Shown: positions 1 through 64,000 of the stretch, in pieces | Layout of the letters: every line of letters starts with the position of its first letter | How positions within the stretch are numbered: position 1 is the first letter of the stretch | Assembly: GCA_037043015.1 (NCBI GenBank) | Contig: CM073322.1 | Span: forward strand, 28,628,864 to 28,692,863 | Direction: 5' to 3' | Length of the DNA stretch: 64,000 nucleotides | From: Bryum argenteum | Taxonomy: Eukaryota; Streptophyta; Bryopsida; Bryales; Bryaceae | Translations under genes and position numbers: made by a program | Notes under the pieces: generated by a model | Seen by the model: the letters and a program-made list of their open reading frames with translations, nothing else | Database searches by the model: none | What the model was told of the DNA's origin: nothing

Positions 1-2374
1 TACATTTGATAAAAGAAAGGCAGCACGGTATAATCAGCGAAAAGCGATCCAGAACAAAGCCATTGCGAGCGCCCGACCGCAGGTTTTCTACCTGTACACA
101 TTCCGAAATCAATCAGAGCTTGGAGACTGCGCCTTATACACAAAAATAGGAACCTCCAAGTCTTACATCACTTACAGGCTATTCTTTCATGTACGTGATT
201 ATCGATCAGCAACGTTTAGACCCGATTCATGAGGCTCTTAAGAAACATCGAGGCACTTGAACCCTAACATCTGACCTCCAAAACCCCTGGTCGATGTTTT
301 AATCACCTCCGTTATGTTACAATTAATTCATCGAGATCGTAACTGCTTCTTTCAGATTGTGTAGAGATACCAATGCTGATGAGTTTATTCGGCAATCCTT
401 GAAAAAGGCACTAGGACGAAGGAGACGGGATCCTTACACACCTTGAGAGGAATAGGAGAGTGCGTGCGCAAGTATTGCAGCTGCGCTTGTAACCAGGATG
501 GAACAGACGCAGCTCCAGTTGTGGACGACGACGATGACGGCGGTGGATGCTGTACCATCGCCATAGCTGCGAAAAGATCGACAATCAGCTGCGCAAAAAA
601 ACACGTCGGAAGCACCCCTGTAAACAATTTCATGGGGAAAGATTAATGTCCGGCTCTGTACCCTCTATTCCCCCGGGTATCGACCGCTTACTACCCGGAC
701 TCGATGATGGTGATCACGAAAGTACGGCCCACTTTATACTTGGGTCCCAATTGAGGGCCGGCCCAAAATTTCGACCAATGGGATCACTCAAATTTTTCAA
801 ATTGAGCCCAAGGGCTTTATACTAGGGTTGGACCCGAACTCCCTTTTATCCTACGTGACGTCCTACGTGGTAGTTTTTTGGCGCCAAACTTTGGGCCCAT
901 GCGAGGCAATTGGGACAAGGTTTTACCAAGCCCAAACTTGGATCTTAGACCCGATCATGCATCTCCATCGGATCTTGTAAATCTCCACCGTCGATTGGAC
1001 GATGGTGAAATCCCTAATCCCTAACCCCTGGTGACAGTAATTCGATCTGGCGTAACTTTTGGCCGATTCTGAATATGACGCCACCACATGGCAGATAGTC
1101 TACCCCAGATGGTCCTCCAGTCCTCCCGCTCAAAGCTAAATTTAGTAGCTACTGTCTGACACAATTTATGCAGTGACGATTTAGGCCCGATTGGGGGCTG
1201 GAGCCTGGCCGAATTCCGGCCCACCTTTCGGCCAGCCCCACAGCATGTGTAAAGTGGGCCTAAGTGCTCCAATTGGAGCAATACCAAATAATGGAGTGCT
1301 AAGCTTCTTAACTCATAGGTACATAATAGTTTCACATTTCCACAGTACCATGTACTCATCCGAAACATAATTGAGTATCAAATCTGGGCAGTATTTTAGA
1401 AACACCTTTAAGTCCACTTTCAGTAAATTGTAGAAGAGTGCAAAATTTATGAATCCACTTTGACCATCCTTCCACTTACTTTCCCCATGCATGAAAAGTG
1501 CTTTCATTGTTAAACCAAAAGCTTCATTCAAAAGACAACCTCAATGAATCCTTGACAACATTCTTGTTCATAGTTTTGAAAACAAAGCTAACTTGGACGG
1601 CACACCTTCTTAATGACCCTTCAAGATTAGAGAAGTCCTATTTGAGTGAATTTGAAAGTAACTTAACCCTTGATTCCATTTGAGTGCATGTTGGCTTTTG
1701 AAACCATTTGACTTCATGTTGGTCATCTCATAGAAGTATTTAAAAATATATTTGATTAGTTGTTAGAAAACTTATTCACATGACCGATCAACAAGGAGCT
1801 AAGTATTTTAGCATAACTTCTCTCAGGAATTCCGGTCCAAGTACACTCATGTAATATGTAATAGAGATGGAATGAATTGAGAGCATGATGAATGCATCTC
1901 AAGGAGCTGACAAGCAAGATACTCCGATCATGATCAAGTATTTACTGAGATTTTACTTTTTAAAATAAATAAAATATTTGTGTTGAAATAATGTGGTACC
2001 AAGCGCTTGGGGCTTGATTGAGCTTGATTTGATGTGTAAGGATTGAGAATATAATTTCTGTACGGCAGTTAAGAAAATAAAATCAACTTGTATGTGTACA
2101 TTTTCTGACCATTTATCAAACTTCATTGGTATTGTTAATGTAGAGAAAATGCTACAACAACCAGGGCAAGATACAGGATAGAAAACGCCTCCAGTGTGAT
2201 ACTTTCAACAATGACAACTTGTGTAAGAATTTCGATTGATGGCTTCGGTAGTTCTTTACAAATTCTTGATACTGCGGGAGACATACTCAACACATGAGAG
2301 CAGGGACACAACCATGTCAGACATCTAATATACTTTGTTTCTATGCTACACAAAACTGACCCCTTCCAGAGTAA
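1..2374. other. Intergenic DNA, no gene recognised
   Basis: Only short open frames without recognisable domains occur here. About 700-1010 and 1180-1290 are rich in GGCCC/GGGCC-type words, unlike the AT-rich DNA around them, and may be a decayed repeat. The last few hundred bases before 2374 probably include the 3' UTR of the minus-strand SET-domain gene that stops at 2375. Confidence 0.5.
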
Positions 2375-5300
2375 TCACTTCAAGTTCGGAAGATAAGGAC
2401 CAACACAAGGTGAAATGGCACTGTTCGGTAGCTCGTTAATCAGCTCCCGTACTGCAGCCAACGCTTTTAACAATATCCCCTTCTCGATAGCCAACAACTT
2501 CTCCGCAACTCTTTTCTTCGCATTTTTCTTAGCGTCAACAATCTGCACACGTTTGCATGACTCATCAACAAACGTCGAGTACAATAGTAGGAGGATAAAT
2601 AAATGTATTGCACATTGCATTAAGTGATTGATTGGTTGAGCAGAATGAATACCTCTGATGTATCCGAGGATTTGTATCCTGCCAAGCGTCGTTCAAAGTG
2701 CTGCTCTAATTGGTCTAATACAGCTCTCTCGTTACATGCACTTACCTGCACAGAATTGTATCACAAGTCAGCACATTCTCTCGTCCAACTGACTTCTATA
2801 ACCGCGCTTGTCAAAATGGAACCTCGCTTGGATACAGGAAGAAACCGTAACTTACAGGACAAACAGGCCCCTGGGCAAATGAGACAGTCTCCATCTCTTC
2901 AGGATCAGACAGATGTGCAAGTCGCATGTAGGGCAACATGTCTACCACCGCCTCCATTTCTTTGCCCTTGTAAATCTGAAAAGGAATAGGAAAGATTGTC
3001 ACAATCACATTAGGCATCCTTCAATGAACATGGAGATTAACATGCGAAAGTGTGCATCCACAATCCTTACTCGTTGTCGGGTGATAAAAAAAAAACCTGA
3101 ATGAAATGACAAGGTATGCCTATCCAACATACGAAACAACAAGTACGAAAGAACTACCTGGAAAGTTTGAATGGTCAAGCGATTGTTCTTTTGCACGATA
3201 GCCCTCTTTTGCTGATAAAGCGGGTCCTCCATGTCCAACGATGCCTACAAGGTAACGTCAGAGTGAATCAGAAACCTAACTGCATACTGAGGTATCTAAT
3301 CAAATGTTGGCAAGATAACAGAAAGTGAACCACCGCGTGAACAGTCAAGAGAATGAACAAATCACATGATGCATTGCAGAAGAAACATACCTCAACTGCA
3401 AGTCGATCATAAGGATTATCTTCATCTACAAATCCGTAGTTCAACAATAGCCTAGAGTTTGGCTGGGGACCGCACCTGTTGCACCACTCATAATTGTGTT
3501 AACCGAAGAATACTATACTCCTCACACCCATTTCCGAACTATTTCACTCCGTTTGAAGTTGGAACACGCTATAACACAAGCGATCCGCGGAGTAAATTTC
3601 GATAGGCAATTGACGACATACCATACAGATATAGGATCACCGGCCTTGTAAGCACGATCAACTTCCAGCTGTACGTTATCACCAACCGCCTTCAACATCG
3701 CTTTGCAATTGCTCTTGTATGCAAGAAGTGGGGGCCCCAATGGTACTAATGCAAAACGTCTTGCGAGACTCACTCCCTGCAAAAAAGAAGAAACGAATCA
3801 ATACAATTGTTCTGATCCACTAAGGCCACTTCAGTGGAAGTTGTAATTTGCTTGAAGTTTAAAGATCCACGTCAGGCTGCTCAAAGAAGCAGCCTGATAG
3901 ATCAGATGAGTCGGCCGTTATTCATGGCAACATAGTTGAGGCACTCTGTTCTCATGTATACATCGTCCTTGTATCGGGCTACTTCAAGAAGCTATCAACA
4001 TAGAAAAAAAGTTTCATAACTCCAAGATATTAGAAACTGCTTCACGACACAAACGTGAAAGAATAAGATTAGCATGAACTGCCCATCGTAACGATGAATG
4101 AAAGGTCTGTGATACATATAAGATAAAACACAGCTAATTATTATGCAGCGCCTTGGTCGATGAAGCATAAACCAGGATCGTGCAGGGTCTTAGATGCATT
4201 TCAGGAACCCTTTTAAGCTAGGAAGTGAAATAACTGGACTCTGCAGCTTAATAATGTCGAGACCCAAGGGAGTGGCAGTGACCTTGTCTTCGCAAGAAGT
4301 ACCTGGAGATGAACAACGCAAGACTGCACAGCCACAAAGGCTTGCTTAAATATGTCGAACGAGAATGCCTCTGTTGGTAAGTCGAAAGGATATTGCTGTT
4401 CACAAAATCATGAAACCACGGTCAGAAAATTCAGAAATAACTTACTATCCATAGTACTCCCCACAAAAGTTTGGAAAGGCGGAAAGTAGAATCTGATTTG
4501 TTGCTCCCGATTAAGGTGACGGAAATACCTTGAATAAGGAACCCGCCATAAACCATACGGTATCCAGCTCTTCATATTCCCGTTTAATACCAGCCAATCT
4601 CTCGAGTACAACCTCCTACATAATCCAGAAGACAACATCACAATCGAGTACCAAGAATTCACACGATCCTAAGATTCAAAAATTGAGGAAGAAGGTCCTT
4701 TCATCTACGTCCTGCCAGAATGAGTTCATTATTCAATAACGACTAATTGGATGATACTACTGCTTTTTATTAGTCGCTGTTTGAACATGTGTAATCTCAT
4801 GCGAATAATCCTGGAACAATGTCCAAGTTCTATAGGGCCCACTACACCATTAAAGTAGGACTTATTCTCAAGAGTATACATAAACTAGAAACATCAAAGC
4901 ATGCACAGGTTGGCACCTTCATGGTGCTTCCTTGAAAATAATCGTTGAGCTCATCTCGGGACCACAGCAACGGCGACTCCACAGCAAGCTGTCCACGTCC
5001 TCTTTGCCTGTCAAGTTCCCGAATGTACGGGTACCAGTACGATTCTTTCCCTTGTTTTTTCTCGTACATTAAATAAAGAGCTAGACAAGCGAGTTCAGAA
5101 AGCTTGTTCGTAGTCAATAACTCGGCTGCACACAGTTTCGTAGAGAAGCCGCACTCAGTGAAGCGCAGTGACATTGAACGTGAGGGAAGAGATGAACATC
5201 AAAGCTCGTCAAACACCACCAATGGAAGATATCAAAGGCCTTCATTGAATAATCAATAGACAAGAATGAGGATGATCACCTTTCAGGACAACTAGAAATT

Positions 5301-6219
5301 CATGCGACCTCCACTTCCCATTACGATAATTTACTGCTTAATCAGGACTCCTAGACCTCCTAGGATCAACGACTCCCGCCGCAAATAGTGCAGATTAAAC
5401 AGTCAGGGTCTGCAGATTGCCAGAACATAGATCGTGGCAAATAACTGACGTTCCAACTAACTATTTAGGTCAATAGGAAAGCCAGATCGAAGGCTTCAAG
5501 ATGAATCAACAAACGTTCATACCTATTGTTTCGTCTCCTAGAACCTTCTCCAATGTAACCACGAGAGACTTTGGGACGGTTAATGCGACTTCACCAGGCT
5601 GCAAGCAGTGACACCAAGAAAATGAATTATCAAGACTAACGCAACATTGAAACTCTCACTTTGAAATATTATAATAATAATAATAATGTTTAGAAAATAA
5701 AAATAAAAATTAAACTCTGCACTCATGAATTAGGTGAACTGCATGCTCAATTTTCACTGCATTGTTACTGTGATGTGTTTCTAGAATGCGAATAGTGAGC
5801 TATTACATGCCCTATGTTGTAAACTACTAAATCACCTGCAAGTCTTGGCTGGCCACAACGTAATGTATAGGCCTCCCTTTGTCACCTTCCCACGGCCGGT
5901 GCTCCGCCAACGCTACTTTACACTCGGGCAAGCCCTGCTCGTGCATCCACTGCTTCAAATCAATTCCGCTTTCGTGCTCTTCTTTCCTAGTTTGAGCAAC
6001 GTCGTGCTCGTCTTGCTGGTACACATCTGTGGTGAGCGTGCTACGAACTCGAGCACTGCATTTGATGCTGCTCGTGCTCACATTCTGAATCCCGAACCTC
6101 GGCGGGCACAAATTTCTCGCTGAGCCAAGAGAAGTGTACCGCAAGGCAGAAATTGACCTACTGGGACAACCACTTGCATTTCCAGACTGCAAACTAATTC
6201 CCGCTGCAGAGGCTGCCAT
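2375..6219 (-). CDS. Chloroplast SET-domain protein, Rubisco LSMT-like family
   Basis: Eleven exons, all phase-consistent with GT-AG introns: 6219-5836, 5598-5523, 5125-4917, 4615-4529, 4395-4303, 3776-3622, 3475-3391, 3244-3158, 2975-2856, 2745-2653 and 2542-2375, giving 518 aa. Residues 1 to about 60 are Ser/Ala/Arg-rich and begin MAASAAG, as expected of a chloroplast transit peptide. A split SET domain follows, running from about residue 115 (start motif GRPIHYV) to about 335 (NYGF near its end). A helical C-terminal half matches the Rubis-subs-bind domain of Rubisco large-subunit methyltransferases. Remembered homologues are plant 'Rubisco methyltransferase family' proteins such as Arabidopsis AT5G14260 (about 514 aa, I believe named SAFE1). 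The family acts in the stroma; whether this member methylates Rubisco or any protein cannot be told from sequence. The acceptor of the last exon has a nearby alternative, so that junction is the least certain. Confidence 0.9.
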
Positions 6220-9200
6220 GGTGTTTGCTTACTCCAGCACCAAATTCGGCACAGCCTAAACCTACAAACACCAGAGCGAGGTGTCCTGCCTAGTCCTAAT
6301 CTACCCGCACATTTTCCTGGCGTCTCATGCTCTTCTCCCACGCGCAATGTCTCCGCTAAAATTCAAAAAGATAAGAAAACAAATACCGCGATCGAAATAT
6401 CGCAGCAATCGGGAGCACTGAACCAGAAGCTCCAAAGCTCCAAGAAAGAGATGCAACGCTATCCACTCTCAGCCTCCCACAGTGGACGAAAATCAGAATA
6501 CGTCCAGATTCTTCGTTGATTCTGCCCTCCGCGTTCGTCCACATCAATGAATGAAAGTATCAGGATGAATGTGGTCCCTCCTGGAGCCCCCCCAAACAGC
6601 GGCTCGCCGCTTCTTTTAAAATCCGAACATGCAGAGGACAGAGTTCATCGAATCTTGCCTCGCCTGAATTTACCCAGATGAATACCTGCGGATGTGGACG
6701 ATGTTCATCGTGTGCTCGCTCACAGTGTGTAGAAACCCACCTCTTCCTTGAGAATTCCTCATATTCACCTAATTTGCAGGACACCGACCATTCACGGAGT
6801 GATGAGTTTCTCCATCGGTAGGTATAGTTTTCTCGATTCTGAGAAGTTGGTGAATCGTGAAAAAAATTTATGCAATTTGCTCGATGTTCACAACCCTGCC
6901 TTTCGGATTCTGTAATTTCGGTGATTGTGAGATGCGAACGGGATGCAGAAGGGGGCCCATCTGCTCCAAGGTACTGACCTCTTCGATTTCGAAGACCCAT
7001 TCGTCTGCTGGTGTTTCCTTCTCATAATAATTCTCAGGGTTCATGACTGCGTACTTCTCGCAGGCCGTAAGGCCACCGTACCGAGCCTCTCGTGAGCACA
7101 TGAATTGACGAGCGTCGACCTGTCTCTTCAGTATAATACTGTCATGTGCATGTAAGACTTCCACACTAAGGTAGGCGTGGTGAAAACCGTCTGAATTTCA
7201 GCTTTGCATATTTGGAATAGTGGTGTAAAATTTTAATTATTTTTCGATGGTCCGCAAAGCTAGTGCAAATCCATCCCAAAAAAAAAAAAACATTTTTTGA
7301 GTAATCCTATAATTTCCTATGAATTTTTGAATGTGGAGTCTTAGGAGTCCCGCTACTCGAACATAAAGTGCAGGCTTTTTTGCAAGGTTGTACTCCGGAA
7401 ACTGTGGATTGAATGTCCCAAAAAAATCAAAAAAGGTTCACTACCTGACATAGGAGTTGTCCAAAACCGTTCAGTATGCATGGTTGAGCTGAAAATAGTG
7501 GATGGTGACAAAAATCACATGTGCTGGCACAATAGTGCATGGTGACATGAAACCGCCATTTCCACCCACAAATAGTCAATTAATCCACCAAGTTCATGGC
7601 GTAAACTGACCTCAAATGTTCCCAAAACCGGCCAATTTACCATGAATTTTTTTAACTTTGATTTTTTACGAATCACATCCGACGGTTCTACAGACCCTAC
7701 CCATGAACCTATTGTGCGGTTTTTGGGGCTGGACGGCTTTCACCACTCCTACCTTACCAACGCTGTGGCTTCTGGGTTCATTCGTGATCTCAAACAGTCG
7801 AAACTCGAAGGAAGCAGGACTTTTGGACACGTTGAAGCTCTGCGTATCCATTCTCGACCTCGAGTACATGTGCGAGGCCGAAGTTCACAGCAGACTTAAC
7901 TCTCGTGTTTTGATCCTGGCAAATATAGTATCCGTAAACTTCAAGAAGCGTATGCAGTGACTATCAATTCGAGAGAACATTTAAAACTGAATTCAAGCTG
8001 GGTGTAGCCAGCAATGGGTGCGTCCTCGCATTTCCACATCGAGTACAACATAACCTATCTTACATCTCCTTCAATTGTGACGAGTTCACGTAGTAGTCAT
8101 ATTGAATGTTAACTGCAAAAAGCCATGCAAACAATCAAAAGTCGGCTTGCCCTAACATTGATCTCCTGAGAACAAAAGTAGTAAATTGATGGTTGTGAGC
8201 TTGGATTCGAGGATGGTTCTTTTCGCAATGCAACACTAAACTGATAGCAGCACTTCCATGTTACAGGAATGTCGTAGGAAAGGTTTAAGATCCCTCTTGA
8301 CCAGAATTAACACAACAAATAACAACATTGAAGTGCTTGTCATCTGCTCTATGACTCACCGCAGAAGATTCATAATACGTACTCTTGAGTAGCGAAGGTA
8401 AGCTGTGTACACTAGGAACTTGACACAAACCAAGAAATCAAACCAAGCAACAGAAGGCTCTAGTACTTGAAAGCATGTTCAAAATCAAGAGACGTGGCAA
8501 TTCATTAAGAAAAATATCTCAATTCCCGGTGAATACCCTCAAAGTCACAAGTTAGGGTAACCGTCACCTCCTGAATCAGGATACCACAAATTTGGGCATC
8601 TCCTACCTTACTACAATACACGTGATGCCTAAAAGGAAGTGCTGGTGTCTACCTCTAGAACTAGTAAAACGGCTGCTTCCCAGCTATGCCCATTGCTAGG
8701 ATTAGCAACCACCAAGTTGATTCGACGATCAACTTCTCAACAGCATACCACAAAAAACCGAAGGCCTTTCAGAAATACAAAATACAGAATAAGATTAGAA
8801 CATCGCGATGTCATCCTTGCAAGCGAAACAGCATGCCCAAACAATGATAACAAAAGAGAATGGAACAACACATGTACGATAGAGAGGCACGAAAAGAACG
8901 AAACTCTTCCCGTAAGGAAAAAGTCGCAAAGACATCAATCGCAATTAAGAGGTAAACTCATGTTCAGTTCAGTAGTAATTATGATTCTAGAGGAAAATAG
9001 GACTGTCATCACATTACAGCTGTTGGATGCAAACGACTATGTTAGACTAACCGTAACCTCACCTGGGTCAAGTCTCACAAGGAATTTGAAGCGAGCAAAG
9101 CCTAGCAACCAACAAAAAAGGTGAAGCAACAACTGTAGATGTCCTGCGGAATGCTGCCTGGCAATCAAGTGGTATATTCTTGCAGTGTATCCAATTCCAA

Positions 9201-9619
9201 GCTGCACTTAAGAAAAACATGAATAATATCCTCAGTGAGTAGGCGACACATGTCACTAAGAAGGGAAACCAACCAAAGTGTGATGATGATCCTGTACACA
9301 GAGAAACATAAACTGCATGCAAGAGCCAGCAAATATTACCAGCAACGGTGCCACTTTTAAATCTTCGGCATTTAAGGCCCTTCTCCAGATTTTATCAGGT
9401 TCCGAATGTAGTCAAGGTCCTGCCGCCCAGCAGGGACATTCCGTAAGAAGACAAATCAACAAGTGGACAGGCTCTAGTTGCCTTGATAACCAACTAAATA
9501 CTACTAACTACAAACACGAGCCACCACGACAAGTCACAGTTTCACTGTATCTGAACCAGAGCTCAGATGCATTCTCTGCCAAACACACATAATACAGATC
9601 TTTCCAATAAAAAGGAGCA
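6220..9619. other. Intergenic DNA between two minus-strand genes
   Basis: This 3.4-kb stretch holds the promoter and 5' leader of the SET-domain gene at its left end and the 3' flank of the PWI gene at its right end. A 98-codon frame at 7164-6868 and a 161-codon frame at 8639-9124 are open, but neither has a domain I recognise. The interval 7167-7756 is bounded by an inverted repeat and is listed separately. Confidence 0.5.
7167..7756. repeat. 590-bp segment bounded by imperfect inverted repeats (fold-back/MITE-like)
   Basis: The left arm 7167-7192 and the reverse complement of the right arm 7731-7756 agree at about 23 of 26 positions. The inside has no clear coding capacity and repeats CCAAAAC/CGGTT-type words. 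I do not see a convincing target-site duplication, so whether it is a transposon or a chance or decayed palindrome is open. Confidence 0.4.
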
Positions 9620-12600
9620 TTAGTGAGATACGGCCTTCTTGGCCAGCAGTGACTCTAGGGCTTTGTGCCGGAGTGCATCCTCTATCTGCTTCTGATCATA
9701 TTCCTTGTCGCTGTGTTCTTCGTCGCTGTGATCCATTGCCTCAGGACTATCCCTCTTCTCTCCATTCGTGACACCCGCTTTAATTGCACGTTTTTCCTCT
9801 TTTCGCCTCAGCTTCTCCTCCCTCTTCCTCTTATGCCTTTCCTCTCTGCGAAGTCTCTTTTCTTCTTTCTTGCGCCGTTTTTCCTCTTTCCGTTTATCCT
9901 CGCTCCCTCTGGGCGACAGACTGTCTTGGTCATCCTCCCTAACGTCTCCACCATCCTCAGTCTCTTGTACTCTGGCTCTCTTTGGAAGATTTTCGCGAAC
10001 ATCAAAGTCCTCATTGTCAAGCTCCATAGATCTCCGGCCGTAATCTTCTCTCTTCCTTTCTCTGACTGGGCTCTGTGATGGCTCACCGGTTTTCCTTACT
10101 CCTCGCGTATCCGGTTGCTTCTCGGACGGGGGGCTTCTTTGTCTGCCCGCGTATCTGTCCCTGCGATCACCAACGTACCGATCCTCTTTCTCAACGATCG
10201 ACTTCCTAATCTCTGTATCACGTTTCCAATTGCCACTATCCTTGCCAACCCTGTCTTCGTTCCTTCTCCCATTGTCATTGTAGTACCTATCCTCACCAAG
10301 GTTGTCTCGTCCAGCACCAGTGTTACGTTCAATTTCACTTTGCGGACGTTTCTCCTTTGGTGCTCCTGTCGGAGCTCTAGTGGTCTCTTTCTGACCTTCG
10401 TTTGCATCTTCATTATCCCAATTTTCCCTAGAATCCCGAACAGGCCTTTCGAACCCAGTCCTTCTAGTTTCTAGATCATTGTAGAGTCTTTTCTCTCCAA
10501 CTGCATCCCTACCCCTTTGAGGATCTTCCTCTTCGTCATTCAAGTCACTGTGAGCCCATTTGTCTTTTCTGTCTCTGAACGTTCTATCAGCTCCTGTCTT
10601 CCTGTCCTCCATGTCACTGTACAGTCTCTTTTCTCCAGCATCTTTTGCTTCTCGGACAGGAACCCCAGTCTTCCTCTCATCTTTCTCACCATATGCACGT
10701 CTATTACCTTTCCCGTCCTCTTCTGCAGCTACTCTCCTGTCTTCAGCTCCAACAGGAAGTGCTCTATCCCCAAAGCCAGTTGGTCGTCGACTGGCGACTG
10801 GTGGCTTCTGAGGAGACTCTGAAGCTCGCGTCTCCGGAGAAATGCTAGTCCGTCTTACCTTAACCCCGGGCCGGTCCACCCTAAAGATCAAAGTATTTGT
10901 CAGATATGGCAGGGTCTACCGAACACGGCAAGAAGACTGAAAACATACGATACCAGGTCTACCGGAATATTTCACAAAGATATATATCCTCAAAACAGTT
11001 AGTCACTTATGAGGTAATAGCGTGGTGCAGAAACCACAATCGAAAGCATACCTGTCCGGACTCTTATACTCCCTCCTCATATCCGCCCCATTACGGCGAT
11101 AAGGACTCCTGCAGATCAAGCGTTTTAACATCAGGATACAACGTCTGTGTCTTCCTGGTGACAAATCGATTTCAATATGACGTAGTACTGCACCGTATGA
11201 AAATACTCTCCCAAAATCGCAGAGAAACAGTCAGAACTTCCATCTACAGCACTCTTATACACAGGCATTCCAAGTAGTAACCTGGCCCGGCTTCGTGGCA
11301 CTGGAGATAGAGAGTGACTTGAGGACCTTCGTGCATGTGGGGAACGTGAAGAGTAACGACGCCGCACAGGCGACCTATAAATTGGAGGAGGCTTTCTTCT
11401 CCGAATCGGTGATCGGGAGTAACTCCGCCTCGCAGTGGAATGAACGACTCTTGGAGCACGAGAAGGTCGATCTGGTGAGAAAGATCTCCTCCGTCGGCGA
11501 GGTGATAGAGAAGGGCTGCGGGAGTACACACGTCTCCTAGGAGGGGTTCTTACTGGTGATCTACAGAAAAAAGACAAATCGTCGTATGTAAGGCCATACA
11601 ATGACGTAACACCATCGTAAAAGTTCTCGGAAGAAGTTTAGTCAATTTAGTCCTCTATGTTTGTAAACATCTAAAAGATAAAAAGACTTGTGTAATGACT
11701 TGGCCATCTGTCACCCTTTTTTGTTCATTTTTTCAAGATAAAATTTATATGCGATGTACAGAAGACCATGTAAATGATAATTCCCGTACAAAGCGAAGTG
11801 AACTCCAGCCCGCTTATTGAGAAATAAAAACAAGTATCAAAGAATAGGGCCGCTGAAAACAGACCATCCAATCTGAAGAAAACCCAGTTCGTTAATCTTG
11901 AGTGAGTAAATACCTGGACAAGCTAGAATCCGAAGAATGCCTAGAACGATGACGCTGCCTGTAATTTCTGCACACGCAAAAAGTCTTCAATTAGACAAAA
12001 AAGGTATAGCCCATCATCAGCACCAGAGGAAGGGAGACAAAGAAAAGTGAAAGACAATATAACAACTGCTGAGCCTGTAAAGATGAGATTTACCGGCCAG
12101 GGGGAGATCGACCTCTGCTGACCGACCTTCTGTAACTGCTGCAAGGTCAGAACCATACTCGTCAAGATCAGAATACAAATGCAAAGAATCACAGCGTCAC
12201 AGAGGGATATACGACTGGAACTCTTGCAGAAGGACGCAAAGTGAAAGTTAAGGATTCTCAGCTTGGAAATTCTCTATATTTTCATATCTAGTTGGTAAAC
12301 TAGGCGTTCTAACGAAAGTTGATATTTAGACGTGGGAACACACACTAAAAAAGATGTTTAACTGACTAGCGAAAGAAAAAGCCGTGTACCCGTTTCCTCG
12401 CCCTGTTCTTCGGTCGTCAGATAGTTTCGAGTCCCGATCATTCTCTGCAGAACCTTTAGCTCCTCTAGCAATTCTTGCAGCTTCTGCTGCTGCATCCTGG
12501 AGATGTAAACAAGCCCTTAGTACTAACAAATTCTCAATCAAGAGTAAATAACTTTCGTTAATGCATCGGCCAAGCAGGATTCAAGGGCTGTAAAGCATGA

Positions 12601-14506
12601 AAGTGCTTACCTTCTCACGTTGCCGTTCCTCCTCAGCTTGCTTGTCCAGTTCCCTCTTGCGTTGAAGTTCAGTTGCAATACGCTCGGATTCAATCTGTTA
12701 GCACATGTTGACTAGGTGAGCAGATGGACCAGACCCTAGCAGGGAAAACCGACGAGAAGATAAGAATATCGTAGTAACGGGATAAACGCTGATATTCCTG
12801 ACTTAATAATTAGCATGATCATCCACCAGCACATGTAATAAAAAAATTTCTTACGAATCGACTTACGATTACTCTCGTCGAAAAATTACAGATAAGGAAG
12901 TTGAAGTAGACAAACGTTACCTTTTTCAGCCGTGTTTCTTCTGCCTTTTGGTCTAAGAATTGCTGTGGGATACCACTCACATTGGACTGAGCACTTATCA
13001 ACAAGCTCCAAAGCTCCTTCATAAACTTTCCGGTATTTTTCTCCATGAAACCCGTGATTTGAATTTGAACATGTTTCCCATCTACATTCTGTTACGAAAA
13101 TCAAGATTTACGAGTATTAGTTCAAAATTTTGAAAAAAAAACAAGCAGAATTAAATGGCATGCACACATTCACTACATAGCATGCTTATCATAACGTTAA
13201 CTTGCTCATGATGTGACTTATAAGAAATTCACCCACCTTCTCTTCAAGCATACCACATATGAAATTGACTAAAACCTCATCTTCAAAGCCAAGCAGCTCG
13301 GTCGCTCGAGTAGCTACCCAGGGTTTTATAACATCCATTTGAACCTTTGAGGTGTCGATCTGTAAACAGGGAGTCCGAGCACAAAGATGGCCATTAAGTA
13401 CACTAATATAGATAAAGTACAAAGGATGATCAGTGTTTGATCAAATTACCGATTGTTACAGGAAAGAATAACTGAATTAATACCACGTGAACACTTTACA
13501 AAAGTGGTACTGGAATCCGTATATGCATGTAAGAAGGACTTATACTATGCACACTCACCGTTATATCAAGCTCCGGTGCAAACTTCTGAGACTTCAGTAA
13601 CTTTTTCATTTTATTTGAAAAACGTGTATCCTGATCAGCAGATGTTCCCTGCTCAAGAGAAAACAGACGCAGGGTTATAACCCTAAACTGTAAGATAGAA
13701 ACGGTAATAAGAGAGGAGAGAGAGATGAAAGGCAACTGCTGCAGTACACAGAGTAAGTCGCGTATCCACGAACGAATTCGTATGCTTACTTCAATGGATA
13801 CAAAAGCAAACAGAAAACTTGTAGCTAGGTAAAACATCAAATCGCTAAAGCACTCTCCGTCACAGACATATGAAAAGTACTTTTCTAGTGACAATATAGA
13901 GTGATATAATTCATTCCAGAAAAACTCGTCCTGGCAAATGCCAAAGCAGAGCAAAGACACGAAAACTACACACACGACCTAAATTCTGGTATGTCCGATA
14001 TGTCCTAAATTCCAATATTTCCCCTCAATATGCTGTTCTTCTCTGTGTAAGAAACTGACACTCCATTCTCACATACTCATTTACACGTGCAAGTCATCAC
14101 AATTCCGCCTCAAACGACTTCGCTCAACAAAAATCTAATGTGAACTTCGACAATCAAGCCGTCGCAAAGTAAAGACCTATATCAATGCATCAACGATGAC
14201 ATTTTCATCCATTCTGCCGCAGCAAGAAGTCGTCACTACATTACACCTCAGAAGACTGCATCGGTATATAAATAAAAATGCCACAATCCAGCCATAGTTA
14301 GGGCATTTGATATCAATCAATCCTCGACGAGAATTCAAAGGCCTGAGCCTAAACTACAGCGGCAGGACAACACAAGCTAGGGCATCGAATGAAGGGGCAT
14401 CCACGAAGCAGACGGGTGAGGGACAGGAAAGGAGAGCAGAAAGAGGAAATGAGCGATGATGGATTGCAGGGATGGAACGCACTCGAAAGAAACCGCCGCC
14501 CGACAT
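9620..14506 (-). CDS. PWI-domain, RS-rich splicing factor (SRRM1-like)
   Basis: Ten phase-consistent exons: 14506-14483, 13648-13559, 13359-13237, 13088-12921, 12694-12611, 12496-12390, 11967-11914, 11560-11282, 11108-11052 and 10880-9620, giving 748 aa. The start MSGGGFFR followed by GTSADQDTRFSNK is the characteristic N terminus of plant SRRM1-type proteins (Arabidopsis AT2G29210). Residues about 27-135 form a PWI domain, with the signature at I-K-P-W around residues 49-52; it binds nucleic acid. Residues about 136-175 are a charged helix, and about 200-330 are RS/SPR-rich (SRSP, RRRxYS repeats). The very long last exon encodes an acidic/basic R-D-E-K-rich tail ending in a KRKREEKLRRKEEK-like helix. 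The family acts in nuclear speckles in exon definition and 3'-end processing. The 24-nt first coding exon is typical of this family and would be missed by ORF scanning. Confidence 0.9.
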
Positions 14507-15521
14507 GGTGAGCGTCGGGGGAGAGGGGCGCCGTGAAGACTGCAAGCGTTAGGGAGCCGAAGAAGCGGCGAGGCAACGAGGCATGCCCGATGATGAAAGC
14601 TGGCTGCAGTAGCACCAGCACCAGCAACAATAAAACGGGGGTGAGGGATGAAGCAATGGGCAATGTAGGGTTTGGCGTGCTTCAAAGCACGCTCGGATTC
14701 GGAAACACAGGGTTTTCTCCCGCGGGGAAGGGATTGGGGCAACCCTCGCCACTAAGGGCGGGACAGTGATGGACCTGCTCCTCCCTGCCCGCCTGATGGC
14801 CACTGCCCGGCCTTCACAGATATTATAAGAAGTGAAAAGTAACAGGGCAGCAGTTAACCTCTTGAGTCGAAAGCCCCCCAAACTGCCATAATTTCTATAA
14901 ACCACCCTCTTTCAATGTTAAATTTAACTCTCAAGTATGTATTCGTAAGATCTTGTATCTAACTTGTCCATGTATGTGTGTACTATAACTAAATTTGAAA
15001 TTCTTTACCAATTGTGAATTCATAACATTCAAAATTGAAAAAAAGTCTTTTATCCCCTTTTTGCGAAATGGGTTCGAAGTTTTTTGTGAGCCCAATAAAC
15101 CAACTTTAAGAGTAAATTTGAACTATGGCTCTTCAAATTCTAGTTCCTAAGTGAATTAGGAACATGTCTATGCAATTTTACCCTCATGCGACCTATAAAA
15201 CCTAAAGAAATGCTTGAATTTTCACATGGAGGTATGCTGAAATTCAACTTCAAAGGCCCCTTTTTGATGATACAATGGCATGTTTACAATAATTGGATGA
15301 AATATCCAAACAGTGAGATCATGCCTTGAAACCTTCTTTCCAAGTACAAAAACAAAACTTGAAAAAAAGTAAAATCTCAATTTTTGGTGAATTTTTGAAG
15401 TTCATGCAATTTTTTTTATTTTGGGCAGATTTTGAGAATAAACGAGCATATACCATAGTTCGGACAGTTTTGGGCTGATTTCAAATAGTATTTCCAAACT
15501 TTGACCGTAAATATCTTCTGA
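14507..15521. other. Upstream region of the PWI gene and AT-rich spacer
   Basis: 14507 to about 14800 is GC-richer and probably the 5' UTR and promoter of the PWI gene. From 14800 to the Gypsy insertion the sequence is AT-rich, with no recognisable gene. The 5 bases AGTAT at 15522-15526 are the left target-site duplication of the Gypsy element. Confidence 0.5.
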
Positions 15522-15526
15522 AGTAT

Positions 15527-16310
15527 TGTTACCCGCCACGGCACCGCGGGTATCATTACCAAAGACCAGTAGCCACGGGGAAGACCAAGACTTAACAGCC
15601 ACGGGGCTCGAGGCCGAGGCGGTGATCAGAGGACCACGAGGATCGAGAACAGGGGCACAGGGAGTTAAGGCCGAAGCACAGCGCAAAGAATTAGGTTTTA
15701 TTATAAATAGAGGAGGAATTACACAAAAGAGTAGTTTTGTATCACACGGATTTTAGTGATAGCCTCACGAGCACATTTGCTGCGACTTGTTGTAGCCAAT
15801 TCGGCATTTCACGGATCAATGTAATACGGACTCAAGTCCAATTCCTACTCTCTTTTGTCTATCCCTAGAACCCTTCCTTCTTTCTTCTGCTGTTCTCTAC
15901 CTAACTTCGATACTCACCGTGGCGCCGAGAACGACCCGTGTTGGCTGTGTCTCCATGCGAAACGCAACACCGTCGTGGGAGACCTCCTCGTTTCACCTTG
16001 TCGCTCTTCGGAGGCAGTAGCCTCACCAACAAGGACCTTGGCCGTGGAGACAGAATCGGGGTGACACTGCAAGGTCGTAACCCTGAAGTGCTGTCGGTTC
16101 CCACACACTCACCAGACCTCTTACCACGAAAGTCCCGCCGACGGTACTAATCTGTCTATTGATTACGAGCTAACCGGTCAACGGCCTTGGAATCCTACCC
16201 TGCCCCGGGCGAATCGTGGTAACCGCCACATACCCGCCCTCCTCATGTCTCTTGTCCCCTTCACCCCCCCCCGGGCCTCGGGCACCTCCATACCACGACC
16301 CCGGCTAACA
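15527..16310 (+). repeat. 5' LTR of the Gypsy element (784 bp)
   Basis: It has TG...CA ends and is nearly identical to 24810-25599. A TATA box (TATAAATAG) lies at 15702-15710, exactly 175 bp from the LTR start in both copies, and is the likely U3 promoter. Visible differences from the 3' LTR include the 16000-16015 and 16195-16250 regions, with small indels accounting for 784 versus 790 bp. A short open frame beginning near 15526 is present in both LTRs but has no recognised function. Confidence 0.95.
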
Positions 16311-16313
16311 TTT

Positions 16314-16335
16314 TGGCGACCATCTTTGGGGATGG
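16314..16335 (+). promoter_or_regulatory. Probable tRNA primer-binding site
   Basis: TGGCGACC... begins three bases after the 5' LTR, where minus-strand DNA synthesis is primed in LTR retrotransposons. It starts with the obligatory TGG (complement of tRNA CCA). It resembles, but does not equal, the TGGCGCC... site of plant Tat/Athila elements; the tRNA is not identified. Confidence 0.55.
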
Positions 16336-16341
16336 AGGTGC

Positions 16342-16344
<3 letters not shown>

Positions 16345-16373
<29 letters not shown>
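16345..16373 (+). repeat. 29-bp poly(A) tract in the Gypsy leader
   Basis: An uninterrupted A run followed by a GAAA/GATA-rich stretch lies between the primer site and the first gag ATG at 16411. It is probably slippage-prone. Confidence 0.9.
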
Positions 16374-16375
<2 letters not shown>

Positions 16376-16410
16376 AAGAGAGATAGATAGAAAGAAAGAG
16401 ATTTTTGGCT

Positions 16411-17990
16411 ATGAGCACAGTAGGGAAGGAAAATGCCCTCGAAAAGACACGCCGCGGAAAAAGCCGTGGAAAATATAGTTGCGGATATGGAAGAAATCGC
16501 AAACACGAAGATGAGACCAGAGAATTACTGCAATGGATGAAGCAACAAATGACGGATTTAGCGGCCCAGAATGAGGCCACGAATGCTAAGTTGGAGTTGC
16601 TCAGCCTGAAATATCAAGACATCCAGGGTAATGTCGCCCCCGAGGTTATTGCTTCCACGCCAAGGAGCGTGGGAGAACCAGCAGAAGCCGTGCGGTCGGC
16701 CACCATACCTCGGGGGAACAACGCCGCGCCCACTCAAGTACCTCGGGAATGCCATCACCGGCACCAGTAGCGGTACCCACGGGACTACCCACTGTGTCAC
16801 ACACCCCAGGGAACCTTGACGCCCATGCCAAGTTACCAAAGATACCGTACCCCGTGTTCGATGAATGTGGGGATCTAGATTGGCACGTCAGGAGATTTAA
16901 GGTAATAGCACGCACAAACGGCATCTTTCATGCCACGGACCTACAAAACATTTTTGGCACCACGCTCCAAGGGAATCATATCAACTGGTACATTGACTTC
17001 GAATCAGAACATAGCAATGCCAGTTGGGAAGACATGGAGCGTAGTTTCTTACACAAGTTTAGAAAACTTAAGACAAGTTCGGAAGTTCTCCGAGCATTGG
17101 GATCAATTACGCAATCCACGAACGAGCCTGTGGATAAGTTCTATGATCGATTCAAGCAGTTGGCGGATAAACTTAGCCAACGACCCGAGGAGGAATATAT
17201 GTGCGAATGGTTTAAAAAGGGGCTACTTCCGTGGATTCAACAGGGCATTGTCATCCGTTGCGTTAAAACGTTACCGGACATCCTATCCGCGGCCAATGAT
17301 ATTAGTCGAGAGCTCACGGCTCTCAAACAGACGCAGGCGCCCATACTACCATTACCCTCAACGAGGCAGGATGCCAGATTAGCACCCCCGTTGTGTGACA
17401 CTTGCGGAAAATGCACCAAGGGAGGTGTTGGTACTCCACCAATGCGCCTCCACCCCAGGATCCAAGGCGTTCGAGGAATACCATGGCCGCGGTATATCCC
17501 GAGGAAGTCAACGTGGACGCTGTCCAACCCGGCCGTGCTGATGCATGCTGGGAATGCGGCGGCCTAGACCACCGAAGAAGCCAGTGCCCCGTGTTCAAAC
17601 AGAGGTGGGTACAGAACCGAAACAGTAACCCCCCTGGGCCCCCAAACACAAGCGCCGCGGCACCCAGAAGAGGGGGAGTGACATTGACCGAGGTACACGG
17701 GCCAGAAACAAATGTGTCCACGATATCAGCCTCCGCGGTAACTACGAGATCCAAGGCAAATTCCCCGAACCACGTGGTGGAACACAGGAAACCGTTTCCG
17801 GAAAATCACTGGGAGCGGCTGCATAATCTGAGAAAAGATATGCAGAGAGACCTGGAGACAACACCTACGGAGCAAGAACGTGCCACGGACCATACTTTGC
17901 AGCAGATACTAGATACTACCAACGTAACCCTCACCTTGGCAAAACTAGTACAAATTAGCCTGTTGCAAAGAATACTTACAACGGGCCATG
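16411..17990 (+). pseudogene. Gypsy gag (capsid plus zinc knuckle), frameshifted
   Basis: Reading starts at ATG 16411. It passes through a frame change near 16740 into an open frame to 17567 that carries a typical retrotransposon Gag capsid domain (about 16840-17300; motifs DWHVRRF, WEDMERSF, FYDRFKQL, WFKKGL). A second frame change near 17520 leads to a CCHC-like zinc knuckle, C-W-E-C-G-G-L-D-H with C-P, at about 17545-17590. Gag forms the virus-like particle and binds the RNA. Two frame changes inside one domain suggest inactivating lesions rather than programmed shifts. Confidence 0.85.
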
Positions 17991-20900
17991 GTGACCACAA
18001 CAAAATCAGACCCCGCATTCGTGGAGGTAAATGCTACCACCTTAGACCCGGACGCGGCGGTGATACATGTTCAACTAGGAGGTCAAACGCTAACCAACGT
18101 CCTCGTTGATGGAGGATCGGGCGTGAATGTAATGAGCAATCATGTCCGACAAGCACTCGGGTTGCCACAACCTCGGAATGCCCGTTTCATACTACGCATG
18201 GCTAACGATGCCCCCGTGACACCACTGGGAATTCTCACCATGGGTGGAATTACAATACATGGGGTATCGACACCGGCAACATTTGTGATTATCGAGATGC
18301 CTCACGATAGTAGTTTTCCAGTTATACTAGGAAGGCCCTGGCTGCGTGATATGCAGGCAATCCACGACTGGACCAAGAATCACATCCGCATTCAACGCCA
18401 CGGGCGAACCGTGGTAATACCCGTGGATATTTGCCTTACCCGTGCCAAAATGAGCCAAATCAGAACCTCATCAGAAACTGACTGGCCGGAAGAATTTACC
18501 AATGAGCAGGAGGCCCTCGTACTCCACGTACATCCCATTCTGGTACCCGTGGCAGAGATACACCTAGCCAGTCCGGTGCAGGAGGAGGAGAAATTAGACA
18601 TCCCCAATCACTTCACCCGTGAGATAGCCGAGGAAGTAGTGGTAAACGCTGTCCCCGCCAAAACAGCGTTACACCACGAGACTATCACGGGATGGACGCA
18701 CGGGGCCAAGGAGAGAGTCCAGCTAGTCAACCTCGGAACGGAGGATGAACCCAAATACATCAAAATTAACACCGATGCACCGCCAGCCATCAAACAAGCA
18801 GCCATTGCCTTGTTTCGCGAGTATCGAGATATATTTGCTTGGAACCACGAGGATCTGAAAGGCATATCCAACGCCTTGGCCGAGCATACAATCGATCTCA
18901 TCCCTGGAGCCACCCCGGTGCAACAACGACGATATAGAATGAACCCAAATTACGCTACTCGGGTCAAGGCCGAGCTCGACAAATTACTCCACGCAAAGTT
19001 TATCTCACCCGTGGACGCGGCACCATGGCTCTCACCCATGGTCATCATACCCAAGAAAAACGGCACGTTGCGCATCTGCGTGGATTTCCGGAAACTTAAT
19101 GCGGCAACAAAAAAGAATCACTATCCGCTCCCATATATGGAGGAGATCATCGACGAAGTGGCTGGACACGAGATGTACTCATTCTTGGACTGTTTTTCGG
19201 GATACTACCAAGTAGCCATGGCAGAGCATGACAAAGGCAAAACAGCCTTTTCCACGGAATGGGGCCCGTACCAGTTCGAGAGAATGCCCTTCGGAGCCAA
19301 AAACGCACCCATGACATTTCAACGTGTCATGGAGCTAATATTTAGACCATACCTTAAACGATTCTTCCGCATCTACCTAGATGACGGTACCGTTTACGGG
19401 AAAATGACAGACCACGTCGAACATCTCAGACAAATCTTCCACGCCTGTAGAGCCAACGGGGTAAGTCTCAACGCGGATAAATGCATGTTTTTGTACTTCG
19501 CCGGGGTGATCCTCGGGTACATCGTATGTAAACATGGTAAACTACCGGACCCCGAGAAGATCAAAGACATCCTGGGCATGACACCACCGTTAAATCAGAA
19601 GGGTGTACAAAGACTGTTGGGCTTGGCCCAATTCAACCGCATCTACATCGAAAAGCTGGCGCACATCACCGCCCTGATAACCGCGTTGAACCACGCCAAG
19701 TATGTCTACCCACGGGACTGGACACAGGAAGCACAGACAACATTGGAAAAAAATAAAACACGCGTATTCCAACGCACCCATACTCATCGCCTCGGATTGG
19801 TCCAAACCGTTCCACGTCCACACCGACGCATCCAACATTGCCGTGGGAGTAATGTTAGCCCAAAATATAAATGGCAAACACGATCAACCCGTGGCTTACG
19901 CCAACCGACTACTCAACCAAGCCGAACGAAACTACTCCACCACGGAACGGAAAGCCCTGGCAATGATCTACGCTGTCAAAAAGTTTAGACATTACCTCCT
20001 CGGAAAGAAATTCCGGTTCATGGTCGATCATCACAGTTTGTCGTACCTCGTCAACCAAACCTTGGTCACAGGGCGAGTAGTACGATGGATTATGATACTA
20101 CTCGAATACGATTTCGAAGTAGTATACGTCCCCGGGAAGCGACACATCGTGGCCGACTACCTGTCCAGAGACACTAACACCACCGCGGAAGGAATCGATG
20201 ATTCCTTTAACGAAGCCTACGTACAGGCCGCGCAAATAACAACGGATCCCGAGGAATGCGGGGATGATTGGAGGGCCAATATTATTCGGTACCTCACCAC
20301 GGGCACCACCCCCGGGGACTTGACCGGAGCACGCAAGATAAGTTTCGTACAAACGACCTTGCCATACACCGTGGTCCGAGGGATACGATACAGACGGGGG
20401 CCTAACCAAGAAGTTCGATTGTGCGTACCAACGCAGCAACAACGGCAAATCATCGAACACCTCCACGATGGACCCGCGGGAGGACACCAGGGCCCAGACA
20501 CCACGATAAAAAAAATATTGTCCGCCAAATACTGGTGGCCAACACTGCACAAGGACGTGTTCACCTACGTCAAAAATTGCCACGCCTGCCAGGTCTCCAC
20601 GACGAATTTTCAGCACCAAGGCAAAGTACCGTTAAAATCCATACCCCCCTGGGCCCCTTTCAAAGATGGGGGCTGGATTTCGTGGGACCAATCAAACCAA
20701 CGACACGCCATGGGTACAAATATATCCTCGTAGCCACGGATTATACCACAAAGTGGGTTGAGGCTAAACCCCTGCGACCAACACCGCGGTAGTCACAGCC
20801 TCGTTTATCTATGAAAACATAATTACAAGGTTTGGGTGCCCCCTGGAGATAGTATCGGACCAAGGCACACATTTTGTGAACACCGTCATCCACGACCTCC

Positions 20901-21540
20901 TCGACAACCATATTATCAAGCATCGGACTAGCACCGTGTATTACCCCCAGGGAAATGGGCAAGCAGAGTCGACAAACAAGACATTAATCAACATGCTCAA
21001 ACGATTTGTGCATGCCAACCAGCAGATCGGGGGCGATTGCTTACAAATTGCGGCTGGCAAGGCATACCGCGCGTGGCCATCAAAACCGCCACGAATGCCA
21101 CCATTTGAAATGGTCTATGGCACTCAACCACTCTCGCCCACGGAATACATCGTGCCGACATTTCGAGACTCTCCGGTAGGGGACTATACACCGCAGAATG
21201 CGGGCGCACCGCATCAACGACCTCCACCACCGGGAGGAAATACGAGCCACGGCGGCTACACACGTCTTTGCACAAACAGAGGACCTTGTCACCAAGTATT
21301 TCAAGGCACGCAACCCACGAGGATATTCCAAAAAGGTGACCAAGTACTTTGGTGCCCCAGGGACCCAAAACTCAAGCGATCAAAATTTGAATCAATATGG
21401 CACGGTCCATACACTGTACAACTGGCGTTACCTAACAACACGGCACTCCTCGTCAACGGTCCAAATTACGACCCCCACGCCACCATCGTTAATTCTGCAA
21501 AGTTAAAACAATATCACACCACGACGCCACAAATCACAAC
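17988..21540 (+). pseudogene. Gypsy pol: protease, RT, RNase H, integrase; frameshifted
   Basis: The frame 17988-19988 holds an aspartic protease (VDGGSG near 18105) and then reverse transcriptase (about 18930-19530) with its catalytic YLDD at 19374-19385. A frame change near 19750 leads to 19702-20733. That frame contains RNase H (HTDASN near 19820, VDHHSL near 20020) and the integrase HHCC zinc domain (about 20445-20590). The integrase core is split by more frame changes: first Asp in GLDFVGP near 20670, second in SDQGT near 20855, Glu in NGQAES near 20960. The C-terminal part extends to about 21500. The catalytic motifs are preserved, so the breaks are young. Confidence 0.9.
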
Positions 21541-22292
21541 AGCCCTCAGCCTCCAAGATATTCACGCAACCCTGGCGGCCGAAGCTACAAACGTGGACGA
21601 TAACCCCGGCACAAAGAACCTTCCGAGTGCGACCCCAGGAAGCCGTGGACATCCACACCAAAGTATGTCACGACCAAGGCATCAGGTCACGCCAGATACA
21701 AACCCGGGGGGAGAGCCACGGGAAGACAAGCACAGAATCCGAGGAAACACGACACCCACAGGTCACCAGGAAACAAGCCCAGGGACACACCGACACCACA
21801 GCACAGGTGCAGCGAACAACCCCATGGGACTTAGCCGCGGAAGGGGCCTCCCCTGCCTCGGCCATACCCATCCACATCCCATGTGCATACATAAACCACA
21901 TCCACGTCATCCATGGCCAAAACTCAGAGGGTCACAGTCACCACCCGACTACCGAGGCGTGGCAAATCAGTGCCATAATTACCCCCCAAGATCTTCCCGA
22001 GGCATCACCACCCGATTATACTACCGAGGCATCATTACCTGATTATACCGCCGAGGCCTCATCACTCCACATGATAAAAGCAGACACCGCCGCCACGGAC
22101 AGGTCTCTCATTATCACCACTCTCTCACTTCCGCAGTCAGTGAGAGTTCAAGTATCGAGGGTTTTCCCAGGGAGAAGGCTCATTCTCGTATTTCCGCCAC
22201 CGCCCTTGCCGCTCAGCATCTGTAGTTTTGCACACCCTCTATACTCCTCGCTCGCACAAAATCGCTTTTTTTCGGTGCAGGTCGCAGCAGCT

Positions 22293-24763
22293 ATGGCGCG
22301 TGGTGCTCCCCGGGATCGCAAGCCCCTGTACGTTCCCCGACAGATTGCCGAGTGGAAGAAATACCCCGATGCGGAATGGCTCACGCAAGCGGGGCTGTTT
22401 CGCTACGCCAGTCACCTCCGCGAAAACATCGATCTCGGTCGATGTCGCGCATTCATCGCCTCAATGCGGGAGAGGCAATTGGCGGATCCCAGCAACAGGG
22501 ACGTGGTCGGGGTCGTGGAGGGGGTCCTCGTCCGATACTCCCCGAGGTACCTCTATCAGTTTTTTGGGTGGGATGGCACGGGGGTCACGAGCTGGGCATC
22601 ACACAGCAGCAGTTTTCCGCAGCCAGACACCATGATTTACACCCACGGGTACCCAGCACAGGGGGACGGCAAGTTCGATGTCTACGAGATTACTCGTAGC
22701 AATCCAAATTTGCCCGATCCATGGTTCGGCAGGATCCGCGGGATTCTTAGTCAAGTATTTTTTCGGAACGACTGCAACGCAGTCCACCCAAATCAACTCG
22801 CATTGTGCGTCATGGCGGGCCGGGGAGAAAAGATCAATTGGGGTAAACTCGTGGACGGAAACGCTGTGAGCCAAATCCAAGGGCATGTGTACAGCGATGC
22901 GTACGAGAGTCCCATAGCCCCATTTCTGACGCAGTTCATTGGCCACTTTCTGGATTACCACAGGGCAAACCATCACCCGTGGACCCTGGGTACCTTCTTA
23001 GATGTGCAGCGGGAAATCGCCGAGGCTGCAACGCCAAGTACTACACCGCCACACAGAGGCAAGCGCCCACGTACCGAGGAAGCCGAGGTAGCGGAAGCGA
23101 GCCCCGGAGGGTAGCCAAGACGTCCACGGTCACACGCGATTCGGCTCTCGGCCGCAGCGTTTGAAGTATGCGAGCGCACCATGGAGACATGCATGGAGGA
23201 CATACTCAATTTCCTCCACGCCACCGAGCAAGAAGCAGCAGAGACGGCCACGGCCAAATACAAGGAGTGGGAGACCCGCACAAACGCCACACCGCCCCCC
23301 TAGTTCGGACCACACAAAGCCGCGACACACAAAACCATGGCGGTTACAAGTCGGAAGTACAGCCACATTGAGCAACTCAAGGGCGTGTAACATCCCCGTG
23401 AAATCAACTCAACACGAGGGATTTGGAGCTACAGGCTGCCACGGAAAGGGCCAAGTCTTTTGAAGACCAGGGTGCCAGAGATCGCGAAAGGATTGAGCGG
23501 CTGGATCGTCAAACAACTGAACTCGTGGTGCAGTGTAAGACACTGACCGAGGAATTGGCACTTAAATCCACGGCCCCGACACCCAGCCCCATGGACGTGG
23601 AATCGATACAGCGGCACCGCCAGGAGGTGGACGATGCCCGAGAAAATTTTGAGGCCAACAAACTGGCATGGACGAACCACGCGGCCCAAGTGATAGCCAC
23701 CACGGCCTACCAGCTACTGCGATCCACACCTCCCACGTCCGAGGAACCCCCTGCATCGTTTCTCGATCAGTGGACCAGCGAGGCACTAATCACGTTGGAC
23801 CTCGAGAGCTCCGACAACAACTGGGGCAGCCAAGGAGAGCCATTCCTCGGCGAAGAAGAGGAGGACAGGCACCCCCAGGAGGAGCCGGAGTTGACACAAC
23901 TCCGGACACACACCCACGAGGAGGATTATGATGCACAGGAGGAGGACACCCCCGCACAGCAAACCCACACACATGCACAACACAGGGACATGGACGCGGA
24001 CTCCGGGGAAGGGATGTATGACTTCCCAACACAGATAGGAGAGGAGAGAGTGGACATACCCGAGGGATTTACAGACCACGAGCAGACCCCACACCAGTCC
24101 CCGCGGCAACATACCACGGCAAGCTCCCCGCGGCAACATACCACGGCAAGCTCCCCGCGGCAACATACCACGGCAAGCTCCCCGCGGCAACATACCACGG
24201 CAAGCTCCCCGCAGTACCATCTCCCAGTCCTGTCCCCCCCAACACAATACGAGTCCCTGGTCAGACAGAACGCTGACGGGACTTACCCGTGGCCAAGACG
24301 GGCCGAATCTCCCATTTCTCCCTCGAACCCCCTGCCAGTGTTCTCCCCATTGCGAACGAGGCCTTCCCCGCAGTCCCTGGCCCGGCACAGACAGGTCCTC
24401 CTCCAACAGGAGGAACACGAAGGATGGAACATCGAGGACGCAGACGAGGGTGGGGATGAGGCCTCGGATTCAATGCACTTCGTATTGAAGTACTTCCACG
24501 AGCACCCCGATCTCGCGGCACACTACACAGACCCCGAGGCGCAAGGACGCCAATGTCCGGCATGCAACAGGACGTTAGGAGGCACGGTGTTTGATGTGTA
24601 CACTCATGCACTCAATTTCCGTGGCAATCACGTTCTAATGCACCGAGCCATGGCCGAGGCGCTTCGACGAATCCACAATGATGACGAACCTCCTCGTAGC
24701 GGTCGACAGCTTCCCCGGGAGCACGCCAGGCCGAACAGGAGGCCCGCCCCCTCGCGCCGATAA
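22293..24763 (+). pseudogene. Extra third ORF region of the Gypsy element, unknown protein
   Basis: Between integrase and the 3' LTR lies about 2.5 kb of coding-like sequence in at least three frame segments. First is an open stretch 22293-23114 (MARGAPRDRK start; a compact Trp/Tyr-rich domain of about 230 aa ending in a KRPR basic patch). Next is a stretch 23160-23300, then 23423-24763, which carries a coiled-coil-like segment (about 23425-23560), an acidic low-complexity middle, four 9-aa repeats, and a Cys/His cluster with C-P-A-C and several His near 24555-24640. A splice-acceptor-like TTTTTTCGGTGCAG sits just upstream of the ATG. The position corresponds to the env-like ORF of some plant Gypsy lineages, but no signal peptide or membrane segment is evident. 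I do not recognise the protein. Confidence 0.6.
24104..24211 (+). repeat. Four exact tandem copies of a 27-bp unit
   Basis: The 27-bp unit starting CGGCAACATACCACGG is repeated four times without visible change. It is in frame within the third ORF of the Gypsy element and encodes a 9-residue S-P-R-Q-H-T-T-A-S repeat. A fifth, diverged unit may precede it. Confidence 0.95.
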
Positions 24764-24795
24764 ACACAGCAATTCGGGGACGAATTACACTATGC

Positions 24796-24809
24796 GAGGG
24801 AGGGCAAAA
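24796..24809 (+). promoter_or_regulatory. Polypurine tract of the Gypsy element
   Basis: GAGGGAGGGCAAAA directly abuts the 3' LTR. Such tracts prime plus-strand DNA synthesis. One C interrupts the purines. Confidence 0.75.
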
Positions 24810-25599
24810 TGTTACCCGCCACGGCACCGCGGGTATCATTACCAAAGACCAGTAGCCACGGGGAAGACCAAGACTTAACAGCCACGGGGCTCGAGGCCGA
24901 GGCGGTGATCAGAGGACCACGAGGATCGAGAACAGGGGCACAGGGAGTTAAGGCCGAAGCACAGCGCAAAGAATTAGGTTTTATTATAAATAGAGGAGGA
25001 ATTACACAAAAGAGTAGTTTTGTATCACACGGATTTTAGTGATAGCCTCACGAGCACATTTGCTGCGACTTGTTGTAGCCAATTCGGCATTTCACGGATC
25101 AATGTAATACGGACTCAAGTCCAATTCCTACTCTCTTTTGTCTATCCCTAGAACCCTTCCTTCTTTCTTCTGCTGTTCTCTACCTAACTTCGATACTCAC
25201 CGTGGCGCCGAGGACGACCCGTGTTGGCTGTGTCTCCATGCGAAACGCAACACCGTCGTGGGAGACCTCCTCGTTTCAGCCTTGTCGCTCTTCGGAGACA
25301 GCCGCCTCACCAACAAGGACCTTGGCCGTGGAGACAGAATCGGGGTGACACTGCAAGGTCGTAACCCTGAAGTGCTGTCGGTTCCCACACACTCACCAGA
25401 CCTCTTACCACGAAAGTCCCGCCGACGGTACTAATTTGTCTGTTGATTACGAGCTAACCGGTCAACGGCCTTGGAATCCTACCCTTCCCCGGGCGAATCG
25501 TGGTAACCGGCCACATACCCGGCCCTCCTCACGTCTCTTGTCCCCCTTCACCCCCTCCCCTGGGCCTCAGGCACCTCCATACCACGACCCCGGCTAACA
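24810..25599 (+). repeat. 3' LTR of the Gypsy element (790 bp)
   Basis: It has TG...CA ends, matches 15527-16310 closely, carries the same TATA box (24985-24993), and is followed by the AGTAT target duplication at 25600-25604. Confidence 0.95.
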
Positions 25600-25604
25600 A
25601 GTAT

Positions 25605-25973
25605 GAATATGCCCAAAATGTAAGTCTTCTACTATTATTATTTCAATAGAAAACCAATTCTAGTGATAATTTTTTGTTTTAGATTTTAAGTTAGTATTTT
25701 ATAATTAACAAAAAAAACACCTTCAAGTAAGAATTCATCAACTTTCATAGTATTTCATGAAACTATGTTATTTACCTGATTGAAAAAATCTTTAAAAATA
25801 TCTACTTATGACATGTAATTATATTGAAAGAACTCCAAAATTAAATGTATCATTCTTCAAATGATTGCATTGTACTAGAAATAGAGCGAGAATTTATAAA
25901 GAATGCAAATAAAAAATGTATTTTCTTATACCTAGAATAATAAGTCTTTGCTACTCTAGACGATGTCTTCTTC
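25605..25973. other. AT-rich spacer, nothing recognised
   Basis: Low-complexity AT-rich DNA between the Gypsy 3' duplication and the SINE. No open frame or repeat of note. Confidence 0.5.
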
Positions 25974-25985
25974 TTCCACTTGAGA

Positions 25986-26345
25986 GATAGATAGATAGAA
26001 ACTCCGGTCCTTTCTAAGGGGCTGGCGTGAATGAAGTGTCCGTTCGTTTTGCTAATATCCTGATGGCCACCGAACAAGGGGAAATTAGAACAATACTACT
26101 TCCCCCTCTCGAGGGTGGACACTATAACTACGCTAGTTTCTAGCCTAGTTAATAGTGCCTTGAAGAAACTTGACATAGTATCCCCCCAAAGGGCTTTGAG
26201 GTACCCATACAACAAGGTCCAAGGACCTCCCACAATAGTTGGTGGAGTATAGTGGTGGGCACCACGCCGGCATGGCGAGTAGAACCCACAACCTCCTCAT
26301 AGGGGGCCTAAGCCCTGACCACCAAGCCAAGGCTTGTGGTGCCTT
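25986..26345 (-). mobile_element. tRNA-derived SINE, 360 bp, 12-bp TSD
   Basis: The insertion is flanked by TTCCACTTGAGA at 25974-25985 and 26346-26357. Read on the minus strand, it begins with a tRNA-like head containing a pol III A box (TGGCTTGGTGG, about 26320-26330) and a B box (GGGTTCTACTC, about 26277-26287). An unrelated body follows. The 3' portion (about 25986-26140) is homologous to the 3' end of the LINE at 27467-27600, including a terminal hairpin and a TATC/GATA repeat instead of poly(A). SINEs are mobilised in trans by a LINE that shares their tail; here the partner lies 1.1 kb away. Confidence 0.85.
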
Positions 26346-26357
26346 TTCCACTTGAGA

Positions 26358-27455
26358 TATCTACACTAGGATTGAACATCTATATGTATACGTTGCATTG
26401 CTGTAATTTCTTGTCAAGTTGAGAAATTGAGAACAAAGACAACTTTCAATGAGTGTAATGATTGAGCTTATTGTTTTATATCACATATATTTGTACATGT
26501 TCCAAAAATAAAATATGCTCTTCTATGCCTAAAATCTACATTTTATAATTATGTAATTTTTGACAATTTGATATTTAAATCCAATACATTTTTAAGCTTT
26601 ATATTGTGTATGCTATACTTTTAAGTTTATCAAAATCTTTTAAGCTTCATAAGTAGGAAAATAAAATATGAGTAGAATTCATTAAATTTCATCACTTCTT
26701 CTTAAAATGCTTCTTCTTACCTGCTCCAGTCTTCGGCCCCATGGGACTTCCTTCACACATGGCTCTATACGGAGTACGTTCTCAAGCAAACGGTTATCTT
26801 CCCGGAGGTCCTTCGTAGTTGAATCCTAAGTTCCTCCCTTGACCATCCGTGGTGCAAGTAGAGCGCGAGGAATGACTAGGCCTAAGCGTGGTATGTCGAA
26901 TACACTCAATTGCGCCTACAATAATCAGTTAGAAATGATGATTGAAGAACATGCTCTAATTGAAAAATTGGAAAATTGGAAAATTGGAAATTTAACCGGC
27001 AATGATGAACTTTCATCTTTCCTCTACCTATTTTAGCTCACTTCTTTGCTATTAGTTGGTTCTGCAGGTGTGAGTTTCATTCTAGACTTACTAGGCTCAA
27101 TTTCTTTTGGATCTTGAGACTTCTGAAGCATGACTAGGTAGGTACAATCCCAATACTCTAGTCCTTGTTGATAATCATGATTTCCACACCATTACCCTAC
27201 CATCACACCAATTTTTGTTCCTTTAACTCCATATCAGGTACAATATTAACAAACCCTGCTAATATGATCTATAGCCATGTGCAATCATGATTGGTAGTAA
27301 TGAGTTCGACAAGGTGAATACTGTTTCAAAACACCTTCTTGTCTCCATTCAAAAAATAAAAGTTAAACTCCAATTGTAGATGAAGGAGATGTAGCTCCTC
27401 AAAAACATCTTTTATTTCATTGGAAAACATCATCGCAAATCTAATACCAAAGTTA
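26358..27455. other. AT-rich spacer between SINE and LINE
   Basis: No gene recognised. Around 26965-26995 a GGAAAATT-type unit is repeated about three times. TTTGGATCAAA at 27456-27466 is the target duplication of the LINE. Confidence 0.5.
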
Positions 27456-27466
27456 TTTGGATCAAA

Positions 27467-27511
27467 GATAGATAGATAGATAAGAACTCCAATCTTCAAA
27501 TCGAAGATTGG
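27467..27511 (-). other. LINE 3' tail: GATA repeat and 9-bp hairpin
   Basis: 27467-27483 is a GATA repeat on the plus strand (TATC at the RNA 3' end). Next to it CCAATCTTC (27489-27497) pairs perfectly with GAAGATTGG (27503-27511). The same hairpin position in the copies at 26004-26025 and 40886-40908 has different bases but remains paired. This suggests that the structure is selected, presumably for recognition by the element's reverse transcriptase. Confidence 0.75.
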
Positions 27512-27718
27512 CGTGAATACAGCGTCTGTTCGTAATGTCTTTACCTCGATGGCCACAGGACAAAGAGGTAAAAGCACAAAACTACTCACCCCTTTCGGGA
27601 ATAGACACTAAACTTCTACATATAACTGAAACTGGACTAACTGGAGTAACCAAGATAAACTATATATGGTGCGGGTTTTTTGGCGGGACCTTGTGTGTTT
27701 TAAATGCGATTTTGGTGG

Positions 27719-27940
27719 GCTTGTGGTCACCAAGCCTTGCAGTCCTGGGGTGGTTGAGGTGTGGGACGTTTGTATTCGTGCTGGTCTGAGTTCGAATCCC
27801 TACGGGCTCGTTTGAGCAGTACGCATGGCTTGGGGCTTTCTGTGAGTGTATGGCAAGAAAATAGTATTCAACTACCTGGCCCCTACCCGAGAAGCTGAGA
27901 CTGAAGCAATTTGCTGCTAACAACAGTGGTTTGTACCACT
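27719..27940 (+). mobile_element. Possible tRNA-derived SINE inside the LINE 3' UTR
   Basis: On the plus strand, opposite to the LINE, an excellent pol III B box (GAGTTCGAATCCC, about 27788-27800) lies about 35 bp after an A-box-like GGTGGTTGAGG. A non-tRNA body follows, ending before a T-rich CTTTTTC. I found no clear target duplication, so the borders are approximate and it could be an old insertion or a chance tRNA-like segment. Confidence 0.4.
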
Positions 27941-27953
27941 ACCCCCTACTTTT

Positions 27954-30458
27954 TCAGGGTGGTTCTATATTAATGGAGAGAGGTTGGTGGTTTTCTATTT
28001 TGCGTTTATGTAAGAGTATAAGTGCGGCGTGTTGGATGGCGATTGTGTTAATTGTTGTGAATGCATTTTTTATTTGTTTTTTAGTGAGCTTGAAAGTGGT
28101 TTCTAATGGTAGCATAGATGGTGTGTGAGTAGTGCCTCTGGCGCCGGCTGTGATGACTATGAGAGGATTAACTTTCCATCCACGGGCAGTTATAGAGTTC
28201 AGTAGTGGTTGGTATTTGTTGATTTTGTTTGTTATGGTTTCTTGCGGAAATCTATCGTTACAGTATGTGAATTCGATGTATTGGATGATGATGTTGTCAT
28301 TTGGGTGTTGTGGGGTGTGCCCCAAAGATGGGAGACCAATTACACATAGTAAGTCGGGTCTGAATCTTGCATTGCATTGGCATCTGATTAGTATTGCACT
28401 GCAAGGGAGGAGCCACTTGGGACTTGTGTTTGTCTGGGGGGGTGCATTAAGGTGTCTACCGGCATTTATAAGTGTGTAGCATCTTGCTTTGGTGTTTGAC
28501 AAGATGAGTTGTTTGATAGTTTTAGCTGCTTGGTTGTGTCTCGGTAACTCGAGTGCGTGGATGTTGGGTTGGGGGCATTTAAGTAAGACGTGTAGCCATG
28601 TGTCTACGTCTGTTGAGTTGCATATAGGACATGTCTTGGATGGGAACCTTATATGTCCAAAGAATAGTTGTTTCCTAGCGTGGCCCATGTATTGGCATGT
28701 ACGGAATTTTAGTATACTAGTTATTTGAGAGTCTGTGATTTTTGGGTTTTTCCAAAAGGCATTAGAGGATTTCGCATGTATGTCTGGATTGGAGGTCCAT
28801 TTGTTTATGTTAGGGAAGTTTTGTGCTAGTGTCTTGAGGTTATTTTCTCGATCGTGTTCTGTGAGATATGTGGCTAAGTTTCTAACTGGACCTTTATCTG
28901 GTCTGTGGTGCGGTCTAGGCCAAGTATTTTTTTGGAAATAGAAAGGGGTAATGTGAGCAAATTCGTGTTGTTTTCGACCAAGTTTATAATTTTTCTCGTT
29001 TCCTGCTTTGGCAAGTTTGTCTGCTTTCTCGTTTCCAGAGATGTTGATATGGGCTCGTACTTTGTGAAATGTGGTGGGTTGGGTACGTAATTTTAAGATA
29101 TTGGTTATGGCGTGGAGGGTATTGAGATCTGGGTGGTTGTTTTGTAAGGTAGGGTGCATGAGGTGTGTTTGTAAGACGTAGAAGCAGTTTATGCAGTCTG
29201 TGAAGATATATGCAGGTTCATCTATGTTTTTGGTTGTGAGGATTTTTAGTGTTTTATATATGGCCATGAGTTCTGCTCTGAAGATGGTTTGTAAGCCAGG
29301 GAGTCTTCTTGATATTTGTATTTCTGGTTTGGTTGAGTTATAAATACCATAGCCGGCTGTTTCGGGAAGTATATATCCAGCTGCTGTTTTGTGTGGTGGT
29401 ATGAAGGATCCGTCTGTGTAGTAGCTGTATTCGGGTGCGAATTTAACAGGAAGGTGTGTGTTGTATAGTGGGAACGGAGGTGTGTTGAGGAAAGCGAATG
29501 TGTGAGTTGGTGAGTATAGTAACTTTGACCAGTTTTTGTTTTTGTTGACTCTAGTGTTTACAGGGGTGGAGGGGATTTCTTGGAGGTGGAACTGAGTGAT
29601 GGATAAATTTCTAAGGGTGCTTATGAGGTTTTGTGTGTCTGTTGGGGTGGTGAGATTATGGTTTTTGTGGTGGATGCAGAGAATCAGGATTGCGTTTGAC
29701 TCGGTGCGGGGTTTTTTGTGGTTGTAAGGAATGGTGGGTTCTTCATATGTTATTGTGTCTGCAGCAAAATGTGCTAAAACGTGCGTGTCCGGGAACTCGG
29801 TTGAGTATGGTGTTGGGTTGTGAAACCATTGTTTGTCAGGCATGATAACCAAGGTGGTGGCATTGTGGTCATGTTGTGCGGCTAACCTAGCCCAATGTAT
29901 GGTTTGTTGAGCAGTTTCATCGTTATGGGGGTGAGCGTAGCCAATACCTTGCCATTTATATTGAAAGGCGAGGCCTCTGGAACCAAATATTTTGTCGCGG
30001 GGACATGTAGAATAGTATTTTGTGATTTGAAGTGGGCATGTTACTGGGGAGGAGAAGTATGTGTGTGTAATTTGAAAAGATGCAATAAGTGTATTGATTA
30101 TGGTAGTAGGGAGCGTGTGGTGGTTTGTTGTTTTGGGGTTGTGTTTGGAGATATTATGTGCGTAGCGTTTGTATAGGAGAATTATTTCTGTTTCAAATGA
30201 TTGCGTGAGGGGGGTTAAACCGTGGTTGGTGTTTAGACATGAGTGATATTGTTCCCATAGCCATGTGAGTCTGGATGTGGGAATTGTGATGATGAAATGC
30301 CCAGTATTGTCAAAAAGGTGAGCTGTTTCATTTAGAACTTGTATAGAGGGGGAGTTTGTGTGAATGTCTTTGTCTGGGTTGCAGTCTTGCAGATGAATTT
30401 GTGTGAGGGGTAGGCTTGTAGGAGGCGGGATGAAGCGAGTGTCTTTTTCTTGCGGCAA
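27954..30458 (-). CDS. LINE ORF2 C-terminal part: MTase-like, RNase H, CCHC, restriction-like endonuclease
   Basis: This uninterrupted 834-codon frame is the downstream part of ORF2; the LINE frame continues upstream to the insertion at 30542. Residues about 140-260 contain IFGSRGLAF, GYAHPHND and TLVIMPDKQWFHN, resembling Dam/PCIF1-type methyltransferases. RNase H spans residues about 343-490, with D349, E396, D421, H470 and D480. A CCHC knuckle follows (C610, C613, H623, C628). The C-terminal domain, about 699-820, reads R-P-D (D702), then I-E-F-T (E729), K745/K748-Y, G-W-K-V and G-A-R-G. This is the pattern of the PD-(D/E)XK restriction-like endonuclease of R2/NeSL/Dualen LINEs. The stop at 27954 is followed by a short 3' UTR. 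The frame is intact although other parts of the element are broken. Confidence 0.8.
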   Translation of the reverse strand: MPQEKDTRFIPPPTSLPLTQIHLQDCNPDKDIHTNSPSIQVLNETAHLFDNTGHFIITIPTSRLTWLWEQYHSCLNTNHGLTPLTQSFETEIILLYKRYAHNISKHNPKTTNHHTLPTTIINTLIASFQITHTYFSSPVTCPLQITKYYSTCPRDKIFGSRGLAFQYKWQGIGYAHPHNDETAQQTIHWARLAAQHDHNATTLVIMPDKQWFHNPTPYSTEFPDTHVLAHFAADTITYEEPTIPYNHKKPRTESNAILILCIHHKNHNLTTPTDTQNLISTLRNLSITQFHLQEIPSTPVNTRVNKNKNWSKLLYSPTHTFAFLNTPPFPLYNTHLPVKFAPEYSYYTDGSFIPPHKTAAGYILPETAGYGIYNSTKPEIQISRRLPGLQTIFRAELMAIYKTLKILTTKNIDEPAYIFTDCINCFYVLQTHLMHPTLQNNHPDLNTLHAITNILKLRTQPTTFHKVRAHINISGNEKADKLAKAGNEKNYKLGRKQHEFAHITPFYFQKNTWPRPHHRPDKGPVRNLATYLTEHDRENNLKTLAQNFPNINKWTSNPDIHAKSSNAFWKNPKITDSQITSILKFRTCQYMGHARKQLFFGHIRFPSKTCPICNSTDVDTWLHVLLKCPQPNIHALELPRHNQAAKTIKQLILSNTKARCYTLINAGRHLNAPPQTNTSPKWLLPCSAILIRCQCNARFRPDLLCVIGLPSLGHTPQHPNDNIIIQYIEFTYCNDRFPQETITNKINKYQPLLNSITARGWKVNPLIVITAGARGTTHTPSMLPLETTFKLTKKQIKNAFTTINTIAIQHAALILLHKRKIENHQPLSINIEPP

Positions 30459-30542
30459 CGTGAAACAGATGATGGTGATGTGTTTGTAAAGAGTGTTTTT
30501 TTGTTGTGTATAGTAATTGGATAAGAGGTTGAGATTATGTTG

Positions 30543-33500
30543 TGTCGTGAGTTACCAGACCGAGAAGACCAAAAATAGCCCAATTTTACTTATACAACCT
30601 AGCAAAATGGTCCACCTTCCGGGTAACGTTCCACGGAGATTCTGTGAAGTGTGAAGACAAAAATGAAATTCAGACCGACCACCATTGGACGCTACAACGA
30701 CAGACACGTTCTGGTCTACCGGATTAGGGAACGCGGGGATTGAGACCCGACTAATTCCTAAACCCAAAACCCCAGGGTGACCGGTTGATTCTGATCCGGT
30801 TGCTTCCCTCTACTCGATTGTTATTTTGGCCGGTTAGGATATGTTAGTGAGTGATGATTTAATTTAACCTCCGTGAATCCTCGGAGGGGTTCTCCTTGTA
30901 GGTTTTTAACAGAGTACGGAAGGGGCACTCTCCTCCGGTTGATTAAGGTGACTGGAGTTTCACCTATACTCGTATCCCTCTCTCTCTCTCTCTCTCTCTC
31001 TCCCTCTACACGGGGTTCCTCCCTTACAACTACCGCTACCGCTTAGTGGATTCACTCAAACGGTAGGTCACACCGGCAGTTGTCCGGTTCTCTCCTTCTT
31101 TCTGGGCGACAGAACTTGTGATCCGGTCTGCAGTGAGTAGCATCCCACTACCCGGCCCACGAGGTTCCTACTACGCACACCGATAGTTAACTGGCCTCCG
31201 GGGTTATGTACAACTCCCGTCGTGGACTTTCCTCACCCGAATATCCCATCCGGGGGGTGGTTATGCGGGATGGCTTTACTCGCCAATCCCAACTCCCCTG
31301 TCCAGTCCGGTTGGAGTCACGACCCCCCCCTCCCTTTGGCACTTGTTACAACACTTCCAGGACGCCCGGACTCCTCTCACTAGGACCTCTTACTGACGGC
31401 GTCACTCCTCCGGCTATCCACTTCGCGGACACCTCAGACTCGTAACTACCCACACAACAAGGGACTTCCCCACCCACAACCGCCAAAACCTCACTTCACA
31501 CACAAGACCAAGCAAATCTCTCACACATACACAGCAAGGACGCAAGGTTTCAGATTGCAAAATTGGACCTTTACTCACAGGGGGGTGGATCGCAGGAAAG
31601 ACCCGAAGGACTCCGCAGAGTCTTCTGATGAAGTCTGATGTTCGGATTTCCGGAAACCCTATCGAGATCGAATTCCCGGGCCTCCGAGATTCCCGGGTGA
31701 GTGGCCAAAAGGGCATCTACTATTTCTAGCTACTTCTAACCTAACTAATTACTAACTAATGTCTTCTTCCGGCGGCGTGGGGCGGCTCGAGGGGTCTGGC
31801 GGCGGGGTGTTCCTCATGGAAGTGCCTGCCTACTCGCGGGGGGTGTACCTCTGTGATCGACCAGTGTCGATGTAAAACCTCGGGTTTTCTTTTTGTGTCC
31901 TCCGGCTCTTCCACATGTCCCGGAGTGCCTTCAACTTTGATGGAGGGGGCACGGGTTGAACTTCGACTTCTTCCTGAGGCACCATGGGCTCTTCCTGCTG
32001 CTCCTGAGGGGCCACGGGTTCATTCTGATGATCATGTTCGCCCGGATCTCCCACCTCGTTGACTCGGACCTCCGGTTGAGGTACTACCTCCTCGACTTGA
32101 TCGGGGAGTCCTGCCCCTTCTCCTGTGACACCGCCAACCGGGTGCTCATCCCGTTGTTGAGAGGGGTTAACCTCTCCTTCCACCACCTGCTCCACCTTGG
32201 AGGGACCGGTTAATACTGGTTCATCCGAGGTATCGCCTCCCGAGGGGAGTCGCAGCTCGTTCTCCCTCCCTGTCCACCGGAACTCCACCATCAAGTGGAA
32301 TCCCCTGCTCCTCCGAAACGGGCAGGGACACTTCCTCAACCTCCATGGGCACCGGTTCCTCCGTGGGCACCTCTGCGGGTGCGAGCACCTCCTCTTCCGG
32401 AAGAGCTTCCGTCGTCTCCACGTGGGGGAGGGCCCCCAACAACTTACCCGTAAGAGTCCGGAACTCCTTGAGGCACTGATTGATCCCGGTTGTGTGCCTC
32501 CTGAGCAGCTCCAGGGATTGGGGTGATTCGCTGATCCCAATCCGGGCATCATAGAAGGCCACCTTCGTCTGAGCCTCAGCATCCGGTTGCAACACCTTCA
32601 GGATGGAGTGCAACACCGTCCTGTCGATGTTCTGCAGCTTCCGGAGTGCAGCCTCCTGCTCCTCCACAATCCTCCTGAGGGCTTCCACCTCCGGATGTGC
32701 CTCCGTGTCCGAGGGGTCCGGTCCACACTGGACTCCCACAGATGCCTTCTCCTTCGGCCGGGCCTTCAGCACCAGCTCCACCTTCTCTCTCCTTAGCCGG
32801 GCTGTTTCTCGCTGCATCTCCTCGGCTAACTCTGGATACCTCTCTACATTGGGGGTCTGGAAGACCCGCTCGAGTCGCGCCAGGAAGGTGAACAATTGTT
32901 CATTCTCCCGATCCACCTCCTCCATGGCTAGCCGGATGGGGTGGAGGATACCCTCGCTGGGTATCCGGTAGTAGGGGCGGGGAAGCACCGGGGTGGTGTT
33001 TTCCGTTCCGGGGGTTACGAGTCCTCTATGGGACGACCCCGGAGCTGCCACTGATGCTGGAGTGGCCGGGGCGGGGTCATTCCCCTGCTCCGGTAGCTCC
33101 AGTCGGGGAGGTGTGGCCCTCTCCGGAGTGCTCTCCTCCTCTGAAATGAGCAGCCTTCTCTTCACCTTGGGCTGGCTCTCCGGGATTGGCTCTGCTATCA
33201 GGGCAGGAGCCGGATCTTGCGTTGGTGCGGGGTCCGGACTTGGGGCCCTCTCCTCCTCGATGGCCCTCGGCTGTGCTACCGGACTCGCTGACCTCTTCCT
33301 CTTCTTGGCCTTGCGCTTCAGGTTGGGCACTCTCCCTCCTGGGGGTCTCTCTCCGGGTGGAGGCACCTCCGCAATGGCCCCTGCTGCAGCCACCTCCTCG
33401 TTCGGGACTCCCTGTTCTACCGGAGGAGGAAGTCGGGCGGGAGAACGTCTCCTCCCAAAACCCGTCGTGTCTTTCCTCCTCACCCCTCGGGATGGTCTTG

Positions 33501-33782
33501 CCTGTCGAGGTGGGGCCTCCTCTTCTTCGTCGTCCGGCGGCCCCGGTCATCAACCCAGTAGGAGAACCGGTCCATCCGGGCATCTCAGGGTATCAACCGG
33601 ATATCAACAAGGGTATCCGGTAGGCTCTAAAATCCCCTAAGGTTAGCCGGAAGGATCCTAACACAAAACTACTATCTACGAACCGGTTTAAGCACACCGA
33701 TTTTTATTTCTACTTGCTAAATTTACCCTTTTACTCCTAATTAATTGCTAAAAACAAAAATATTGGAGAACAGGGTTCGACA
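30543..33782 (-). mobile_element. 3.24-kb insertion in LINE ORF2: TG...CA ends, 5-bp TSD (solo-LTR-like)
   Basis: TGTTG occurs at 30538-30542 and 33783-33787, and the inserted segment begins TGTCG and ends CGACA. These are the hallmarks of LTR-retrotransposon integration. No second copy of either end is found inside, so it is either a very long solo LTR or an element whose LTRs have been lost. A TC microsatellite lies at about 30978-31002. It carries a long minus-strand ORF, listed separately. The flanks join to a continuous LINE frame once it is removed, confirming it as an insertion. Confidence 0.65.
31830..33483 (-). CDS. Unknown P/E/R-rich coiled-coil protein in the 3.24-kb insertion
   Basis: A 420-codon frame (33483-32221) is followed, after an apparent frame change near 32260, by a compositionally matching frame to 31830. 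Together they give a protein of roughly 550-570 aa. The N terminus is basic with an R/K-rich patch (KRKAKKRKR near residue 60). The middle, about residues 160-330, is helical and coiled-coil-like. The rest is acidic, Pro/Glu/Val-rich, and ends in a basic tail. No catalytic motif, zinc finger or Gag-like signature is recognised. A protein inside a presumed LTR is unusual; it may be a captured gene or an accessory ORF. The true start could be further upstream, because the open frame extends beyond the first ATG. Confidence 0.45.
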
Positions 33783-33960
33783 TGTTGGGTGGCGGCCGGG
33801 TAGTTAGGTGGGAAGAGTTCTTTAGGGGAGAGCCAGGTGTGAAACGAGGAGTGGTTTTCTACTATCCAATGACACATATATATATTGGAGGAGTGTGTGA
33901 TTTTGTATTTGTCTTTTTTGGTAACTAACTTATGTGCAGAAATGTGATGTATGGGGAAGG

Positions 33961-35503
33961 TTATCGGGTCTTTGATGATTTGTTTTGATGGTGGTATTGT
34001 TGGCGTGAGCGGTGGGGGGGGGGGAGATGTAGAGAAGCTACAGGGGCAGGAGGAGATATGTTATGATTATGCGTGATGTATTCATTATGTAGCAGGTGGG
34101 ACGGTTGGTGTAGGTGACATCGTTGGGCACATTCAGGATTGCAATTTTTTGGACAAAAGAGTTGTTGTGCTAAATTTAGGGCACTACGCTCTAATTTTGT
34201 GGGGTTCTTATAGTATTTTCTGAAGTCTATGGGTGACATTAAGGTGGTACCATTTGGGAGTGTAAGGTGTTTGATTTTATAAATTTTTTGATGTAATATT
34301 TTTTGTAATAGTTTGAGGGATAGTTTGGGGTCAAGGTGGGGTAGGAGGTTTGATGTTTGGGCCATCCAGTGTATTTCTAGTTCGGTGGGTTCAAGATGGA
34401 AGTTGTTGAGTGTACTTTTTAGGTGAACTCCTCCCTCTTCTTTGAGTAAGAAGAGTATTCGGGTGATTGGAGAGTGTATACAATCATGATATTTTATACG
34501 GGGAATTTCTTTAGATCCACCAAATTTGGCTAAGATGTGTTGTGTAAGGCCCTGGTAGATTGGGCCAAGTTTGCCTTTGTCATTAAGTGCATTTGTTAGT
34601 TGGTCTCCAATGCAACAAAGGTAAGCATTTTTCAGGGAGAATGCTTCCAGTCCAAAGTCTGTATGTGGTAGTTGGGCTATGACATTTGCGGTGCACTTGG
34701 GGAGACCACATATCGTTTTTTGGATGCTGATTATTTTCCTGTCTAGTTTTTTGATCATTGGGAGTGAAAATGGTACGGCGTAGAAGCTGTATGCAATTCC
34801 TGCACGTATGACTGTGTCCACCATGTTAATTTTTTGTTTGATTGTGGCGGGGCAGTTAGCAAGTTTCTGGCATTGTTCTGTAAGTTTTTTGATGGTTAGG
34901 TGTGTTTGGAGTTTCCATTTTAGTGTTGGTACAACTTGGATGCCGAGATATGGATAAGCTTCGTTTTGGTGGAGTATTGGTAATGGTTCGTTTTTGTAGT
35001 TTATGTTTTGTGTTTGAAGGAGGGTTTTGAAGGCAGTGGGAGAGAGTTTGGATTTATTTGGGCACCCTGTGACTGCACATTTTTGTGTTCCTACTTCGAG
35101 TCCGGTCCAGTCACTGAATTTTTCTATTTTGTTCATTTGTATTTGTAGTGCTGGAAGGGTAGCTGTAAGGGCGGCTAAATCATCGGCATATGCAGCGGAG
35201 TTGATAGTGGCGTTTGATGTGCCAAACTTGTATCCATGGTTCCCTCTTTGTAACCATCTTAGGAGAGGTTCTAAAAATACTATAAAAAGATATGGACTTA
35301 ATGTGTCTCCTTGAATGGTGCCTCGTTGGATTGGAATTGGTTTTGTTTGTCCAAAGTGTTCGCCGGTGTATATGGTGGTGGAGTGAGAATATATATTTCC
35401 AATTAGTGTGACAGCATCTACTGGGTAGCCAAGATCTTTCATTATTGCTAGTAGCCTAGCGTGATCTAGGGAACCGAATGCGTTCTTGAAGTCAATGTAC
35501 ATG
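33961..35503 (-). pseudogene. LINE ORF2: reverse transcriptase, catalytic (C-terminal) half
   Basis: This frame contains the RT core from YIDFKNAF, through IPIQRGTIQGDTLSPYLFIVF, to the catalytic A-Y-A-D-D (YADD at 35179-35190), and continues through the thumb region. It was cut from the N-terminal half by the 2.19-kb insertion at 35512-37701. The frame stops at 33961, but the LINE continues in another frame to 33788, where the 3.24-kb insertion begins. Intact catalytic residues plus breaks around them indicate a formerly functional enzyme. Confidence 0.85.
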
Positions 35504-35511
35504 ATATATGT

Positions 35512-37701
35512 GAGGTTAAATCCCGGTGTTCCGGTTTCTAACTCACAAGTGGGCCGTGGGGGTGGGTGCAAACAAAACAATCCTTCCAAGCAATGGACAC
35601 TAAACTTCATACATGCATGCAATGTCTAATTTGAATTCAATCATAGAAGCACAATCATTCAATCAATCCTCAATTTAATCCCAAACATGTAACTCTAGTA
35701 GTGAAGTGAGTCTCCCAAAGCATACCGAGGAGGTTCAAATAGCCCTCATTTGACCACCAAGGGCCTAGGGCTCAATTGTGGACACAAAAACGACCAAAAT
35801 GAACACTTAAGGCCTCCAAAACGCATATGGACCAAGAGGTCCAGCACACAAATTAGGGTTGAAAGAGGTTGCAATTCACATCTAAACACCTTCTACCTCA
35901 ATCCTAAGCACCCTAATCAACATATGAGTGCTAACAAACCACTAAACATGCAATTCACCACTCCGAACACAATTTAGGTTTAATCGGGAAATATTGGGCA
36001 GCGCTTCCGCACCGATTACAAATCCCCGAATTTTTAACCTATCTTTTATAGTTTCAGCCCAAATTTGGGCAGTGCTTCCGCACTACCCTTTACACACGGA
36101 GCACCCTAATTACACATCTAACATTCCAGCAAGCTTATTCATTCAACTAGACAACCATCACACACATAAGATAACATGAATCACAAACAACAACAAACAA
36201 TCAATTTTTTGGCAATTAGTTTTGCCATTTTCAAAATAGAGGTCCACAAATTCCTATCAAGCACTCTACAACCAACCACAAAACAACACAAACAATGAAG
36301 GAGGGGGGGGGGCTCCCTCTATATTAGTACCCTGTCTACCCTCCGTAGTGTCACGGGGAGGGGACATGGCCGTTGTTGCTGCCGTGGTCGACGGCTCCCT
36401 GTTGTATCCCCTGATGCTGCCGCCGAAGGTGCAATCGTTGGCCAGTGCATTCGACGCTGTCTCCGGTGGCCCTCCTCTCTGCTGTGCCGCACTGCTGCTC
36501 GCGTTGCCGACCGCTCCTCGTCGACGTCGCCCCTCTGACTGCGGTTGATTCGCAGTTGCGCTGCTGGTCCGATGGCCGGTGTCGCCGTTAACCTCCGCTG
36601 TCCTGCCGACCGCCGTTCCTCCGAACTGCCAGTTACTGTCCGGCCCCCACTGCAGAATGCTGTCGAGCTGCTCTGGTAATGAACTGGCTCGGGGTTGCCG
36701 GATCCCTGCCGGTGCTGACCTCCGGCCTTCCCTCGTCTGTTTCCCTAGTTGGATCAGCCACGCCGCGTCACTACCGTTGCTCGGCTGATGCCAAACCGCC
36801 GCCTCGTGATGATCCTCGGGCTCCGGAACATGTCAACGCTGGTGGACCTGCTCAACTCCGTGCTGGCGCTGTCGATCGGTAGAGAGCTGACCTCCGGCCT
36901 TCTGATCGAATCTCCCTGCTGCGCCGTGCCGCTGCTGGAGTTCTTCGCCGTCGTCTTCCCTACCCAGTTCCGGATCTGACCTCCTGAGGTACCGATTGCC
37001 GTTGCTGGCGGTGGTGACAGTGCCGCTCCGGCGCTGCTCTCCCGTTCTGATCCGCCGCAGTTGTTGGCCCCGTCGTCGGTGGCGATCTGCTGCCGTCGCC
37101 CTTCCCTCGCTCACAATCCAACCTCCGCAACAAGTCACACACCCAAAAATCTCCCACAATCACACACTTTTTTTTTCACAACATGCACAATCCTATCCCC
37201 AAACACCGTACGTTCAAAAAAAAACTAGCCTAACGGCCCTGACCTGACTCTCCTCCCTCCCTGGCTGATCCAGGGAGGTTGAAGCAAAAAGCTTCATCCG
37301 TCCAATTGGGCAGATTTCATCCGTCCAGTTGGACGGACTTCCATCCATCGTTTCTTCTAACCAATTAGGCAAGATAAAGGCCCACACTTCATACTAGGGG
37401 TTTTGTAGAAGGTAAGGGCAAAAATGGGGCAACCCGACCCCTACTTAGGAATACGTAATCGCTAAAACATACTAAAAACTCGCCATTTAATATATTGGCA
37501 TTTATCAAAAATACTAATTTGGTATAAATTAGAGCAAGAACGGCCGCTTGTGCCACAACCCCCTATGAGACCATGGGTATTCCGTGAATCCACGAAATGA
37601 GCTCAAAAGTCTAATTAAACCATGGAAAACTTGATAATTACGCGCTAAACTTTGCGGGGAACGTATTCCCGCTAAAGTGAACCGTTTCGCGGGTTCACAA
37701 T
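35512..37701. mobile_element. 2.19-kb insertion in the LINE RT, 8-bp TSD
   Basis: ATATATGT at 35504-35511 and 37702-37709 flanks the segment. Deleting it with one duplication restores the RT frame exactly between I-L-S-Q-Y-I-Y-I and M-Y-I-D-F. Eight-base duplications are typical of hAT DNA transposons. The ends (GAGGTTAAATCCC... and ...GGGTTCACAAT) are only weakly inverted-repeat-like. The middle, 36350-37090, is GC-rich without a convincing ORF, so it would be non-autonomous. Because the duplication is an AT dinucleotide-like word, its length is somewhat uncertain. Confidence 0.6.
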
Positions 37702-37709
37702 ATATATGT

Positions 37710-38751
37710 ATTGGCTCAGGATTCTAGCATCTTCAAGTGCAGCTGTGAGAAGTTGTATCTGTCGTGAAGTGCTTCTCTCGGCGCGGAAGCCTTCTTGACT
37801 GTCATGAAGTATTTGATGATGTTTGCCATATGTTGATAAAATGGCTGTGAGGGTGCTAGTAAAGAGTTTGTATATTGTGTTGGCTAGTGCAATTGGTCTG
37901 TGGTTTGGGAGATGAGAGGGGTTGCCTTTCTTATAAAGTAATATGGTGAGGCTGGTTTTCCATGATGCGGGTATTTGTTTTTGTTTGTAGCAGTGGTAGA
38001 AGAAGAGGTGTAAAAGTGTGTGAAATGAGTTGGGCATGTGTTTGAGGATTGAGTTTGGGATTTTATCTGGGCGAGGAGCTTTATTTTGTGAGAGATTTTT
38101 TAGGCAGATGTCAAAGGTTTCGCGATTGTAGTATGTATGTAAGGGGGTTTCTGGTGTACCTCGCTTTTCGAGGGTAAAACCCTCTAGGTCATGCCAAGGG
38201 TATTGACGTACCGCGCATGTGCACGTTTGGAGGTGTTCTGGTTGATAATAACACGTTGGGATGGTTGGGCGATTAGTGATAGATTGTTGTAAGTATATTT
38301 CTTGGGCAATATCTTCTGGGCTAGTGAGAATTTCATTGTTTTGTGTGGTGATGCAATCTAATGGTGGGGTTTCAAGATTTTTAAAAACGCGGTTGTTTAT
38401 TTTCTTGGGGCTAATGTTATAGAGCTGTCTATATTTGGTGATGGCTTTTTTGATGGATTGCCGTGTGTATTTTGTAGTGATGGCGCGTGCCTTTTTGTTT
38501 GCGGTTTTAGCTAAATCTGCTAGTGTGTTTAGCCATTCTTGTTTGGTGTTATCAGTTACTGGGGGAAGTGGTATGTGGGTGGGCGTATGTTGTTGTATGT
38601 TTTGTATAATTGGGTGTGCTCTCCAGTTATCAATGTTGTTAGCGACGTATATTGTTTTGCGGATTAGGTGGTATGTAGAGAGGTGTTTTTTCCATTCTTT
38701 TTGGGCTTTTCGTGGTAGGAAGCCACCTTGAAGGTTGGTATGTGGGGTCAA
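37710..38751 (-). pseudogene. LINE ORF2: reverse transcriptase, N-terminal half
   Basis: The frame shows the LINE RT fingers region: KAPRPDKIPNSILKHMP, WKTSLTILLYKKG, NHRPIALANTIYKLFTS and EGFRAERST. It ends at the 2.19-kb insertion and continues at 35503. Upstream, the frame changes at a run of nine G on the plus strand (about 38761-38769), a likely slippage mutation that separates RT from the linker to the endonuclease. Confidence 0.85.
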
Positions 38752-39079
38752 GGTGGGAATGGGGGGGGGCGGTACATGTGGATAGTAATGTTTCTGTGAT
38801 ATTTTTTATGATGTTGTCTAATTGTGCACAAGCATTAGACCATTCGGTAGAAGTTAGTTGATCTTGTTGTAAAATTGTCGTAAGGTTGTTGATGGAAGGT
38901 GCGTTTTGTTCGAAAAATGTAGTGGTGAATGTGTTCAGGTTTGTTTGTGGGATAGGATTAAGAATTCGTGGGGGTTTTATAGTGAGAACGGGTGACGGTC
39001 TTGCTATCAACAGTTGTGGAGGGATGTGAAGGGATATTGGTGAGTGGTCTGAGTTTAAGTTCTGAGTGTGGTTTGTCGT

Positions 39080-39780
39080 GGATGTAAAATGATGGTGGTC
39101 CGTCAAGTTTATGTAGTAGCCGTCAATCAGGCTTGTTTCTGTATAGTTATATCCACCTTGTCTAGAGAATGGGTCATTTTTGTGGGAATGTATTTGAGGT
39201 TAAGACTTTACGTAAAGGTGCGCCATTGGGTGTCTTCTTCTTGTGGTGGTGTGTTGGTTTGTGCGTTTTGCTGCCTATTAGAGCGATATCTCATTAAAGT
39301 CCCCCACATAGGATGTGGATGTGATTTGGGTGTGCTTGTGTTTGCGTGGTGATTGTTTGTTGGATGTGGGAGATTAATCCTATGTCTTCTGGGTGGGAGG
39401 GCATATATAAGTGTATGAGTAACCAAGGGGTGAGGGGTCTGTTGGATATGAGAATGATTTGAAGGTAGGGTGAAATGTTTGCCGAAGTTGGGATTTTGGT
39501 GATGTTTCCCGGATAGGCGTAGTTTTGGTGTATCAGGGTGAGAAGACCTCCCCTAGCGGAGGTATATGGCATTCGTTGTTGTGTGCAACGCGTTAGTGCA
39601 TGAGTGTTGTTGAAAAGGAGTTTATATTGTGGTATACAGCGTTGGATGATTTTTGTGGATTTGTTAGCGGTAATTTTTGTTTCTTGGATAGTTATTATTG
39701 CAGGAAAGGTGTGTATGAGATTTTGAAGATTTGGCAGGGCTGTGTTTAGTGAAGCCGCGTTCCATGTAATAATTTGCGTG
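39080..39780 (-). pseudogene. LINE ORF2: APE-type endonuclease, frameshifted
   Basis: The domain starts with IITWNAASLN (near 39775) and IQETKI (near 39680), whose Asn and Glu are catalytic positions of apurinic-type LINE endonucleases. It continues with a conserved S-A-R-G-G-L stretch. The C-G-D-F-N catalytic motif is interrupted in the middle: one extra G in a G run at about 39300-39305 shifts the frame. A further frame change lies between 39660 and 39580. This nuclease would nick target DNA to prime reverse transcription. It co-occurs with a second, restriction-like nuclease at the other end of ORF2. Confidence 0.8.
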
Positions 39781-39886
39781 TTGTTTTGGGTTGTGGGGTG
39801 TGGTTGAGGTTGTATGGGGGTTGTAGGTAGTATTGGTTGGGGTTGGGAGTATTCGGGAGTTTTTCGATTGCATCTTAGGGCTTCTA

Positions 39887-42286
39887 TTAGTAGCGTGTCG
39901 GAAGGTATGGAAAGTTGTTTTGTAATGATTGTAGGTTTGCAGTGTTTGCATGTCTTACGATATGATGATATAGTTCTTTATGTATGGTTAGTGTGGGTTT
40001 TATGATGTCCTTTTGGGTGTCGAGAAAGTGGGTGTATGGGTGAGGAGTTTGTAGGTGTCGAGCTGGTGCGTTTGGTAGTCTAGATAGTTTGTTTAGTAAT
40101 GATGTTGTCCAATTTGGGTTTGGGTTTGAGATCATATATTGTTCGCACATTTGTAATTGTGGCCCTATGGTGATTATAAGTGCATATAGAACGTTTGGTG
40201 GTGGGAATTGTGGGTGATTTTGAATGTAACGTGTTAAACATGGGTATGTATTTTGACTTGTTTGGTGGTTGGGATGGGATGTTTGGATGGTGGAGGAAAA
40301 TGTGGATGCGAGATGTTTATATTTTGGGTAGAGTTTTATTGAATTGGAGATTAAATATGTTTTGTTGTGTTGTCGGTGTAGGGCTGGGTGTGCGTGTAGT
40401 ATATTTGGCATAGGGCCTGGGTTGGGTTCAATGTCACCTCCTAATAGTAGGAGGATGTGATTGGGTATAAATTGTCCTTTGATGGTTTTTTCTTTTGGTT
40501 TTGCTAGGTGAATATGTGTGTAGTATTTTATGTATGTGATGAAGTGTGAGTTGAGGTTTGGCAATGGTGGTACGGTTTTGTTTGTATAAGGTTTGCTGTG
40601 ATGGTGCATGTGTGGGAATTTTGGTGTCTTTGTTGTGTTTGTTTCAAGAAAGGGTGTGTAGTTATTGTGCGGGGTGAAAATGTGTGTGTGTAGGTTCTTT
40701 TTAAGTAATGTGTGAGTGTTTAGTGTTGGCGGAGTGGTGCAATTAGGCGGGTATTGTGTATGTATGGGGGTTAGTCTTGAAGATATTAAGGGTGTGATAT
40801 TTGGTTGTGTATAATGGTGTTTTAGGGGAGTAGGTTGAGTGGATAATTTATGTTGATAAGGGGTTTGAAGAGATAGATAGAAACTCCGGTTCCTTTGTAA
40901 AGGGCCGGCGTGAATGAAGTGCCCGTTCGTAATGCTAGTGTCCCGAGGCCCACTAGGGGTTTGAAGAAAATCAGGGGCGGCTATATTTTCCAGAGAAGGG
41001 TGTGTGGTAGGGACGATTACGTGGTTGGCTATTTTATGTGTGAAGGAGTGTGCTTGTTTGGGTTGCGGGTTGGGTGTTTTGGATATGGATATGTGTTTAT
41101 GAGTTTGGATAATAATAGGTCGAATGAGCACTCTATTCATATGGTATGTGGGAGAGTTTGAAGAGGTGTTGGGATTTTGGTTTAGGGATTGTTGATGGAA
41201 GTGTGAAGGGTTTAGTTTACAATGGGTGGATAGTGCGTCATTTTGGGGGTGTATTTCTGGGCTGCCGTTTGGGTTGCATGAGTGCGGTGTGCTTTCAGTC
41301 CCTTTAAACAGCTCTCGTTGTTTCAAAACGTTCCATTTGACTTTCGCATTTACATGCGAGGGCTTCTTGTTTCTTACGTCAAGCTCACGGTAGCGGTCCC
41401 CCCCAATCTCATTTTTTCTTCCCACCTTATGGCCCGTGCCTGAGCTAGCACCAGGGTCTTCCCTTCGAGCCATGCGCTTTCTTTTCCGGCCCGTGATACC
41501 CCGCATGTTCTTGTACTGCACGCAGCCGCCTCCTGGTCGGGTGTATCCCGGGTATGGCCCGTGAGGGTATACCCTTCTTTTGTCCGGGTATGGGTTACTG
41601 TGTTGTTGGAGCCGGGTATCGGGGTTGCTGTGTGGGCTGGGTTTTGGGCTGTATAGCTCCGGGTTCAGGTGTTGGGTGCCGGCGGTGTGTGCAGGTGTCG
41701 CTTTAGGGTGAGCGCTGGCTGTTTTACTTGTCGGGGACGATCGCGCTGGGTTTTGGGGGTCAAGTGGGCGGTGTGAATGTGAGTTTTGTTGCTGGGTTGT
41801 CGTATGTGCATCAGCAAGGCGGTCCGGCCAGAAGGGGAACGGTGCAGAGGTACGGTGGCGGATTCGGAGCTTTTTGTTGGGTACGGTGGGAGCTCCGCAG
41901 CAGCGGGAGGATCGGGTGGTGTGCGATCGGCAGATACAGGCGCTGCAGCGGCTGTCGGACGCTTCTGTCCGAAGTTGATCAGGGGCGTTGGTGGTACGAG
42001 GGAGCCTGTCGATAGTTGTGCTGTATTTATTTGTGTGCTGGGTGCGTTGTGTTGGTGTGAGGTGAAGGTTGCGATAGGAGCAAAAGAGAGTGCCTCCGAT
42101 TGTGTGTTGGTGCTCTGGAATTGTCTGTTCAGAACGATGTGCATACATAGGATGTGCGGTTGTGTAATAGGTGAAGATTGCTTGTGAAGGAAAGAGACAC
42201 GTTGCATTGTGAGAGGTCACCCCTCTGAAAGCGGTACATTGAAGAGTTGTGAGGCTAAATATCAATCTCAGAGTTTTCCTAATCAT
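39887..42286 (-). CDS. LINE ORF2 N-terminal region with 2A-like motif
   Basis: This 799-codon open frame starts with an ATG whose last bases overlap the stop of ORF1 (ATGA at 42286-42283), an arrangement that suggests coupled termination-reinitiation. Residues 1-617 are low in recognisable domains: Ser/Thr/His/Pro-rich, with a basic patch (GRKRKRMARRE) about residue 275. Residues 618-625 are D-I-E-P-N-P-G-P preceded by a Leu run, the 2A-like signature, so the nascent chain could be separated at Gly624/Pro625. The endonuclease would then lie at the start of the downstream product. An 83-bp retro-insertion plus its 13-bp duplication adds 96 bp, keeping the frame open. A frame change after 39887 leads into the endonuclease. 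Confidence 0.65.
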   Translation of the reverse strand: MIRKTLRLIFSLTTLQCTAFRGVTSHNATCLFPSQAIFTYYTTAHPMYAHRSEQTIPEHQHTIGGTLFCSYRNLHLTPTQRTQHTNKYSTTIDRLPRTTNAPDQLRTEASDSRCSACICRSHTTRSSRCCGAPTVPNKKLRIRHRTSAPFPFWPDRLADAHTTTQQQNSHSHRPLDPQNPARSSPTSKTASAHPKATPAHTAGTQHLNPELYSPKPSPHSNPDTRLQQHSNPYPDKRRVYPHGPYPGYTRPGGGCVQYKNMRGITGRKRKRMARREDPGASSGTGHKVGRKNEIGGDRYRELDVRNKKPSHVNAKVKWNVLKQRELFKGTESTPHSCNPNGSPEIHPQNDALSTHCKLNPSHFHQQSLNQNPNTSSNSPTYHMNRVLIRPIIIQTHKHISISKTPNPQPKQAHSFTHKIANHVIVPTTHPSLENIAAPDFLQTPSGPRDTSITNGHFIHAGPLQRNRSFYLSLQTPYQHKLSTQPTPLKHHYTQPNITPLISSRLTPIHTQYPPNCTTPPTLNTHTLLKKNLHTHIFTPHNNYTPFLETNTTKTPKFPHMHHHSKPYTNKTVPPLPNLNSHFITYIKYYTHIHLAKPKEKTIKGQFIPNHILLLLGGDIEPNPGPMPNILHAHPALHRQHNKTYLISNSIKLYPKYKHLASTFSSTIQTSHPNHQTSQNTYPCLTRYIQNHPQFPPPNVLYALIITIGPQLQMCEQYMISNPNPNWTTSLLNKLSRLPNAPARHLQTPHPYTHFLDTQKDIIKPTLTIHKELYHHIVRHANTANLQSLQNNFPYLPTRY
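40412..40435 (-). other. 2A-like ribosome-skipping motif
   Basis: The codons read D-I-E-P-N-P-G-P, fitting the D-x-E-x-N-P-G-P consensus, and are preceded by I-L-L-L-L-G-G. In viruses and in some trypanosome and animal LINEs this motif makes ribosomes release the upstream chain at Gly and resume at Pro. Activity here is inferred from the motif alone. Confidence 0.75.
40872..40954 (-). mobile_element. 83-bp 5'-truncated SINE/LINE copy, 13-bp TSD
   Basis: AGGGGTTTGAAGA at 40859-40871 and 40955-40967 flanks a fragment that is only the shared SINE/LINE 3' end: GATA repeat, hairpin (40886-40908) and the adjoining CGTTCGTAATG block. It is a severely truncated retrotransposition event into the older LINE. 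Confidence 0.85.
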
Positions 42287-44311
42287 GCGTTTGGTGGATG
42301 TGAAAATCCTGGGGGGCGAGAGGGAGGCAATTGCAGGGGCCCTACCAAGAGGGCGCTGGAAATACCGGACATATGTTTCGAGTAGTCACTTGATGCCGTC
42401 GTCAGAAGTGTTAGTTGGTGAAGAAGGTGCTGATGTTGTGTCTGCTGTGCAATAGCGGCTGCCTCGACCATCGATGTGGTGTGTTGGTTCACCTCCGTGC
42501 TAAGCGTTTGAAGCCGTTGTTGCAGACATTCGACGCCTTCGGAGATGGTGTCTCTAATCTGTGCTAAAGAGGGGCCGCTTGGTGTTTCATTTCTTAGCGC
42601 CGTGATTGCATCTTGTAGGAGTTCCCGTGTTGGTGCCGACTTGTGCTGAATGGGCGCAGCACCTGAGGCGCTTCGGTAGTGCGGGGAGAAGTCAACAAGC
42701 TTCCCCGAGAGCGGAACGGGCACGCGCTCGAGCACCATCTCGTGTATACCGCACTGTTGAGGCAACGAATGGTTGCTATACCGTCGTGCCTTCCTTCTTT
42801 GTCGTCTTGTGCTCGGTTAAATGTAATGCTGATGATATTCTGAGGTCCTAAGAGCTTGTGCAGGGCTATCGAGCACTCTTTTTGAGAGGTCAGCTGGTTG
42901 AGTCCCCGTACCAGTATGGTGGTGCTTAGGGCATTCGCGGCAGTGGTGCGAGGCGCTCCAGTTGAGGCAGGTGCTTCCGAGATGTGCGTTGGTAACTCGT
43001 GCAACGGTGGTGGCGATTTGAGGAAGAATTCCTTGGTGAGAAACGCTGTCACAGTAATCTCAGCCGTAGTAGTGTTAGTGAGTTTTTTGGCTACTCCTAC
43101 CACTTCCGCAAAACCCGAGTTCGTATAGCATATCTTAGTAAGATCTGCTTGTAATTGTCGTGAGTTGTATGTAGACAGGGCGGAGCTGGAGATTTGAAGT
43201 CTCCTGTTATTGGCAGTCGAAAGGAATTCATATCCTTTCTCCACCTTGCCAATGACAAAGTCGGAGTTTTGCAGTTGGAGAGTGAAGACTCGATGGCCTC
43301 GTAGCAGTGCGATGGCGTCTCTCTCGGGATTCAATAAGTCTGCACGTAGGAAACCTAGCCACCCGTGGGTCTTCTTATTCACGATTGCACTGATAGGTTC
43401 ACGAAAGCGGCTCGCCAGTGGAATCTGCATCATGGCGAAGCGCGCCGTTGCTGCCTCTTGGACTTGTTGCTTTGACATGTGGTGGTAGTCCCTGTCAAAG
43501 CGAATTATAATCTGATAGCTTCTAGCAAGGCCTGTGGATGGGTTAATTTCTGTGTCTAGGGGTATTTGAGTCAAATGTAAGTATTGTCCGGGTACGCCAT
43601 CAAGTCTAGAAAATGGATACAATTTCTGCGCTACATGGGGGAATGCATGGCGACATGAATGATATTCTACCATCTCTACGTCTGGCATCACACCTTCTAT
43701 CAATGCTTCAGGTGTTAATTCTCTTATTTCAGGGAGGTTTGCTTGGATGTTCAAGAACTCATGTACACTAAACGAGTGCCAAAGATGCTGGATACATTCT
43801 GCAGGTAAGAGTACTGAGTTTAGGGGGGGAATGTTGCCTGTGGGTGCAGCTGCCGGTAAGGGCGTTTCGCGTGTGGCCATAAGCGGTGAACTCAACTCCC
43901 TGGGGGTCGCTGAGAGCTTGAGTGCGGCAATGGAGCTCACCGGGGCGCTCAAGTATTGGCTGGAGGCCGTGTCCCTCTGAGAGTTGGCGAATTGGCTGTG
44001 CCTTTGTGACGCGGAAGTGTGGGTCTTACTGTCTTCCTGTTGATGGTGCAGGCGGGGTCTCTTCGACGCCAAAGGAGGCTGGGCGGGCACTGCAGACGGC
44101 GACAACGACAGTTGGGGTGGGGCGGGGTGGGGTGGTGGTCCATCCTTGCAGGAGCAGCTTTTGGTGAAGTGGTGGCGACTTCGGTTCTTGCAGGTTCGCC
44201 ACCGTTAGTGTCTTTCCGCTTACTAGAGCCTGTAGAGGGAGAAGAGGATTTCTGAGAGAGAGATTTGAGAGTGCGAGGTTTCTTGACAAGAGGGGACGAA
44301 GCCTCTGCCAT
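42283..44311 (-). pseudogene. LINE ORF1: RRM-like and coiled-coil protein, frameshifted
   Basis: The likely start is ATG 44311 (MAEASSPLVKK, Ser/Lys-rich). The frame changes near 44000 into an open stretch 44105-42594, then again near 42740 into 42765-42283. The N-terminal 70 aa are basic, as in nucleic-acid-binding tails. A conserved-looking globular region spans 43800-43100. An RRM-like fold lies at about 42925-42740 (T-T-I-L-V-R-G-L as RNP2, H-D-G-I-A-T-I-R as RNP1), followed by a coiled coil at about 42640-42420. RRM plus coiled coil is the architecture of LINE ORF1 RNA chaperones. The frame upstream of the ATG is also open to 45655. Confidence 0.7.
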
Positions 44312-45661
44312 GGTGCGTTGGGGAGAAAAGAGAGGGGAGGTGCGATAGAATGGTTTTAGTGTTTGCGATAGCTGTAATTTATGCTGTTTGGAGTGGTAGG
44401 AGAGTTTTTTCGGATGGTGGAAGAGTGGTGGAGCGGGAATTGCTTGGTGTGTAGATGCGCTAGTGGCTGTTTGGATTTTGTGGCGTGTTGCTGTGAACAG
44501 ATAGGTGTTACTTCGGCATTGTGGGTGACGTGGTGACGTTTCGTAGGGGAGCGAATAGGATGTAGATTGTAGCCTGTTTTCTAGGGCGTGTTTGTAAGCG
44601 GTAATTCGGAGGTCAGATTCAATGGTCAAGTTGGTTTGATGGGCTGGGGCTAGCAAATTAGCTAGTGGGTGGTGGTTTAGGTTTTTTGAGCATTGGTGGT
44701 AGGTCAGTTGATGGTGTGTGTGTGAATTGCAGGAGTGTGTTGAGTTTTTGATGCGAGAGGGTAAGGTTTGAACGTATTGTGTTTGTGCAGGAGCAGGTGG
44801 AGTGGATTCTTTGTGGTGCGGTGTGATGAAAGGCGGTTTCGGTGGCCTCGGCTGTATTCGAGGCTGCTCATGAAGGAAGGTTTCGGTAGTGTAGTGTGGG
44901 GGTAGTGAGTTGCGTGAGGTGTGCGTTAGATAGTTGGGATTATGGGGGTCAACGTTATGTGTAAGTTTTGTGCGTTTGGTTTTGCGGTGGAATGCTGCAA
45001 ACTTGACTAATGCAATGGATACCACTTGGTGTTTGTGTGAATCTGAAAAGTATGGTTGGGTGTGATTCTGTTTGTGCGTTTGTGTATGTGATACAAGGAT
45101 GCATTTGTGTGCTGGTGTGTGGTTGCTGTGTTCTCGGTGTGTGGGAGGTGTGTTGTTGGGGTTGCACCCGGTTACATAACTAATGAACTGGTAAGAGAAC
45201 GAAGAGTAAATAGTTGAGAAAAGCACTTGGAGATATGGCCGTGTAGCCTCGAGAAGCCTGCGATGTGTTGTCCTGCCATGTGACTTTGGTTGTTGCCCTG
45301 GTCTTGTGAGTAGTGGGCGTTGCCACTTGTAGCGCCTGCTTCGCTGTGGAGTCTTGTGCTGGTCATGGTAACCGCTGCGTTGAGCGAGAGGTAGAGCGGC
45401 TCGCGAAGTGTCACATGACACTGCTAAGCTGGTGTTGCGCGCGGGTTGTAGAAAGGTGGCGACTGCTTCAATTTCATCGATTCTTTCGTTGGCGTCATTG
45501 TCTTCAGATGCTTTGTGTCGTAGGAAGGTATGCGCGTTAATGCTGGACGCGAGGTGAGCGAGGATACACAGGGCCCGAAGGATGCAAACATGGGCGCAGC
45601 GGCGTCGAAGCGATGGGGTGGCGGCGGCTAGGACTTGCCTCCGGAGCGCAAACATGATAGT
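44312..45661 (-). other. LINE 5' region, open in the ORF1 frame
   Basis: The 1.35 kb upstream of the ORF1 start contains no stop codon in the ORF1 frame. An ATG lies 7 bases from the element's 5' end (45655), and its first residues are hydrophobic. Either ORF1 has a 448-aa N-terminal extension, or this is a promoter/5' UTR whose A+C-rich composition avoids stops. The composition (Thr/His/Pro/Asn-rich translation) favours the second view. Confidence 0.5.
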
Positions 45662-45672
45662 TTTGGATCAAA

Positions 45673-46751
45673 CATCTTACACCTAAGGAGTTGCTAGATT
45701 GTAGCTCATAAAATCTTGATCATTTTTAAAAATTTCATAATCATGAACTATGTTTGGTTCCTCTTAATTGGCTTGCAATGGGAAAAACATGCTTTATGAT
45801 TGAACTTCGAAATCCCAAAGCTGCCCCTCAAAAATGCATGCCACCAATTCAAACTTTATTATATAGGTCTACAATAGGTCTGCACACAAACAAGGCTTGA
45901 TTCGGGACCCAACTCAAACCAAAAATGGGATTTGGATGAAAATAATATGGCTCTTCAAAATTTGTGCCCTTCATCCAAAATGTAAAAAGAATAACACTGA
46001 GGATGCGTAGGGGTGGAGATCGGTTGAATTTGTAAAGAACTCCTCTCATGACCTCCAAAAACAAATTCAAAGGCTTTACACATGAGAGAATTGACCCACA
46101 CTTTATTGATTCTCGAATGTGTTTTTCAAGCCACAAATGGAACCAGTTGGGCTCAAAAATTGATTGAATTGGCTTGGAGATTTGTTGACCCCAGAATCCC
46201 CATGGAAAGCGTCCCTAATGCGTTCCTCTTTATGCGGTATACTGGAGGTTTGAGGAAGGGGTTGGCGAGCTCTTTGAGTGTCGAGCCTCGGACTCGCCTT
46301 GTTCACTGGAGTATTGGTTTCACCGACTGCTTTCGGATCTTGTCGATCTGTCGGTGGTGTCGGTGATCCATCTGCTTCTGGCAGCTACACTGCTCATCAG
46401 TGCTATCATTTCTTTCAAGTCTTGCATGCTACACACTCTAAGAGCAGCATATCTTTGTCAAGGGCAATTCACCTTGCAAATCCCGGGCATGGTCTCATCT
46501 TCACTCTCCTAAATCAGCTGGTGAGCCAATCAAATGCTAGACGCTCGGAGCTCTTGTTGCCCCATTTGAGCTAAGGCATTTACTACTAGAATATTGTTAG
46601 GATTTTCGTGTATGAGAATTCGCAGATTATGTACAGTCATTGCCTTGCTTCCGTCAGGTTTTCTTGTGGATTGAATTTCATATTCTGTGCGTTCAGGGTT
46701 TAGGGTTCTAGGCCATGTAGCAATTGGTCCTACCCATGTGGCGATTTAGCG
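45673..46751. other. Promoter and leader region of PIGO
   Basis: No gene is recognised between the LINE target duplication and the PIGO start codon. The left half is AT-rich; the promoter and 5' UTR of PIGO must lie in the right half. A 95-codon minus-strand frame at 46136-45849 has no recognisable domain. Confidence 0.5.
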
Positions 46752-49700
46752 ATGGGAGGAGCATGCGGTCGGATTGTGCTCTTGTCTATTCTCGGCGTGG
46801 CCTTGCAGCTTACAGGCCTGGTGCTCTTTGTTTTAGGGTTTTTCCCTGTGAAACCAACGCTTACGGGCTCAAGGCAAGTATAACAAATCGATTTTGGCTG
46901 TTGCCCGCGTTTTGACTAGGCAATGTACATACTTTATTCAGTTCAATATTGACGGAAACGTGATTTGAAACCATGACCGCTTGGTCTTCGACCTTATCAA
47001 TCAATCGAGCAATCGAGGTCGATTCCTGTTCTTTTTCACGCTTAAGTGTTTGCTTATGTCCTCATTTGTGAGTTGTATTACAGTGATGTTGCCAGTGCTA
47101 TGCCGAGCTACCAGAGAAATGGACGTGAGGAATTGTCACGGCTTTCTTACCAGGTATAATACTCTGGATGCTCTTTAAGTGTCGCTTGTCTCATCGGTTT
47201 CTGATACAATTAGAATATCTCATTTCTGGGAGACCGTTTTTGTGCCTGTCATTCATCAGGAAGCCAGTGGTGTTCCGCGGCAATTCGACCGTCTTGTTAT
47301 AATGGTAAGCTCACTCATTCTTCATCTTCACAGCTCAATTAAGAGCAAGACTGTACTGAATGATGGGCAATAGGTTGTGGATGGCTTGCCTGCAGAATTA
47401 CTACTTGGTAGAGGGGATCGTCCACCTCCTGCAGATCTGGTCGCTGTCATGCCATTTACCCATAATCTGCTAGCCACTGGGAAAGGCGTTGGATTTCATG
47501 CAAAAGCTGCACCACCTACTGTTACCATGCCCCGTCTCAAGGTTATCATGAGCGTACTCAATAATTTTAATGATATTCAATGAAATGAAACTATTTTCGT
47601 TCAGAAAAGCAATGCGTGGTTTCGAAACGAGCATTCTGATAATATTTGTTGTTTATAGGCCATGACATCGGGGGCTATATCTGGGTTTCTGGATGTGGCA
47701 TTCAACTTCAATACACAGGCTTTACTTGATGATAACCTTCTTGGTAAGTGGACTACACGCAAGTTGGTTGATTACTCCCTCCGTTCATCGATGTCGTGGA
47801 TTGCACATCTGAGAGGCGGATAATTGTAGACCAATTGGCACGAGCGGGATGGAGAATGATCATGTTGGGAGACGATACGTGGCTGAAGCTGTTCCCAGAC
47901 AAGTTTATGCGTCGTGATGGTGTCCACAGCTTCTTTGTGAGAACACGCCCCCTTTTGCCTTTTTGTTAAGATTTTATTCGTGATTTATTGGTTTCGAGGT
48001 GTTCATGACATTGGTACTCGTTTGAAGCTGTCATCGAGATCTGGTGAGTTTTCATTTGCATATATGTATATATGATCAGGTGAAGGATACTGTGGAGGTG
48101 GACCGCAATGTCACTCGCCATTTGAAATCGGAGCTTGCAGCAACGGATTGGGATCTCTTGGTACGCATTTCCTCTGTAGAATCTGAATTGTTGTACTTAA
48201 ATGGAGAATTGACTGAGAACTTGATGTGTCCAGGTGCTTCACTATCTTGGACTTGATCACGTGGGTCATCTTGGAGGTCGTGGCAGGTGAACTTCCAGCA
48301 AACTGAAATCATCTCCCTTGTGTTTGCATTGTCGTTTGGTTAAACTCAGATTCTAGTTCCTGTTTTCCATCAGGCTCTTAACACCTGATATGTAACTTCA
48401 GCTCATTGATGGCGCCGAAGTTGAAAGAAATGGATGATGTAATACGAAATATCTTTGACAAGTTGATCAAAAGCTCTGGCGATCGTCGCACCCTGCTGGT
48501 ATGTGGCAGATGACGTTGTTCCTTGCTTGCTTAATACATGTTGTGCTTTATTACTTCCGACGTTTGTGTTTGACATGGGATCTACAGTAGGCACGGGGAA
48601 ATTTTATTTCAAAGCTCCACGGTTTCTTAGGATTTTTGACAATGAAAGGTGAAATGCAGGTAGGGACTTGTGAGGCATTTTGCTTTTCGGAGATCTGATT
48701 CTTAGTAATGTGTGTGTAGATGGTAGCCAGCGATCATGGCATGACAGATGGTGGAAACCATGGAGGTGCATCATATCAGGAAACAGATGCTCTGGCGATG
48801 TTTATATCAGGAAGTTATGAACGAAGAGCAGGTGTTGCTACTTCCTCGGACTGGCCAGCTTTCCAGGTCGATGTCGTGCCAACGTTGGCATTGCAGCTTG
48901 GTGTTCCAATTCCACAAAACAGTGTCGGAGCTTTACTTCCTCAACTATTCACCTCCCTCTCACGTAAGTTTTTGTGTGTTATCCTTCATCTCTTTCCCAT
49001 TTGAGGATCTGGGTCAAAGGCTCTTCCTCCAACTAAATATAACAGGACAGAGGGTACTTAAAAACAGAGTCTCCATTTTGTATACCAAGAGGGCGAAAAA
49101 TAATATCACTTTCGAAGATCATACCATTCGCTTTTAGATGGCAGTTATCAAACTCTTCATGCCTCCGACTGCTCATAGTCCGGTATACATTTGGGCTTCA
49201 CTTACTTTCAAGGTAGCTAGCAGGACTCCTCTTCCAGAATGTTTAGCTGCGATATCAATTATCAACGTTGACCCTGACAATTGTTAAGTGCCTAGGTTTT
49301 CTGGAGTATTTCTCATTACTAGTTTATCGCGTGCAGTGTAACATCTATAGCTAAGTATTATCAGTAGCTTGCTAGATTGCACCTCACTTTTGGTACAACA
49401 GTTTCTGGGCATCTTAGAGTGATTCTTGCAACAGCCAAGGAGCAGCTGCGAGCCATGGAGTTGAATGCGTGGCAGCTCTTCCATCTCGTACGTGTGCGAT
49501 CTCCGGGGTCGGTGTGTGTCAAGCGCCTCTATATGAAGCCATTGGATAGTGGATTCATGTCTGTGGAGAAAGACGAGGATTTGAAGGTTTTCTGCGAGCT
49601 TTTCAGACAAGCAACTGAGCTTCAATCCTCTTGGAGCCTTACGAGTAGCAATAACTCACCCGGGTATTCAGATATCTGCAATGGAATGCACCTTATATCA

Positions 49701-52033
49701 CCATGTTATGCCCGCTATTACGTAAATGCCATGCATCTAGTGTATCGTGAGTATAAACCTTCTCTGCATTTTTTCAACAAGGTGGCGTGAAGACTTCGCA
49801 GATTCTTGCATAAATTTAGAACATAATTTTTTTGGTACTGAAGCAGGACTTTGACCGAATTCGAAGCTGCAAGAGACGCATATTTAAAGCTGCTGAAACA
49901 CACATCAGAGTGGCTTGCTAGGGGCACAACAGAGGTCAGTTTACTTTACCCTGGAAGAGCCAGCCTTTGAGCTCTTAAATTGTTGTGATTTTGACATGCC
50001 TTTATCTCTGCTTCAACAGAAGAACACTCTCCTTCTCGTCTGTGGTGGAGCTCTCATGGTCCTGTCGCCTTTAGTTCTCCTCTGGACACTTCTCATACTC
50101 TCGAGGAGATCATCCGAATCTGGTTTCGAAAAGTGGATGGCAACTGGGGGCATCTGTCTGCACGCTGGAAGTTTGGCATCATCTTCGTTCGTAGAGGAGG
50201 AGCAGTACACATACCACTTTTTAATTTCCACGTTGTTTCTGATCCTCCTGCGCCGTGCAATGCAACAAACTCGATCAGGGAAGACACCGAAGAATGAGAT
50301 CGCTGTAAGCGTGGTTCTTTTGTGTGGGAGGCTCCTGCGAGCGTGGCATCGAAGTGGAGTAAACTGGGCACACTTACCTGATATAGCGAAATGGCTGGAC
50401 ACAGTTGACGTGCAGATTCCAACTGCAAGTCGCTATGCGGCTCTCGTTTTCGTCACGGCAAGCAGCTGTGTGCTTGTTCTCTCTCGACGGCATCTTCTTC
50501 GGAAACTGCTCGCCTGCTGCTTATGCCTGTCTGCCACATTAATCTTTGTGTATGTGGACTCAGAGTCTGGCCAGGTTCCCAATCTTTTTGGATCAGCCTC
50601 ATACCCAGATCAAGCGCCGACTTTACTGGCTCGTATGGTGTTCGGAATCCTTGGCGCCACAGCTGCTCTGGCAATCACCCTTTTGCCTTGGATTGAACCA
50701 CTTGGCGAGAAACTCCCGTTGGAGGTTGGCGTCAGTTCGGCATTGCAATCAACAGGACGTGCCCTGATTTCTTGTTGGTGTTTACTACAGTTGCTTCTGC
50801 AGCAATCCGTAAATGCTGGACCTGTCGCACTGCTTCTCATCCAGCTTCTAGCTACCATCGTCTTCTTCAAGCAAAGCGGCAACGTTCATTCTCTCTGGTT
50901 TCAAGTACGAGAGCCATTTGTATCACCCTTAGCAATAGATTTGAGTGCTCAATTGCTCATGGGTTCCTAAAGCACTTCTAGTATGTTGGAACTCTCATGT
51001 GCAACATTTAGCAACATAGCATAGTATTGAAGCAAGGCGATTGAAATATTATGAAGTACGCACTTTTTCACACTGTTTATGTCTAAACAGGTTTTGGCGC
51101 TACAATGGATGGGAGCGTCCGGCCACTTTGGACTTGGCAATAGCAATACCCTGGCCACGGTTGATGTCGCTGGTGCTTACATCGTACGTTTCTCATCCTC
51201 TCATTTCTGGGATTCATCGTTTTACTGTATAACCGTTTCGATTGTCATTTACTGGAGACGGATCATATCATATCATATCATCAGAACAATATTGCTTGTG
51301 TACATTAGAAATCAACATTTTTCTGAATGAAAGTCAAACTCATCAAAATGCTCCAGAAAAGAACATAACTTGGTCTTCCAACATCAATCTAGGGTGCCAA
51401 TTTTTGCTCAAAATCACAATCTCAATGTCTGTACATAGTGAATCACTCGGATTGTTGAATTGGAATGTGGGGAGCAGGGATTGTCATCGCACTCGACGGT
51501 GTTGTCAGGGCTTCTAGCATTTATCATCACCTACGGGTCGCCATTCCTCTTCCTTATAGGAATGATGTTGTTACCAAGTCCACCTTCAAAGCTTGGCTCC
51601 TCCGAAGTTTGGCTACTGGAGAGGCTCGCAGTGCCATGCATTCTCCCTGTGGCTTTGAATGGAGTCATAATGGTGGCATTCACAGCCGTCCTCACACTCA
51701 TGCAGAATCATTTATTCGTGTGGAGCGTCTTCTCACCCAAGTACGATGATCCTCTGCTCTAAATCTCTCCTTGGCGGTGTTGTATGTGGATATGCGGTAT
51801 ATTTGTATCTGCTTTTACTCTACTTGGGGAAGGGCGATTTGCTGGTTTAAATACGTGTGATTGATACGTGTTGAGTGCGGCTTTGCAGGTATTTATACGT
51901 TTGTGCAGCTACAGCGTGTACATGTACCGGTGCACTCTTCTATGCTATAATCTCGACGTATTGCACTTGTATCATAACATTCCGCTTGCGGCGGTTAGAG
52001 TCCATTTCTCAATCAAGTAAAAAGCAACTGTAA
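46752..52033 (+). CDS. PIGO: GPI ethanolamine phosphate transferase 3
   Basis: Sixteen phase-consistent exons: 46752-46873, 47084-47153, 47260-47304, 47374-47541, 47659-47743, 47830-47936, 48080-48160, 48234-48286, 48402-48498, 48720-48963, 49435-49663, 49847-49934, 50020-50904, 51091-51183, 51478-51740 and 51889-52033, giving 924 aa. An N-terminal membrane anchor (about residues 8-32) precedes a lumenal alkaline-phosphatase-like domain. That domain has V-D-G (D82), P-P-T-V-T-M-P-R (likely nucleophile Thr130), G-D-D-T-W, L-D-H-V-G-H (D234, H238) and S-D-H-G-M-T-D (D281, H282). The C-terminal half has about ten or more hydrophobic segments. The enzyme adds the bridging ethanolamine phosphate to the third mannose of GPI anchors in the ER. 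The first intron appears to use a GC donor (AG|GCAAGT). The acceptor of exon 2 has an alternative 12 bp downstream. Confidence 0.92.
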
Positions 52034-52506
52034 GGTCCTAAGATGTAATTCTATTCCATTTCTCTTCGTATCATATTTGTTTGACTCAATCTGATTGAGA
52101 TATGCGCCTTTCATTGTCCTCAGGTTCCTTTCTAATCTCTATTATTTCACTGCATGTCTATATAGTTATCAGTTGTCAAAGCAATTTGGGTATTGGTGCT
52201 TACGGTCCTGAGCACCGCTCCTGATGGGTGGGATGCTTATGCAACAATGATTACGGAGTATTCGAGTCATATACAGCCTTCAGCCCAATGAGAGATGCAC
52301 TTTTGTGATGAAATCATTCAAATTGTATTAATGGCTGAATGTTGTGACAGCGTATTCTAGATTACTTGGATGCGCCACAAGAAAATAGCCTGGACTGCTT
52401 ACGGAATGAGCGATTCTGTCGAGAGTTTCAGCATATGGCAGTCGAGGTTTTTCAAATTCACCTGCAGCAGGCACATGCATATGTTAAAGGTGGATGTTGT
52501 GCGCAG
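52034..52506. other. Convergent 3' region between PIGO and POLD2
   Basis: Only 473 bp separates the two stop codons, so the 3' UTRs of these tail-to-tail genes must meet or overlap here. No coding sequence is seen. Confidence 0.6.
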
Positions 52507-55500
52507 TCAAACCTCTGACAACACACTACGGCCTCGGGGACTTACAAGTATTGCCGTGCTTGTAGTGTGAAACTTGGGGATGCAAACCAGCCGTACTTTT
52601 TGTCCAGAAGGACCTGAGATGAGAAAATTTACGACCAATCAATACCACAAATCTAATAACTTCCTGGAAATTAAGCCTTTCTGTACATCCGGTTTCATAT
52701 AACAAGCGGTTGGATGCGTTTTTTCTGATGCTATTGATCTAAATGATGAGGTAGTACTCGAAACAGCTATTTCACATGCGTTTCTAAAAGATCAGACAAG
52801 TCTAGTAAATAAGCAGCCAGCCCAACTTGCGATTGCGAAAAGGACGTGAGATATATTACCAGTTACCAGCCGAGATCCATATTGAGGTTGATTGCCACAG
52901 AAGTACACATGAGGGCAAGTCTCTAAGATGAATGGATCTCTATCTGTAAAAGGATAACATCCTGCTCGTGCACACAACACCAACATTCAGTACCAGGATG
53001 GAAACCAGAAACAGTAGCCATTCAACAAATAATATTACGAATGACTTAAGAATCACAGGGCTTCAAACAAACCAAGAGTATCAGGAGCTGTAGGTGCTAA
53101 ATGGCGCCATATCAAGGTCCGTTCCATAAAATCCAGCCGGTCTTCAGCGTCGGAGTATTTGTCCAAATCGTCAATGTTCTGACCTGATGTACCTAGAAAC
53201 CTGGTCATCAATGACCCTTTACGTCAATATGCAAGAAAACCGTCCAGATGTCCTATCATGCTATCCAGCCTGCAACGTCCACACAGATGCAAAAGCAGCT
53301 AGAATAGACCTTAGTCGCAAGATTTCTATGACGTTGAGTGCTGCATAAAATGCTCTTAGGGAGAACATTCAAGACGTTTCTAGGACTTCATGACTAACAA
53401 GAGGTAAAAATGATACGAATCGGATCCTACAAGTAAACGTCTAGAATACAGAATATGTCGACGTGGCCAAGTTTTTTAGAAAAGGAAAAACACGCACGCA
53501 ATTAAAAACTCACACAGCACCGTCAAGCTCAAATTGGTGGGGGTTTGTTGCCGAAATGAAGGTATTGTACATGGTAGCGCCTGGAAATAGACACTTGTGA
53601 AGTGGCTGGAGCAGAGACAGAATGTAAGGGCGATATACTTTGCAAAGCAGGCATTTTCCGCAACAACTGCAACTTTGATGTATGTGACAGATGTTCCAGT
53701 GAAGGTATGTACGTCATGAGCACGGGAAACTGAAGTATATGAGGTGCGCAACTCAGTGACTTAGAAATCTAATGCAGGACTGCTCATAATCAAGTTTTAG
53801 GACTGCATGTACCTGCTGAGGAAGTGAAAAATTGGCTGGATCATTTACGCCGGGCATAATGTCCACTGGTACAGCTGCTGCAATCTGATATCACATTTCC
53901 AATGGTGACTGAGAGATCTGCCCAACAAAGTACAGATGAAATTGGTCCTAAACCAAGCTTGTGACACCCAACGCTTTGGCAACTGAATTTTAGAATGAAT
54001 CTTGCGCAGTTACACAGACAAGAGGATGATTTTTCGTTACAGCAATCCCTTCTGCAGATTCCAGGAGGAATTTCGAGATCTCTGTGTCCATCATAGAATT
54101 GCTAAGACCCTCTCATAGGAGTGTATACCGGGTTAAAAAGACAGCAATACTTAGTGAGTAATCTGTATCGCTGCCAGTTGTGGCCATCCTAGACTTGAAT
54201 TTTCAGCTTTGGTCTACAACAAGCATGTTTCATCACTATAGCCTTTACACGATAGAATTCTGCTTTATCCTTCGTGATCAGCTACGCCAGTACCTGAGTC
54301 AGAGCTAAATCAAGCTCCTTGACTGGCTCCACAAGCTTGCTTTGGTTCTTCGCTGACATCGGCTGCACAAAAGCTCATGGGCTTCTCAGAATAATTCGAG
54401 AAACAATCACTGCAAGCAAAATCTACTGACAGAAACACCAGAACAAAGGATAACTGAACAAGAAGAGGTAATTAAATTGGTAACCTCTTCATGGAAACTC
54501 GATGTATAGATCTGGGATGCCATAATAGATTATGAAAAAGGAGCATTCAAGGCACTATACCTGAATTGTAGCAATGGTACGAAGAATCAAATATGTACCA
54601 AAACTGTTGAAAACTAGAAGGGAGGACGTAGTTTTACCTGTCCATTAGTCATACTAGTCTGCAAATCAAGTGAACCGCCAGCAATGACAACGCGTACTAT
54701 CTGTGAACTCAGACTTTGCTCCTGGAAAGACAAATCATCGTGTCAAATATCATCTCGAGATGCAGGAGCCTTGCAATCTCCAAGAAGCCTACAAATATCA
54801 CAAGCTGAATGAGCTACAACTGTTCCCTTCTACTTCTGGGAAAACTGAGGAAAATTATTCAACACGTATCTCAAAGAACCATAACTAGAAAACTCAACAA
54901 TCGTAATTGTGATATGAAGGACGTTGGCATAGGATAGAATTCCGCAAGGAAGCAGGACAGAACCTGCTCTTCACCGATGTGACCAGTTAAGTGGTCAAGA
55001 AGGAGCTGCAGGTCGAGAGGATTTGTACCATGACCACCAATTTTCAGTCCCGATACAAAAACTACGAACTTGTCCTGATCTGAAAACATAGCCAGAAAAT
55101 GCTTGTCTGAGATGCTTGCCTACTAGATCGCTCACACGATGCCATGAAGTACATATATCACAAGTCAAATAGCCAACATATCATCAGATAGCCTACCTAA
55201 ACTCGGCAGGGGCTTCTGCGGTGGCAATCCGGCCACCAGAACATCTTTCACACAAAATTCACCATCTTTCTCCTCTTGACCGAGAACAGCCACCACGACC
55301 CCTGTTACAGAAATGGTTAAAATCATTAGTTTACTGCACACTAGAAACCTTGAATTTTTTCAGTAAAGTGTTTCCGATTGATCAAAGTCCCAAAAAAACA
55401 GGAACTAACAATGGATACCTGTACGTACCAGTAACGTACGTCGAAACCGATATAGCCCCTCCTGTCAACTTCACACGACCACTTTCATCTTCAAGGACTA

Positions 55501-56415
55501 AATAGTCATCGTTGTGAGTGAATTTGCTTGGTGTGGCTAAAGGAACCACAGATCTCTGCATCACCACAGTGAAATTTCAATATGATGCTGCAATTTTCAA
55601 AGAAAGTAGCCATTTTCTAACCAATGCAGAGCATCTTGAAAGGTTTCGCCACGGTAATTTTGAGCTACGGTAATTATACATAACACCACTATAATAAACA
55701 ATGTTGAGCTGAAACCAGGTAGATATCATTGACCTGGAGTTGAATATTTCATCTAGTTAATTTCAACAGAACTAACATCACATACGCATAAACTCTGCGT
55801 CAATCGAATAACAGAAGTACATTGCCTCAACGACTCTAATTCCACGAAAAAGCTTCCATTTGATGAAGAAGCCGACTAACACAATGAATGAATAGATACA
55901 TTTCAAACAGATAGCCATCAGAATGCTTTCTCTTACCTCTTTGGAATATTCATCGAGAATAGAAGGCTTCAGCTGCATCTGCTTATAAAGCGTCCCTACG
56001 ACGACGCATGCTTTACCCTCCTCCAATGCTAAGATATTGCACACTACATGCAGAAGAAAACCATAAGCAAACAAATTTCAATGAATTGCAGATTGAAGAT
56101 TCACGGTAAGTAAGAACAAACCTGGGAGAGAAGGCCACCGTTGCTGCACACAGGGAGTAAGAAATTGGCGAATAGTGAGAATGCGGACGAAATACAATTG
56201 ACTATACTGCTGGCCCTTGTAACGTTGCATACTCAGCCCATACTTCTCATCCTGTGGAAGAAAGAGATAGAGAGAGAGAAAGAAAATGGTTAGAAGAAAA
56301 TTCTTGGAAGCGATGGAAAGAAACGGGCCGAGGAGAGTGACGGCACCTGACAGAGATAGGGAGCATGAAGGCGAGGGATGGTGGAGGGATCCATGTCCGT
56401 GTCCATGGCGGGCAT
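52507..56415 (-). CDS. POLD2: DNA polymerase delta small (B) subunit
   Basis: Thirteen phase-consistent exons: 56415-56347, 56251-56122, 56043-55937, 55555-55429, 55301-55197, 55079-54964, 54721-54638, 54362-54294, 53884-53813, 53605-53514, 53200-53073, 52961-52860 and 52613-52507, giving 435 aa, close to the plant family length (about 440). An N-terminal OB-fold region carries [13 protein letters not shown] and [12 protein letters not shown]. It is followed by the calcineurin-like phosphoesterase domain, which is catalytically inactive in this family: [41 protein letters not shown] and [10 protein letters not shown]. The protein bridges the catalytic subunit POLD1 and POLD3 in the replicative polymerase in the nucleus. 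An in-frame second ATG at 56406 could also serve as start. The last 20 residues after the ILV strand are less conserved than expected. Confidence 0.93.
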
Positions 56416-56970
56416 CGAAACGAGCCAAAGATGGATTCTAAGAAACCGATTCCTTCAATCTTTGCCGATCACCAAACCCTAATTGTTACCAGTGACCACG
56501 GCAAGTGTGGAGACGAAGACGATGAAGCTGTGTGACAACAATGGAGGAAAGACTCGCTCCAGACAAAGGAATGCGACTCAAACTCGCGGGAATACTTTTG
56601 AATGTAGAGCGGCGCTTACGAAGGACCCACACTATTTAGAACCTTCATACCGACAGCAGAATTTCTTTCTCTTAGAGTGATTTTATCTTGTCTTGCGAGT
56701 TTGACAATTACAATGGTCATTTCAAACTAATGAGTTGCTGTATAAAAAATCTTCTAGGGACGATTCCTAGGTTACAATTATGATGTTATGAAGACATTTT
56801 GAATTTGTGGTAGTGTAGGTCAAAGGTAGTGTGTGGTGTTTATGGTAACATTGTCTCTTTGGCTAAGCAGAGTTGTAGAATAGATGGAGTTGAAAAATGG
56901 ATGAAAATCATCAGACATCAATGAAGATTGTTCTCTCTCTTGTGGGAAGGTGGACCATCCATTGCAAGCT
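56416..56970. other. POLD2 upstream region
   Basis: About 56416-56660 is the likely 5' UTR and promoter of POLD2; the remainder is AT-rich spacer. No other feature recognised. AGAGGAAT at 56971-56978 is the target duplication of the next SINE. Confidence 0.5.
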
Positions 56971-56978
56971 AGAGGAAT

Positions 56979-57163
56979 AAATAGATAGAAGATAGAAACT
57001 CCAATCCCATTCTAAGTGGTAGCATGAATGAAGTGTCCAAAGACCTCACCATAGTTAGGTGGACTATGGTGGTGAGCACCACGCCGACATGGGGATAGAA
57101 CCCACGACCTCCTCATCCGGGACTATAAGCCCTAACCACCAAGGGAAGACCCGTGGTGCCTTC
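56979..57163 (-). mobile_element. Short SINE copy, 185 bp, 8-bp TSD
   Basis: It is flanked by AGAGGAAT (56971-56978 and 57164-57171). The tRNA-like head (A box and GTGGGTTCTATCC B box, about 57098-57150) and the GATA-type tail with the hairpin position match the 360-bp SINE at 25986-26345. The central body is missing, so the tail joins the head region directly. The hairpin has lost most pairing, consistent with age. Confidence 0.8.
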
Positions 57164-57391
57164 AGAGGAATTGGACACTGTCCAAAAACTGAATGCTTTA
57201 GTAGGATGAGGCAGTCAACCTACAAGGGCTACCCTATGCAACATGATTTTGCAAACTCAACCACATAATAATAGAAAGAACAAAATATACATAGTGCAAA
57301 TCCAGAAGTAACCACATTTGGAAAAAATAATCACAGGTTTTTAACAAAATTAACTAGAAACTTGTACAAAGACAAGGCTCATTGTGAAGTA

Positions 57392-57493
57392 CTCCCTTTA
57401 TCCCATTATTATTGTCCAATAGGTTCTCTCAAATCTACTTTCTGAGGTAGATTTGAGAAAACCCACTAGACAATAATAATGGGACAGAGGGAG
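57392..57493. mobile_element. Stowaway-type MITE, 102 bp, TA target duplication
   Basis: Long terminal inverted repeats begin CTCCCTTTATCCCATTATTA and end in the complement-like AATGGGACAGAGGGAG, with TA on both sides (57390-57391 and 57494-57495). Nearly the whole element folds back on itself, including an inner perfect hairpin (TCTCAAATCTAC with its complement). The ends match the CTCCCTCCGTCCC family of Tc1/mariner-derived MITEs. Confidence 0.9.
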
Positions 57494-57495
57494 TA

Positions 57496-58332
57496 CATGC
57501 TTTTATATTTGGAACCATAAGATCTTAAATTGACCTGAACATCTTTTATTTGTTCAATCTCTTGTATCCACACCTGGAGGTTGTTCACGAATCGCAACAT
57601 GCAAACATGTTGCTTTGCAGCCATTTTGAAAGCGACAGGAAACCATTTCGGCTAGACCGCTCGAAAGTATGATTTAAGAGCTTGATCGACATCCATAGTA
57701 CACATCATAATACAGAGGATATTCATATTCTGCAATCGAAAGCTCTGTCTACTGTGGAAGGTATCAATAAAGCAGCAGGAATGAGATTGACGGCGGTCAC
57801 TCAATCCACGCCCAGTTCACGAGGATTATCATTCACATATAACAGTACCGGGCTAATTATCTGGAACCTCAATGTGATCCTACCAGCATATATGGACTTA
57901 CCCAACCCAAAAACATAGATCACTATAGATCACTATGTACAAAACTATGTGATCGTAGTGTAGTTCCCAAACTGGCACTGACAATTTATTCATACTTGTG
58001 ATAAACAGGTACGAAAAACGCACCAATCTCGCGCACACAATTCAGAATCAATGGTGCCCCCACCAGAATCTACCCACCTGCACCACTCTACATTTTTGGA
58101 TGACAATCTGAGATCCTGAAGTTCTATTCTACACTGAAGTTTCTGGTGGGCTGCAGCACCGAGTCCCGAGACTGATGACTGGAACTTTTGACGGAGCTGG
58201 TCGTGAAGATTGACAGAGAATTCTGACCAGCTAAAACAGATTACAAGGATCCAAATCGCTGGTCATGGATTTGTGTTCCATCTAAAATGGAAAGGGAAAG
58301 GATTGTCGAGCTGTGGAAGTGTTTGCCGTTTA
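57496..58332. other. Spacer and likely 3' UTR of the CDPK gene
   Basis: The right end is probably the 3' UTR of the minus-strand kinase. Around 57916-57960 ATAGATCACT is directly repeated and followed by a complementary stretch (ATGTGATC), a small palindromic cluster. No gene recognised. Confidence 0.5.
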
Positions 58333-59934
58333 CTACCTGTGGCGAGGCTTGATCAGCTTCTCGCCGTCTTCAGTGCCAGGGTTGCCTTTGCGCATCATGG
58401 CGACGAATTCGTCGTAGTCAATCCTCCCGTCGTTGTCAGTGTCCACCTCGCTAATGATCTCATTGATGGTTGCCGGATCTCCCATTCCATTCTTCTCCAT
58501 CACTTCCTGGAGCTCGTAAATGGTAATGAAGCCGCTGTTGTCCGTGTCAAAGTGCTGGAACGCCGCCCACAGATGATCCTCCTTCTCCGTCTTATTCATG
58601 TGCATGGTGGCAGAAATGAACTCGTTGAAATCGATCTTCCCATTGCCGTCCACATCCGCCGCCTCCATGAGCTTCTTAATATCAACTTCAGTGAGCTTGG
58701 TGCCTTGTTTCATCAACCCCACCTTAAGCTCTTGAATTGTGACCGTCCCGCTGTTATCAGTGTCAATCGCCTTGAAAAGCTGTCTTAGACCCACAATTTC
58801 TTCCTCCGAGAGACTCTCCGCGATCACCTTCAACGCCAGCTTCTTCATCTTGTTCGCCGCGGAGAAATTCTTCAGTCTGGTTAAGACAGCGTTGTCAAGA
58901 GGCGCGTCGGACGCGCCGTCCACCTTCATCCACGGATGGTCCAACACCTGCTGGGCCGTCAGACGCTCGCTGACGTTCGGGTTCAGCATTTTTTTTACCA
59001 AGTCCTTTGCTCCTCTGGAGATTTTCGGCCAGGGATCGTTCGTGAAATCGATATGGCCACGGATGATCGCGTCAAAAATTCCTTTCTCGGTTTCGGCCCA
59101 GAAGGGTGGCACTCCGCACAACAAGATGTACACAATGACACCAGCGCTCCACACGTCCGCTTCCGGACCGTAGCTCCGCTTCAAAACCTCGGGAGCAACG
59201 TAGTATGCGCTTCCCACGATGTCCTGGAAAACGTCTCCGGGCTTGAAGAACGTCGACAGACCGAAGTCGGTGGCTTTCAGCGGTGAGTCTTCGTCCTTGC
59301 TGGCGAGGAGAAAATTTTCGGGTTTGAGGTCTCGATGGAAAACGCCCAAGGAGTGGCATCGATGCACCACGTTTACAATGACGCGGCACATGTCTGCCGC
59401 GGCCCGCTCGCTGTAATGCCCCTTCGCGATGATGCGATCAAAGAGCTCCCCGCCCGCGCAAAGCTCCATCACGAGATGGATGTTGTGCTTGTCCTCGAAC
59501 ACGTCTTTCAGTTCTACAATGTTGGGCGTCCCGGAGAGGTGGTGCATGATCTGAACCTCACGCTTAACATCCTCAATATCTTCCTTTGTGGTCAACTTCC
59601 GCTTGGCGATCGTCTTGCAAGCGTACGCCACACCTGTATCCTTGGCCGTGCATAGGAAGGTCACGCCGAACTGGCCGCGGCCGAGCTCGCGGCCAAGTGT
59701 GTAGGTCGATTTGATGTCCCGAAGCGGCTTGCCCAACATTCCCGACGGGGACGAACGCAACGCAGCCCTAGCCCTCGGCGGTGGCGCCGAATGCGTCTGA
59801 TATCCTCCACCGTGGTGGCTCCCTTGCGCACTACTGCCGCCATGGCTACTGCCCTGCACGCTGGCCGGGGCGCTCCGCGGGTGGCCGCTCGCATCTTCGC
59901 GATGCCCTTTCCTCCTTGCGTGCGAGTTCCCCAT
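58333..59934 (-). CDS. Calcium-dependent protein kinase, single exon
   Basis: This 533-aa protein is uninterrupted by introns. MGNSHARRK gives an N-myristoylation site (Gly2) with basic residues but no nearby Cys for palmitoylation. Residues to about 77 are a variable Ser/His/Gly-rich domain. The kinase domain spans about 78-336: GRGQFG 85-90, Lys107, H-R-D 200-202, D-F-G 223-225, A-P-E 247-249. The autoinhibitory junction, about 337-380, contains [20 protein letters not shown]. Four canonical EF-hand loops begin at D391, D427, D463 and D498, each with Glu at position 12. All catalytic and calcium-binding residues are present, so it should be an active Ca2+-decoding Ser/Thr kinase at membranes or in the cytosol. 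CDPK genes of land plants usually have several introns inside the kinase and EF-hand regions; their absence here is unusual. Confidence 0.96.
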
Positions 59935-61270
59935 CTCTGATTACTAGCACAACAACTCTTCGAACACTACAGAATTCCAACCTAACTCCTTCCTCACCAA
60001 AGATTTCAGTAACAAAATCCACGCACAGAATCCACCACGCTGGAGACTTATGGAACAGTAGACCCCATAAACCCCAAGTTAGTGATGTCCTCCACCGACA
60101 CGACTAAACACCGATCTCTCTAGTAACAAACACCAACCCACCAAATGAAGAAAAATTCCAGAAGACAAGCCCATTAAGAAGGCATGCCGAACTGTCACGT
60201 GCAAAATGGTGTTCACGTAGTCCACCTTGTCAACCCAAACTAAATTGACTTTTCTGCAGGCTCGAGAGAAAAAATCCGCCAGTCAACCGATAGTACGCGT
60301 CGCTGACAAAAGAAATGATCTACTAACCTGGGCGCTAGTGATCGAAGAATCCGGCTGACTTGAATGCACGGCGCACTCGCATCCAAGTGGAGAAGGCGCG
60401 AACTCAGCTGGCCGGGTCGAGAGCGCCCGTGATGATTGTACACAAACTTAACATGCCAGTGCCGATGAGTCGTTCGAAAAGTTGCTGCTGGTGCCTGCCT
60501 CGTCCGAGGGCATGGCGGTTCCGCTCGCAAAAATCCTTCATTCTCGTCACCGAGGGGAACAGCCTGTGAGAATGGAGCCGTGGAGATCAGGCGTCGATGC
60601 CGGAATCTCGGATCCCCAGACATCCATCCATCCATCGATCTGCAACGTAGCCACTCACTGTACACGGATGCATTCTTTCGTTCATTCATCTTTGACCTTT
60701 GCTCATTGACGGACTTCCCCGGCGAAAGTGATGCTTACTATTCCGTTGTTCACTTGCTATTCGTTCACCGTTCGCCTGCCTGTCGTGGAGGCTCGTTACT
60801 TACGTTGCAGACAAATTTTATGAAACGTTCATTGACTCCATTCAGATTAGGCAGTAGCAAAGAAGGTGCACTCAAACTTTCTACAAAAAATGGGTGAGAT
60901 CTGACAATCCCCAAGAAGGTGTACTCAAACTTTTTACATGATAGAAGTTAGTGGAAAGATTAGCATGGATCGATAGTTCCCTGAATATGTGCATTGGAAT
61001 TAGATAGCCTTCGTGGAACAGCCCATGGACATACAAACTAGCCACTTCAGACCGTGGGGCCGCCACATTGGTGAGAGGAAGGGTAGCTAAAGTAAAAATA
61101 AGAAATGAATCTGCTACAATCCAAACTATTATAACCATATGTTTAAATCTTCTTGAATTTAGAATTTTAGTTTCATGGTGTTCACAATTGAAAATAATCG
61201 CGTGTGGCCCAATCTGACCGGGGTTGCCATAAATAAATAAAAAATTTACAATTGAAACTTAATAACAGTT
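59935..61270. other. CDPK promoter and leader region, then spacer
   Basis: 59935 to about 60720 is less AT-rich and probably contains the kinase 5' leader, possibly with a leader intron. The rest is AT-rich without a recognisable gene. Confidence 0.5.
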
Positions 61271-61640
61271 TAAAGTAAGCCGGAAGCGAATGAAGCGGGA
61301 GTGGACGAAATGAGAAGTGGATGAAGCGAAAGCAGATAAAGCGGAAAGGAATAAAGGAAGAGATGAAATTGAAAATGAAGGAGGAACTAGATGAAGTGGG
61401 AAGCAGAGGAAGCGAATGGGTCAAATGAAATGTATGAAGCCATAAGTGGAAGGAGGAGGGAAGCAAATGAAGTAGGAAGGAGATGAAAGACGAAGGATAG
61501 GAAGCAGAAAACACATGAAGAACAAAGCAGATGAGGTTGGAAGTAGATGAAGAGGGAAGCAAATAAAGTAAAAGAAGTAGGGAAGAGAATAAAAATTAGT
61601 GAATGAAGTGGATAACTCAAAGGAAACTAGAAGCCAACCA
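61270..61640. repeat. Purine-rich degenerate tandem repeat
   Basis: One strand is almost entirely A and G, with recurrent words such as GATGAAG, GAAGCGGAA and GGAAGCAAATGAAG spaced about 10-22 bp apart. The complementary strand reads as low-complexity Ser/Phe/Leu frames that are artefacts of the composition. Confidence 0.7.
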
Positions 61641-64000
61641 AAGGAAGGGAATGTTAATGTTTGAAATGGAAACAAAACTAGAAGCGAACCAAAGGAAGGG
61701 TATATAAATGTTTGATATAAAAACTTTATGCGAACATGATTAAAAACGCTACATGTGTGCATTGGAATCAAAAAATTACATGAGAAGACACAAGATATAA
61801 ATAAGCCTAGTTGGAGTGGGAAAGGTTCAACAACCCTAATCAATTGAATAAAATAGACACCTCTATATAAATTGCACTGAATTTACTGAGTGAATGAGAG
61901 GTTCAATAAGAAATCGTACAAATTGTGAACTAAAGATATGACAAGATGTTGAACAAGAGATCAACTAACAATTTGTAACCTTTTAAATCATCAAGACTAA
62001 AACTCGAGTGAAAGACTTCGAAATGACCTTATACTAGCAAGGAATGGTGATATAGTATCTAATAGGCTTTCGTTGCTTTAAGGTTGCCAATCCAACTTTA
62101 AGATCCAATTTTAAGATCTGTTACTACTTAGTGCAAATCCTAGCCTTGTTGTAAAATCTCCTATTATTCAATGCAATCCTTTACCTTCAGCTCTCATGCT
62201 CTTCTGTGGCAAACAATATGAAAAAACAGGAAAAAGAAAAACCTTGGAGATTTTAGATTCCAAACCTCATGTAGAGCGTATCTTCTATTATTGCATGTTC
62301 TGGCATCATCAAATCAAACTCATTGCGCAATTCAAATGATAACAAACAGGGATAGTTAGACATTTTAGAGCTCATTCGGCCATGATAGTTAACAAAGTGA
62401 CATAACATTTTTTTTTTTAATTGGTTTTTATTTAGTTTAGTTACCATGTTATTTTATATTTAAAAACATTACTCAATTGGTTGTAGACCGCATAGAACAC
62501 AGTTTCTCAAATTCGAAGAACAATAGTAAATGGATGCACAACACGGTTCTAATCCCATGCACTAATTTTAAAATTCAACACCAACAGTCTATCATATAAG
62601 GAGCAATCGTCATGAATTTATGAAATAGATAGTATAAAAATCTCTGAATCCCTAAATTTCCTTGTTGTTTTTGGAGCAAGAAGTCTCAAAAGTACCTTCT
62701 TAAGTCTTGTGCACTCTTGGTCATACGAATCAATTTCCTTTCTCTATTCTTAGACTTACAATTGTAGAATCTTGTAATTTAATTGTTTTTTAGCTATTGT
62801 TAAAAAATTTCAACTGTTGGATCTTCTCCATTTGTGAGATCATAACGTTCAAAGTTGATGCAAAAGTTTCTGGCCATTGCATGAGACACAATGTAAATGG
62901 TGCTAAGGGCAAGTTGAAGTTTTTTACCCCAAACATGTTGGGCATATTTTTTTTCCATGTAGGTAATCAAGTTGGGTACGCTCTTGCAAAATTTAAGAGA
63001 CTGACTTTTTTTAACTTCATGCGAATTATTTTATAGATGAAGGTCTAAAGAACAATATAGTAAAACACGCATTTCATTGAATATGTTTGATTTTAGAAAA
63101 CGTGAATAGCGAGTACGTGCCTTTATGAGTTTGTGAAATCAAAGAAAGAAATCTTGTAAAAAATCCAAAATTTTGTAAGAAATAATTTGGAAATAAATAG
63201 AAATTGTGAAGATTGTTTTTGTGGATTTTGGAGGTTGTCCTTGTGAGATTGACAAACCTTTTGACTTAGGCCTCTGTGGAACTTCAATAATGATTTGGTT
63301 ATGCTTATATTTCTTGAGAAAAAATTCTAAAAAATTCTGAATTTAGACAGCCATTTCTGCACTTGAAACCTAAAATTTCTCGATGAAGGTTTTAAAATTG
63401 GAATTTGGCTTTGCACATTTTCCACTGCACTTTGTAGTGTAAGAAGTACCTTGTATAAATCTTAAACAAAAATATTACTTATAACTCCTTCAAATAGGTT
63501 GTCGGAAATCGCAAAATCCCATTTTGAGTTTTGAAGATGCTTAGGGGTTAATTTTGTTTGACCTGAACATATACTTCCTACATTTCATAATGCCTCCTTT
63601 AACCCCTAAATTTCCTTGGGAAATTTTTAACCAAAAACTCATGTTTGACAAAAGAGGCATAGATGAGAATAAAGATAAGTTATTCAGATCTCAACCAAAC
63701 AAACTTGTAATAGACTTGTTGTAGATCATGTGGACCAAAATTTGACTCATGGGACCTTATTGACTTATTGCGAGATCATAACGTTTTATTGCCCAAAACA
63801 AGCTACTAGAAATTATCATTCTTACTATGAAGTGAAAATACTACTAAAATAAAATTTGCAATCAAAAAGTGACCAACTAGAAAGTATTTCATCTTCATCT
63901 CAAATACTCTATTGTACAACTCATTAAAAAAATTACTTGGCTCAAATAGCGGCCTTGCAATGATGAAAACTGCCAAAAAAATTACAAAGAAAAAATAGTC
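61641..64000. other. AT-rich DNA, no gene recognised
   Basis: No ORF with a known domain and no clear repeat borders. Phrases such as GATCATAACGTT recur (about 62840 and 63775), suggesting old, degraded repetitive DNA. Confidence 0.5.

Follow-up and report, generated by a model that had tools for sequence, protein, structure and literature searches.

A decayed LINE copy from a very probable Dualen/RandI-type family in a seedless land plant, with a proposed mechanism

Dualen/RandI LINEs were reportedly described from Chlamydomonas by Kojima and Fujiwara in 2005, with a domain list that is said to include a cysteine protease. R2 elements are not known to carry an APE-type endonuclease or RNase H, and they insert at specific sites. 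In the excerpted Table 3 of PMC3747384, green-algal RandI elements carry 3' repeats other than poly(A) in all eight families, and the available parts of that 2013 source and of a 2015 table list Dualen/RandI for green algae only; software-assigned Dualen/RandI labels appear, in partly available sources, in cryptophytes and an apicomplexan. Dual-nuclease LINEs have been presented in PMC4640811 as evidence that APE-type elements arose via replacement of the restriction-like endonuclease (RLE). Among the titles and abstract openings listed from the open-licence literature, none reports Dualen/RandI in a land plant, setting aside PMC5753468, PMC3636483 and PMC4455052, which name Dualen; this is weak evidence.

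The window, the whole 64,000-nucleotide stretch analysed here, contains a decayed LINE copy that very probably belongs to a Dualen/RandI-type family of a seedless land plant, and for which a mechanism can be proposed. Its limits, 3' end and interruptions are as follows.

27467-45661, minus strand: decayed LINE copy, reading frames broken
27456-27466, no strand: target-site duplication TTTGGATCAAA, element's 3' side
45662-45672, no strand: target-site duplication, element's 5' side
45650-45661, minus strand: 5'-junction 12 nt, not common to other copies
27467-27483, minus strand: 3' microsatellite tail (TATC)n
27489-27511, minus strand: 3'-terminal 9-bp hairpin CCAATCTTC/GAAGATTGG
35509-37699, minus strand: inserted LTR-like element TGTGA...TCACA, 5-bp duplication TATAT, not in the C4 copy
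30543-33782, minus strand: inserted LTR-like element TGTCG...CGACA, 5-bp duplication CAACA, GC-rich, not in the C4 copy

The 11-bp duplication directly abuts both element ends and is exact, as an earlier note on this DNA had stated; where that note called the element full length, the window copy is nearly so, because it is missing 19 nt or more of 5' terminus that C4 and C5 have in common and carries 12 unmatched nt there. It is also interrupted by two LTR-like elements, and its frames are broken. The C4 copy lies on another contig, is flanked by the duplication TGCATTTAACTC and has neither insert; its identity to the window element is 98.2% in each of the three segments aligned, and this comparison identifies 30543-33782 and 35509-37699 as later insertions with TG...CA ends and 5-bp duplications. 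Two inserts within one copy could suggest that nested elements or an assembly join had brought together an APE and an RLE from different elements. However, the C4 copy has the same domain order without the inserts and rules this explanation out; two other copies each hold 2A, APE, reverse transcriptase (RT), RNase H and RLE in a single frame, of 2941 codons in one and 2613 in the other; and the relatives P0033, P0035 and P0037 each combine APE, RT and RNase H with an RLE-profile match in one ORF (E-values for 12 sequences). We consider the chance of such a chimera negligible.

The coding features of the window copy are listed below in their order on the minus strand.

42283-44311, minus strand: ORF1, MAEASS... 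to TGA, spread over three frames
42283-42286, minus strand: ATGA, ORF2 ATG overlapping the ORF1 stop
40454-42286, minus strand: ORF2 N-terminal leader, open, 621 codons from ATG to NPGP
40412-40453, minus strand: 2A/StopGo motif LLLLGGDIEPNPGP
39035-39770, minus strand: APE-type endonuclease domain, CGDFN frameshifted
39741-39770, minus strand: APE motif WNAASLNT
within 39666-39698, minus strand: APE motif IQETK
about 39300-39317, minus strand: APE motif CGDFN, broken by the frameshift
39107-39136, minus strand: APE motif SLIDG
39035-39058, minus strand: APE motif NSDH
37705-38200, minus strand: RT, first part, 5' of the insert (5' limit approximate)
34900-35503, minus strand: RT, second part, YADD at 35167-35196 (3' limit approximate)
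29694-30386, minus strand: PCIF1/CAPAM-fold domain, NPPF site reading HPHN within 29919-29942
28986-29432, minus strand: RNase H domain
28575-28631, minus strand: zinc-finger-like C-x2-C...H...C
27972-28431, minus strand: restriction-like endonuclease (PD...E...K..KY)
within 28347-28385, minus strand: RLE motif RPD
28254-28280, minus strand: RLE motif IEFTY
28209-28229, minus strand: RLE motif K..KY
28134-28184, minus strand: RLE motif GW..V..GARG

ORF2 thus runs leader, 2A motif, linker, APE, RT, PCIF1 fold, RNase H, zinc finger and RLE, with the APE N-terminal and the RLE C-terminal to the RT in the same ORF. Reading the motifs in the window confirmed the APE and RLE positions given in the earlier note, and the C-terminal ORF2 frame, which had been placed with an end at 30458, spans 27954-30551. 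Beyond what that note described, the copy has a PCIF1-like domain, a 2A motif, a stop-restart junction, a hairpin near its 3' end and two inserts.

Pfam models detected RT, RNase H and PCIF1_WW in the window copy, in which the APE frame is broken and the APE went undetected; Exo_endo_phos and Exo_endo_phos_2 both exceeded the Pfam cut-off in another ORF2 of the same genome. At the other end of ORF2, an AF2 model of the C-terminal region matched R2 RLE structures by a wide margin, far above background, as expected of the RLE that the earlier note had proposed. The C-terminal zinc finger and RLE fold resemble those of R2 proteins (PDB 9nl3, 9dou, 9nl2, 8gh6). Unlike in R2, the RLE is accompanied by an APE and is not the sole endonuclease, and the moss family shows target-site duplications and scattered sites. 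The RLE motif was reached by 12 of 22 homologs, reading EFTY in 11 and ELKY in P0022; P0002 and P0007 stop within the domain.

To place the family, a maximum-likelihood RT tree was built from 20 sequences, none of them a named Dualen/RandI reference; L050, a third L1 of the same genome, was too short to be included. The window family clustered with P0032-P0039 (UFBoot 96), including P0037 from the green alga Nannochloris and, with P0033, P0035 and P0037, three members in which both nucleases are present, and the human L1 and two own-genome L1s formed a separate clade (support 99), so that the RT lay outside the L1 clade, as the earlier reading of this element required. Backbone support was weak (49-72), and the node uniting the window family with P0032-P0036 and P0038 received 50. 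Compared with PDB sequences, an open RT scored best against turtle R2 (113 bits) and bird R2 (101), followed by human L1 (about 76) and Bombyx R2 (72 and 68); because both Bombyx chains fall below human L1, the RT is nearer to R2 only in the sense of the turtle and bird proteins. Scans of viral contigs and genome contigs found no relatives of query A1.

The 258.8-Mb assembly (25 contigs, window included) was searched with the 865-amino-acid C-terminal ORF, which gave at least 54 matches at 58-97% identity, representing the window and 51 other places, two of which occupied two rows each. Same-genome relatives therefore exist, and the RLE is present in them: 12 own-genome copies, the window included, span the domain under constraint, and its catalytic residues are intact in 11. 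ORF2 was open over 2334, 2613 and 2941 codons in three fetched copies. For each domain, codons of up to 15 copies were mapped onto an open ORF2. Most pairs were saturated; medians of dN/dS over unsaturated pairs (0.08<dS<0.8), which share copies and are not independent and which omit four cells (C4 RNase H and the APE, 2A-APE linker and 2A of C5_13.04), were 0.130 for APE (10 pairs), 0.074 for RT (only 3), 0.099 for the PCIF1-like domain (8), 0.070 for RNase H (only 4), 0.090 for the zinc finger (21) and 0.116 for RLE (20; range 0.08-0.42). Linkers gave 0.171 (2A-APE, 6 pairs) and 0.138 (RT-PCIF, 11 pairs), and the APE-RT linker 0.816 from a single pair, the decayed window and C4. The mostly saturated all-pair medians, in which some values are inflated by frameshifted stretches, were 0.092 (APE), 0.053 (RT), 0.093 (PCIF1-like), 0.069 (RNase H) and 0.108 (RLE). 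The young window-C4 pair gave 0.4-1.4, in keeping with decay after insertion; the RNase H value of this pair derives from a frameshifted stretch. Active sites were intact save in broken stretches (in the APE, CGDFN of the window, SDH of C4 and the first motif of C5_13.04; also the C4 RNase H and the L004 RPD). These sequence comparisons suggest that selection has maintained the element's parts.

The APE, the scattered insertions and the duplications of about 10-15 bp are hallmarks of APE-type elements and would also fit a common plant L1, or another LINE of that type, which ends in a stretch that only looks like an RLE or in a dead RLE relic. Against this reading stand an RT that separates from the L1s, the two host L1s among them, the match of the RLE model to R2 and the low RLE dN/dS with its conserved catalytic residues, and we regard it as very improbable. 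The identification of a dual-endonuclease LINE, as put forward in the earlier note, thus stands on the R2 match, the RT placement and the RLE in other copies. By architecture and RT clustering, with no named Dualen/RandI sequence in the comparison, the family appears best filed under Dualen/RandI, with which it shares APE and RLE in one ORF2, RNase H, an RT apart from L1 and 3' repeats other than poly(A). It differs in its land-plant host, in a 2A motif 5' of the APE, in a PCIF1-fold domain that the accessible parts of the Dualen literature do not mention, and in that no protease was detected: Pfam gave no cysteine protease match in one ORF2 (E up to 1) or part of an ORF1 (E up to 10), and of four relative fragments, a weak test, three had sub-threshold Josephin/C48 matches and one had none. 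A multi-copy land-plant family with both nucleases constrained makes it testable which enzyme cuts which strand.

The host assembly contains a LEAFY gene (C_LFY_FLO, E 2.6e-50) and a radial-spoke gene (E 1.6e-34). LEAFY serves as a land-plant and charophyte marker and the radial spoke as one of flagellated cells; together they indicate a bryophyte, lycophyte or fern, a charophyte also being compatible, and so support the land-plant host previously claimed, LEAFY for a land plant or charophyte and the radial spoke for a seedless one. The same genome yielded 113 zf-RVT matches.

In C4, ORF1 is open over 722 codons, and ORF1 searches, among them one of a related ORF1 against Pfam, returned nothing above cut-off. 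At the ORF junction, ATGA[AT]TAG occurs in all five copies compared, two of which (the window and C4) are almost the same sequence; within it, ORF1 stops at TAG in three copies and at TGA in the window and C4. Ribosomes would end ORF1 and then resume translation at the ATG that overlaps its stop. In C2_19.7 the leader spans 228 codons, in C5_13.04 about 570, and in C4 it is broken; judged by eye, the copies' leaders begin with hydrophobic residues. The motif that follows reads GDIE[PSV]NPGP in all nine N-terminal relatives and GD[IV]E[PSA]NPGP in all seven own-genome copies spanning the site (C5_13.04, out of register in the table, was read separately); in Nannochloris P0037 it is LLLLQQGIEPNPGP. 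These forms, GDIE[PSVA]NPGP or GDVEPNPGP, agree with the 2A/StopGo consensus (D/G/C/N)(V/I)ExNPGP given in the excerpted PMC12846837. As in the 2A/StopGo of APE-type LINEs described in the available part of PMC4981915, G-D-I-E-x-N-P-G-P lies behind a hydrophobic run and 5' of the APE; unlike there, it sits behind a 228-621-codon leader in a dual-nuclease element. The 2A would free the leader from an enzyme polyprotein starting at Pro. In view of a 2026 study whose abstract finds that plant viruses make no natural use of 2A (PMC12846837), the presence of a natural 2A motif in an element of a plant genome stands out.

The PCIF1_WW match above the Pfam cut-off was accompanied by a clear fold match to PCIF1, and the domain shares the fold and the F.SP..C and FGSRG motifs of the cap-specific adenosine methyltransferase PCIF1/CAPAM (PDB 6irv, 6irw, 6irz). 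In contrast to that enzyme, it lies within a retrotransposon polyprotein, and its catalytic NPPF reads HPH[NT] in the moss family. These matches, and the NPEY of P0022 and P0033, which is near NPPF, speak for a catalytically active adenine methyltransferase, acting on RNA or DNA, that marks the element's own RNA or DNA. However, His replaces the NPPF Asn in all 13 own-genome copies and in 14 close relatives with a readable site (11 by pattern; P0004, P0007 and P0019 by eye), Cys in P0032 and P0035 and Ile in P0037, which makes an active enzyme improbable. Most likely, the domain would bind the element's capped RNA rather than methylate it. The portions of open-licence literature searched held no report of PCIF1 in a retroelement, which is weak evidence; within that same literature, a PCIF1-fold domain is an undescribed component of dual-nuclease LINEs. 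A broader proposal, rather doubtful at present, is that Dualen-group LINEs as a whole captured a PCIF1/CAPAM-fold domain, lost its methyltransferase motif in most lineages and now bind RNA caps with it, which would hold each RT to the capped transcript of its own element, and that in the land-plant branch the 2A took over polyprotein processing, perhaps the role of the cysteine protease elsewhere.

Copies share a hairpin at the 3' end, and the tail after it consists of (TATC)n or (TA)n repeats. In six distinct rows, which exclude C2_19.7 and L003 (no 3' end found) and later-fetched 3' ends, 98.1% of cells form standard pairs. One pair is altered on both sides, in three of the six rows, and the covariation rests on that pair; of 500 shuffles, 9 equalled the covariation score and 316 the count of pairs altered on both sides. 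The RT would recognise this hairpin, prime by target-primed reverse transcription and slip on the tail. The 3'-end pattern occurred 151 times with up to three mismatches (reversed control, 0), more often than the C-terminal ORF (52 places), and this excess prompted the idea of a SINE partner. Twelve 3' ends were fetched, hand-picked among the matches listed: L051, L052, L056, L057, L058 and L062 have only their last 68-124 nt in common with the element and L054 has 359 nt; L053, L059, L060 and L061 match along almost the full fetched stretch, and L055 is partial. Junction duplications of 13-15 bp were found in four of the eight truncated or partial copies, L052 (10 bp without its tail repeat), L054, L056 and L062 (one mismatch). 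For these four accepted cases, 23-34 of 200 random placements did as well as the observed duplication, so the control was not passed; it is a poor control because draws can land on the duplication itself. ARAGORN found no tRNA in the six short ends; with the duplications in L052, L056 and L062, the SINE partner was rejected and most short ends look like 5'-truncated copies.

The six duplication-bearing sites (L052, L054, L056, L062, the window and C4) differ in sequence. Because the insertions examined are scattered, carry duplications of some 10-15 bp and are often 5'-truncated, unlike those of site-specific RLE-only elements, the APE probably makes the first, sequence-relaxed nick; by analogy with R2, the RLE would probably cleave the second strand or, with the zinc finger, position the DNA. 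L056 and L058 also have about 144 nt of other upstream sequence in common.

Josephin or Ulp1-like cysteine-protease matches, all of them sub-threshold, were found N-terminal of the APE endonuclease in three protein relatives of the LINE (P0032, P0033 and P0035), at the position occupied by the 2A motif in the family of the window element; a cysteine-protease match was sought in the same way in another relative, P0036, and none was obtained. Repeated SAYRPRHK-like motifs were observed in the metagenomic relatives P0028 and P0031, in the leader, the N-terminal part of ORF2 that precedes 2A. A close relative of the LINE, P0005, is labelled as a protein of a Candidatus Nitrosocosmicus MAG, under which label it is probably a eukaryotic contaminant.

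Two truncated 3' ends from the same genome, L056 (441-583) and L058 (529-672), have in common approximately 144 nt of non-LINE sequence upstream of the LINE tail, which may represent a non-autonomous partner or a shared target repeat.

LTR-like sequence lies within the LINE itself:

30543-33782, LTR-like insert, containing a GC-rich 441-aa frame at 32221-33546

No Pfam match to this frame was obtained at E values up to 1. Elsewhere in the window, frames judged by eye to be those of a Ty3/Gypsy-like LTR element occupy 16632-24763 on the plus strand, with more ORFs downstream. On the minus strand, an uninterrupted 535-aa ORF at 58333-59940, by eye calcium-dependent protein kinase-like, is probably a host gene or a retrocopy.
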